Assembly (NCBI GenBank): GCA_006384855.1
Contig: VCJN01002744.1
Location: 124,001-188,000, forward strand
DNA length: 64,000 nt
Direction: 5' to 3'
Source: Tetraselmis striata
Lineage: Eukaryota; Chlorophyta; Chlorodendrophyceae; Chlorodendrales; Chlorodendraceae
In this document: in pieces, positions 1 through 64,000 of the stretch
How the letters are laid out: each line of letters starts with the position of its first letter
Numbering within the stretch: position 1 is the stretch's first letter
Notes under the pieces: model-generated
What the model was told of the DNA's origin: nothing
The model's input: only the letters and a program-made list of their open reading frames with translations
Databases searched by the model: none
Position numbers and translations under genes: made by a program

Positions 1-212
1 CCTACCTACCTACCTTCGGAGAACCTGCCTCGACCCGCCGCCTTTGCCTCGTTCCGCCGCCGCCACCAAGTGATCATGTACTTTGCGCCAGTACACGCGA
101 ACCCTAAAAACCTGCACAGGGTTTAAAGCTAGTAAACTGTCCCATTTTCAGTGAGTCATAAGTGAAGTATAGTGGCATGTACCGTTTACGCTATGATCTT
201 GTCCCAGTCCCC
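1..212. repeat. Left terminal inverted repeat
   Basis: This stretch is the reverse complement of 5597-5808 apart from a few small differences: one extra GCC unit near base 60, one fewer TAGG unit at the end, and scattered substitutions. The repeat enters the 3' end of the reverse transcriptase remnant, so the last residues of that frame are encoded by the TIR. A partial third copy lies at 10868-10945. Confidence 0.85.
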
Positions 213-1333
213 ACCGCGGGCACTCCGCATACATATGTTCGATAGTCTCAGATTCACCTCCGCCACATGCAGGGCAGTCTTCCAGGAACCGCTCAGGCAT
301 GGCATGAATCCGGGCCAATCGGCGGGCAGTGGGAAATACTCGGGTGCGTAATTGTATCATAATGTGCAACCCGGCCACCACCCCCGCGGGGACACCCACA
401 CCGTACTGTGGCAACGGGTTTGACGCATAAGACGCATGGACATATATACCCCATGTTTTATTGCGTGCTAACGATGCCGACGATTCGTAACGCGCCCACA
501 CCGATGCCTTTACTAGTTTAGCGGCATCGCGCGCGGCTAGTGACCTCCACTCAAGTGGAAGGTGCGCCCCCTCCGCTAGCCCTACGTTCACCCTAGCTAG
601 TCGATCTAACCACCGCACAGTCCCCGACGTCCACGTGTTAGGGCGCGCCCGACTTGGCTGATCTACGAAATGGGTTATACATGTATTCAAGTCGGATGCT
701 TTAAGGAACGCCCGAGCCGTGCCGCAGCGGCCGTAGCCTCTATGGGCGCAATATCCAATTCCCGCATCATCGGTGCAGTGGCCACCCCAGGGGAGTTTTT
801 ACCCAACCCAATGAGGCACCGCAAGCACTGATTGAGTACGGGTTGTAATTTATTTGCGCCGCTAGTTCTATCCATGCCCCATACTTCACCCCCATAAGTT
901 AAAACCGGCAGTACACAGGTTTTAAAGACAGGCACACGCACATTAATAGGAATTATGTCTCGTCCACCGACTAATACCGAAGCGAGCACCTCAATGGCGC
1001 GTTTACCTTCTTAGCCCGGTCGTCTACTATGTGTTGCATACCTAAATCCGACTTAATGACAGTACCCAAGTGCCTATATACATTTACAACCGGTACCCGT
1101 TCCCCCCCAAGCTGCCATCGGGCAGCTTGTTCGCGTAACGCGGTCTCGTCGGAATATCGGCCTAATGCCATCACCCCACACTTAAGTACCCCAAACCCCA
1201 TAAAATGGTCCTCCGCCCACTGCGAGAAGTGGGCGAACATGGCATGCATGTTATCGAACGAGCCTGTGATATCAATATTGTCGTCCGCGTATAACTGACC
1301 TGGCAGTACCTCAATAGCACTAGGGGTACGCAC
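211..1333 (-). pseudogene. LINE-like reverse transcriptase, C-terminal half (remnant)
   Basis: Minus-strand frames contain the RT catalytic box as LYADDNIDITGS. It is followed by a WAEDHFMGFGVLKCGVM stretch and then by VLPVLTYGGEVWGMDR and MMRELDIAPIEA, blocks typical of LINE (non-LTR) reverse transcriptases. The C-terminal zinc-binding motif follows as CPACGG with a later EHMYAEC, also usual for LINEs. Nothing upstream of the YADD region is recognisable as RT, so the enzyme is 5'-truncated. It is a remnant spread over more than one frame. Confidence 0.75.
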
Positions 1334-1340
1334 TGCTTAA

Positions 1341-1388
1341 TAGGCAGAAGTTATCATATTCGTCAACAAAACGCGCGCGCGGGATGCG
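1341..1388. repeat. Direct repeat, copy 1 (partner 2238-2285)
   Basis: About 48 bp, beginning GGCAGAAGTTATCATATTCG and ending in a CG-alternating run, recurs almost unchanged at 2238-2285 in the same orientation. The second copy lies in the tail of the recombinase remnant. The two copies bracket an 850-bp spacer (1389-2237) with no recognised gene. The pair could mark an internal duplication or an insertion boundary between the recombinase and RT parts. Confidence 0.7.
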
Positions 1389-2237
1389 CCCACTGTAGGA
1401 ACCGCGGCACCGCCTGCCGATAAAACGGGGCCTTTCTCCGACGGAAGTTTAGCACCCGCAGCTGAGCCCAAGTTGTGATTCGCAAATGATAGGGGCGCGC
1501 AGGACGCACAATAATACGCCCTCGAACGTGCAGGACGTCCGCTGCGGTCTCCTCCAACAACTAGTCACGCATCGTCATGGCCGTACCCAACAGCTCGCGT
1601 ATGCTCATGCTTTAAGGAGATGGCCGACCCGCCGAAAGCTAAGCCCAAAGCCCCACGGCCAACAGACGACCGCCGAGGTCGGGGCGCAGCCCGGATGGAT
1701 CCCCGCAATGTCAGCCCCATGCATGGGTAATGTAGCTGCCATGAGCCGAACAAAGCCGCACGACGAGCCAAGCCGGCCTCCCCCAACGGCGAGGGCAGCC
1801 CGCAGGGCCGCAAGCGCGACGCGCCCAGCCCGCCTTCGCGCGCCGGGTATGTTTGCCAATAAGAGGCCGCCGCGCCACACGCGCCTCACGGTCCCCGGCA
1901 GCGACGCGCAAGACATGTGCGCCGAGGAAACAAGCCTGGCGCGGGAGAAGGGTAGGGGGGGGGGGGGTATGCATGGTCGGGGCATGGTCGGGGCGATCGC
2001 CCGCCATGGCGTCACTACCTGGTGGCTTCTATTGGAGGAAACGGAAGGGGGTCCAGTCGGAGGAACGCGCTCCTACAGTTTTTCTCCGACCATTCATCTT
2101 AGGAAGGAAAATGACGTCACCGACGAATGATAAGGGGTGCGGCGACCGTTTTCCTACAGTAGGGTAATCCTGAATAATCCATGCGATTCTACATCATCGT
2201 AGGAACGAGTTTCATTGACGAATGATATCTTCTCCCG

Positions 2238-2285
2238 TGGGCAGAAGTTATCATATTCGTCCACGAAACGCGCGCGCGGGATGCG
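2238..2285. repeat. Direct repeat, copy 2 (partner 1341-1388)
   Basis: This copy is read on the minus strand as the tail of the recombinase frame (RIPRARFVDEYDNF). The same peptide can be read from the copy at 1341-1388. A short coding end has therefore been duplicated beside the reverse transcriptase remnant. Confidence 0.7.
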
Positions 2286-2289
2286 AGAA

Positions 2290-3500
2290 GAGGGCGGCAG
2301 CGCCAGGTCACGTAGGGGGCATCGGAAGGGCCAGTGTTGCGGAGTCGTGTTGAACTTGGAAGTGGCGAGAGGGCGCGATGTGGCCGATCGAAGACGAACC
2401 CCGCGCCGGGTAAAGGGAGGACGTTGGGGTCGATGTAGTCCAAAACGACGTTGGAATTGACTGTCCACCCGCCCTGGTGGCGGATGTGGGACAACAGGGC
2501 TCCGCTAGACTTCGCAACAGAGGTTGCACCTTCGCGAAGGTTGTGAGCGGTCCATGAAGTGCCGGTAGGGGGCCAGCACCGACGAGACGAATGGCCGTAG
2601 AGGGCCAATCCGACATCGTAGCGGCAATCCACGAGTTTGTGCTCGCTCGGGATGACCGCCTAGAAGTCAGTCTCGGCCAAGGCAGCACGGACCAGAGGAG
2701 TAGACTGGACGTCGTCGATGAAGTGGTGCAGAAGACGTGCGACACGGGGGTGCTCCGACAATTCGGGAAAGGGCGGTACGCGTAGGTCGTCGGGGCCGCG
2801 CCGGCCGGCGCGTCCCCTCTCGCGGTGCACATGCAGGGTATAATGCTGTAGGAATCGACGTGCACGTCCCGCACTCGGCAGGCAACGCCAATAAGCCCCC
2901 GGGCGAAAGTTGACAACTGCCGCGGCCATGAGGGCCCGGAGTTCGTATTGGGGAGGGGGGGGGGGGGTAGCAAAAACAACCAACTCGGCACGCTCAACGT
3001 AAGAGTAAGCGACATCGGCATGCAACGGGACGGGCAAAGCGACGTACAGCCTCCAGGTAGCGTTCCCTGAGTAAAATGCCACGACGTGCGGCGGTGAGAT
3101 GTAGGCTGTCCTTAACAATGGCGTCGATGTTGTGTACTTCAAAGAACGTATTGATTGCCGATAGGTAGGGCTGCAACGAATTACCCCCAATGCTCACCGA
3201 TCCAAGCGACGTACCGAACGATGGTGGTTGTAATCGCCTCTACAGCGGGCTCATGTTCTCCGAGTCGTGGCAGAACTCGGCGAGCTGAGCAAGATTGCCG
3301 GAGTAGCTCTGTAGAGTCTGGGCGCTGAGAGGAGGTCGAGTGCGCGCTGCCCCGCTAACAGCTCGTCCGAGACGACGAACGCCTCATGTAGACGGGTCCG
3401 GAGCGAAGCCGCCAAAGGGGCGAGAGCTTCGGGCTCGTCAATATGACGAAAGCAGTGCGACATTTGACCGACGTGGTAACACATGGCCGGGCCATTCCGG
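2290..3500 (-). pseudogene. Tyrosine recombinase (DIRS/Crypton type), remnant
   Basis: Minus-strand frames carry an N-terminal SAM-like core-binding region (TLQSYSGNLAQLAEFCHDSE, then SLQPYLSAINTFFEVHN). Further on is the C-terminal catalytic part, with HNLREGATSVAKSSGALL, HIRHQGGW and a final LDYIDP. These correspond to the HxxR box, the GGW region and the nucleophilic tyrosine of tyrosine recombinases. This arrangement is known from DIRS-like retrotransposons and Crypton DNA transposons. The reading is distributed over several frames, so this is a fossil. A poly-C/poly-G tract at about 2950 lies inside it. Confidence 0.75.
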
Positions 3501-5596
3501 CAAATTATTCGGTTGCGGCCGTTAGCAGGTTGCCGGCAGTTGAACGGTAAATGTTTGATGGCTTAGTTTGGGCACCAACACGGATTTACCGGACAATGTT
3601 CAAGAAGGCGGGCCGCCCCGTGCGCCTCTCGCGCTCGTAGCGCATGCCCCACGCGTAACGTACACGCGCGAATGTTGGTCGTTGCGAACCAATTGTAACC
3701 CGTAGAGTAACAACCGACGGACGCGCGCGCAGTGATGAAATGGTACGGGAGACGACAGGTTGTTGAACAGTCATGTGCAGGTGTGCGGATGAGCCTCCGC
3801 AGGAAGGCTAGACGAAAACGAAACGCCTTGTCGATGGCCTCAGCGTGTTTGCGAGCGCGCAAGGTAAGGGGTTAAGTCTTTATTTGCAGTTGGGACGAAG
3901 GATAGCAGCTCGTCGAGAGCCACGAAGAGAGCGGCTGTGTGAGCCCCAAAATAACACGTCATCCAAATGTACTCCTCGTCCTGGACTGGCAGACGCCGGC
4001 CATCCTGCTAGAGGTAGTCTTTCGTAGGTTGGTACGCAAAGGGAAAACTCCAAGCACTCGGCTGACCGATCTAACATCCTCGTAACCATGCTCTTCTCTC
4101 TGCAGTAGCTCGGGCACCGCGAGGTAGTCGTCCTCGTCACTCGCGGATATTGCTCCGACACGGCCGCTCTTGGTTGGCGGCTCTAGCAATTCGGGGCGCG
4201 CTGCGGCTCCCCCGCCGCATGTCGGTTGTCCCGCGGCGCGTTGCCCGGATCCATAGCCATGTGCTCCGCCTCATCCATCGACACCACGTCCACGAACCGT
4301 CAGTTGGGCCAACGACGAAGATGTGAGCTCGAGCAGCAACGTAGATTGAGCATGCATATATCTGCTTGAAGCGATGTTCGAGCGTCATCGGCTCGGCGAC
4401 GGGGTCTTGTCAATCTGGCATGGTGACGCACGGACGTTAACGAATGATGATGACACCCACGGATGATAGCCGGGTGTGGTCTTGAAACACATGTGACCTT
4501 GCCCGCAAAAGGTTACGGGAAACTTAATCGCTGTGTATAATATGGAAGATGGCAGCCTCAATTTATTGCGGCTGCTTTTATGTATACTTGTGATATATAT
4601 ACGAACGGGCGCAACGACGGGTTGACTAGTAACCCGTACCACTTAGCAGCACATGATGTAGCTGGAAAACAAGCGGTTAGGAAATAAGGAGGAAATAACC
4701 ACGCAAACTAGTTTAGATCATTAGGGGTGCCGACAAAGCCCTTTACATGCTGCGCGAGGTCGTATCCCCGCACGACAAATCCCCGCACACTCATATCAGC
4801 AGCAACAACAATGCGCATGCGTGCAAATCGCATGCAATAATAATCGCAGTGACGGCGAGTATTCGGTCCCCTCGTCGGTACGCGCCTCCAGCATCAACAT
4901 CTCATTAGCGCCATATCTATGCCACGACCACGGCGCATGGGAAATGCTTCCACGAACGACTACGCGAGTACGCGCATATCTAATGTTGTGTTTTGAAGAG
5001 TGTGTTGCGAGAATATCCCGACTATCAACACATGCCGCCCCGCAAAAGTGCCAAATGTAGGAGGCTGTTGCCAATCCGCCTTGCCTTAAGGGGCAAACGC
5101 CAATTTCTCCTTTTCGAATATACTGAGATGAGGCCAACAGGTAAAGGTACAATACTCCGCATAGAGTATGTATTTCTACATTGCCGTGCATGCATCTGCC
5201 CCTAAAAGAAGGCAAATGTTCAAAAATTCTAAAGTATCACGGAAAGGGTACCCTTGCAAGGAGATGATGTTGCAACATGCACTACACACGATGTAATGAT
5301 GTGTGAATGACATGCATGCGGCTTGCTCGCACCACAACAGAGGGTTACTACCATGAGACTCGCCACACGACATCATGCGACCAAATGGCATGCCATTACC
5401 CACGGTATGTGACCATATCCATTTGCATTCATCAATAGTTTGTTTGTACATATTTATTGCCGCGCAACGACGACGTGCATGAAGTGTTTTGTCTTGAAGA
5501 AGCCATGCCGCACCATGGTAAGGAGTTACAAGACATGAGAGGATGCCCGGGACTTCACATGTGCGTAACACGGTATAGCTGTCAATGTTGTATCAG
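3500..5596. other. Unassigned 5' part of the TIR element
   Basis: No conserved domain was recognised on either strand. The longest minus-strand frame (5176-5571) encodes 131 residues rich in Cys, Met and His and ends near the right TIR. Other frames of 60-140 residues have no recognisable motif. This stretch would be upstream of the recombinase in the element's reading direction. Confidence 0.4.
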
Positions 5597-5808
5597 GGGA
5601 CTGGGACAAGATCATAGCGTAAACGGTACATGCCACTATACTTTACTTATGACTCACTGAAAATGGGACAATTTACTAGCTTTAAACCCTGTGCAGGTTT
5701 TTAGGGTTCGCGTGTACTGGCGCAAAGTACATGATCATTTGGTGGCGGCGGAACGAGGCAAAGGCGGCGGGTCGAGGCAGGTTCTCCGAAGGTAGGTAGG
5801 TAGGTAGG
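5597..5808. repeat. Right terminal inverted repeat
   Basis: This is the inverted partner of 1-212. Just outside it (5809-5840) a GTCGAGGCAG-TTCTCCG motif found inside the TIR occurs again. The element end may therefore carry a short tandem subrepeat, or the TIR may be slightly longer than shown. Confidence 0.85.
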
Positions 5809-5897
5809 TTGCCGCGAAGTCGAGGCAGTTCTCCGCCTCCCACACCTGTCTAACCGTTCTCGCTGAAACAAGTAGGAAGTAGGGCTGCGGGGTCAGT

Positions 5898-6421
5898 ATG
5901 GGTTCCCCCTTGCGGGCTATACACGAACTTCGCGCTGCACTTGGGGAGGTGCGGGAACTCCTTCAAGATCACGAGGGAATGTTGAGTAGGGAAGTTCTTC
6001 TCGAGATGGCAACAAGTTGTATCGGGTCTACCGTCGGGCGGCCCGTCTCCTCGCGTGGGGCAGCCTTGCGTGATGTTGCGACCTTGGAAGAGTAATTAAG
6101 GGGGGGTGGCCAGCGCCCCCCTGCGTCTTTTGCCGAAGTAGTGGCGTCTGAAGAGGGTGCCGCAGGCAGCCCCGGTAATTCGTTATGCAAGGCAGCGCTA
6201 AGCATTCCGACACGGCAGTTGCAGGGGCCCCACGGCCCACCCCGGCTGGGGCTGAGGTACAACCACACCATATCGGTCACTGGCTTCCTGCCGAAGACGG
6301 CCACACTGAATATGCCGACTACAAAGCGGTCAAGTCGGTAATCTCAGGCCTCTCTACTAATTGGCGTTTCTTGTATATATGCCTCGGCGGCTACAAAGGT
6401 ATGCTGCCCCTCGTCAAATAA
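5898..6421 (+). pseudogene. Coding-like remnant next to the right TIR
   Basis: An ATG at 5898 opens a 65-residue frame rich in helix formers (HELRAALGEVRELLQDHEGM). In other plus-strand frames further peptides of protein-like composition follow up to a stop at about 6421 (for example ADYKAVKSVISGLSTNWRF). I do not recognise a family. Its place between a mobile element and a satellite suggests a transposon-derived remnant rather than a host gene. Confidence 0.3.
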
Positions 6422-6469
6422 TTCCGCGTGCAGGTAGCAGTCACATGCGGTTGAACCAACGGATACTTT

Positions 6470-7790
6470 ACAGCAAGGCCGCCCACCTTGCTTGCGACTG
6501 GCGTCGCTTCTTTTGAGGCCGGTTGCGACTATGCGGCAGCAAGGCGAGGGGGTACGTCGCTCGTGCAGCTGGCAGTCGGGGGGATGTGGGTAGGTTGAAC
6601 GCGCGATGGCGACATAAGTAGCAAGCCATAAAAATGCAAAGGTCGACAACATTATGTCGCAGCAAGGCCGACCATCTTGGCGACGTGCGTCGCTTCTTTT
6701 GAGGGCGGCTGCGACTCGTTGGCGGCGGGCGAGGGGATGCGTCGCTTGTGCCAGCTTTTGCACTCGGGGCTGTGGGTCGAATGTGCGATGGCGACATTAT
6801 AACTAGCAAGCCGAAAACTGATACAGCCCAGCATAGCCTTACCTCGCAGAAAGGCCGCCCACCTTGGCGACTCGCGGCGCATCTTGCAGGCCGGCTGCGA
6901 CTTGTCGGTAGCAAGGCGAGGGGGTGCGTCGCTCGTGCCAGCTTTTGCACTCGGGGGCTGTCGGACGAACGTGCGATGGTGACATAATTAGCCAGTCGGA
7001 AACTAACTAAAACAACCTAGCATCGCAGTAAGGTCACCCACCTCGGCGACTCCCGGCACCTCTTGCGAGCCGGCTGCGACTCGTCGGCAGCAAGGCGAGG
7101 GGGTGCGTCGCTCGGGCGGGGCTGTGGGTGGAACGTGCGATGGCGACAAAATTAGCAAGCCGGAAAACTACAAGAGCCTATAACCCATAGCCTCACATCA
7201 CAACAAGGCCGTCCACCTTGGCGACTGGCGTCGCTTCATTTCAGGCCGGCTGCGACGCGTCGGCAGCAAGGCGAGGGGGTGCGTCGCTCGGGGGCTGTGG
7301 GTGGAACGTGCGATGTCGACAAAATTAGCAAGCCGGAAACTACATGAGCCCATAACCCATGGCCTTACATCACAGCAAGGCCGTCCACCTTGGCGACTGG
7401 CGTCGCTTCATTTCAGGCCGGCTGCGACTCGTCGGCAGCAAGGCAAGGGGGTGCGTCGCTCGTGCCAGCTTTTGCAATTGGGGGCTGTGGGTCGAACGTG
7501 CGATGGCGACATAATTAGCAAGCCGAAAACAACAGAAGCCCCGGATAACCTTACATCGCAGCAAGGCCGCCCACCTTGGCGACTGGCGTTGCTTCTATTA
7601 AGGCCGGCTGCAACTCGTCGGCAGCGGGGGCAGGGAGTGCGTTGCTCGTGCTAGTTTTTGGAGTCGGGGGCTGTCAGTCGAACGTGTAATGGCGACATAA
7701 TTAGCAAGCCGTATAAAAATACAAAGAGGCACCACAACATTACATCGCAGCACGGCCAACCCCCCCCCCCCCCCCCCTCCACCCTGCCCT
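6470..7790. repeat. Satellite array A, units of about 165-190 bp
   Basis: A diverged unit recurs head to tail. Landmarks in each unit are GCGATGGCGACAT-AATTAGCAAGCC, CATCGCAGCAAGGCCGCCCA and GGCCGGCTGCGACTCGTCGG. Copies of the GCGATGGCGACA landmark lie near 6605, 6785, 6972, 7137, 7310, 7498 and 7688, giving spacings of 165-190 bp. On the minus strand most units can be read as a similar peptide (ARATHPLALLPTSRSRP), so the satellite may derive from a coding repeat. Confidence 0.85.
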
Positions 7791-8105
7791 CCATCCCACC
7801 TATTCCGAATCTCTTACAACGGGCATGATGGTTGTCGCGCCTTTAGCCTCCGAGCCGCTGGCATCCGGCACGCCCTCACCCCCGCCTAATGCGAGCGCAA
7901 GTCCAGAGAGTGTGGCTGCCGACACGCCGGCTCCCGGCCCGCCGCTCTCCCCCGCGTGGCTATCGCCAGGCGTAGGCAAGCCCTCGGCCACATCGCCAGC
8001 GGCAGCCGCCAAACTCGGCGACATGTCTGCCGATGGCGGGCCCTGCCCCTGACCCGCCACTGCCTGCGTATCGGCCCAGCTAGGTTCAATGGCCAGGGCC
8101 GCCAC
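7740..8105 (-). pseudogene. Duplicated coding-like block, copy 1
   Basis: A poly-C tract at about 7760 is followed by a block that matches 9900-10300 in the same orientation. The minus strand reads VAGQGQGPPSADMSPSL and then GESGGPGAG, almost as in the second copy. The open frame runs to about 100 residues of Ala/Gly/Ser/Pro-rich sequence. No family is recognised. Confidence 0.45.
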
Positions 8106-8560
8106 GCGACGAGAGCGTTTGGCATGCGGGTCAGGAGCAGCGCCGCGAGGGGGTTCGTCGCTCGGGCCAGCTTCTGCGCTTGGGGTCTGCGGGGGCCAAC
8201 GTGCGATGGCGACTCAATTGGCATGCCGTAAAAGTAACAAGTGCGCAACGGCAACAAAGGTGCAGCGGGTCCAACCCATCTTGGCGACATGAGGCGCCCC
8301 TGTCGAGGCCGGCTGCGACTCAGGAGCAGCGCTTCGAGGGGGTGCGTCGCTCGGGCAAGCCTCTGCGCTCGGGGTATGCGGGGCCAACGTGCGATTTCGA
8401 CTCTATTAGCGAGCCGTAAAAGTAATAGGTGCGCAATGGCAACACGTGCAGCGGGGCCAACCCACCTTGACGATTCGCGGCGCCCTTGTCGAGGCCGGCT
8501 GCGGCTCGGCAGCAGGCAGGCGAGGGGGTGCGTCAACACGACTGCCATACAACACGACTG
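8106..8560. repeat. Satellite array B, diverged units
   Basis: About three units of the same satellite family are present, with landmarks GCGAGGGGGTGCGTCGCTCG and GGCCGGCTGCGACTC. They are more diverged than array A: the CATCGCAGCAAGG part is changed to a CCATCTTGGCGACATG form. Confidence 0.7.
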
Positions 8561-8960
8561 CCACTCCGAGTAGCAGGTCACCCAGGCGCGCATTGTCGCG
8601 TATACCGACAGTAGGCGAGGATTGCTGCCCCAACCTTGTCGCCCCTTGCAAGCCGTCCACAGAAATTGTTGTCGACTGAAGTGCGTTTCTGCGGGCGACA
8701 ACGGGGTTTCCTGCGACTGCGACGAGTCCAAAAGGTGTCGGCAGTGCAACCACCTTTATCTATGGCGGGCACTTTTGCATACATCTCCAGGGTCTCGGGC
8801 TCCGCTGCGCCCGGCACCACTTCAGCGGTGCCCACCCCATAGTAGAGCTGGCCATCCTGCGCTCCGCCCTCTTCCTCACGGCCGCGCTTGGAGCCAGCAC
8901 CACCCTGTCCGCGTTTGCCCTTGCGTTTTCCCTATGTTTGCTTCTCCCGGCCTGCACAGG
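8560..8960 (-). pseudogene. Unrecognised coding-like remnant between satellite arrays
   Basis: The minus strand holds a basic stretch (KRKGKRGQGG) followed by EEEGGAQDGQLYYGVGTAEV and a segment ending ETLEMYAKVPAIDKGGCTAD. The composition is that of a real protein and the frame stays open for over 100 codons. No domain is recognised. It is enclosed by satellite on both sides, which suggests a mobile-element protein fragment. Confidence 0.35.
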
Positions 8961-8999
8961 CGTCACCAAAGGATTGCCGCAACTGTGAGCAAACCGTGA

Positions 9000-9900
9000 G
9001 GGTCGTTCGGGCCTTTTGCAGCGGGGGCAGCGGGTGCGTCGCTCGTGCCAGATTTTGCAGTCGGGAGGTATGGGTCGAATGTGCGATGGCGACTACATAA
9101 TCAGCAAGTCGGAAACTAAAAAACCCCGACATAGCCTTTCATCGCAGCAAGGCCGCCCACCTTGCGACTGACGTCGCTTCTTTTGAGGCCGGTTGCGACT
9201 CGCCGACAGCAAGGCGAGGGGGTGCGTCGCTCGTGCAGCTAGCAATCGGGGGGGGGCGAGGGCGAACGCGCGATGGCGACATATTTAGCAAGCCATAAAA
9301 ATGCGAAGGTGGATAACAACATTATGTCGCAGCAAGGCCGCCCGCCTTGGCGACGTGCGTCGCCTCGGTTGAAGCCGGCTGCGACTCGTCAGCATCGAGC
9401 GAGGGGATGCGTCGCTCGTGCAAGGTTTGGCACTCGGGGGCTATCGGTGGAACGTGCGATGGCGGCAGAATATTTTAGCATGCCGGAAACTGCAGAAGCC
9501 TAGCTTAACCTTACATCGCAGCAAGGCCGCCCACCCTTGCGACTGGTGGCGCCTGCGAGCCGGCTGCGACTCGTCGGCAGCAAGGCAAGGGGGTGCGTCG
9601 CTCGTGCTTTGCAATCAGGGGCTGTGGGTCGAACGCGCGATGGCGACATAATTAGCAAGCCGAAAACAACAGAAGCCCAGGACAGCAACATTACATCGCA
9701 GCAAGGCCGCCCACCTTGGCGACTGGCGTTGCTTCTATTAAGGCCGGCTGCAACTCGTCGGCAGCGGGGGCAGGGAGTGCGTTGCTCGTGCTAGTTTTTG
9801 GAGTCGGGGGTTGTCAGTCGAACGTGTAATGGCGACATAATTAGCAAGCCGTATAAAAATGCAAAGGTGCACCACACTACCACGCATTACATCACAGCAC
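9000..9900. repeat. Satellite array C
   Basis: About five more units of the 165-190 bp satellite family follow, with landmarks near 9085, 9270, 9460, 9640 and 9830. The last unit (about 9700-9870) is nearly identical to the last unit of array A (about 7560-7740). Both are followed by a poly-C tract and the duplicated coding-like block, so a segment of at least 700 bp was copied. Confidence 0.8.
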
Positions 9901-10584
9901 GGCCACAACCCCCCCCCCCCCCCCCCCCGCCCCCGCCCCCGCCCCCCGCTATCCATCCCGCCTATTCCACAGCTCTTACCGTGGGCATGGTGGTTGTCGC
10001 ACCTTTAGCCTCCGAGCCGCTGGCATCCGGCACGCCCCCACCCCCGCCTAATGCGAGCGCAAGTCTACAGGGTGTGCCGGTGTGGCTGCCGACGCGCCGG
10101 CTCCCTGCCCGCCGCTCTCCCCAGCCTGCCTATCGCTATGCGTAGGCCAGCCCTCGGCCGCATCGCCAGCGACAGCCAAGCTCGGCGACATGTCGGCCGC
10201 TGATGGGCCCTGCCCCTGACCCGCCACTGCCTGCGTATCGGCCCGGCTAGGTCCAACGGCAAGGGCCGCCACGCGACGAGAGCGTTGGGTGGGGGCACGT
10301 CGAGCAGACGCAGCCCTTGGTCGAGCGGGTCGGGCGGACCGGCTGGCTGACTCTTGAGAGGGTGGCCGCTTGCGGGGGGGAGGGGGGGGGGGGTTGCTAG
10401 GCACCTCCATCGCGATGGGACCTACCCCAGCCTGCATGGTAGTAATCGATAGCGTGAGCTGCAAGTCTCGCGACATGGCAGGGAATGTAGGGCAAGTAAC
10501 GCACAGGGACGCAGGGACGTAAGAGGCGGTATCATGCCTATTCACCAGCCGTGCAGACCTACGCCGAAGGTAGGCGAAGTCCAT
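9900..10584 (-). pseudogene. Duplicated coding-like block, copy 2, longer open frame
   Basis: The minus-strand frame 10048-10584 is open for 178 codons and includes the sequence shared with 7740-8105. The upstream part reads SRDLQLTLSITTMQAG, then a proline run and an Arg/Ala/Ser-rich stretch. No conserved domain was recognised. The low-complexity make-up and the repeat setting suggest a transposon ORF rather than a host gene. Confidence 0.4.
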
Positions 10585-10867
10585 TCATGTCACGGATCCG
10601 GGCGTTCGCGCCATTTTGTGTAAGTTAAGACCCTGCATGCATGTGTCGCGTGGGATCCTTTCCAATGAATAACTGTCTGCCACGGCCCGGTTTGGGTTCT
10701 GGGCAGCCTTGGCGGTGGTGGAAAGGTATACCAGTAGCGACTAGTGGTACTGATGCGCAGCCCCCCCTCCACTCGAGTGGGCGGGATAAGGGATGGCGGC
10801 GGCGACGGCGAGTATACAGTGCTTTGCGCTGTGTATACATATGTCTATAGTACATTGTTTGGCGCGC
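10585..10867. other. Unassigned stretch
   Basis: This stretch separates the duplicated block from the TIR fragment. No gene, RNA or repeat was recognised. Confidence 0.4.
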
Positions 10868-10945
10868 GAGCTAGTAAATTGTCCCATTTTCAGCGAGTCA
10901 AAAGTGAAGTCTAGTGGCCTGCACCGTTTACGCTATAATATTGCC
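10868..10945. repeat. Fragment of the TIR seen at 1-212
   Basis: About 78 bp, from AGCTAGTAAATTGTCCCATT to the TTTACGCTATAATATTG end, match bases 127-205 of the left TIR in the same orientation, with several substitutions. The outer part of the TIR is absent. It indicates a second, mostly lost copy of the same element on the far side of the satellite. Confidence 0.75.
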
Positions 10946-12327
10946 TTTTTCCCTTGTATCAGTAGCGGGAACATGATATTGCTTAATGACACGAATTATC
11001 GTGTCAAGAGCTAGAGACTTTGTGCACCATAGTCTTGGTATCAACATGTACAGCCTGACACACTATATACCGTGTCAAACATATATTGCTTTAATCATGC
11101 CCAAGGACTCTGGGGTAACATCCCAAGTTATTTCCTTATATACACGATTACGCGTGTCAATGCGCTGCAAATGTATACTCTCAGGTTCGTGCATTCTGCG
11201 ACTGATAGCTAATGTGATAGCAAATATGTGGCTCGCACCTCGTGGAACGGAACTCGTCCACCGTGATACTATCGCCGCTTCAGATTCGTCTCCGACAGTG
11301 CGGGATATATCGAGCTCCACGATGCATGCCGTAACCGGTTCTTGGACAGCCCTCCCCCCAAGCAGGGAGGTCATCGAAATGGAGAGATACAGTATGTAAT
11401 TGCGGTCAACTCCTTCGACTGAGGGTCATTGCTTGCACACTGTAAGTTGGGCATGCCGTTTTGTCCTTGCTTCTTTCCAACATGTGGCCAACCTATGTGG
11501 TATTCTAAGAACACATGTATCCGTTGTGGGAGTTCAATAAAGCGAGCAACATTTTTGAATTTGAATAATCACTGGCTCCGCATGCCCAAATTGGGATTCT
11601 CGGCAGGCACCGGCGGTAGAAGTACCGAGTATGCTTCCCTGTCACGACACACTGTGTCATCGTGTCTCCGCGGCTAGGCGGCCGGGTAAGCCCTATATGC
11701 GCGGGTGGGAGTCTAGGTCTTGGGCGCCCCGCAAGGGGCGCTAATGGGGGTTGTACCGCGGTACTGTACGCGCGCGCCCTGCGCCACCTGCAGTTGCGGC
11801 TTCCGCACAATGTCATATATACTGCAGCTACGTGTAAGGATCCTTAACTCCTTTGATTCATTTTCTGTACAGTCGCTACCTGTATTTTAAAATAGCAGGC
11901 TGGTCGCGCGTGCGTTATATCGGCGCCTCGCCTCCTCTGTGTCTGTGCACTGCCGATCGTCGATGGCTGGCGGAGCGCAGAAATTCGAACGATACCGTCG
12001 TATAGCAGACTGCGCCCGTAGCGGCTCTAGTACCCCCGGCTGAGCCCCCCCCCAAAAGCTTGCTGCTGAGCCAGTCAGCGAGGCATCCAGGTGTGTCCTG
12101 CGGTCGAGGCAACACTTCGGAATAGCCACCACGCGAGGCGGTATCTTGGAGTCAGCGAGAATTACCCGCGCAGCTGGCTGTCAGCAAGCCGGCAGGGTCA
12201 GATCCCACTGCCTCGTCAGTGCTTCCTCAGTGCTCCCTGCCGACCTGAGTCATCCCGAGACGGCGCGAACTAGGAACTCCGTCCGATCGAACGACCGTGC
12301 GACCGGCGCCCGCCAGGACGAGGCAGG
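10946..12327. other. Intergenic stretch without a recognised gene
   Basis: It contains three spaced palindromes of the GACACG-CGTGTC type (10988-11005, 11057-11076, 11142-11158). Open frames of up to 137 codons (10986-11399) show no recognisable motif. The last few hundred bases are GC-rich and lead into the sialidase-like gene, so its promoter is probably here. I see no clear TATA box. Confidence 0.4.
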
Positions 12328-12465
12328 ATGGCCCGCCGAGTGTGCACGCTGCTGTGCCTGTCGGTCGGGCTCACCGCGCTGTGGTATCTCTGGTCCTGGG
12401 GCAGCGCTATCACCGGCGGAGATGGCAGCCGAGACCCTGCGGGTGCGGAGGGACGGGGTCGCCCC

Positions 12466-12496
<31 letters not shown>

Positions 12497-15323
12497 GGGG
12501 CGACCGCCCGTTGCCACCCACCACCGCATCCTTTCCTCCCGTGTCGATATGTCGATGCCTTCTGCGCCAGCCAGTGTCTATCGCTCACCTCAGGCCTCAG
12601 CAGCTACCGCTACAACGTCCCCCGAGCCTCGCCGACTTTCGCCCTGCCCGGCTGCCCACCTGTGTGGCCCACTTGCCTGTGTCGGGACCCCTTGCCACTC
12701 GGACCGCTACTTCAAGGGCGCCGATATGTGGTTTTCCTGCTGCTTTGTGCGCCGCAGAGTTCCCCCACCGCCCCAGGGCTGAGCTCGAGCCCAAGATAGT
12801 GGCAGCGGATAAGCTGCTGACAACCGCAGGAGGTGCGAGCTCGCAGCCAAAACAAGCCGTCCCCTGCCACAGCCAGCGTGAAGAGAGTCGCCGACGTGCC
12901 ATTTACGCGCACCCGCAGTGCCCTCACTCCCCGGCTGGAACCCCCCCCCCCCCCCCCCCCCCGCCCCCCCCCGCCCCCGCACCTCCACTTACCGATCCTT
13001 CACAGGCAACTATTTCGACATGCCCATCCGCATGGACGGCGCGCTGCGCAAGATGCCCAGCGGCCGCACCGATAGCATCATGCCGCCCATCTTCGGCGCC
13101 AGCCACGCCAGCAACCTGCTGGAGCTTCCGGATGGGACGCTACTGCTGGTGTGGTTCAGCGGCGGGGATGAGGGCGGCGACGGCGTGGGCATCGTCTCCT
13201 CGCTTCTGCCTCCAGGTGGGGCGCCTCGCCGCGCCTGCACATCCACCGCCATGGCGCAGAGCGGCAGCTGAGAGGGGCCTCCGCTGCACCCGCATTGCAG
13301 GCTCCGCACACTGGACGAAGCCCATCCTTGCAAGCTCGCAGCGCATGCGCAGCGCACAGAATCCGGTCACCTTCTACGAGCCCAGCGAGAACGTCGTGCG
13401 GCTGCTGCACACGTCGCAGGTGCGCGGTGCCGGCCAAGCTGCGTGCCTCATGCGGTGGAGCCCTGTGCTGCGCGAGCGCCTGACCTGGCACTGCTGCCTG
13501 CCGGCGTGCAGGAGGCATACATGGGGCAGGGCACAGCGGAGGTGCGCCTGGTGGAATCGTTCGATGGAGGGAAGTCGTGGAAGACGCCCAAGGTAGGGGC
13601 GCCCGTGGGGAGGGGGTGTAGGCTGGTGGCGTACAGCGTGCCGCGGACATCTGACCCGCGATGACAGCACCCGACTTGAGCGCCTCCCCCCCTCCCCCTC
13701 CTTCCCAGACGTTGTTCACGGAAGAGGGCGCATTTGTGAAGAACCAGCTCCTGAGGTCCCGGGACGGCAAGGAGTGGTGCGTGCCAGCCCTCCCCGAACC
13801 TCAGGGCCACCCATGCATCAAACCCCTCCTGGCACGGGGTCGTAGCGGGAGCACGTGTGCCGCCCGGGACCCCTCTGAAGCGCCGAATAGGGGCCGTTTA
13901 CCCTGGAAGCAGTGACTAGCAAAGACGTAATACAGCCGGCCGAATTCTCCAAGCCACAGAGCACCGACATCATGGGGAGCCCCCCGCCCCCCCCCCCCCC
14001 CCCATCTTCCGCGCCACGCCTGCGTTTGATAATCCCACCGTGGATGGTACAGATGCCGATGCGCTACTGAGAGCTCGCCCGCGGTTTAATCCAGCCACCG
14101 AAGTGCCGGCAAAGGTTCTGGCGTAACGTCATCGACCCGTCCGATGTGTAATGGCTGGGCATGACGGCATGTCTTCGTCCTCGTTTAAGCATAAACACCT
14201 GTGACGCCCCGCCCCCCGCATCGGGGCGGCTGCGCAGGCTGCTGCCGATGTACTACACGCCGACCGGCTTCCTGGGCCACGACACGCAGTACTCCACCGT
14301 GAAGCGCAGCGGCGACGGGGGCAGGACGTGGACGGAGTACGTGATGGACGGCAGCCTGGGCCGCTGCGTGCAGCCGACGGTGGTGCGGCTGCGCTCGGGC
14401 ACGCTGCGGGCGTGGTTCAGGTAGGGCTGGGCGGCCCGCTCTCAACCGGGGGGATTGGGTGCTTTCGCACTTGTTGTTTGGCAGCCTCATAAGTTCGCGC
14501 GTGTAGCTTCGCTGAGCTCGAGCTGCGCCGCTGCGGCGCAGGAGCCGCGACGCGGACTACATCTACACCTCTGACTCCAAGGACGACGGCCGCACCTGGA
14601 GCCGCCCGGTTGCCACCAGGCTGCCCAACAACAACTCCGGCATCCAGGTCGGGACGTGCTCCGCCTGGCCACGCGCACTGGCACAAGGGCCAGGGGCGGA
14701 CGCATCATGCTGACCCTCGGCCGTGCTGCTGCTGCTGCGCAGGCTGCCATGCTGAAGAGCGGAGCCGTCGTGATGGTGTTCAACAACTACCAGGTGCGCG
14801 GTGCGCCGCTTGCCGGACAGCGCGGGGGCGCTGCGGCTGGCTGCCTGAAACATCCGCCGGTGGACGCCGGTGACAGGGCGCGGACGCCCGCTACCCCTTG
14901 ACCATCGCCCTGAGCCCGGACGAGGGCGCCACCTGGCCACACCTGCGCGACCTGGAGCCTGCGTACGCCCGCCCCAACGTGCCTGCCCGCCATCGAGCGT
15001 AGAGTGTCATCGCTCAGAATGCTGACAGGAGAACACTGCGCTGCCCTGACGGCAGTGGCGACGGCGAGGAGGCCGACTACGAGGAGCAGATGGGCGAGTA
15101 CAGCTACCCCTCCGTCATCCAGACCGCGGACGGCGCCCTCCATGTCAGCTACACCTTCCGGCGCGAATCCATCAGGTGCGTACCGGCGGTGTCTCGAGCC
15201 GCGGAGCGCCCGGCGTCCCGGAACGCTGCTCACTGGTGCACCTTTGGGGGCGAGCGCAGGTACGCCCGGATCTCGGAGGATTGGATCCGCCAAGGCGCTA
15301 CCATCGGGGTGTTCAAGAGCTAG
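12328..15323 (+). CDS. Secreted sialidase-fold protein (BNR/Asp-box family), 12 exons
   Basis: Exons: 12328-12383, 12777-12832, 13006-13215, 13301-13419, 13512-13592, 13709-13776, 14238-14420, 14542-14647, 14743-14793, 14877-14962, 15056-15175, 15260-15323. They sum to 1,200 nt and 399 residues, and every junction is in phase with GT-AG ends. The start MARRVCTLLCLSVGLTALW looks like a signal peptide or anchor. The body is a six-bladed propeller of the BNR_2/sialidase type. It opens with ASHASNLLELPDGTLLLVWF and has Asp-box motifs SFDGGKSW, SRDGKEW, SGDGGRTW, SKDDGRTW and SPDEGATW. It closes with YSYPSVIQTADGALHVSY and YARISEDWI. Members hydrolyse glycosidic bonds or bind glycans, but sialic acid as substrate is not shown. 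Exons 3-12 are firm. Exons 1-2 are chosen because they fit in phase. Intron 1 has a poly-G tract; introns 2 and 6 have poly-C tracts. Confidence 0.85.
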
Positions 15324-15822
15324 GCTGGCCACACCTGGAGGGCTGCAGACTACAGGCACGCGCTTCTCCACTGGCATTCGGACCTGCCCCCCCACCCATC
15401 ATGCACATGATGCCCTCACGAAAACGGCCGAGCCGCCACCCCGACGTCTCCGCAGCAAGCAGCCGCAGGGTTCCATGCCGCGGCCCGGCTAGTTTGAGTA
15501 ACAGCAATGTGCGCTGCATGGCGCAAGTGGCTATCGCAGCAAGCTCGTGCAACTGCTGTTAAGCTTACATAACAGCCCCTCCCGACCCTTCACCGGTTAA
15601 GTATTGGAGCGGGTCTGGGTTTGAAAAGCACAGCGAGCCTTCACGTGGCTGGGTGGCTGACCCTCTATCTACAGTGCCGTGTGAGGCAGGTTTTGGGAAG
15701 GGGGGAGGGGGGTAGTTGCGCTACTGGTACAGGTTGCCGGGCGCGACATGCTCTAGCGCTGGATCGTCCGGGGTATGTGCCGGGGAGGGCCCATGCTTTG
15801 ACATGAGAGGCAGCTGCGGGGC
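15324..15822. other. Intergenic region between convergent genes
   Basis: The sialidase-like gene and the next gene converge here, so both 3' ends and their processing signals lie in these 500 bases. No AATAAA is apparent. A TGTTAAG at about 15555 is the only weak candidate signal. No gene is seen. Confidence 0.4.
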
Positions 15823-16933
15823 CTATCGCTCCCGGGTATAGATGGGGCAGTCGATCTTGTGGGGACTGCGGAGGTCCTGGTCAATCTTGTCCCTGGCGAG
15901 CATGGAGTCAGCCACCAGCACTGCCAGGCGCTCCGCTCGCGGCTGAGGGGCAAAGCCGGCCGTCGCGTCCCTGCCCAGCCTCTCCGCCAGCTGCTCGTAC
16001 TTCCGGATGCCGCTGTCCAGGTCGCGCCTGCCGCCCAGCACCAGCACCGCCTCGCGGTATCAGCTCCCTCACGCGCTGCGCAGATTCAGTTCCTCGCGGA
16101 CCGCGGGGTCGAGGCAGGTGCAGTCGTCCGGCGTGGGGCACGACGGCTTGTGTGGTGCGGCGAGGCTGTGCGCGATCCTATCCCTTGCCAGCATCGACTC
16201 CGCGGCCAGCAGGCGAAGCCCCGGCGGCAGCTCCCCAGAGCCCACCTCAGCAATGACGCGCTCATACTTTCCAAGCCCGCTGTCCAGCTGCTGCCTGGAC
16301 ACGTCCCGTTGTCCCCAACAGCGGTATCTCAATCCCGCCCCCAGAAGCATATCCGGAGGAGGAAGTAGAGAGAGGGGGGGGGGGGGGGGGGGGAATGTAA
16401 CCTGGCAAAGGCTTGGTAGCGCCTAACGTACTCGTGCTTGGGACCGCGCTCGGACGGATCGTGCTCCAGATAAGCCTGCTCTGCGGAGAGCTGGATCAAA
16501 GGCACCTGCAGCGCAGGGAAGCAGCGGCGGTTCAACGGGGTGGCCTGTGAACAGTGCCTGAATGAGTGGGAGCGGCGGCGCCATTCGTCGGAAGGGGGGA
16601 TGTCGGGCGCGGGTTGGGGGGGGGGGGGGGGGGGGGTGTCACCCCGTCCAGGGCGTGTTCTAGCTCTCGGTAGACTCCCGCCAGCATATCCTGGGCCTGT
16701 CCCGACGATGAGGAGCTCCCGCCTGCAAACCGCAGGTGCTCGGCGGCTCCTCTCCCCGGCACCGTCACCCAGCCGCTCGACAGCGAACCGCCATGCGAGG
16801 CGGCGCGAAGGAGCCCGCGCACGCCCCCGGACGACAGCACGGCCCACATTGGGAAGCTCGCTGGCTCGTACCGGTGAAGGAGGAAACACCCTTTCGGCGA
16901 GTGTCGATGTATGCGGGCGGCACAAAGATGTCG
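15823..16933 (-). CDS. Unrecognised protein with duplicated ~70-residue module (3' part of gene)
   Basis: Exons in reading order: 16933-16872, 16722-16643, 16544-16402, 16294-16073, 16027-15823 (stop TAG at 15825-15823). All join in phase. The peptide runs from DIFVPPAYIDTRRKG through QDMLAGVYRELEHALDG and LSAEQAYLEHDPSERGPKHE to two related modules. Module 1 has QQLDSGLGKYERVIAEVG and AAESMLARDRIAHSLAAPHK. Module 2 has RDLDSGIRKYEQLAERLG and VADSMLARDKIDQDLRSPHK. The last intron (16072-16028) is proposed only because two in-frame stops lie there; it would be 45 nt. Without it the gene is broken. An alternative for the first two exons is a single exon 16933-16643 in another frame. The start codon is not found and should lie above 16933. 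No family is recognised. Two introns have C tracts right after the donor. Confidence 0.6.
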
Positions 16934-18380
16934 CTGCAGGCAAGGACGGTGCAACAGAAGCGGTGGGGTGGCGTGCGTTGTCACTGGGTGTCCTTGCTCT
17001 GCTCTGACGGGGGAGAAAACGTGGCTTCAAGGCGCTTGACGATACGACAGCCATCCGTCTGCTGACGACGTGTGTTGGCAGGACGAGAGCGCGCGGAGAG
17101 CACGTGGAGCGTCAGCACTGCTTTTCACCTGTATGGATCCAACCCAGGGACTTTTTATCTTTTTGCATAGGGACTGGCGGATGGTCGCTAGCTGGTGGCT
17201 ACGCTACTTGGAAGGATTACCTGTACTACGCTTACTTGGAAGGATGCACCTGTAGCGGTAGGGATTACCTGTACCCCTGTACGACGACGTTGCGAAGAGG
17301 GGTTGTTAAGGCGCGCGCACTCGCGCGCAAAGGCTTTGAATTGTACTTCGGTACGCCGCTGTTATCGCGCTCGCCTTCAGTTAGGGTCCAGCGCTGTGAC
17401 CTAACTCAGTCCGGCCCACCGTATCTTTACCGTGAAGTGCTGCTGCTGAATATTGTTTTGAGTTCAAGACGCTCACTCCCACCACCGCCGCCCTTGCACG
17501 GCAACACTTGGTCACACAACACCCGGCATACACTGACACTGACCCGATATACACGGGTCCGTCGCGACACTTGTAAGGATGGACGGTTCGGACTCGCGGC
17601 GCCTTGCACCTAAGAGCGAGAGGGGGAGAGGGGGGGGGGAAGGGGGGCACGCGTTCTCCGGTGCCAGCCGCCGCCCCCGGCCCACCACTTCAAGCTATAT
17701 GGACCGACTGTGTCTCTTATGCTCCTCGCGACTCACCCCGTTGAGACTGTGTTGAATCGCCCATTCCGTTGGGGCTTAGGAAGTCCACGCACGTGCGGCG
17801 TGTCGATCGTTGTTCTGCGCGGGGGATGTCGAGGCGGATGACATATGTCTTCGGGGTGAACCCAATCGTGCCGCTACACCTTGTCCCCTTCCCCATAGAA
17901 GCCCCTTCCTAGAGGATCCCCTCGCCAAATAAAGGTCATGATAATATTCCAAAATGAATCGCAACGCCGCCATGTTTCGTCCTGCAAACCGGAATGACAG
18001 AAGCGAGGACGACATGCAGATGGAGACGGACCTTCGATATCCCGCCGTCGAGGCGGTCGCCCTCACCACTCGGGACTAGGCGGTCATACTATGACCGGCG
18101 GTGCGAACTGCGAAGCACACCGGATACGTAAAGGGGGTTTTCCAAAGTAATGGCTCCAAGTTGCACGAGGCGCGAGGAGATATAGTTCGTGGGCGTTCTA
18201 TTCGACTCAATAAGTCAACGCACATAGAGCCTTATTGTGTCTAGTGGATTGGAGGGGTATGGGGCGGTGTCGACCCCAAGGATTGGATCCTTGATGTATG
18301 AGCACAACCAAGGGTTATTGGAAATGCAGTTGCGGAAGTACACGGGCGATACGCCGTCCCATGAGTAGTTCGAGCTCTTT
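16934..18380. other. Gene-poor stretch upstream of the unrecognised gene
   Basis: It probably contains the 5' end of the minus-strand gene. A possible first exon begins with an ATG near 17054, but no join could be supported. The repeat TACTTGGAAGGAT occurs twice at about 17207 and 17236. Nothing else is recognised. Confidence 0.35.
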
Positions 18381-18590
18381 GCGACAGTCTCCGCCATTTA
18401 GAGACTCAGATAACAAACAAAGGTGGCGTGCAATGGTGGTGCAAAGACGAGGGGTTGCGGTGTATTGAGAAAACAAGTATGATTCAATCGTTACAATGTT
18501 GCCATCACCCGCTGGTATATATACTACCAATGGCTCGCGCGCGTCGGCACCGGTCGTCAGACCATGCCAACCTATAGCAGCACGCTTAAT
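18381..18590 (-). repeat. LTR of the 18.4-23.1 kb fossil (3' copy)
   Basis: Its partner is 22868-23083. The two are similar over about 200 bp with many substitutions and small length changes. In the element's direction this is the downstream LTR. Confidence 0.7.
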
Positions 18591-21500
18591 TCGGTAGTTT
18601 CTCAATTTGGATATCATTTTTGCGTACAAAGTCCTCAGAAATACCATTTAATGATGCTGCATTATCCACCAAAACATTAACATAAGCATCGGTAATTGGG
18701 CTGATTTCAACCTTAAATAGTGGCATGGGATCGTCCCATTTACTTAATGACGCCACAGTAACAAATTGTGATACGTTTCCAGCATTATCAACCGCTACAT
18801 TAACGTTTTCTGAGTACATTAAGGTTATCAACATTTTCATCAGACTCCACGTTAAAATCCCTAGTGTCCACAATAAGGCTCCGCATCGTCAAGTATCAAT
18901 AAAGGATCAAAACTTGGTGCATCAGACAGATCGCGAATCGCACCACGAATCAATATCTAGGCCAAGAATATACTTGCGCATTGGCATTTAGGTGGTGGGA
19001 TTCGCTGGTGCACCGATATTTACGAACTCGACAAAATCAAATAAAGATCGGATCAACCGGATCAAGAATCAATTCTTGATCTTTAGTTTCCGAATATAAT
19101 CAATTATTGATATTTAAGTCCCAAGGACCGATGCGGAGCGTTAGTCGGCATACACCTCCTTCCCATCATCAGGTGAGCAGGATTCATCCATAATATCATC
19201 CGGGATATTAGATTCATTGTCCACCTACCATATACGAATGGGCCACGGCTCAGAGCGAACATCTGTATGGATAGTAGCATTATCCGGCGATAAACGGGTA
19301 AACATGGCCGTTTAAGCCGGGGACCTTTGGACCAATTTCAAATGCCTTGTTATAGCAGCATATATTTACATCCGTCCCAATCTGCTGGTATAAAAAGCAT
19401 CCAGAGTATCATCATAGTTACGACACTGTTCAAAGTGCTCAGCAACTTGTTCCGCTTAATCCCATGGTGATATATACACATCTCGTTCACAAGACAAATC
19501 CTTATCTAAAACTGATTCATTGATTAAACAAAATGGCAGATCGTTGTGGGTATAGTCAATATCTCATTATCCCTCTCTACACATCCCTCGAAATGGAAAA
19601 ATGAATTATCTTAGAGGGGGTTTAATTAAGATACGATCGACTAGTCTCCATGTAACACCATAATGGGCCTGAGTCGACTTTACGCTTCTACAACGATTAG
19701 TCGTGATTATTACTCGACGACGACTTGATAACTTTTGAGTATCGTCAGTATCGAGTACACGTTTCGTTCGTATCTATAACATATATATGCTTTATTGCTT
19801 GTAAACGTATCAGTAGCTAGGTGCATCGAAAGGGGCATGAGCAGAATATTGCGGTACATCATCAGACTCGAACAGAGGTAACTAAGTACATCATCCACAT
19901 ATGATACATGACAAACGTGCTCAGCATTTACGTCCCGAGCTACTGATCTGTCATTACTTGTAGATGGTTGCAGGGCACCCCTATTTCTCCGGACAATCCT
20001 TAAACTGAAGACCCTCCTTACCGCATTTAGAACACGTGCGGTTATTGAGGTGCTCACTGACCTTAGCTTATTTGCCGATTTTCTTGGCCATATTGTCGTA
20101 CTTTTGCTCGCGTTTAAGCGCCTCGCCAACCAGTGGTTTGCCGTCCTTATCAGTCGGCTTGCCCCTCTTAGGTCGAGTCTTCGCGATCGACTGCTCCTCG
20201 GCGCGACGCTTCTTGCCGCCCTTAATAGGCTTACGCTTCTTGCGACTCTCTTCGCCAAAGCAGTCATCGTCCGCTCCAGTGCTCGAGTGGTCGTTGTCGG
20301 GATTACGGCTGCTTCTTGGCTTGGCCTTTTCGCCGAGAGACCGATTACCGATGATTTGACCATTATATTGGTAAACCAATGCACATCGATAGATATGTTG
20401 ACAGACGTGCGCTGCCTTCGGTTAGAAAACGATGGGCCGACTTCCTTAACTTGGAGTTACGGAATCCTTTGGTGAATGCTATGCATCATCAAACAGTACT
20501 TGACGAGATATCGTCGAATTCCTATGACTATTCAGCAAAAGTCGCGGGCGCTCCATCATCATGGCATGCGATGATCTGCAGCAAAGAACGAAACTTGATG
20601 CACGCCTCTCCTTGAAGTTCAGGTACCAGTACTTGAGCCGATTTACGAACGGGTGTAACAAACGCGGTCGCAGTAGCATGTCGTTTTGTATCAGACTTAT
20701 TTTCGTACGACTGCCAACAACGCAAAATAAGTCGGCCTTTAAGCTACTGCGCGACATACATAATTAGTCACGCATGCGTGTCAAACTATAAACCGATTTG
20801 GCCCAGCGTCTCGCTCGGGTATCCCATGAAGCCATACATTGCGAGTGTTGATGTCGTCGTGTCGACTTAAAGCCGATGCTGTGCGGACTTCCGTTGCGAC
20901 TTGGTTAGCTTCGCCTCGGGTTTTTCGTACCGCGGTACAAGTCGCGATGCTCCCAATTGGTCGAATTATATCGATATGTCGACAGCCACATCGTCGTTGA
21001 CGACCTCCAAAAAGATGACTCGTCGCGGCCAAAACGAAGCGGTACAGTAACATGTACGCCATGGAAACTCTTGTTGGGCCATATACCAGAAGTCGATAGC
21101 TAGGGCCTTTTACATGTCCGACCAGTTATCGATGACTGCCGAGTGTATAGCTTGAGCTGCGACAGATGGAACGGCACGACATTATCTAAGGAGCATTGCT
21201 CATAATTTGGATCAATCAAGATTTGGATCGAAAATTTAGTTTTCCTCACACTACAACCAGCACGATGACCGCACTCGAGGGGTTATAGGCCCAGATTGCA
21301 GCTGAGGTCTAGGGCTAGCCGTAGACCCCAAGCTCGTATGATACGCTGACCGGAGCCAGTCTCGGTGAATTGGCACGCGGCGGGTGGTCGGAAGTGTTTT
21401 TTAAAATTATGAAGTTTTCAGCACGGCACAGGTCTACGCACCACCCGGGTGCACGCCACCTCCACCAACGCACTGGACTGCACAGCTGACCAAGGCCCGT

Positions 21501-22867
21501 CCGAGCCCCGGCAGAGTAGTTGCGAGGCCCGCACTAAGGTTGCGGGTCGGTTTTGAGTGCGCGTAGGCGGTCGTTGCCTGTCCGAAGTATTTGTGCCAGT
21601 GCGAGTAGCCGAGTCGGAAATAACAATGGCGTATGTAGTACGCGCGATCTGCCGCCTCGACCGCGGCGAGTGCAACCCACTCGACTTTCGCAAGTATGGC
21701 TTGCCAGTCGCTATTCCTGCTGTCCCTGCTCGCCCCCGCCCCTCCTTCTCGTGGCTGGGGCGAAGTCAAAGGCCGTTGTGGCAGCCCTCGCTGAGGGGGG
21801 AGCCTACAAGCCGGCCACCCGCCGTGCCGGCGGTTCCAACGTAACTACCAGCCATGGCAGTCGATCCGCAGACTCTCGCGTTGCTAGCCACCTTTTCCAG
21901 CCATCTTCAGGCTTCGGGTGGCGTTGTGTGACCTGTGGCACCCACATGGTGTCGTTATGTCCAGTGAATGCCGTCGAGAGTGACAACATAACGCATCGAG
22001 GCGGAAAACCGGCCGCAAGGCGCTGATCCAAATTGTAAAAAAAAACTCGGATTTGTGATTTACGACCTACCCAGTTGCCACCGCTCATAATCGCGCGCTC
22101 GGTGTATATCTGTCCATGCCCCTGTAGGGGTGCTTATTTAGCCCTGTGGCCGGACAAGGCGCTAGGACTTGTCCCATTAGGTTTGGCCAAAACCTCGAGC
22201 TGTGAGGCCGAGAAAGGCTGCCTTCAACTTCAAACCTGGTCAATGCTCCTTACCCCGCAAGTGCGAAGTTATATCTCGGTCGGGCGATCATTGCCAGAGG
22301 CGATGGCGATTCGATCAGGAAAGCGCTGACCGTAGTCGGCAGTCGGGTCGGCCGCTACTTGTGGGCCGCCGACAAAAAATGTATCAGATTTTCGTTCACT
22401 AGTTGCTCATCACGGTAAGGCCAACGAGTATCATTCTTCAGCTCAAAAAAATTCACTCGAGCCTCGTACAGAAAGCAGTCCGTTCCATCGATAGTCACAT
22501 CGTTGAACATCTTCAGGTCAGCCGAATTCATAATTATTCTGGTTTCAATTTGCAACATACGTACAACGAGTTCGCGAACTGACATGTCGATATGTGTCGA
22601 GGTTCCACACGGCAAAAAAGTATTGTAATGATTCGGCGCAATTGTCCTCATTCCGTCTCAATCCGCACCAGCTCCAGTGCTTGAATAAGTCACAATCACA
22701 AATGTTGCGACATCGATCGTCGTCGAAGGGCAGTTTCGAGTCTGCGTCCCTCTCGAGCTGCGCGCCGGGAAACTTGCGCCTCATCACATCACTCAGTATA
22801 CAACAAACGAGGGTACTTGCAGTAAAAAGACTTGAAGATCCTAGACCAACAATCGCTCCGAAACCAG

Positions 22868-23083
22868 TGTGACAGTCTCCGCCGTTTAGAGACTCAGATA
22901 ACAAACAAATGCGGCGTGCAGTGGTGGTACAAAGACGAGAGGCTACATTGTTTTGAGAATTCAAATATGATTCGATACAAAGATACCACCACGCACCCGC
23001 TGCTATACATACTATGGCCGGCGTCGGCACCGGTCGTTAGACCAGCATGCCGAGCGACCTGCTACAGAAGCACGCTCGCTGCA
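22868..23083 (-). repeat. LTR of the 18.4-23.1 kb fossil (5' copy)
   Basis: It begins TGTGACAG on the plus strand and is followed on the element side by the primer-binding-like TGGTTTCGGAGC. The outer limit is set by the end of similarity with the other copy near AGCACGCT. Confidence 0.7.
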
Positions 23084-26000
23084 AAGAGCGTCACCGTGGA
23101 AAGCCGAACATATAAGACAAAACGTCTGCCTCGTCTTTGTAAGGCATCAGTCAGTATATTGTCTGATACCGACAAATGCCGAGCACATATACATACGGAC
23201 CTCGGGTAAACAATCATTACATCACCTCGGGTAAACAATACCCGGTACGAGTTCTAGTGCGCGCGACGACGTGCGCGCTCTCGCACTAGTACCTATTGTA
23301 CCCGTAGAATGTACGTGGTGTACTTATAGAATCATGCTGCGGTATTGGTATCCGTACAATATGATGCCAAAGATAGTGCATGACGGGCTACACATTAGAA
23401 GCGCTATAACTGTCACGTCTTGGACTTCAACGATAAATCTGGCGCCCGGGACATACAAGTACTTGTTACAACGGAGTTATTGACGGCTGCTCTCCCGGAA
23501 GACGACGACTTTTGGCAAGAAACTGCGGTGGAGGAGTTGCGCTCAATGATTGAGGTGCGTATATACACGACCCCTATATATCCATTATTGGCTGAGTAGT
23601 GCCACACGTGTTATGCACTGGTGGAGCACAAGTACTACGTGGCGAAAGAGATAGACCCGCAAGTTTCGTACGAGCTAGTAGACTCCATCTGCACCTAGAT
23701 AGCCGCCCAGTACCGGTACCCACACGTTTAGCGCCGCCCAACCAACAACCATGTGCTGCCAGCGACTAGATGTGATATGTTGTGAAATGCTAGCATTGTA
23801 ACGAGGTAGTGGTACGTGCTCTATAACGATGTTCCAATTGGTGTAAATGCACACCTTCATGCACATCATGTCCCTGCTACACAATATGGGGACCATTGCC
23901 AGTGCCTTAACTTACCCCCCCCCCCCCCCCCACACACACACACTTTATAGTGTTCAGAACATTACTTTAAACAGTCGGGAAGCTACCAAACTTTTAGGGC
24001 GGGGGGGGGGGGGGGGGCGGGGGGATCGGAGGTGGCGGGGGGGGGGGGGCTCCTAAAACGGGACATTAATTCTCAGTGGCCTAATCCGTATGCGCGTTTC
24101 AATCAGCAAAATAGCGAGCAGCAAGCGATACCGGGACATGACCGGTACAAAGTATAGGTACCAGGTATATATATATATATATTTAGTAATCGTACGGGCT
24201 AACCAGGTAGCACCTATCACCTTGAGCAACACGCAAGGTCGACGCGACACCCATGCCCCACCTTTGAGTGGCACATTTGGCTCATGACTTCGGTCTAGAG
24301 GTGGTCGTCCGGTTTTCACCCGCGGGTCAGTCACACATTGTGGGGTTGAAAATGATAGGTTCCTTGTAAAAAAACTAATATTTCATATGGTATGCGCGAC
24401 ATTACAAAAGTATTGCTGAAAGTACTGCGGCGCGCTGTCGCGCGTCTTTGGGCGACCCGATGGTGCCCACCCGCGAGCCCACTACTCCGACCGCGCGCCC
24501 GGTCCCCGAGCCGGCTCAGTGCACGAGGGGTGTCACAACACAACCTACACCGGAGAACTCAAACATCGGCCCTTTGGTGGGTCTCGTTCCGCCTGTACTG
24601 GTATGTAGACGGGGTCATGGCGGGACAACGGTCAGGTGGCCTAGTTCGCGCGAATACGAAAGTATTGCTGAAAGTACTGCGGGACGCTCTCGCGCGTTCG
24701 GCGCAACCCACGGGCAGAGGTGGGCATTGGAAATTTCTTGAAAAACAAAAAAAGAGAAATTTCGGAAATTTCTGGAATTTCCATCGACCCCTGTGGAGGA
24801 AAGGGAAGCACCACCGCAACAGTGTAACTAAACTATTGTTCTGCGTGTACGTGTATATGTACTCATTTACACCAAAGGGAAGCCACAATGTTTAGTAGGG
24901 CAGATACATTTGCAAGGTCAATAGCATTATAATCCAACATCGATTACAATCAGTAAACATAATCACTACGATACACCAAAGGCGGGGCTGTAGATGGCAA
25001 TATTGGCTACGGCACGGCACTCCCACTCTGCTCGCATTGACGTTGTGCTGTAGCATTTATACCATCGGCATCACTACCAACAACCAATTGATGATGGTGT
25101 TGAGCAACAACTTGTTGATTGACCATATTTTGTTGGAACACACTTTGCTGTTGTTGGGCAGCAACATGTTGGAACAATGGCGCTGCTCCTGAAACGCCTT
25201 GCATAAGGTGTTGCACTGCGCTGCCACTGTGTTGCTGCAAGGCAAGCATTTGTTGGAGGCAAGCTTGGTTCAGGTGAATTGTTTTAGACGTTGCTGCTCA
25301 TAGGCATGCGCAGTCAACCATCCAGTTCGCTTCAGCGGCCGCGGGCTCCGAGCGGCGGCATGGATGGCGCACTGGAGGTGGTTGGACAAGTGGGCCCTGT
25401 GGGGCAAGCCGGCGCGCAGTCAGTAGCCGGGCATGAATCAGCGCGCGCTGACAAGAGGGGTGCGCGGCGATACCACGCATGCACTCAGCGCATGCACTAC
25501 GCACTCGCGCAGGGGTCGCAGGCAGCCGCAGCACGGCAGCATGCGCGGGCTGCGGGCGGGGGCGCGTACGTCGGGTACCTGGGCAGCGAAGTAGCGAAGC
25601 AGCTAACCATAGAAAACATGAAAGCAAGCGGGTGCGGGCGCCGGGCGGCCCGGAAGGAAGGCGGGCTGTCGGTGCGGAAATGGATGGGCAAGCATGGACA
25701 CTCTGGGCGTGCTGTGGGCATGTGGCTTCCCCGTAGCACTTTGCTTACATACTGCGGACTGTGGAGCCAGGCCGGCGAGGGGAGAGACCCAAAGCGGCGG
25801 GAGGATGGGCCACTGGGCCAGTGGTCGGGCATTGGGGATGTCAGTCAGCTAACTGCACATACAGCCGCAATCACGCCGCAATGCCGCGCATATTGCCCCA
25901 TGCTCACCTGCTGGCTGTACGGGTGCTCAAACTCATCACCTACGGGACGCTCTGGGCCCGCCACGTCGCCTACGGCACGAGCCCCGGTGTTTCAGACATG

Positions 26001-28946
26001 GAAATCTGAAATTCCAATGGAATTTCCAAAAGGTGGAATTTCCAGCAATTTGCTGGAAATTCCATCGAGCCCTGGTGAGATTTCCCGCAAAAGCCCATCT
26101 TTGCCCACGAGTGCCCGCCCGAGCCCACTCCCCTCTATGCGCCCGTTCTCGCTATGAGCCATCTTGATGGTGTGAAATTGGTATCCCATCATAGCCTAGA
26201 ACCGAGAACTCAAAACCTAGCCCTGTCGGTGAGCCTCTTGCCGCACGTGCTGCTAGCGAGACGGACTCGTGGCGGGGTCGCGGTCGATAGGCATTAAGCC
26301 TAGCGTGAAGTGGCGTGGACCTAGGGGTCTCTCAAACCGCAAGGGCCGACCGCAGCAGCCAGGACCACCCCGACTTACTCCGCACGCCATACGTTGTGTC
26401 GCGGCTAAGCAGCTTGGAGACGCAGCAATGTGCCCGAATAAGGCCGTGGTGGGGTGCCTCCCATCGCCGCGTTGCTCAGAGCGTTAATTCGCTCTCTCGT
26501 TGTCCTCCGTAATAAGGATCCATAAGTGGATAGAGCGCATGCCTGGCCCACACAGGTCAGACACCGCCTTCGCCCACTCTCCCTAACCTTTGGGGGGGTT
26601 AGGATAAGACTTTGGAGGCCTTGAGTTGGACCTTGTCAACCCATGGCTTGGCTGTCCAGGGCCGACCAGGCGAAAACGCAAGAGCATGTAGTGGTTAGAC
26701 ACGGGTGTACGATGAGTAATTTTAACTGGTAGGAGGACTTGTACACCCCTGCACATAAGTTTGGGGTCCCTTTTCGGCAGTCTCAAGACTTCAGAAGTCT
26801 AGGGTACCTGAACGTAGGGCATATGAGATGAAACCCTGGAATCTCAGAGGGTTTTATAAAACCTGCATGACGAGTGGCTCAAATCGAAGCTTAAAGACCT
26901 TTGACTAAGGAATCACGCTGCACTTGGTGCGTGGATGGGCGTCGCCTGCAACTGCACCAAAACCGGGGTCGGTATCACGCACACGCCGACGCGCGTGAAT
27001 AGACAACCAAACGGCGGGATGGCCATGAACGCGTGAGGAAACACATTGGCGAGGGGCTCGGGTGCATTTGGTTGGGGTGCAGCCGTGTGGGCGGCGGCCA
27101 GTACATGTCGCGTTGCGATACTGGCATGGCATCAATGTCGGCCACGCGCAGCAACACCCCCTTGGCTTTAAAACGCTATAACTTCTCAGGGTTTGCTCAA
27201 AAAAACTTTTTAAGCATACCACGCGATTCCTCGTTCCAATCTTCGTCGAAAGCAGTCTTCTAAAATAAACAATCGGTTTTTTTATTCCCCGGAAAAATCC
27301 CCAAAGATGATCATCCAAGTTGCCCCTCACTGCCTCATGTGCCCACCCATATCGGGCTCGTGGCTTTGCGCCAAGTCCGTGTCTAAGCCCCATACTCAGT
27401 TGCGCGAGAGAGTTATGTATGTGGATGACCACGGACCACCAACACTTGGCATGTGCCACCTCCTAGCGATACACACATCTACCAACCAAAATGCCATTTT
27501 CCAAGGCATTTTTCAAGGAATTTCATATTAATCAAAATCCACGCCCCTACCGCGCCACCCCGCCCACGAAACGGTGCAACTGGCATTCCACCACGCGCCC
27601 CCATAGTAGAGCATTGCCCTACACCAAGGGGGCCATCGAGCGCCTCTCCTACGTGCGTTCGCCGCAGAAACAGCAGCATTTTCACCCCAAAACTGCTCCC
27701 CACAGTGGCCAACTTGTCGTTGGGGTGTCACGTCGTGCCTATAGCGACATGCTTTCAGTGGCCTACACGCACGGTGTGTGCAACTTATGCCAAGGGCCGT
27801 ATCCACCGAGTTTGGTGCGACGAGTGCCGCTATTTCCATAGGTTTGGACGGTTGGCGCAACCCACAACTTTCTGCTGGCGCCAACGCATCATGCAATGAT
27901 TTCGCGTTTTTGAAAGGGCGCCCACAAATGGTCGTGTTGTCGCGCGGGTGGGTATAAAGCGCACAATAGGCGTTCGCACGAACTATTCCCACTGTAGTTA
28001 GCATGTATGCACATGCAGCCGGCGTTATCCTCGCCCATGCATGCGCTTTGCGATCGAAAATGCAAAACCCGGACTTATGTGGAGGGGTGTAGTAGTATCA
28101 CGTGTCGTACGCGCATCGATGCTGATACATCAATTAATACCCCCCGCCCGAGGAGAGATCGATTAGTGACGACGAGACGACGAGCATGTCAGTACCTATA
28201 ACGGGATAAGCGCAGTATCAGAGCGTATTTAAAAGGCGGATTAATCGGTGTTCTCGGATGTGCGCGTTGCTTGACGATGATGTCCACTGATGATCACTGA
28301 TGTTGACCGATGATCATCACTGATGTTCCTTGCTGGTAGTTAGGCGCTTTGCATGTAATCGGTTGTTTGATATGATGTTGCTCGGGCGGGGGGGAGGGGG
28401 AGGGGTTGCGGCGCGGTCGCTTGAAAACCAGAATATATGGAAAAAGCTGGAAGGGTGGCGAAACACGGCCAGGGCAGGCCTCGCCGTATGAAATTTTGCC
28501 ACTTATACCCCCGCGCTAGTAAGGATTATATGGCGAGAAAGCGCGGGGGTATCTCATGTCAAGCAGATAATACCATCGATCAGCACATAAAGCAGCATCA
28601 TCATCAGTCCACATATCGCGCGCTACTACTTGTAAAATTCGCCGGTACGCGCTACAGTACGTGTCGCGCTACAGTACGCGCGGTACAGATATGGCCAACA
28701 CTTTATTCAGCATGCGGCGTACCACGGCGCTGGTACGCTCGCCACTCTGGCACTGGTAACGAACCTGTTGCTCCTCGTGTGCATGCCTGCCACTTTGTAC
28801 CTCCTCCCCACGCACCCACCGTCAAGCGGCCCACGTGTGGCTGCGTATCTTGCTCGCGCGACCAAGAATTCCGTTTTGCTGCATATCTCTTCCCCGCCTC
28901 TACCCGCAAACTTGTATCACCCGTGCTGCCCGACCTCGGTGGCGCT
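23084..28946. other. Gene-poor, repeat-rich region before the polycystin gene
   Basis: No host gene is recognised. Features seen: a poly-C/CA tract at 23916-23943, G-rich tracts at 24001-24050, an AT microsatellite at 24166-24183, GGAAATTTC-rich palindromic stretches near 24730-24790 and 25995-26065, and a short repeat at 24407 and 24659. Minus-strand frames at about 26900-28000 look partly coding (for example ADIDAMPVSQRDMYWPPP) but match no family I know. They may be transposon remnants. Confidence 0.35.
25007..25249 (-). CDS. Small Gln-rich open reading frame, hypothetical
   Basis: The frame encodes 80 residues from ATG, with 13 or more Gln and several His and Val (FQHVAAQQQQSVFQQNMVNQ). 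It stays open upstream of the ATG for about 14 more codons (TIHLNQACLQQ). Low-complexity Gln-rich sequence can arise from CAA/CAG drift, and no homologous family is recognised. It could be an exon of a transposon or host protein, or chance. Confidence 0.25.
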   Translation of the reverse strand: MLALQQHSGSAVQHLMQGVSGAAPLFQHVAAQQQQSVFQQNMVNQQVVAQHHHQLVVGSDADGINATAQRQCEQSGSAVP

Positions 28947-31900
28947 ATGCACGGGCGCGCGCCGCCGGCGGCAGAGGACCAGCGGCAGCTCCTGCCGGGC
29001 GAAATTCCGGGGATGCACAAACATCGCAGCGAGCAGGCCCCGCATGCTCGGCATGACCTCGCAGGAGCGGTGCCGGTTCTCAACCCCCTCGAGAGCCTTG
29101 CGCGCGACCCGAGGCCAAGTCCGCACGAGTCTTGTCTAAATGTCAACTTACTGAAGGTGACGGGTGTGCCAGGACTCGCCCCCAGCGACTCGCTTTCAAG
29201 CCGAGGCAGGCGGGAGTAGCTTGCTTTCGTCGTACAGCGATGCTGTATCGTACGTAACACCGGCGTACAGCAGGCCCAGTAACAAGCTGTGCAAATAGTA
29301 ATACAGCGCGACACGTTGCTGCCACGGACGGCGATCTTTCCACCTCTACCTGCTTGTAGTGCCGCCCGAGCTTCAGTAGGGCGTACAGACATACCGCGGC
29401 CGGAAGTTGAAAGTCCTTTGCGTTTTCGGTCACTAGCTTGCTTGTGCACAGCCTGCTGCTGCTGTGGCGGTGTAGGGATAACTGAGACGCGGCTGCTGCG
29501 ACCCCCCTGACGCTATCAACCGCTTCCGGGGCGATGTTGGCCGCAGGAGCGCATCGAGCTGGAGCTGTCGCTGAAGCGCGAGGGGCTGCGATTCCTTCTC
29601 ACGCTGCTTTTCGGGTTCCTATTCGCGTATGTGCATCTGTTCGCCTTCGCTCCGACTGATCAATACGGTACGCCGCCCAGCTGCCGTGCTGTGTAGCTCC
29701 CTCCGTGCCGTCACGGAAAGCCCGAGGATATTTGCTCGTCATATATTTGTCGTACCACCCATATAAAACACGATGTTCCACAGACGTGCGACAGCCAAAC
29801 GTAAATTTATCAGGGCGTTCCTCGTCGCTGATATCTGCTGAGAGCGCTAGAATCGGTGCCGTCGTTGCAGAGACCAGCTGGTTAATCACCGAGAGGCTCG
29901 GGCTGGCGAAAGCGGAGAGACTCGCGTCGACGCGCGAGGCCTATGGCGCGCTGATGGAGACGGCGCGAAGCGCGCGCGCCTTCTACCCTCTCTCCAGCGT
30001 TTACGTCGCCAACGGGCTCGCGAAGGTATGGAATTTCGCACAACCCCCTTCCCCCTCCTCTTCTCTTAAACACATCCGCCACTTGCTCCCGGACCTTCTC
30101 AGTGCATTTATTTCTCGCGAACGCGCGGCTGTGCGAAACATATTTTTACGGTGGTGCTTTTGGCCCCGCTGGCGCTGCTCCCACCACAGACAATCTTGGA
30201 GGGGCGGAAGAAGTTCCTGAACGGGCCTCGGCTGGTCCCCCTCGACAACCACCCGACCCTGCCGATGGAATGGACGGTGTACTTCAGGCTGAGGCTCGAC
30301 GACTACAAGAACACCAAGCCCAAGAGGCTGCAGCTCATGTCACAGCGCATCAAGAAGGGAGGAGCGGATTTCACCTGCTGGGGGCTGTACTCTGAGGTGA
30401 ACCACAATTCGGATTATATGGATATTTGCCTGCTGGATTTGCGCGCTCCAATGCTTTTGCCATGTACACACACCCGTGTATTGACGTCTGGTGTAATGCG
30501 CACCGCATTTTGCCAAGGTTTCCCGCGACTGACCCCAATTAATATGCACCCAGGGCCTCTACAAGTACGTCTTGGTCTACGGCGGTCACAATCTTGAGGG
30601 AGGAGCAGTGGAGCTTGGGTTTACGTTCGATCGCGACACTGCTCACACGAATCCGCTGGGCCTCAGCCTTCTCGCGCTTACTGTGAATGCCACTCACGCT
30701 ACCGTCATGCTGGAGGTAGGAGTTTCTCTCCACACTCATTGATCACCCTTGACATGCATGCCCTGCCGCATTGCCCACCGTGTTGCCACCTCAGCTGTAC
30801 CATTCCACCCTGACCGTCTGATTATTGGCTCGGCTGCGACTCGGCGGCAGCTTGTGACATCAGTAAGATCAGGCCTGTCTGCCCTGCGGTGTTGCTTGTA
30901 GGACGCTGGAGAGATGTTTGTCCTGGAAGACCTGGGCAAGGAGGTGCTCCTGCCTGGCGTTGTGAGCCAACAGCTCCCGGACGGCACCCAGCCCACGGAC
31001 TGCCGGGGCGGGAACTACTACCTGGGCGCCGAGGGACTGGAGCTGGCAAATTTTGAATTTCGCCCGTTCGAGCTGACAGAGGCCACGGTGCGCCACCGCC
31101 ATCCCTGCGTGATGAGTTTCCCAACGCTCATCGAGGCGCATTTGTTGTGCACTTCCCTGCTCTTGCAGCTGAGAAGGAGTCTCACTCATTGCTTATTGAT
31201 TGCTGTACTCTCTGCCCAGTTCCACAACGTGCAAGAGGTGGGCCAGCCGCTGTCTCAGCTTGTCATCGGGGCGTCTCGCCCACCCGCTCCCGAGGCGGAC
31301 CAGCAGAACAGCTACCAGACGGAGGCGCACCGCACCACGCACGACCTGGTGCTACACGGCGCGGACACGCTCGAGGGGCTGGTCAGGCTCTCCGGCGCCA
31401 TAACGACGGAGGGAGCTGAAGACACCGGCCTTCTGAAGGACGAGCTGTTGGCTCCTGACACTGAGGGCGCGCTCGGCCCCAACTCCACCGAGTCCGAGTT
31501 CCTGTGGCTTTCCGACGCCGAACCAATGGTGTCAATTCTCGCAGAGGGCGAGGTGATGCAGCTTCCTCGGGGGACGCCGCCAGTAAACTCCTCCCTGTCC
31601 GCCAGCCTCAGCGATGCCTTCGCGGAGCTGATGGCCAATGGGCAGGACAACTTCACCCTCTCCTGGTGGGCTGCCGCCAGTCTCATTCGGCCTGACGACG
31701 CTGAAGAGACACGAGAGATGATAACGTTTGAGGACGGTGCCGGCAGCGGCCTGCCTCACTTGACGGTAACACAGCCCACCGCCATCATATATCATGCCAA
31801 CCCAACAAAAGCAGGCTGGAGAGGCCGGGACCGGTGAATTGGTGTTTGTGCACGCGAAGTTTTGTGTTTGCTGAACTATGGGTGTTGTGCTGGGGCTTCT

Positions 31901-34900
31901 TGCAGGTGGAGTATGTGCATGGAGGCAAGCTCCCGTCGTCCGGCGGCTGGATAGTGCGATTCAATGGGGCGCCGACCTGCCTGGATCCTGCATGGACCAG
32001 CACCGAGGCCTTGCTGTGCCAGAGATCGCCATCCTTTTGGTGCCAGGTCCGACTCTTACTCCGACCGATCTCTGTTGTGCTATCGACGTGCAGGCGCAAT
32101 GTCGACCCTTGGACATACTTTATACCCTTGACGCGGATTTACAATTAACCCGCGGTGCCTGGCCGTGCTTTGCCACCCTTCTAGCGTTTTTCTATTTCTA
32201 TTCTATTCCGCTATTCTATTCTATTCTTATATTATTGCTCAAGTTCCATCATAATAGACTGTTTAGGCTCACTACTAGGGATTATGTGATAACGCACATC
32301 GACACTTGATTTTACGGCGTTGTTTGTAATCCTGACCAAACGCCCAGTGTGATCCTTGCCAGCATGTATACGACGTTGGATCTGTAGCGTATGAGGATAA
32401 TAATCTGATCAAATACGAACAGATGAGGACTATACTCAACACGCGTAATACATGAGTGCAATTCACGCAACATTACGCGAGTGTGGTAAACACCAACATG
32501 TCGTGCATCGGTTCGCATTCCTAAATCGCTGTGCGATTTCAAACATTGCACGTATACTCAAACAATCATGTTTTAGTGCTTTCCGGAATTGATTTGCGAT
32601 GTGACTATGACTACGATTTATCTGTCGGTTTTCATTCAAAATAATCCAAAATCTCAGTACATTATCTATTTATATTCATATTTCTGACTGCCGAAATTCC
32701 ATCCGAATAGACTGTTGAGTTATCGTTTCAGATGGCCAGAATCCTCGACAACAAGCACTGCTGCTGCATCCTTCACCATGCGGATTGCGCTTTGTGTCGC
32801 TCACACCTGGATGCTCACACGATGTACTCGCAGGCCTCGGACTCCGGCACGCACGACGGCTTGTGGCGACACTTCGCGCTGCGCTTCTCGCAGCACGCCG
32901 ACGCCGCCACCCAGAGCCTGGATGTGCTGCAGGATGGGAAGCGCTTGTGTGGTGTCTCCTTCCCAGCGGAGCAGGGCATGCTTCCGCATCGCTCTACGGG
33001 GTGCGACGCCGCCGTGTCGCATCCGCTCTTGTGTGCTATTATTGTGCTCTCTATTCTAGATGGGTTTCTTCTGGACACAACCTGTGCTCCCTAATGTCTA
33101 TGCTGGTCATAATTAAATTCTCACTGATTTTGATTTGTCACTTATCAATGATTGTTATTAGCGTCACTTATTTCCCCATAATTTGATTCTCCGAGTTGAT
33201 TTGTTAAGTTTGTTTCCCCAAATCAATACTAGTCTGATGCTAACTTGATTCACCAAGTTAAACTGGCAGCATCCTGCTGTTATATACTCTCACCCAGTCA
33301 AAGATGAGAAGAGCGGCACTCTACAGCCTGTCACTTGCAAATGGGCCTGCTCACCCTCATTCCATATCCTGTGCGTGACGATTGCGGCGCCGACATGTGC
33401 CTACGCCTCCAGGTCCCTGCGCGTCGGGATGGAGGACCGCGGCAATGCGGCTGGCGCGGCACTGGCGCTCCAGGCGGTCGAGCTGTACTCCCAGGTTCTG
33501 ACCAGCCGTCAGATTATGGCACTGGCAAGCAATCCCAACGTAAGGAGACAGGCATGCTCCTTATTGTCCTGCTCTGCCATGATGAGCGCGTGGTCCCGTG
33601 CTGGTGTGGAAACTGTCTGCGATCGCCTCCTAACACTCCCTCGCCGTCCCGCCCCCAGTTGCAGGAATGTTTACCCCTTGATACGTTGACAGACAATCCA
33701 AACTACACCACATCCTTTGGCCAGGTTAGCCGCCGCCATCGCCCCCACCCTGGTCGCACTTGCCGCGCGACACTACCCTCCCGCCCTTTAGTGCTCTGGT
33801 GTTAACATTATAACAGTGACAAGAGGCTGCCGCCCGCATGGCATGTTTGCCCTGTAAGGCTGGATGCAGCACTGCTGACAGTAATCGCCGGTGGATTGGC
33901 CGCTGCCCTCTGCAGTCCTGCGCAGACCTGGCGGAGCAGCGGTCCGGCGCTGAGTCCGCAACCTCGGAAGCCGGCATCTGCACGCTGCCGTCTGCCATTG
34001 AAAACTGCCCGGTGTCCTGCCGCAACACGAGTGCCCCGCTGTGCTTCGACGGGCTGGTGTCGCCCCCGGCACCGGAGGAATCCCCCTTTGGTGCAGTCAC
34101 CAAGTGAGCACGGCCTTTGGCTCCCGCCACCCTCCCCGCCGCTCTGTCTGCTCACAATGAACATCTGGAGAGACAGGAAGAGGTGGATGACCGCCCGCAT
34201 ATCTTGGGGGCGGCGCTTGAGGCGGTCGGAAAAGTGCATGAAAGCATGCATTGAGTAGACGGGTAAAGCCATGACATTTTGAACAGACAGTAACAATCGA
34301 GGCGGCATTCGCCTGAAAGGTAAACCGCTTGCCACACGGCAACGTGATATCGAATATGTACCTGTTACCATAGGTACACATACTCGCAGTGTATAAACAT
34401 CGTTGTTGTCACCCTACATTCCTTCCCCCGCGAGACATCAATTCTCGATGTGTGGGGATCGAAATTGGTGACCTCTAGGTCCCTGGATCGGGAACTTGTG
34501 CTCCGAAACCAGTGTGACAATCGAGGCGGCATTCATCTCTTAACACACATCACTTGCCTTTCGGCCGCGTGATATGGTACATATGCTCGTCGTAACCTCA
34601 GAAACGCATCGTACACGTACTCCTAGCGCATACATGTATCGATATCGTCACGAGACCGCAGGCAAGGGACATTCTGCCAGCTCGTGTGGCTTTGTTCGCA
34701 TCGTGGCTGCGTCTCCATCTCCTCTACCATGACGGCAACCTGGCCCAGATCCGCTGCACCGCCGCGACTGACGGAGTCTGCTCCGCGGCTGCCCACTCCT
34801 GCAGGGCCCTGCTTCTCGAGCCCGCTGCCCGCGCCGCGAGGTTCCCTGACTACGGCGATGACGCGTACTGGTCCTCTCTGCAGCAGCACAGCAAGGCGCA

Positions 34901-37900
34901 ATGGCTGCGGAGGAACGACCAGCGGCAGGTGCGAGGGGATTGGGCTGCTGCGCTCGTCGGTATCCCGTGCCATTCCACAAAATTGCGCAACAATATATTG
35001 GTACCTCAGGATGGCTGACCATGTTTGTGCCCTTGCCCTGACTCCCTATCATTGCCATATTCGATCTAGTGAGCCGCAAACATTCTAAGTAACGATTTCT
35101 GTTATTAGGGACGTCCTGAAATTTGTCCGTGGGAATGTTTGTTGAAATGCAGCGGCAAGTATATGTCACTGAAAGAGGCCAAAAGCGACTCGTCAAATCG
35201 ACATTAGCTGAGGCCATTGGAGCCCTGTTCGGAACGTGGTTACCCCTGACGGCGCTCATTGTCAAAGCTCTGTTGCTGTTTCCGGCCGGTGTGATGTCCG
35301 CGCGTCCGGGTAGTGTGCTGCCCGGAACTGATTAGAAACTACTCTGGAATGACGTAGAACTAACGCGGTAAATCGACTAGTTTTTGGACTGGTGTACGGT
35401 TTAGGTTAAACCATAAACCCTGGACCCTGAACTCTAGACTGCTACGGTTTATTGGACTATTCGCAGGGCCCCGGCGGCTAGAATCCGGCGGTTTGGCCCT
35501 GGTTGCGCACGTGCGCTGCTGCGCTCCACGCCGACCTGCCTGACCCTGGCGTGCATGTCTGTGCGCGCAGCAGGATTGGGTGCGCCTGTCCAGCATGGTG
35601 GAGAACCTGGAGTACGGTACGGTCGTGACCGCCAACGACCTCAAGGGGCGCACCCCGAGCGACCCCATCTGGCGGGTCCCTGCGGCCTCCGGCGACGGGC
35701 TCCGCTGCCCAGGCAAGCTGCTGCCCCTCGTGACGATGCCCTGCCCCCAGTCAAGTGCTGCTCGCCTTGTGCCGCACAGCGACTCCGTCCGGTGTTAAGA
35801 AAATAAACACCGTGTTCGCCCGGCTGAATCCGAGCGTGCTGAGTGATCCGCACGGTACGAACACGCGGCCGGGACTGTTAGCGTGTATTGATACATTACC
35901 GGTATCCCCGTAATACGCGTTAGCGCGCGCGTGAGGCGCAAGTGCGCCGATATCACGGGTAGGGCGGCCCTTTTTTGATCAGTACCGGGTATTTTGATGG
36001 CAGTTTTTGACGGTGATCCAACAGCAGTGTTGGAAATTCCGTCACTAGCCTTCAGTTAGTCTTGCAGAATGCTTCGGCAATATGCTTGATGACCATAACG
36101 GAGCGTCGCCGATCCAGGGCTTTCCGTAACTGGATTGCTCCATGCCGAAACGCCTGTCGTAGAGACGCTGCAAGGGTTTCAGTGGTGCCAGTCCTGTCCC
36201 GGGGGCGAGAAAACCAATCACAATGTGGTGGCATACTCTTTTTACATTTGTTATTGTTTCTTTGCTACTTATGAAATAAAACAAAACAAGAGCACAACCC
36301 AAAAATACAAAACACAAGAAAAATGATCAAGTTTAGGGTCTTAGGGTTACCAGCGCCCCCCCGCGTGGAGGCGGGGGTTGTGCCGCCGGGCCTGCCGCAC
36401 CAAGGATCCTCCGCTCCTGGTGGCGGGCGCCTTGTGCCGGAAACTCTAGCACGCTGCTAGTAAGACACGGGCTCAATGTCTCCGCCGCTTGACCTCATCA
36501 CCGTTGTTAATGACTTTCAGGAGAGGAGCTGGGCATGGAGGTCTTTGGCGACATCTGCAGCTCGGAGCAGACCCACCAAGGCATCATGAAGGACATGCTT
36601 GCGCAGGGGCGGTCCTCTGACGACATCAACATTGCTGCCAACTTCGAGTCGGGCATGATGGCAGTGGGCGAGAGGTACGGTGCCGATCCCTGCCAAAATC
36701 AGCGGATGGCGACAGTCCATCGCTCACCGAAAACCCCAGCGCCCGATGTGACCGCGTGGAAGGCTCCCGGGACTCGCTCTCGAGACGCGCTGACTCTCTC
36801 AACATGTGGGCGCGTGCGTGTGGCAATCACAGTTTCTCCATGTTTGTGTGGGCGAGGCGAGTCGGCAAGCCCACTGTGCACCTTGCGGGCATCGACGCGG
36901 AGAACAACCTCTGCTTTGACTTTAACCACACCCACGGGATGATGATGCGCCGTAATTTGGTGCCCCCCCCCCCCCCCCCCCCCCGCCGGCGCCCGCCCGC
37001 TATTCCCCACCTTCCGCCCCCGTTCTTCAGCTGTGTGCCCGACTTGCAACTCGTACTTTGCCGGCCCGGTGCGCCCCACCCAGCGCCGCTCACGTGGATG
37101 TGGGATTGCCGTGGGGGCAGTTGGCGGGCGGAGTGGTGGATAATGCGGAGGAGGCGCTTCGCAGCGGCTTCTTCTCCACCGAGCTGGCGCAGTCTCGGCA
37201 AAGCTCCGGCGCAAAGTACGCTGCCTGCCGCGCTCCTGCCGGCCCCTACTTGTAACGCGCGCCGTTCTCACGATCAGCTCGTCGGCACATGAGAGATAAC
37301 ATAGACCGCACCTATCACACTCCCCCTCTCTCATCTTGGCGGGTCTCCTGAGTCGGGACATCGGATCCCGTTGGAGATTGTGAGAAATCTCGGCAATGAA
37401 TGTCGAGAAGTTCCGACAGCGGCGAGGTGATATCTCCGAGGGATGTCAGGGTGCGTTTCGCCCGATGAGGCTCTGTTGCATTTAGAGGTGCTGATGGGCG
37501 CGGCGTCATGCTGGGTGACAGGGGTGGGGGCGAGTGGACGTTCTTCGCGCTCTCCGTGGATGTGGAGAACGAGTACATGATCTTCGCCATCGACGACAGC
37601 TACACCAAGGTGCACCTGGCCGGGCTCTCCCGCGGCGAGTGGGGCTGCAACGACCTCAAGTTCATCGTCAACCTCGGCGGCGATATCAGCGTGTCACCCA
37701 TCAGCGTGCGGCGCTCCAGCATGACCGTCAGCGACGTGCAGCGGCTACACCTCGCCACCCGCCGGGTGTACCGCCACATGGTCGGCCCGCGCCGCTCCAA
37801 GCGGGACCGCCTGACGCCTCGGGAGCGCCGCCGGGAGCCCTTCACCAGCCCCGTCGTCGGCATCGCTCCTCCGCTGCTCCTGCAGGTCGGGTTACGCTCC

Positions 37901-40900
37901 TCGCTCCTGAAGGCAACGAACGGCAATTGCCTCCCTCTGTATACTTACCTGATCGGTCTCTTTTCAATGAAAATGGCTATTGGTGATGAAGATACATACC
38001 GCAGCCCGTGGAAAGTGCTTCCAAGACGGTTTCATGGATGGTAATCCTTACACCTTACAGGGATGGGGCTTCCCCCTACTTGAATGGGCCGACAGCCAGA
38101 CGGGTAGGGCGGGCCTTTCGTGGTCAGTGCTGCCGAGTATTTTGAGGGCAGTGTTTTAGACGGTGATCCAACGGTGTTGGAAATTCCGTTATTGACCTCG
38201 AATTGGTCTTGCGGAATGCTTTGACAATATGCTTGTTGACGACTTACTTACTTGTTAACGCAGCGTCGCCTACCCAGGGCGTTCCGTATCTGGATCGCTG
38301 CCTAAACGGCTGCCGTAAAGACGCTGCAAGGGTTTCACTACCCATGCCAGTCTTGTCCCGGAGGCGAAAACAAATCTTTGACAGCACATCTAGCAATCGA
38401 CGCAAGCAAAGCACTTGCGCGGTGTAGTCAGTGTACGTCGCTAGCCGCATGGATGATCCACTGAACCCCCCCCCCCCCCCCCCCCCCCACCACCAGCCCC
38501 CCTCATCCTTCCTGACCATTGCCGCCTGCCATGGCGCTATGGCACCGCAAAAAATGTATTATGTTGGGTGGCTCGCTCCGTGTTCCTCGCTGACTGTCCC
38601 GGGTCGCTGTGTGTTGCGACAACAGCGCCGCGAGGAGCCGGCAGTGATCCGTGGTGAAGTCAACATGGAAGACTGTGAGGTGCGATCGCATCCCGGTGCA
38701 GCTGGCGAGCAGCCTGCACTGCTGTGGTGGCCTGTGTGCCGGATTGCTGCTTGCCTATGGGCCCTTCGCGCTTCATATGTCATAAATGTAAAATTAATAC
38801 TAGCACGTAGTGGCTGGTGGCAAAAACTCACTCTGGCGGGGCCTGCCCTGGCCGTGTTGCCACCCTTCTAGCGTTGTTTTCCAAATATGTTCTGCAAAAC
38901 TGTATTAATGCCACATTACGAGTACAAAGGGGCGCTACCTTTGGTTTAGGTTGCGGGCCGCTAATAAATAAATAAAACGGTCTTCTGTTGATATCGAGAT
39001 ATCGCCTTTTGTAATTCACACCGCCGCCAGTACATATTATATATGCGGGTACCGCCGCTGATTATTGTAGTTATTACTAATACGAGTAGATATCTGAGGG
39101 TACATGCGCTTGAAATAAAACCATACTACTCGAATACTGGTACTCGGCCTGTACCCCCCCCCAAAATACAATGCAAAAAATTGCATTGTAGTTTTTTTAA
39201 TGAGCACAGCTTACATGTTTACCGTACAGCTTCCAGTACGAGTACAGCTTACCATGGGTGTACGTACAGCTTATCATCGAATGCCTGATGGTAACAATGG
39301 TAATTTTGTGCATCGTTGTGCATCGAGGTACGACTTTTTGTCATAGCGACTAGCGACTACATGCGGCTGATAAAAGGAATGTAGCATGGCATCAGCACAT
39401 CAGTCGTCGCTAGCGGCGAGTAGCGACTAGTCAATTTTAAGCGACACCTACCTGTGATCCTTATCACGCTTGATATTATTATTACGTATGTGACTGTATA
39501 TTTATAGGGAATGTTGCGCATACCGCGTAACATTGTCAGCGCAACGGCATCAGAACTTGCATACTACCCGTACAGGATCGCCGTGGTACAGCAGAGCACT
39601 TGATGCCCATTTGGCGATATACGAGTATTGACCGGCTATACCCCCCCCACACCCCCCACGGACTGCTATATTTACCGCGGTACGGTCATGCCCGCAGGGT
39701 CTTGGGATTAGTTATTACACCCTCATATCCAGGAACCGTTATTGTAAATACGTACACGCGGAGTGATACTCGCTGGCTGCGCGGTGGGCGCCCGAGTGCT
39801 CAACTTGCTTAATAATCTTCATTTAATCCTTAATCATCAGATAGCATCGTCGTTTTCCGTCAAAAATCCTAATTGGAACAGCTCGCGTTGGACTATCTTA
39901 TTTATCAACGAATCACATCAACACGTGCACGAGTGCGGGTATTCGTCGTTCGCCATTCGTCACTCACGTACAGGTATGACTATATCAAATAATCACTTCG
40001 ACATACGTGCGAGTAGTCGTCATCCATCGTCGTCATCACGTTTTTAATGGACTGGCTCACATATTACTAGTACTGCTTTTCATTAAGGATTGTTATTCTG
40101 TCCAGGGCTTGGTAATAATACCGACTATATGGCATCACAGCTTGGCGTGCCAGTGATCCTCACTCCGTCTCCTTGTTGCTGCTGTGTGATACGACGGCAG
40201 GATGCGGTGTCGAGCAAGATGAGCACTCAGCTTCTGGAGGAGCGCCAAAAGGTGTGCGGCGGCGCATACCAGTGCACCTCAAACAACGCCATCCTCCCCT
40301 CCGAATGCAGCCAGCGCAACGTCTCCGCCATCGGCGTCACCAACGATGGGGAGTTCTTCGGGCGCGTTGCCCAGCGCTACAAGGGCAAGGAGGTCTACCC
40401 CGAGTTTGCCTGGTCGCTGGACAACGACATCCTGGTGCGCGACGGCAAGGTGCTCTTCCCGGTGGACAACTACGTGGACGACAGGACGCTGTCCATCCGA
40501 GTCCTCACGTGCCTCTACAACTACAAGACCATGGTGGCGGCCATCCTGGAGGCCGACTACAGCCTGCGCGGGCTCGAGGTTGTGAAGACGGTGAGCGTTA
40601 AGCAGAGCAAGCTGCTGACACCAGGGGAGTACCGCACCTGGCAACTGTTCATGAGCGCCTCAACCGTGCTGGCGCTGCTCATCCTCCTGCTGGCGCTTCC
40701 TGCCGCAATTGAGGTGAGACCACTGCGCCTTGGCGGCACTGGGACAGAGGGGTTTGCAGCCACGAATGTGCCGGCTGTGATAATCACCTGTACACGCCAT
40801 GAGTACGTGTACAATGTGTACCTGGGGTTAAGACGAAATTTGAAGTTTGTTGCGGCTCAATCAAGATCTTTCGTCTTGACAAGCTATCTCTACCTGGCAT

Positions 40901-42781
40901 CAGGAAAGGGCCCGCCCCGGACCACCCCGCATAGGGCCCGCTAATTTAAGCGCGTACGATGGGGCTGCCTTGATATACGATATCACGCGGCCGTGCGGCA
41001 AGTGGTGTGTGTGTGAGATGAATGCCGCCTCGATTGTTACACTGGTTTCGGAGCATAAGTTCCCGATCCATAAGATCCCGATCTCGAGGGGGAAGGAATG
41101 TAGTGTGACAATAACGACATGTGTATGCGCTACGAGTACGTGTACGATGCGTACCTGAGGTTACGACGAGCATATATAAGATATCATGCGGCCGTGTGGC
41201 AAGCGGTGTGCCTTTTCGATGAATGCCCCCTCGATTGTTACACGGCAGCAGCCCTAACAGCGCTCGAACGTGCCGCTGCGTGTGCGCACTTTCCGTTGTG
41301 TCAGCGCACAAACCCCTATTCACTTCATGCGAGCCCGTGCGCAACAAGCACAAAGCACGCAGCCAGTTGCTTACGCTGCAACAACCCGCATTGATACGTG
41401 AATGAGTAGTTGCTGCCGACTCATTGCCGCAGGAAATCAAAACGGCCGTGCGCCGGTTTCAGCGGGCGCACAACTCGGTGGTCACCAAGATGGGGACGAT
41501 GACTGTCTCCCGCCGGTGGACCATCTCCAAGTTCAAGCTCTCCAACCCCATGAGCTACACCGCCGACACCACGCAGCCGGACATCCTCGACGTCTTGTTC
41601 TTCCTGGCGATTGTGCTCCTGCTGGTTTCGGAGCTGATACTGAGGAAAGGCATGGTGGACGGCGTGACGGCTGCGTTCGGGGATCTCTCGGAGCAGCAGT
41701 GGGGCTCGCCGGACCGCACGTTTGCGGAGGAGATGAGCGTCTTCATGGATCGGGTGAAGCGCGCGGACGTGCAGATGACCATGGAGACAAACGTGAAGAT
41801 GGTCAGCTTCGTGGTGCTGCTCATGCTGGGCGTGCGGCTTGTGGTGTTCATGAAGGTCCACCCGCGCGTGGCGACCATCACGCGCACCTTCGAGACCGTC
41901 GGCACCGAGCTCCTCAACTTCCTGTTTTCTTTCGGTATCATTTTTGTGTTCATGGCTCTCACGGCCCACCTCAGGTACGCCGGCAGCAGCGGCCCCACTG
42001 CGCCACATGATGCCAGGCGCAGCGGGTCTTAAGCGGGAGGGGTGCGCTCGGCGGTGCTGACGCGGGCGCCTGTCGCCGCAGGTTTGGCGCGCAGATGCAG
42101 GCGTTCTCCACTTTTCGCAGGTCCCTGCTGACCCAGTTCATGGTGCTCCTGACTGTCGATCTCCCCGACTTTGGAAAGGACATTTTCATGACGATTTATG
42201 TGGTTGGGTATGTGGTGCTCTGCGCCCTGTCGCTCCTGAACTTTTTCCTTGCCATCGTGGTCAACGGCTACACCAAGGTCAGCGAGGATGTGCTGGAGAA
42301 CAAGGTGGTGAACTCGATTGGCAAGGACGTGCTCCTCGTCATTCGCGACGTCTGGCTGTGGCCAGCGCGGGGTTGGATCCACAAGGCAGCGATCCTCAAC
42401 GTTCTCGCGCGCGCCTACCCGCACATCTTTGAGAACGGCTACAATCAGGCCGACACCTACAAAGAGGAGCTGCTCACCCGAGAGGAGTGCGTGGACCTGT
42501 TCATCGCCGACGCAGTAACCAACCCGGAGTCCAACTCCCTGCGGCGGCCGCGCTCGCCCATGTCACGGCTCGCCAGCTGGTTGCGCCTCCCGTCCGGCGG
42601 ATGGACCCCCCGCGCGGCGCGCAAGGAGGAGGACCCCGTGGATGTGGCAGCCACGATTGGCGACGTGCATGACCACTACACAAAGCAGTTCAACAAGACG
42701 GTGCTGGTGGCCTCACGCATGAGCGTGGATATCTACCGGCGGCAGGTCTCAGGCAATGCTGCTGCAAACGCAGCTCCATAG
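28947..42781 (+). CDS. PKD2: Polycystin-family cation channel with giant S1-S2 ectodomain, ~22 exons
   Basis: Exons: 28947-29156, 29547-29667, 29871-30025, 30190-30396, 30554-30715, 30902-31087, 31220-31765, 31906-32046, 32732-33000, 33413-33539, 33659-33724, 33916-34103, 34662-34928, 35571-35712, 36521-36674, 36833-36959, 37121-37215, 37522-37885, 38626-38679, 40201-40713, 41433-41974, 42082-42781. All join in phase except 12-13, where the true edge or a small exon is missing. The product is about 1,780 residues. S1 (RFLLTLLFGFLFAY) lies near residue 90. S2 is near 1345-1364, S3 1415-1434, S4 1487-1507, S5 1524-1545, the pore helix (FSTFRRSLLTQFMVLL) 1557-1572 and S6 1577-1606. A 170-residue cytosolic tail follows. 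The pore block matches PKD2. About 1,230 extracellular residues lie between S1 and S2, with many Cys, NxS/T sites and laminin-G-like stretches (WTFFALSVDVENEYMIFAID). Likely role: ciliary Ca2+-permeable channel. Intron 14 is GC-AG. Exon 9 could start at 32836. Confidence 0.9.
32151..32731. other. Large intron 8 of the polycystin gene, AT-rich insert
   Basis: From about 32158 the intron becomes AT-rich with a TTCTATTCTATTC run. It begins with a 33-bp motif (CCTGGCCGTG...CTTCTAGCG) found again at 38847 in intron 19. The insert is probably a dispersed repeat. No gene is seen. Confidence 0.45.
33040..33300. repeat. Degenerate short repeats in polycystin intron 9
   Basis: Variants of CTGATTTTGATTTGTCA, TTGATTCTCCGAGTTGATTTG and CTTGATTCACCAAGTT follow one another, giving an irregular TTGATT-based tandem pattern. 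It is AT-rich relative to the flanking exons. Confidence 0.4.
34289..34650 (-). mobile_element. Miniature LTR element (TRIM-like) in polycystin intron 12
   Basis: Two LTR-like repeats of about 120-138 bp (34289-34411 and 34513-34650) flank about 100 bp of internal sequence. On the minus strand the right LTR is followed by TGGTTTCGGAGC (34511-34500), an initiator-tRNA-Met-like primer site. The left LTR is preceded by a purine-rich GGGGGAAGGAA. LTRs start TGAC and end near TTGT(C/A)ACA. It has no coding capacity, as expected for a TRIM. The element ends only 11 bases before the acceptor proposed for exon 13. The LTRs are clearly diverged from one another, so it is not a recent insertion. It is a fossil whose parts are all still visible. 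Confidence 0.75.
35713..36520 (+). other. Probable GC-AG intron 14 of the polycystin gene
   Basis: Exon 14 ends ...TGCCCAG and is followed by GCAAGCTG, a close match to the AG|GCAAG consensus of GC donors. Exon 15 starts after TGACTTTCAG. The phases (1 nt, then 2 nt) join to a glycine codon. No GT donor of the right phase was found in the open part of exon 14. Confidence 0.6.
35957..36214 (+). repeat. Dispersed repeat, copy A (partner 38101-38371)
   Basis: A 258-bp sequence in polycystin intron 14 recurs in intron 18 in the same orientation. Shared blocks are GGGTAGGGCGG, GACGGTGATCCAAC, TGTTGGAAATTCCGT and AGACGCTGCAAGGGTTTCA, ending CCTGTCCCGGGGGCGA. No coding capacity and no clear tRNA promoter boxes are seen. 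It could be a SINE, a MITE or a solo repeat of an unknown family. Confidence 0.75.
38101..38371 (+). repeat. Dispersed repeat, copy B (partner 35957-36214)
   Basis: This copy matches copy A along its length with substitutions and small insertions, including a TTACTTACTTG tract after the ATATGCTTG block. It lies in polycystin intron 18. Confidence 0.75.
40778..41242 (+). mobile_element. Miniature LTR element (TRIM-like) in polycystin intron 20, with nested insertion
   Basis: The right LTR is 41106-41242 (137 bp, TGACAATAACG to GATTGTTACA). The left LTR is 40778-41041 and carries a further insertion of about 130 bp in its middle, between GGGTTA and TTGATATACG. Between the LTRs are TGGTTTCGGAGC (41043-41054, initiator-tRNA-Met-like primer site) and a purine tract GAGGGGGAAGGAA (about 41086-41098). 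It is the same family as 34289-34650, in opposite orientation. It has no coding capacity. It is a fossil with both LTRs, primer site and purine tract visible and one nested insertion. Confidence 0.8.
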
Positions 42782-45271
42782 GCAGTGGGCGCTCAGTTTA
42801 CCTGACGCCGCTCCCCATACAGCAGTCCCAGGGGTTGCCCTGCAATAATGCCGCTGCTGGGATCATGTGACAACGCAGATATATGGGTGACAATGTAATT
42901 CGTCAGTGAATGGGAAATCGGAAGTTGTTTTAACTATATTCCCGGGCGGTCTAGGCCAGCTGTCTTACAGCCCGACTACATAAACCCGCATAGGGTCGGC
43001 CGTGGCTCGTTGCATGCAGCCCTCTGATGGCCAAGTCCCTATTCTACCGGACGTAGTACCCTACCCGTCTCACTTTATTGTTTCTTTTATAATGGAATTG
43101 GAATCCTCCAACCCGTCTCTACATGTTCCCAAGTCCACTCTGGCCAGGATTCTCCAGGCTGTAAATTGAAATTGGTTAGTCAGCTGCTCTCGACTGCTCA
43201 GACTGAGTTGTTCCGAGGGCATATGCTATCTCCAACCTCTATTGAAAACTTATGGTGTAATCACAGCTCCAAGCTACCGCCGGCCTCTTCCGTTTCCAAG
43301 CCCCGCCTCCTTCCACCACATGATCAATGGCTTTTTCATTTTCTCGATTACTACGGATAGTCGCAAGTACGAGCGGCTACCGTTTATTGGCGGTACGGGG
43401 ATCACTTATGCCGTATTTGCCTCGCCCAGCGTAGGCTTTCCTGCACACTAGTAATCTACCGGCACCGCGCAATGTTACGGTCTCCGTGCGTTTCGGCTCC
43501 ACTTGCCGCCATCGCTGAAGATATCCCGCATCTCGCGGCGATTATTGCCTCATCAGCTTGCCTCATCGGTCCGCTGGCCTTTACCCTAAAACCCTAAAAT
43601 GGTGCAGCTCTCAAACACACCGTAGTTTTGCTCAGTGCGTCCAGAGGACATGTCATACAGATTTTCATATAAATGCTACCACTAAAATCTACGAGAACAG
43701 ACATAATCCCCTACAGTTGCAGCATGGCTGCATGTGATCGTTTAGGCACTTGTTTTCGAGTTTCATAAATATGAATAGATTGAAGTCTGACGTATGTAAC
43801 AATTTGTGATCACCACATTAGCGTGATGGAACCGTACGCAAAGTGGATCTCAAAAACTGATACTCGGTGGCGTGCTAGACATTGCAGTGTCGGTTGTACT
43901 CGCGCATGAGTCGCTCATGCTTGGCACATGCCCCCTTTGAGCGATGCCCACGGCCGCCATACCGGATCCGCCCCTTTCATAACATTATTTCCACCAACAT
44001 TGATACGTGAAGGTGCACACCATTCCCGTACCACTCGGCTCACGATGGTCAGTGCCCTATATGGGCCTGCGGCCATGCGCGCTATTACAGAAAAGCTTTG
44101 CCCTATGAGGCGGCGAGAACCCTCTCCCGCTTGCGCATGCTGCAACGATCACATCAGCATTTTGCTCATGATTTTGCCCGGAAACCAGCAACGGCATCGA
44201 TACACTACATGGCTTGTCCATGGCTTGTTGTCCCACACCATGAATGACGTAAATAATTTCAACGCCCTATGCGCATGGTGGATAATTATCATCATACCAA
44301 GGGCGATGTGGTATGAGTATGGAGGCAGTGGTGTCCCATGATGTGGCATTATGCAAACGTATGGCGCAATTTAATTTGTAGTTTTGAAGCGCTAGCGCTA
44401 GCTCTGCTTTTGCCTAAATAAGGAAAGTGTCAACGACAACGGCTATGGCATGGCAATGTATATTATCGGATGTGTCGCGCTATATATCGCGCGGCATCTC
44501 CTCAAAGCCGTACATGTACTACCCGGAGTAACGTGCATGCACGCGCGCACGGTCTCAGTGTAGCCACGCATGTGCACTCATGTCGATCGGATTCGCAAAC
44601 CCCGTATTTATGTGGCAAGGTGTAGACAGAAAAATACCTGTAGGAATATAGCTGTAGAATAACTACGAACTACCCCGAAGCTGCTGCGCGCGCGGAGGTG
44701 CTACTTACACGTGCGCGCGCTGCGCGGCACAGAAAAACATTAGCGGATAACCTAATAACTAAGTTAACCCTGTACCCATATATAATCGTTTGCCAGTCGT
44801 GATTTACTCGTATACACCGGCATGAGACAGTGGTCAAAAGAAGTCAACGCATCATCTAGAGTGACGACACTCACCCCGCGCGCCTCGGCCACTGGGCGCG
44901 AGTCGCCGTTTGCTCATCAGCAACCGATATGACACCACGCCACACAACACCGCCACTGACGGGCAGTCGTCTCTTTCGACAGCGCGACAGTCAGCGCATC
45001 GTCCTTTTGTCGCTACTAGCCGCTCCTCCTAACCTCCTACCGCTTACGAGCTCGACTTGCCGGCCGTGGGTGGTGGCAGGTCCTCATTGGCCGCTGACGG
45101 ACCCATCGTTCCGAGTGTGAGACGCGGCACGAGCGAATTAGCGCGCCACCGACAGCAACAGCGCAGGAAGTGCACGCTCCTCAGGCGCCGCAGCCACGAG
45201 GGAAGCGGCAGCGGCGACCAGTACAGGGCGGTTACAAGCACAGCAGCGGCGCCGAAAGTGGGGGCGGAAGT
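42782..45271. other. Intergenic region between the polycystin and POC5-like genes
   Basis: No gene is recognised. Features: two tandem CCCTAAAA units (43584-43599), which match the telomere repeat known from Chlamydomonas, and a plus-strand frame 43928-44341 of 137 codons with no motif. GC-rich sequence from about 44930 probably includes the POC5 promoter and 5' UTR. Confidence 0.4.
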
Positions 45272-45662
45272 ATGCAGTGGATTAGCCCCAGCCAGCGCGA
45301 GCTCGTTGAGGAGTATGAGCGGTTGCTTTCGCCCACGCGAGAGATGGGTGAGTCCGCAGGAGCCGGCCGGCGCATGTCTCGCAGTGACTTCGGCGGATCG
45401 ACGGTCGAATTCGGACTTCTACCTTTGTGGTAGACGGCCTGACTCGTCGGCGGAGAGTCGGTAGTGTGGTTCATTTCCTGCTTGGTCTGGGGATATTGGA
45501 CTGTAGGGGATTAAGGTCCCGCGGATGGGGGGGGGGCGGGGGGGGGGGGGGTGTGCTACGCTCGAGCTGGTAGACGAGCTGACTCGTCGGCGGGGAGTCG
45601 GCAGTGTGGTTCGTATCCTGCTTGTTTGGTCTTGGGGGATTGGACTGAAGGGGATAGAGGGC

Positions 45663-45705
<43 letters not shown>

Positions 45706-48700
45706 TGCTACGTTCGAGCTCGGCGGCTTTTGGCTTTGCCCGTGACGTAGCACGCCCATGTCCCTTGTTCTCTCAGGTTGACGATGCCTCCCCCCCCCCC
45801 CCCCCCCCCCCCCCCGGGATGTCTGGTCGGTGCTGCAACGACCTCTACTGCCTACCCCTCCCAGGCTCGGCAACGAGGCAGGATACGCCGGAACCTCTAC
45901 CGGCTGGCCGATACGAAGAGACGTAGCGCCCCCGACCTCCCCCCTCCTCCCCTCTTCCCCAACCCTTTCTCCTCACACCAAGCTGCTTCAATGCCCTTCA
46001 CTTGCCCGCCTGCCCATCTACGGCCTTGCAGCATCGATAACGGCTGAGCTCGCTGCTGCTGCTGCTGCTTCACGCTTTCGGCGCAGCGTCCGCGTGACCC
46101 CGGCGTACGCCATCCCGCCGGAGCAGCCGCCCGCTCTGCCGGAGGCGCCGGAGGAGGTGACGCCCAGGGCGGAGGTGGGCTTGCATAACGTGATTCCTCC
46201 GCTGCCAGGCAATCTCCTGCCTGCTTGCCCAGTGGCTCTGCCTGCGCCCTCCACCCCCGCCCCCGCGCCTTCCCCCAGGTGCCGCAGCCGTCCGCCTACC
46301 GCCCTGCCAGCGGCGCCAGCAGCGTGCACGTCCCGGCGCTCGACACCGACAACCTCTCCATGGTGCTGGACGACGGCTGCGGCAAGCTCAAGCGCGACAT
46401 CATGGTGTGCCCCCCCCCTCTCTGCGTGCTAACCACAGGCCACCCCCTTCCAGCCGGGACAGTCGGCCATGCGGTGGTGGAGGGGCGCGGTGCTCATGCG
46501 CATGCGGGGGCGCACTGGCAACCGCAGGAGTTCTTCCTCAGCGCCAAGTCCCAGGTGGCGGAGCGCGAGGCGGCGCTGGTGGACCAGGAGCGGCGCGAGT
46601 GGACGCGCATGCTGGCCGCCAAGCAGGTGCGGCTGGCGGTGCTTCGGAGGGTGCGGGGGGGGGGAGGAAGGGCTGCAGAGAGGGGGAAAGGAGGGGGGGG
46701 GTACTGCATGAGTGGCCAGTGCGCAGTGTCGCGGAACGCTCTGCTGCTACTCGTGGTTTCGGAGCTGCGCCACCCACAGCCGGCCACACCATCTGTCAAC
46801 CCATGCAATGGCCGACGCAACCAATAGCCAGCCGGGCAGTCGGTCATTGCACTCGCCCCATCCATGAATTCCCACGGACGATGAGCCGCGAAACCGCCGC
46901 GGAATCTCGGGGAAACCGTGGCAGACTAAGCAGGTGTACCTTGTGCCGATTTGGCGACATGATCACTTTAGTTATGGAGTCAGCAGTATGTATGGGTAGA
47001 GAGGGAGGCAGGCCTTACATGGAGCTGTGGTAGCCTAGTAGGCGGTTGGTTGGACGGCATCCCGGTTGAGTAAGCCCTTGGGTATGTATGGGTAATGTGT
47101 GTGTATGGGTGACATTCGTGCATCTATGAGCGGGTCACGTGTGCCTGGGGTCGCGAAATGATGAACTGTTGGGCGTCATCCTGTTGGGGTAGCCGTGAGA
47201 ATTTCGCGGTTTATTCTGATATATTTCCAGATAGAGGTAGTCTGCTTTCATTCACGGGCGGGCCGGGCGGGCCGGGGGCTAGAGAATACTGATGCATGTA
47301 GCGAACCCAAAGCGCGGGGTAGGCTAGTCGTCGCACACATCCGCCAGTGCCCCGGTGAAGCCCCCTACATGCGCTGCGTGGGTGGCGGTGGCGGTGAGGG
47401 GCGGGGGTCTAAGTGGGGCAGCGGCGGCGGTGGGCTGCTGCGGCGCGGGTGGTTACGCGCGGGTGCTGCGCGGCGCAGGAGGAGATCGACGCCCTGAACG
47501 ACAAGTGCGCCCGGAAGGACGTGCAGGCCAAGCGCCTGACGGTGTCGCTCATGAGGTGCGCCGCAGTGTGGGTGCGGGGGCGGCAGGGGGAGGGGGCGGC
47601 GGCCCACCCGCACGCCCGCCTGCAGGGGGACCGCCCCTGGGCTTGCTTTACACCCAGGAGCACACGGCATGGCGCATTTACAATCCACGTGTTGCAAGGA
47701 TTACACGCACCACCCCCGTAACAACCCAACCCCCAGGCGGACATTGACAAGACCAAGCTATGACCAGCGCCCTAATGCCCTCCAAAACCCTAATACATGT
47801 AGGCGTCTACCATTATATAAATCGGTGTACAACCGCCCCCGAAGTGGACGTTGTGGGTACGTGCATGCTGTCTGCGTTCATCTCCTGTAGCATAACCCTA
47901 CAATATTGGTAACCTATCCAAGAACCCCATCGTAGAACCTACCAATGTGCGATGGCTCTGAAATTCCCCAATCCAATGCCCTGACATAACGCTAAGCCTG
48001 GCCATTTTAGGGTTTCGTTTTGGGTTACTTTGGGGGCGTTGTTGCGTTGCAGGTTTGGACATGTGGTATCTGTTTTGGGGTTTCCTTTTTGGGGGTGTTA
48101 GGTTTTAGGGTCTTGGTATCTATTTAGGGTTTGCTGGTCTGGGGGCTTTGTGGGCGTCCCATGCGCACGGGGTGATGCAGCCCTGGGCCTAATGAACCCC
48201 GCCGGCTGGATGTTGCCTCCAGGGCGGCCGAGTTTCGCGCCAGCACCATGACCAAGGCCAAGGCCACCCAGCTGACGGTCAGCACCCTGGCGGCCTGGAA
48301 GCAGCGCGTCGCGGCGTCCAAGGCCATGAAGCACCGGCTGCGGTGCCCTCCCCCCCCCCCCCCCCCCCCCCCCACTTCCCCCCGCCCCTTCTCCTTGCGC
48401 GAAGGCCGTTGGGTTGGTTGCGTGACCAGGCCGATGCAATTATGGTCATTATATTTCAATCATGAAGACATATTGTTCTTTTTCTTTTTTATGCCATCCC
48501 TGCCATCACAGATACATGACAATTTTCCCGCATATCGAACCTGGCCGCCGTGGCTAATTTGCCGCCCTTCCAGCGATTTTGCATTTCTATGGTCTGTTCC
48601 TCTGGATTCTTTAATGCTTATTATTGGCTTATTCCATCGCAGTAGGTTATTTCTACGCAGTACTAGGCACCATTCACGTGATTATTGATGTCTACAGGTG

Positions 48701-50304
48701 CAGCGCAGCTGACAAACCCAAACAATGTCCTTTGTGCCATCTGAAATCGATTCTCAGTGTATCGAAGATGTGTCAGTCAGATTTCTTTCACGCAAAGGCC
48801 AAATCATCAGCACAATTTCTATTATATTCCAATCCCATTCCATTTCTGATTGCCAAACTTGCATCCTGACAGACTGGGTAGTCCGCAATGTCCCGAGGTC
48901 GAGGCACGCCGCCTGAAGCGAGTACTCGCAACAAAGGCTTTAATGTGCTCATGCACGTAGTTAATACAAGCAGGGATATGTAGCGGAATGTTGCAAATGC
49001 CGCCGTATTTTAGGTTCGCGGCTATACGAGTACGGGCGTCGATGCACTTATACGAACCCGCATCGAAATTGTTCCCACAATAATCGGGATTCCAGAAAAG
49101 TCCGCTATACATCCGCGATTGTTTTGTATAACCTTTTTTCTAACCTTGCGGTGCATGTTGTTACATGATTGCTCTCGTATTCAGTGCGCCGGCGCCCGCA
49201 TACCTTCATATTCAGAAGGTCCTAAATAAATGGTCCAAAAGTTGCCAGCGTGCACCGTAGGAACGCCGCACACGTCTCATTTTAGGAGGGTACAGTAGTC
49301 GTGAAAGCGCCGGCTGACGGGCGCCGCCGCCTCCCCTCAGGAACTGGGGCGCCTACTACATGAAGCGCTACGGCGTGGGCAGCGCGTTCAAGAGCTGGAG
49401 GAGCCTCGTGCACAGCGAGATCCACACCCGGCTCAAGTGCGCCGGCCCTGCATCCGCAGCCCTGTGCGTCTTGTGGAGCGAGATAGATGAGGAGGGGGGG
49501 GCGCCATCGGCCCACCTCTTGTTTGGGTTTGGATATAAAGGCGGAGGCCGAGTGTCATTTCGCCTGTTCGAAACGAACGAAGAGGAATCCATCGCGAGTC
49601 CCTGCGGATGGGGCACAGGGCGCACGCGGCACTGCACATTTGCGAGTCATCACGCTGGGGCTTCAGCCTGGCACCCAACTGGGGCCGGGTGATGCCCTTT
49701 AGCTACCCCCATGCCTCCGGGCTGGGCGCTTTAAACCATACCATAAGTCATCATGCGCAGGTGTGCTTTTATAGAGATTCTTGTCACTGTCCTAATAGTT
49801 TGGACGTGGCGATGCCTGGGAGCCACCATTTGATACCGGTACTTGGACCACTTTAACAGCCTGTCGTTCTGTCACCGCGCTAGTCCTCCTCCGTTTGTAT
49901 ACCAACATTTGCATGCTCACTCCACCACGGCACTGACATGGTTCAGCGGGCATGTTGTCCCCTGTCGCTTCTGGATCGGCAGGACCAAGCTCGCCGAGAC
50001 CCTGGAGCAGGAGAAGGCAACGATCATGGCGGAGCAGAAGCTTGTGATGGATGGCCTGCGGCAGGAGGTCGAGGAGCTGTCCTCGCGGCTGCACAAGGAG
50101 CAGGCGGAGCGCACGGTGAGAGCGCCGACCGCCGCGCCTTCGCGCCGTCCCCTCCGCCCGCACGGCCCTCCGTGCGTCCTCGATCTGCGCCACGGACGAA
50201 TCACCCCCCACCTCACCGGCGGGATCACCACGGGCCGGCGCAATATGGCGCCGATCACCATTTCGAAAGGATAACCTGACCCCATGTGCGCCTTGCCCCC
50301 GCGC

Positions 50305-50335
<31 letters not shown>

Positions 50336-51005
50336 CGGGGCGCGCAACAGGCGCTGGAGGAGCACATGAAGAAGGCGTTCATGCGAGGTTCGCCCCCTCG
50401 CATCTCTGGGGAGCACGCAACCGCCGCGCACGCTCACCATTTCGCAACCAGCACGCCAAAACGATTCCGACGCGCGCGTCAAAGATCAATATCAATATCA
50501 TATAAATTTAATAACGAGTATAATAATCGCATCAGGGATTGGCTCGCGAGGCGGCGAGCCACCAGCTGCGCCCATCGTTACGCCGCGTCATACTAATCAG
50601 GCGCATCATTTGTCGGGTGCCGACTCGAGAGATGCATCGTTCCCCCGGGTATTGAGTTTCAAGCCTTGGCTCGGCCGATGCATGACAGATTCAGCCCTGA
50701 TGAACTGGTGCGTCGGGTCGGCGCCACCAAGCGCGGTCGTATCAGGCAGGGGTTGACGGGCCGGTGGTGCAGGTGTGTGCGCCCTCAACATGGAGGCCAT
50801 GGCGCTCATGAAGTCGGGCCACCCGCCCGGCGGCGTCAACCCCGTCCCGTCGGAGGCTGCGCCGCCCTCGGGCGAGGAGAACATGGCGCCCAGCGTACCA
50901 GCCGACGCGGCGCTGGCTCCCTCGGCGCCACTGCAGGCGCCCAACCAGATGGGCAGCCCGGCCTCGCCGCGTAAGCCCCGCCCCCCGCTCGAGTCACAGA
51001 AATAA
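45272..51005 (+). CDS. POC5: POC5-like centriolar protein, 10 exons
   Basis: Exons: 45272-45347, 46032-46174, 46279-46404, 46528-46650, 47479-47555, 48223-48342, 49341-49436, 49983-50115, 50351-50387, 50773-51005. They total 1,164 nt and 387 residues, and all junctions are in phase. The start MQWISPSQRELVEEYERLL is followed by a linker with PAYAIPPEQPPALPEAPEE. A long helical part comes next (QVAEREAALVDQERREWTRM). There are Trp-containing helices of the kind that bind centrin (TLAAWKQRVAASKAMKHRL; AFKSWRSLVHSEIHTRLK) and a coiled coil (TLEQEKATIMAEQKLVMDGL). Near the C terminus AFMRGVCALNMEAM matches the conserved POC5 signature as I remember it. POC5 binds centrin in the distal centriole and is needed for centriole elongation. 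The tail is Pro/Ala-rich. An AATAAA overlaps the stop codon (51000-51005). Exon 4 could instead end at 46626. Confidence 0.8.
45348..46031 (+). repeat. Poly-G and poly-C tracts in POC5-like intron 1
   Basis: The intron holds a G-rich tract at 45525-45551, a run of nearly 40 G at about 45666-45704 and a run of nearly 30 C at about 45787-45815. A segment GAGCTGGTAGACGAGCTGACTC... with CGGAGAGTCGG is repeated at about 45430 and 45565, so the intron also carries a 130-bp tandem duplication. Tract lengths in an assembly are unreliable. Confidence 0.8.
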
Positions 51006-52575
51006 AAAAGTAAACCTCAGTCTGAGTGAACAATGGCTACTTCCATTTTCATATCATCTATGCAAAGAAAAAAACCTGCGAATTGATAAAATGAATAACA
51101 TACCGGTAATGAGATGAAACAGTTTCGCTCTTTCCTGGGGAAATCGGAATTGCTTCTGGACGCGCGCAGTGGCATCATTTGCGAGATGGCATGACAACCG
51201 AGATGAATAGGCAACCTCATTCCCGTGTATCTCCCCGTTCTGGCGCCTCCCATTCGACGCCGGGCTGCGCAGGCCCCGGATCCGCCACGTCGCAGACGAG
51301 CGCCAGCGCGGCCCTGGAACGCTTCATCGCGGCGCGGCAGATTCTGCGCGGGCCGAGGTGAGGCAAGCAACGCACGTCGATCCACGCATCGGCCGGCCAC
51401 GCATACATCGTGCCGCACTTGGCACTGACCCTCGCTGTCCTGCTGGCTGGCGGTCAGATGATGGAGCTCGTCGCCCTCCGTGTGCTTAGTTAGCGCGAGA
51501 CAAGCCTCGGGAAAAGAGCGCCGCATGACTCGCTGCATCTGGCACGAGGAACCCGGCAGCTCGCCCGGTCAAGATCCCGACTCCCACTGACGCCGATTCG
51601 TGAATACGAACTTGCCTACCGTAGCGCTGCGCCCTACCCCTGCCTCACCACCTTCTCAGCCCTGGAAGGTACCAGTATCGGTGCTGTAACACGGCGCGTG
51701 TCGTCACGTTGCCGCAGCACGCCCCCGTCGCTCCCTCTCGGACGACCTGCTCGCTTGCCGGGCTCCCTCCCTCATTTGCCACAGCAGGCTGTCGCCTGTT
51801 CGGCTGCTTCTGCCGCCGCGAGGAAGCAGAGTGCCGTTGCTTGAGGCTGCTGAAATCAGCGACCGCCCCTCGCGCCGCCTTGTCTGTTGTCGATGCTGTC
51901 GCTCGCCATTCAACATGCTGCACTACCAACAACGGCACATATACTACGATGACAAATGCGACCTGAATCGCTTTTCACATCGGGCACTCTACGGCTGCCT
52001 TCGGCCCTTGCTCGATGATTTTGGCGCCGCAGCAATGTGCCCCGGAAGGCGTGTCGCAGAGTTTGTGCAACCAGCTCATAACTGAGCGCAACTGCTCTGC
52101 CTTTCTCACAGGTTGTTGATGCGAGTGGCGCGGGTGACGAATCCAGGTCGGTGTTAGGCAATGTATTGAAAACAACATGTTGGTGCCGGCGAGGAAAAGA
52201 ATCACGTGCGTGTCACCAGATGGGGTCTCCAACACTCGAAGGGGGTGCTCGAGGCCGGGCGCACGCACGCAACGGAAAAATTCCTCCGATTTATTGCCGC
52301 TCTAGCTAGCATGAGTACGCGCTGTGTCCCGCCTTGGACACCGTAGCGCCTCTTTATTTCTGTTGCCATTGTCGTCGCTGTTTTGGACGTCGGGCTTGCT
52401 ACTACTCGACACGCGCATGTCTACGTGCCTTCAAGGCGCCTGCTAGTGGCAGCGGCACGTGACGCTCGACCGCCTCCGTATCCCTGGCTCAGAGGCATGT
52501 CGATGAGGGTCGCCGCCGACCGGACATAGCCGGCGGTGAAGACAGGTAGGCTGGAGGAGGCATCCGTGTAGGTTC
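51006..52575. other. Intergenic region between convergent genes
   Basis: It lies between the 3' ends of the POC5-like (+) and SET-domain (-) genes. Open frames of up to 173 codons exist (minus 51017-51538), but none has a recognisable motif and their composition looks incidental. No RNA gene or clear repeat is seen. Confidence 0.35.
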
Positions 52576-55500
52576 CTAGTTGAGCCACCCGCGACAAGCG
52601 GCGGCGCCGCAGAGGCACGGGATTCGCATGGGGTCCTCCTCCTCAAACTCAAACTGCGAGGCGCCAGCGGATCCGTGTTAGATTTTGCCCGGACTAACGA
52701 CACCAAGATCAGGCAATAGCTGGCCTCGGGGAAGGCCCAAGACGGCATCCGGCACGCCATGGCTGCTCGGAGGACGACTGATAGTGCCCGGTTTAGCGAA
52801 TACTGCTCTTGAAGCCACGATCCCCCCGTAGCGGATGTTTGGCTCGTCAATAGTGACCCGGCCGGTGTGGGACGGGCAGGGCGGGGCGGGCGTACCATGT
52901 AGTCGTAGCACAGCTCCTCCCCCACGGCGATCGGCCGCTTGGAGAAGATGCCGATGCGGTTCTGGCCGCCGATGTCGACGACGCGCGTGGCGCAGTTGGG
53001 GTCGCACGAGTGGTTGATGAAGCGTGCGGTGCCGCCCTCCATCGTGGCGTCCACCACCCACTCGTCGTCCACGCGGAACAGGTAGTTGTCGCGCCCCGCC
53101 GCCTCGTACCGCTTCTCGCGCAGGTCCGCCAGGCTCAGCCGCACCCGCTCGCCCACGTACCTGCGGCCAGCGCAAGCCGCTTATTTTTCAATAACCAGTA
53201 GCCAGTATCACATGCAGCGTTAATCCTGATTGCATTGTGGTTTATCAATATACACCCCGGTATTAAATATACCTAATATCGGGATGGATGATATCGCTTT
53301 ATTTAGTGATTTACAGTAATTTGTACACTATCTAATAAAAAACAGATGTGTAATAATTATATTATATTACATAATTACATTATATTACATTACATTATTA
53401 TATTATTATTCCCATTTTTATCATTTTTAAAATACACAAATTTTTAATCAAATAATTCTCACGAGGGCCGAAGTCCGCAACCATATTGGGGATGGCGATG
53501 CCGAGAGGGTGAGCGGGGTCAGAGGCAGCGGCGCACTCGATGACAAACTCCTCGCCGCCGATGGGCTCCTCCGCGAAGAGGCCCCAATCGTGCACACCGC
53601 TGCGCGCCAGGCGAAGCGCCTTCGTGGCGTAGGGGCCGGCGGCCTCCCCGGTCCCGGCGCTGCCTCCCCGCCTCTGCGCCTGCGCGTGGACAGCAACAGC
53701 GCGCTGAGACACCCGGCCAGGCGCAAAAGTGCGCGCGAGTCCACTCCATTGGACGTGTGGATAAAGCGCTCTCGGCATTTCGCGATACACGTGTGCCTGC
53801 ATATCCCATCGCTCGCGCTGGGCGCGTTTCGGGCTGCGCCACGCTCATAATTGGGACGAGTAAACCTCGCAGTAACGGAGGGTGTATATTGACCACTCGG
53901 CTCATCGTCCAATATGTCTCGGAATCCCCCGGGAACTGCTGCGGAACCGATGGAAATATGTTCCTGTAACCAACGACCTGTCCAAGCCTTGACCTGACTG
54001 GCCCGAGCCCCTACAGCCGGCATGAGCAGGTACGACCAGGTTGCTCTGTGGACAAGGTGCTCCCGAGCAGCGCAACGCCCTCACTTGACGCGCCAATGAA
54101 CTCATAAATTCAGTACCGCTCTCGGTCCCTTCGCGCCCCTCCCCCCCTCCCTACGATCCACCCCGGCGAGCTCCATCTTGCCGTAGGAGATGGCAGGTCG
54201 CACCTCGGGGCAAGCGGCAGAGGGCAGCTGTCCTGCGGACGCTGCGCCTGGGTGGAGATCCCGGAAGCCGCTCTTCACCGGCTTCATGGCGGAGGCGCGG
54301 ACGGAGGATCCTCGCAGCGTCTCGCCCAGCGCCAGTCGGGACTGCGCCAGGCGGCCGTGCCGAGAAGGAAGGGTGGGACCCGGTGGACGGAGGAGGGGAT
54401 CACCAGGGGGAGAGGGGGGGGTGACGGGGAGCACCGGGGGGGAGGGGGGGGGGGGGGGATTGAGCGTCAGCAAGGCGCGGCATTAGGGGGGGGGGGGGGG
54501 GGGGGCAAGCGCGCTTGTGATGAATTTCTGCGCTGCGAGGGACCGGTCCGCACACCCCGCGCCAACAGCACGGCGTCGTAGCGGCTGTGACCGCTGCCAT
54601 GGTGCCATCTGCGCCTATCAGCAGGGACCTCTGTCTCTTTGAGTGAACTTAGTGTGGCAGTACCTAGGGGTAATCAGTGCACATGTCGGGTGAGACCTGC
54701 TGGTGCGGACACCGACGAGGCGCGCGAAGCTGCTCAGCGGGGGGACACTCATTGGGTTGATCGGATTATTGCGCTCCCAATGCCGGGCGCGCACGAGGTA
54801 ATAACAACGCTGGCACACTTTCTCTAACACTTTCTCGCCTTTGACATGGGCTTAGCTGTTGTTGGATGCGGCGATGCCCTCCGACCACCTACACCTCCAT
54901 GTCCTGAGGTCCCCTCCCTCCCCCTCCCTCTCTCCCTCTTAAAACACTGCCGACGCGAACAAGAGCCGGCTGCCCTGCCTGTCAGAGTTCAAATGTGGAC
55001 GAAACTACAGCGGAGCTGCAGCGCATGTTCCTATAATGGGTCGCATGCGAGCCCAATTTGAGGCTTACTGCAATAAATAAAGGCTCTTGTAATCGGCGCG
55101 TCGGCGCCCTTTTTAAGTGGACATAACAAGGCGGCAGTACCTGAGCGGGAATCGGAGCAGACCCAGGGCGCAACCTGCTGGCACAGACATCGACTAGGCG
55201 CGCCAAGATGCTGAGCCGGGGGAGAGCAATTGGATGGATTGGATTCTTGATCGCCGAGCGCAATCCGGTGCTGCATTGGCATCGGTCTACCGGTCCACAT
55301 GACATCTCCCACATGGCTGGGGAATAAACCCTGGCCCCCCTCGGCCGCTGACTAAAAAAGACAGAACCCCCATGGTCGTTGTCGGCAAGGAGCGAGAACA
55401 TCCCGGCGGCAGGGCATACCGAGACGGAGACGCCAGGCAGGGAGGGGCGGAAGCGAGGGGGGGGGGGGGGGGGGGGGGGGGGGGACAGTGTGTGCCGCAA

Positions 55501-58500
55501 AGGCGGTGGCGCGCTGGGGAGAACAACCAATACGGCGGCCGATGGTGCCTCTTGGCGGTGTGGCGGTGGGCGGCGGTCTGCCATCCGGCCGCACCTCCTG
55601 CATCTGGCAGTCGATCCGCCGCCGCCGCTGCTTCCACTCGCGCCACGCGCTTCGCGGCATCGCGGCGGCACAGCCGCCGTGGCGGCTCAGCCGCGCCATC
55701 TCGGCGCAGGTCTCCAGCGCCAGCTCGCTCAGCCGCGCTGCCGCCGCCTCCACGTCCACCTCCTCCTCCTCCCCGCTGCTCTCCCCCCCCTCCTCCTCCT
55801 CCTCCGCCGAGCTCTCGACGCCCCCCCTGGGCATGTCCGCCTTCCGCCGGAGCCTCCGCGGCGTCGACCTCGCCCTGGCTGCCCTCCCCGGCCTGCGGGG
55901 CTTGGGCGTGGGGCTCCGGGAGGCGGGTGGTTGAATCGCCCTCCTGGCGGCATCCGCCCTCCTCCGCGCCTTCAGCTGCCGCTTCTGCGCCTCCATCACC
56001 TTGAGCGCCCACGCCAGCCGCTCGTCCGACGAGGCGCCGGCGGGCTTCATCATCTGCCGCACGCGGCATGGCGGCAGCCGGTCATGTTTTTAACCTCCCG
56101 GCAGCCTACTATACATTAGCATACATGCCCCCCTCCCTGCCTGGTGGGAGGCAGTGAAGCGCATGAGCCGCCGCAGCCCCATGCCCCAGCGAGAATGCCC
56201 TAGTAAACGCCTGAAATGTTCCTGCTGCGGGAGCACTTGAAGACGCGAGGCGGCGAAAGGGCTTCCACACTCCATGGTGGATATAGGTAAGCCCTCTTTT
56301 GTGGTCTGCTGTACATACAGGTAGCGAGTATCACCTCACTATATATAGTACGGGTACGCGCTAGTAGTTGTAGTCCTATCCGCAGTACTTAGTAGTAGAC
56401 TGGTAGTTGCAGTCGTTGCCATCATCCCGATGACGACGTTCTAATACAGTAACAATGGAACTGGCCAACGTAATAAATTCGAATACGCGTGCCGACCGAT
56501 CCCGTAAGTACGACGGGTGCCGAGCCGATTATAAGAACAAAAGAAAAAGAAAAGGCACGATGTCCTTATTGGTCCAGTTTCAGACGGATACATCACGATA
56601 TCACCACGAGAACTGAGAAACTTTGCTAAAATCTCATTTCTGAGCGCATTGATAAAATTGGGTCGGGACAACGGCACGCGATTGCATCTCACTTCTTGTA
56701 ACATTGCAGATCTTTCAGTCATAAGAGCAACATTGAGTCTCTCGCATGCAACGTAGCAAAACGTAGCCATCAGGTTGTCCATTGTGTCATCTGGCGAAAT
56801 TGCAGCGCATGCGTTGCTTCTGCGGGCTCCTGATGCTCGCCAGATAATTATGCGCAGCTGAAATGCATGTATATGGGTGAGGTCAAGGGGGGCCCTGGGG
56901 ATGGATGGGAGGGGGGGGGGGGGGCCTGGGGTTTCTCACTCACCCGCTGCTGCGTGCTGCCGCCGGCGGCGGACATGAATCGCTTCTTCCGTGCGGGGTC
57001 TACATGCCCAGGGGGCGCCGAAGACCGACCAGCCCCGGGCAGCGGGGAGCTGTGCGCGCGGGGAGCATCGGAGAAAAACGAGAGCCCGCTGTGCAGGTCC
57101 GGCCGGCTGACTTGCCAGCTCGGGGGCGGGGCAGCGGCCTCCTTGCGGCCGAGGCCACCCGCCTGCTCGGCGACCCGTAACTTCTTGAAGCGCTCGATGC
57201 TGGCCGCCCGCCCCGAGGAGCCCTCCGACCGGGCGGCCGACGGAGGCCCGTCGACGCGTCGCGACTCCTTGGCCGTGGCGGCGGCAGCGGCGGGGATGCC
57301 GGCCGCCGAAGGCAGCCCTCGACTGGTGGGGCGCGAGCCGGGCTGCCCGGCGCCTCGCGACCTCTTGCGCTCGCTGCTGGCCGCCCGCCCCGAGGAGCCC
57401 TCGGATTGGGCGGCCGACGGAGACCCGTCGACCCGTCGCGGCTCCTTGGCCGCGGCGGCGGCGGGGGCAGCGGCGGGGATGCCGGCCGCCGAAGGCAGCC
57501 CTCGACTGGTGGGGCGCGAGCCGGGCTGCCCGGCGCCTCGCGACCTCTTGCGCTCGATGCTGGTCGCCCGCCCCGAGGAGCCCTCCGATTGGGCGGCCGA
57601 CGGAGGCCCGTCGACCCGTCGCGACTCCTTGGCCGCGGCGGCAGCGGGGGCAGCGGCGGGGATGCCGGCCGCCGAAGGCAGCCCTCGACTGGTGGGGCGC
57701 GAGCCGGGCTGCCCGGCGCCTCGCGACCTCTTGCGCTCGATGCTGGTCGCCCGCCCCGAGGAGCCCTCCGATTGGGCGGCCGACGGAGGCCCGTCGACCC
57801 GTCGCGACTCCTTGGCCGCGGCGGCAGCGGGGGAAGCGGCGGGGATGCCGGCCGCCGAAGGCAGCCCTCGACTGGTGGGGCGCGAGCCGGGCTGCCCGGC
57901 GCCTCGCGACCTCTTGCGCTCGCTGCTGATGACCGCCCGCCCCGAGGAGCCCTCCGATTGGGCGGCCGACGGAGGCCCGTCGACCCGTCGCGACTCCTTG
58001 GCCGCGGCGGCGGCGGGGGAAGCGGCGGGGATGCCGGCCGCCGAAGGCAGCCCTCGACTGGTGGGGCGCCAGCCGGGCTGCCCGGCGCCTCGCGACCTCT
58101 TGCGCTCGCTGCTGATGACCGCCCGCCCCGAGGAGCCCTCCGATTGGGCGGCCGACGGAGGCCCGTCGACCCGTCGCGACTCCTTGGCCGCGGCGGCGGC
58201 GGGGGAAGCGGCGGGGATGCCGGCCGCCGAAGGCAGCCCTCGACTGGTGGGGCGCGAGCCGGGCTGCCCGGCGCCTCGCGACCTCTTGCGCTCGCTGCTG
58301 ATGACCGCCCGCCCCGAGGAGCCCTCCGATTGGGCGGCCGACGGAGGCCCGTCGACCCGTCGCGACTCCTTGGCCGCGGCGGCGGCGGGGGCAGCGGCGG
58401 GGATGCCGGCCGCCGAAGGCAGCCCTCGACTGGTGGGGCGTGAGCCGGGCTTCGACTTGCTGGGTGAAGAAGCGCCGCAAGCGCGGGGGCTGGCCGGCGA

Positions 58501-61471
58501 CGACTGCGTGGGTACCTTTCGCTTATGATGGCCTGCAGTCCGCGGGGAGGCGGATGGGCGGTGCACGGGCCAAGGGGAAGACTCAGGAGGTCGCAGCATG
58601 CAACGCGGCACGGGCGGGAGTGGCTGTGCCAGGCCGTCGCAGAGTGCCGTCTGTTCCCCTATACAGCGACGAGGCGCGGGCGCAAGGGCCGACTCGCGGC
58701 GAGGCAGCACCTCCCACCGACGGCGCCGCCAGTTCGCGAGTTGGACAATCCCACTTGAGCCTGGCTTCTCTACATCAGGCTTGAATGTCACTACTTTAGG
58801 GAATTATTGATAAAATATCAAATGTGAATCCTCTCTAATGGCGGTCCCCCCCCCCCCCCCCCCGCCCGCCCCTGAAAGTTCTCCAGCAAGTTTTTATGTT
58901 ATCAGTATCGAAAAATAGTATTTTAATGAATCGTCTGTAATTAAATAGTGTTTTAATATCATAATACATTAATTCACAACATGTTGCAAATTTGAGCGTT
59001 CCGGACCGGGTGGCTGCCGTTATTGGTGCTGTGTCATAAAATGGGAGGATGGGGGGGGGGGGGGGGGGGGGGGGGGGGGAGAGGGAGCCAACCCTGCGCC
59101 GGTGCAGCGCGGCGCTGGTGGGGGGCAGCCTCCATGGGCGGCGCGGCAGCAGCCCCGGCCGCCCTCTGCTCCGAGCCACCCCGCGCCGCCGCGCCGTCGC
59201 CGTGCTTGCTCCCCGGCTTGCGGCCAACCTTGCCCGCTTGACGCGTCCCCCGCACCAGGCTGTCCAGTGCCTGCGGCCACACCAACGGGGTGAGTCCATC
59301 CGTACCTCGATTCACAGGCAGGTGATGGCACATTTTTGTATCACCCGGCGCACGGTTCGAGGGGCCCCGGCGCGGACAGTCGCGGACAGTGCCTGCGGCG
59401 CACCTCCTTGAGCAGACAGTCGAGGTAGCCCCCGGCGGAGCCCGTCCCCCGGAAGAAGCGCTGGCATCGCTCGTCCAGCGCCTCCACCACCGCCCGGTGG
59501 CTCCTCCGCCTCTGCTGCAGCCTGCGCTAGGCGGCATCACGCGGCGGGGAGAAAGCCGGGGGGGGGGCGGAAGGGGGTCAGCCAGCCGGCCATGCACCCA
59601 GGGCATGCCGCCAGCCCGCCCCCTCGCTGGGCACCCGCCATCTCATCGGGTGGCGGCAGCACTGCACCTGCGGATCACCTCGGCAGAGACGCAGCCGGCG
59701 GGATTGATCACGTTGCGGACGCACTGCGGCTGCGCCGGCACAGGGAGGGGCAGCGAGGGGGGGGGGGTTGGGGGGGTCAGGATGGCGTGGCAGGCGCGAG
59801 GGTCTTAAGGCCGCACAGGCTTCGCGGGTCGCAAAGGGCTAGAAGGGAGTTGCGGGCGGGCGGGGCGGGGGGGGGGGAGGGGGGGTTAGGGACGCACCTC
59901 GCTCCCGGGGGGGCTGCCCTCCACAGCGTTCATTACGCTGCCAAAATCCGCCGCCGCCGCAGGTGCCGGCGAGCTGCGGCCAGCGGTCAGGATCGCGCGC
60001 CCTCCCGCCCCCGTCCAGCTCCAGCAGCGCAGCTGTGGCGCGGCATGCGGCGGCCCAATCGCGCGGCGCGGGTCGGCCGCGGCGTCTGCCGCCGCCGCCG
60101 CCGCCGCCTCGAGGGCCTCCTCCTGCGCCGCTAGCTCCCTCAGCTCGTCCGCAATCTGCACCACGCCAAGACTGACACTCAGCGGTGGGAAAAGTGAGCG
60201 GCAAGCCCTGCTACGGACCTCATCGCTGGTTGGAGGTCGCAGCCGTATTGTGCACGTGGGCGTCGCAGGTGGAGGAGACACAGGAGTCATTGATAGTGAC
60301 GCATCCCCACGCTTGGCCTATTGGCAAATAATAAGAGAGTGTGTTCGGGTTTGCGCTTCAAACCCTAATCAACACCATACCCTAAAACCCTGAAATGAAT
60401 CAGGAATGATGGCTTCAGGGTTTCTGGGGTATATAGCAAACGCAAAAAAGCCGAGGGAGAATCAATCTCTGAATAGAGCTCATTGGCCGGGACAGTTTTG
60501 TGGATAAGAGTATGAAAACACGCGCTCAGCATCTCGTCGCCAAGCTTCAAGAATGGCAGCGGTAAGCGCGCCCCGCACAATTTTATATTGTAACATGTAA
60601 GTGGGCTTGCGGGCCCCCCAAAAAAGGTGAATTGATTTGCTATTAGCTGGAATGTCCGCCTGGTATTTGTAGGTTATTATGATGTTTTCGAGATAAACAT
60701 TATGGTTTTCCTCTCTTCACGGGGCAGGGCGGGGGATCAAAACCAAAAAATAATCAATTGCATATACCGGCATATTATATTATTTATTACTATGATAAGT
60801 AATTGTGCACTGTGAATAAATAAATGCTTTTGTTGCGTATATATAGAACATATGGTACATATAGTACATATAGTACATATGTATACATATGTCGTACATA
60901 TACATAGTAACTATGCATCGCACATATTTATATTTATATAAAATATACATCTATTTGTATATATAGCACATATGGTACATATATATTGCACATATAGTAT
61001 ATGTGTAGTACATATGTCTTTGTACACATACATAGTAACTATGCATCGTACATATTTTATATTTATATATAATTGTAATGTTTGTACATGTATATATATG
61101 TATATATATGTATATATTTAGCATACATGTATGTATATATACTTAATATGCCCCGAGGCAAAAGCGTGCTCAAGATATGGCAGGCAGTGCTTTCAGGTGA
61201 CACCAGCGGCCGATACATGCTGACAAGCAGGGGCGCTGACGGTGCGTTGGGTGTCAGATGAATCGGGGCGGCGCACCTCTGCCTCCGTCTGGATGTCCAG
61301 GCAGCAGGACACCTGGCTCATGGAGCAGCGCTTGGTGGCGGAGCCGCCCCCCTGGGCTGCGCCATCGTCCCCTGAGACCGCCACCAGCCGCTGGCGGACC
61401 TCCTCGCCGCTCAGCGCGACCGCGTCCCCGCGCTGGGTCGCCTCCCACTTGCGGGACGCCGCAATGGTGCG
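52576..61471 (-). CDS. SET1: SET1/Trithorax-type histone H3K4 methyltransferase, 3' part of gene
   Basis: Exons in reading order: 61471-61277, 60155-59898, 59723-59668, 59521-59404, 59270-59093, 58532-56944, 56053-55595, 54341-54204, 53679-53537, 53160-52896, 52653-52576. All join in phase, and the stop is TAG at 52578-52576. The C terminus is a full SET plus post-SET domain. Its blocks are [20 protein letters not shown], then [38 protein letters not shown] (cofactor and pseudoknot motif), GEELCYDY and finally [16 protein letters not shown] (post-SET zinc cysteines). This order is that of SET1/MLL/ATXR7 enzymes, which methylate H3K4 in COMPASS-like complexes. Upstream are a helical region ([20 protein letters not shown]), a 520-residue repeat-rich exon, and a basic/acidic segment ([18 protein letters not shown]). 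The start codon was not found and probably lies above 61471. Exon 53679 could start at 53673. Confidence 0.88.
57190..58440 (-). repeat. Seven-unit 183-186 bp tandem repeat inside a SET1-like exon
   Basis: The coding unit is 61-62 residues and begins [19 protein letters not shown]. It continues with [20 protein letters not shown] and ends [10 protein letters not shown]. Units are over 90% alike. Differences include the RAVISSERK versus RATSIERK forms and single changes such as PGW for PGS. The first and last units are partial or most diverged. The unit carries an SRR site and an RKRSR basic patch, so the protein gains seven basic patches in a disordered Ala/Pro/Ser-rich context. Confidence 0.9.
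60366..60580 (-). other. Protein-like open frame within a SET1-like intron
   Basis: A 71-codon frame reads [20 protein letters not shown], then [20 protein letters not shown], in less GC-biased codons than the host exons. It lies in the 1.1-kb intron 60156-61276 on the same strand. It has no obvious acceptor in phase with the neighbouring exons. It might be a skipped exon, a gene remnant or chance. Confidence 0.25.
60600..61150. repeat. AT-rich island with ~120-bp tandem duplication in a SET1-like intron
   Basis: Two copies (about 60838-60955 and 60956-61075) share ATATAG(A/C)ACATATGGTACA, ACATAGTAACTATGCATCG and a TATATTTATAT tail. A TATG/TATA microsatellite follows to 61140. The base composition is sharply unlike the flanking GC-rich exons. 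Confidence 0.7.
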
Positions 61472-64000
61472 CTGCAGGGCAGAAGCAAGCACACACAACG
61501 TAATGAGGACGGCAGAGAGATTCCGTTATTTTTAGGTGCATGCCGCCAAAGCGCATCATAACGGCAGTTCAGTATAAAGCCCCAATTGGGACAGGAATAC
61601 AGGATAACTACAGGATTGGGACATGGCCACATGTGTGGACTGGTGTATGAATTTGGCAGGAGTATCACTTGCATATGTTATTAATGGAGTTGTGCTCTGA
61701 AACCATAATCCTTGGGCGTTGGTCAAATATTGTTGAATGACGCGTGATGATTTTGGAGCGAAATGGTATATACACCAGTCCACATAAGTCTTTGCATATA
61801 GAAATCCGCGCGTTTCCTCGCCTTTGTGCCCAAGCCATGGGGCCACGGGGCCACAGAGCCTTGTAATCCAGTATATGCAAGCCTCCTACGCCAAGGAGGC
61901 AGCCGTTTCTCCCAGTTATCGCACTTTTAGAATTCTTCTTCTGCAATGGCATTTTTGGCACTTGGCTAAAACCACAGAAAAAACGGGCGATGAATAGGGG
62001 GCAACTTGCCGGCGGCGTAGCTACCATCCTTCGCATATGCCCGCGCGCTGCCGGTGGTGGGTGGACGTATGCAAGCGCTGTAAGATTGAGCCCAATCCAT
62101 GCACGCTACCAATGCATGGTATTTCCATGAGAGTGTGCCAGTAATCCCGTCGTCGTGATGGGGCCAATCATCCCACAATTTTCCAAGCTGCAAGATACGC
62201 ACCGTTGGCCGCGCCTCCCTGGGTGAAAGTAGCACACATAAAGTGCCTTCGATTCCATAGGTGCATGCTTATACCGCCCGCACCGTAGGCTAAGCGAGGG
62301 CTCGCCCCCTCGACAGCAATGTCGCCACTGCTGCACAGGTCTGCGCGCATTTTGTCACACATGTCACCCATCATCCAGGGGGAAAAGCCAAAATAATGAC
62401 GGGGTCCGCGCGGCGTGGAGACCTATCCAAGGGGTCCTCGCGCCTGGGGGCTTGCGTGGAAGGGTACATTTCATGCCCCCATCATGCGCCCCCATCCACA
62501 GTGAGTGCGCTGGCTGGGATACCAGAACAGGGGGGTAAACTTTGACAGGCCATAAGATTTCGATGGTTTATCAGATTTGGCTGTAAATTAGTGCGTTGGA
62601 AAGCGCAACTCGCGGGCTTTCCATCGCACTAATTTACAGCCCAATCTGATACAACGTCGACATGTTTTGAATTAAAACGTGATTGCAATATAACTGCTTC
62701 TTGCATGGCGAACAGCCAGTTTATGAATGTCGCATGCAGCCCACTAGCTGGCCATAGACTCCAAACCATGCGCCGCGCGGCCTGGGGTAGTTGGCCAACA
62801 CATGCATCTCGGCGACCATGGGAGAAAAACACGGTCCTTTTTGTCCAAATGTCGGCGTGCCGTGCGCTCAAACCATTCACATCCCGGGCGTGCAGCACTT
62901 TTTACACTGGTAGTGCCGCAGAACAGGCGCCGCGCGCGCCGTCGCATTGGCCCTAACACCCCATGTGCGCGCTCTTTCATGGTTCTCCTCGCAATGGCTG
63001 CAATGGCGCAGACTATGCGTGGGCTTACCGACTAGACACGACCAAACCCAAATCATACGCGTAAAAACATGCAGAGACTGTTGTGAGCTGCTGTATATCG
63101 CTTAACATCTGCTGCTTCGACACCATATCGGTCATGGCGATGCTGCAAAGTCATCATGCGCAGCTTCGGGACAGCTTAGGAGTGCGAAAAAGCCGAGCAG
63201 TTTCGTGAATGGCAGCAAGGTTTGACGCGTTATTTTCACGCAAGCATCGTAAGCTTCAGACATCCCCATCCCGCGCTGTCAAAGGTAGCGCATACTTTTT
63301 GTAAAAGTGTTTGGCAGCGCATGCTGTCACGACCATTGTGCTTGTTGCTATGCTGCGGCCCATAATACGGCCATCATATTGGTCATCTACGAGCAGGTGG
63401 CCCACTCCGGATGGCTACTAGCAAGAGTGGACCATCGGCAGATGTCGGGAGCCAGCGATTGACCACAGCGGGCGGATGCCGGGGTCGGCGGTGGTGATGC
63501 AGGGCAACCGCCACAGTTCGCACACGTATGGCTTTTACAACGAGAGCACAACGAACGCCACTAAGGGCTGCCTCCACGCATGATGTCATGTTCACGTATG
63601 ACACATGGAAGGGCGCGGCCGGGAACGAAGGTGAGGGCTCATAATGGGCCAATCTACAATTGATGCTTGACAAGGGGGCAAGACTTTTGCGGGCAGGTGT
63701 ATGTAAGGATTGTGTTAGGACCCGTATGTGTACAGGACCCCGTATGTATTACAGGGCGCCCTGATTGTGGAACAACTCTATACATACGGGTTCTGATCTA
63801 AACCTGTTAATGGGGTTTCCGAACAATTTAACTGTCCTAATGCGACCCGTACGGTCTGTGGGTGGGTTTGACCGGTTAGGTGACCGGTGCAATCGGGTTT
63901 CAGTACAGGCTGCCCCATCGCCCGCACAAAAAAACATTAGCGGCCCACGACTATTTGAACCGCGCTTCATCTCAAATCCACATGCCAATTGCTCAGATAC
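61472..64000. other. Region upstream of the last SET1-like exon, unassigned
   Basis: No conserved domain is recognised. Minus-strand frames at 61556-62400 and 62629-62898 have protein-like composition (for example VDWCIYHFAPKSSRVIQQYL), but they shift between frames and match no family I know. They look like transposon remnants. A GTGGACTGGTGTAT motif at about 61636 recurs inverted at about 61770. The 5' exons of the SET1-like gene may lie here or beyond the window. Confidence 0.35.
62571..62649. repeat. Inverted repeat with 34-bp arms and 11-base loop
   Basis: Arms 62571-62604 and 62616-62649 are complementary except at two positions and contain GGCTGTAAATTAGTGCG and its complement. The RNA or single-stranded DNA would form a long hairpin. 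It may be two transposon ends head to head, or a foldback element. Confidence 0.8.

What the first reader, a model, noticed from the sequence alone, without database searches (positions are those of the whole stretch)
1..5808. Tyrosine recombinase and LINE-like RT inside one TIR-bounded element
Seen: 212-bp inverted ends enclose both a tyrosine recombinase remnant and a reverse transcriptase whose blocks are LINE-like. Both are on the minus strand, and the RT runs into the TIR. Known: recombinase-bearing retroelements (DIRS, Ngaro, PAT, VIPER) carry an RT related to LTR elements. Inference: this could be an undescribed class that pairs a LINE-type RT with a recombinase and inverted ends, or a LINE fixed inside a Crypton-like element.
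Basis: partly seen in the sequence, partly recalled or inferred. Interest (0 to 1): 0.75.

Follow-up and report, generated by a model that had tools for sequence, protein, structure and literature searches.

The report
Wreck of nested transposon fragments
Two cut-down copies of a LINE retrotransposon facing opposite ways, with the tail end of a tyrosine-recombinase mobile element between them, look like one new transposon but are most likely ordinary debris of two known kinds.

Summary
The inverted arms are real (1-212 and 5596-5808; 3 substitutions and one 3-nt gap) but are probably not transposon TIRs. The left arm is continuous with the LINE-like ORF and holds its stop codon. Both arms end outward in TAGG units, the only runs of three or more in the 64 kb. 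That is how a LINE 3' end looks, so the right arm reads as a second, 5'-truncated LINE copy in opposite orientation.

The recombinase remnant is real: its C-terminal box aligns with Cre over H-x-x-R, W and Y. It belongs to a separate element whose 3' end can be placed. A 46-bp direct repeat has one copy (2240-2285) that ends at the dyad centre of a 60-bp palindrome (z -5.95, 0 of 200 shuffles). The other copy (1343-1388) is a lone half-site, 6 nt from the LINE fragment. This is the B1A2...B2 layout of PAT, Ngaro and VIPER elements. Their 5' repeat and RT/RNase H were not found.

So: a YR-element 3' part next to a truncated LINE, plus an inverted LINE tail. A new class is unlikely. Other copies, the left flank and an RT tree could not be tested (no host genome held).

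The parts
1..1336 (-). 5'-truncated LINE 3' part: RT from YADD to the CCHC knuckle (two frameshifts), stop codon at 148-150, about 135 bp of 3' UTR, CCTA units at bases 1-12 (tail, cut by the window edge)
   Evidence: ORF pieces; zf-RVT E 0.045, below cut-off; repeat runs; LINE blocks recognised by eye
5596..5808 (+). second copy of the LINE 3' end (last 20 codons, UTR, four TAGG units), opposite orientation: the right 'TIR'
   Evidence: 97.2% to 1-212; alignment; the ORF likeness does not go convincingly further 5'; no target duplication
1343..1388 (-). B2: 46-bp repeat, lone half of the recombination site; inferred 3' end of the YR element
   Evidence: 44 of 46 bases identical to 2240-2285
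2240..2285 (-). B1: internal copy of the 46-bp repeat, ending at the dyad centre of the palindrome
2209..2269 (.). imperfect palindrome of about 60 bp, loop at 2237-2239: inferred full recombination site (B1-A2 junction)
   Evidence: -17.3 kcal/mol; 0 of 200 shuffles as good; z -5.95; only one hairpin of the window, near 62610, scores higher in that scan
2429..3239 (-). tyrosine recombinase remnant: core-binding-like part in one frame (2994-3239, by eye), catalytic part in another (3061-2429, one stop)
   Evidence: Cre over the HxxR...W...Y box; phrog_29857 E 0.001 to 0.00017
3240..4290 (-). possible N-terminal part of the same gene or a preceding ORF, broken; assignment uncertain
   Evidence: reading frames only; no family match
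4291..5595 (.). filler without recognisable coding sequence: 5' remains of the YR element or host DNA
10869..10943 (-). third piece of the LINE arm (75 bp, 89.3%), without the tail or the ORF

Best explanation
The stretch is a wreck of at least three pieces of two known kinds of mobile element. (1) A LINE inserted by target-primed reverse transcription and survives as a 5'-truncated 3' part (1-1336, minus). (2) A split-direct-repeat tyrosine-recombinase element lies head to tail with it in the same sense (1343 to at least 3239). Its recombinase presumably joined a circular DNA to a target at the centre of a palindromic site, which put its 3' end (B2) at 1343, inside or directly beside the LINE copy. 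(3) A second 5'-truncated LINE 3' end lies the other way round at 5596-5808 and makes the 'TIR'. The 5' ends of the LINE and of the YR element were lost, perhaps in one deletion. Shown: arms, tails, ORF pieces, Cre-like box, 46-bp repeat, palindrome, and the 6-nt distance between the repeat and the LINE frame. Inferred: insertion mechanisms, order of events, deletion.
For: The LINE ORF runs through the inner edge of the left arm and stops inside it. Both arms end outward in TAGG units, the only runs of 3 or more units in the window. Copies of C-terminal RT coding end + 3' UTR + microsatellite are a described product of LINE retroposition (PMC2887409, passages), and LINE copies are mostly 5'-truncated to 100-1,000 bp (PMC3747384, passages). 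The YR element has its own terminus between the two domains: 46-bp repeat (44 of 46) ending at the dyad centre of a palindrome. The order YR, B1, A2, B2 is that of Ngaro, VIPER and PAT-like elements (PMC4157794; PMC6681497; passages). The RT lacks all before YADD.
Against: No target duplication around the right LINE copy (best 4 nt; 200 control pairs average 4.0). The left arm has no stable RNA fold (z +1.78, 196 of 200 shuffles fold as well). The right arm and the third copy begin within 11 nt of each other in LINE coordinates, which random truncation does not predict. The A1 repeat of the YR element was not found, nor was the LINE 5' half. RT and YR lack Pfam support, and a longer YR piece found no Cre match among solved structures (one unrelated chain, E 2). 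LINE sequence is adjacent to the YR end only by its open frame, not by comparison with an intact LINE.
Confidence: 0.72

Rival explanations
1. Template-jump chimera: a LINE reverse transcriptase copied LINE RNA from its tail to just upstream of YADD, jumped to the 3' end of a YR-element RNA and stopped before its 5' end, so that LINE and YR parts are one insertion in one sense.
For: Same sense; YR 3' end joined to a truncated LINE; both 5' ends missing. LINE template jumps are described (PMC2104539, listing and start of abstract only).
Against: The joint falls at the dyad centre of a recombination site, which a jump does not explain; no poly(A) at the joint (sequence).
Confidence: 0.1
2. A DNA transposon or fold-back element with real 212-bp TIRs that carries LINE and YR debris as passengers.
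For: The arms are an exact inverted pair at 97%; a third piece of the arm lies without the LINE ORF; no LINE-type target duplication was found.
Against: The arm holds the last 20 codons and stop of the LINE ORF and a microsatellite end; no transposase family matched in the three minus-strand frames of 1-5808 (the plus strand was not scanned as whole frames).
Confidence: 0.1
3. One reading: one element that uses a LINE-type RT together with a tyrosine recombinase and TIRs.
For: Both domains lie on one strand between the arms.
Against: The RT lacks everything before YADD; the YR element ends between the two domains at its own recombination site; both genes are broken; only this one copy is known.
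Confidence: 0.03

Closest known systems
5'-truncated LINE (non-LTR) copies with short tandem-repeat tails
   Same: C-terminal RT coding end, short 3' UTR, microsatellite tail (PMC2887409, PMC3747384; passages)
   Different: Tail unit TAGG; no target duplication found for the right copy; clade not determined
Split-direct-repeat YR retroelements (PAT-like, Ngaro-like, VIPER-like)
   Same: YR gene followed by B1, A2 and a terminal B2 repeat (PMC4157794, PMC6681497; passages)
   Different: A1, Gag and RT/RNase H not found in the preserved part
Cryptons
   Same: YR gene without an RT of its own in the preserved part
   Different: Cryptons are described as having neither TIRs nor long direct repeats, only 4-6-bp ones (PMC3212892, passages); here there is a 46-bp repeat
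Zepp-type nested LINE clusters of green algae
   Same: Insertions into one another that leave mostly LINE 3' ends (PMC8226300, passages)
   Different: Only three pieces here, another tail, host not identified

Membership tests
LINE (non-LTR retrotransposon), truncated copy | RT with LINE-type blocks | tested here: inconclusive
   YADD, post-YADD blocks and CCHC knuckle by eye; zf-RVT below cut-off; no RVT model; no RT among solved structures
LINE (non-LTR retrotransposon), truncated copy | 3' end in poly(A) or short tandem repeats | tested here: met
   CCTA x3 at 1-12 and TAGG x4 at 5793-5808
LINE (non-LTR retrotransposon), truncated copy | copies share the 3' end and differ in 5' truncation | tested here: met
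   two copies, about 1336 and 213 bp; the third piece at 10869-10943 does not share the tail
LINE (non-LTR retrotransposon), truncated copy | target-site duplication | tested here: not met
   right copy: best 4 nt, control mean 4.0; left copy not testable (window edge). Some LINE insertions lack one (recalled)
split-direct-repeat YR element (PAT, Ngaro, VIPER) | tyrosine recombinase with H-x-x-R, W/H and Y | tested here: met
   Cre alignment over these residues; the first catalytic Arg only by eye
split-direct-repeat YR element (PAT, Ngaro, VIPER) | B1-A2 junction downstream of YR and terminal B2 | tested here: met
   46-bp repeat pair and palindrome
split-direct-repeat YR element (PAT, Ngaro, VIPER) | A1 repeat at the 5' end | tested here: not met
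   no copy of the A2 side in the window; best candidate at 4435-4458 has 16 of 24 bases
split-direct-repeat YR element (PAT, Ngaro, VIPER) | own RT/RNase H (LTR-type) | tested here: not met
   none in the preserved part; the 5' part may be lost, so the element is filed by layout only, not as a proven member
Crypton | no long direct repeats, no TIRs | tested here: not met
   46-bp direct repeat
   no genome held; nothing in viral contigs (8 of 8 scans) or genome contigs
   the left flank lies outside the window

The most novel reading that the evidence does not exclude
The whole is, or was, a mobile unit: LINE 3' ends in inverted order bracket a tyrosine-recombinase element, so that a LINE RT serves a YR element as a fixed partner or in trans.
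Probability: 0.03. Interest if true: 0.75.

Novelty: new member of a known kind. Interest (0 to 1): 0.15.

Why it matters
It shows how two inverted, truncated LINE tails can pass for the TIRs of a new transposon, and gives a simple check: look for the LINE stop codon and a microsatellite inside the 'TIR'. The feature of some worth is the recombination site of the YR element (half-site at the end, full palindrome inside). It could serve to find intact relatives and to ask whether such elements in this host carry an RT of their own. If the unit were one element after all, it would break the rule that YR retroelements use an LTR-type RT.

Tried and rejected
Whole-genome search for other copies: no genome held. 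Relatives in IMG/VR by three DNA patterns of the elements, one of the neighbouring satellite, two LINE pieces and two YR pieces: none; the protein scans met 6, 4, 6 and 27 pattern stretches, none confirmed by tblastn. GTDB genomes: none; 11 stretches, none confirmed, and no exact match of one pattern. These scans need near-identical peptides or exact patterns, so they say little about distant relatives. Profile libraries: zf-RVT below cut-off, an uncharacterised PHROG for the YR box, and chance-level matches (iRhom1-2_N E 0.091, Hfq E 0.13, DUF4096 E 0.13, three PHROGs in all at E 0.18 and above). Rfam: no match at gathering score in the window. AlphaFold of the catalytic YR piece alone: pLDDT 30.8, not used; no fold search was run.

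Idea that the right LINE copy extends 5' of 5596 (tblastn E 2e-8 for 5322-5657): rejected, only the last 20 residues are convincing. Idea that the third piece is a further full LINE 3' end: not supported, flanks at shuffle level (45 and 164 of 300 shuffles as good). Idea that the arm is a folded RNA: z +1.78 for the left arm, +0.23 for the third piece. Idea that a short motif (TATCATTCGTCAATG-like) at 2118, 2213 and 4435 marks further sites: 4 matches in the window against 1.06 expected, 3 of 100 shuffles as many, so weak. Idea that 4435-4458 is the A1 repeat: 16 of 24 bases, while 42885-42908 reaches 18 of 24. A known YR plus LINE-RT composite in print: one search, 4 papers with at least 4 of 6 terms, none by title and start of abstract, two of them also by passages; this is no claim that none exists.
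Full report
WHAT IS THERE. The inverted repeat is real: 1-212 against 5804-5596, 97.2% over 212 columns. The full alignment shows three substitutions, one 3-nt gap and a longer tail on the right. The left arm starts at base 1 of the window, so its outer end is not seen. A third piece, 10869-10943 (minus sense), matches 75 bp of the arm at 89.3%. The sequences on either side of it are no more like the LINE than shuffled ones (45 and 164 of 300 shuffles score as well).

THE RT. Three minus-strand pieces, 971-1336, 687-1010 and 148-798, follow one another with two frameshifts. They start just before YADD, so the fingers, most of the palm and any endonuclease are missing. The blocks after YADD and the CCHC knuckle are of LINE type by my own recognition (recalled, no call). 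Profile support is weak: zf-RVT at E 0.045, 14.9 bits against a cut-off of 27.5, no RVT model, and no RT among solved structures.

WHY THE ARMS LOOK LIKE LINE ENDS. The LINE ORF runs past the inner edge of the left arm and stops at 148-150. About 135 bp follow, then CCTACCTACCTA at bases 1-12. The right arm ends in four TAGG units at 5793-5808. In the whole window only these two runs have three or more units. LINEs commonly end in poly(A) or other short repeats, and most copies are 5'-truncated to 100-1,000 bp (passages of PMC3747384). For RTE elements, partial copies made of the C-terminal RT coding end, the 3' UTR and a microsatellite are described as abundant (passages of PMC2887409). The right arm, 213 bp, fits such a copy in the opposite orientation. 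A SINE with a LINE-derived tail would look the same there.

Against this: no target duplication around the right arm (best 4 nt; 200 control pairs average 4.0); no notable RNA fold (z +1.78); and the right arm and the third piece begin within 11 nt of each other in LINE coordinates. Beyond the right tail, an 18-nt stretch of the LINE's own end recurs at 5819-5835 with one gap, which I cannot explain.

THE RECOMBINASE. The piece 2659-2189 holds HNLREGATSVAKSSGALLSHIRHQGGWTVNSNVVLDYI. phmmer against solved chains lists 17 sequences, all Cre or Tre, best E 0.039. In a search with the joined gene, 16 of 17 listed are Cre, best E 0.093, aligned over H-x-x-R, W and Y. A longer single-frame piece found no Cre, only one unrelated chain at E 2. 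PHROG family 29857 (no function given) matches at E 0.001 to 0.00017. Pfam and NCBIfam give no integrase. A core-binding-like part precedes it in another frame (3239-2994), by eye only. AlphaFold gave no usable model (pLDDT 30.8).

ITS OWN END. A 46-bp direct repeat, 44 of 46 identical, lies at 2240-2285 and 1343-1388. The first copy is about 150 bp beyond the catalytic tyrosine codon, within the open frame of that piece. It leads into a palindrome of about 60 bp, 2209-2269 (fold -17.3 kcal/mol; shuffles mean -5.99, sd 1.9; none of 200 as good). In a scan of 63,840 centres one hairpin near 62,610 scores higher, and two others, near 60,870 and 26,049, nearly as high. I chose the palindrome by eye before testing it. 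Its loop is at 2237-2239, so the repeat ends at the dyad centre, where a tyrosine recombinase would exchange strands. The copy at 1343 is half of this site, followed by unrelated sequence. YR sites of two inverted repeats around a short spacer are standard (PMC3212892, passages). The order YR, B1-A2, B2 is that of Ngaro and VIPER and is like PAT (PMC4157794; PMC6681497; passages). So the YR element most likely ends at 1343 and does not include the RT. Its A1 repeat was not found in the window.

HOW IT CAME ABOUT (inferred). The YR element's 3' end and the open frame of the LINE fragment are 6 nt apart. The simplest account is that the YR element recombined into a LINE copy just upstream of YADD; both then lost their 5' parts, possibly in one deletion; and a second LINE tail lies inverted at 5596. 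A template jump from LINE RNA to YR RNA would also put them head to tail, but leaves the dyad-centre boundary unexplained and shows no poly(A). A DNA transposon with 212-bp TIRs remains possible at about one in ten.

HOST. Not identified. A BNR-repeat gene spread over three frames at 13.0-15.3 kb, a SET domain, a polycystin-type channel (below the Pfam cut-off) and many poly-G tracts point to a eukaryote with introns. Of 100 further ORFs selected I gave 75 to Pfam; four families appeared, none of them RVT or integrase.

VERDICT. The single TIR-bounded element is most likely not. Interest is low, with a small chance of more that only other genomic copies can settle.

Noticed in passing
6438-9880 (units of about 172-189 bp); 7760-8122 and 9922-10289: Satellite-like tandem array of about 186-bp units, with a larger duplication about 2.17 kb apart, directly right of the LINE copy.
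   Followed up: no
57190-58451: Tandem array of 186-bp units, 6.9 copies, 97% matches, very GC-rich, open in several reading frames; period close to that of the other array but a different sequence by eye.
   Followed up: no
13000-15300: Intron-containing gene with BNR (sialidase-type) repeats: BNR_2 at E 1.9e-7, 1.2e-11 and 3.2e-8 in the three plus-strand frames.
   Followed up: partly
34290-34651 and 40973-41241: Inverted copies of short segments (56-106 bp, 81-96%) about 6.5 kb apart, near a polycystin-like channel piece at 42011-42778.
   Followed up: no
62551-62669: Strong hairpin, 54-nt arms 85% complementary with 11 nt between them; the best palindrome of the window in my scan.
   Followed up: no
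5771-5788 and 5819-5835: An 18-nt stretch of the LINE end recurs, with one gap, just beyond the TAGG tail of the right copy; perhaps an older LINE tail or a target with homology to the LINE end.
   Followed up: partly
10869-10943: 75 bp of the LINE arm at 89% with unrelated flanks on both sides; its nature is unclear.
   Followed up: partly
whole window: Many poly-G/poly-C tracts, two of them inside the YR region (1950-1969, 2950-2969).
   Followed up: no
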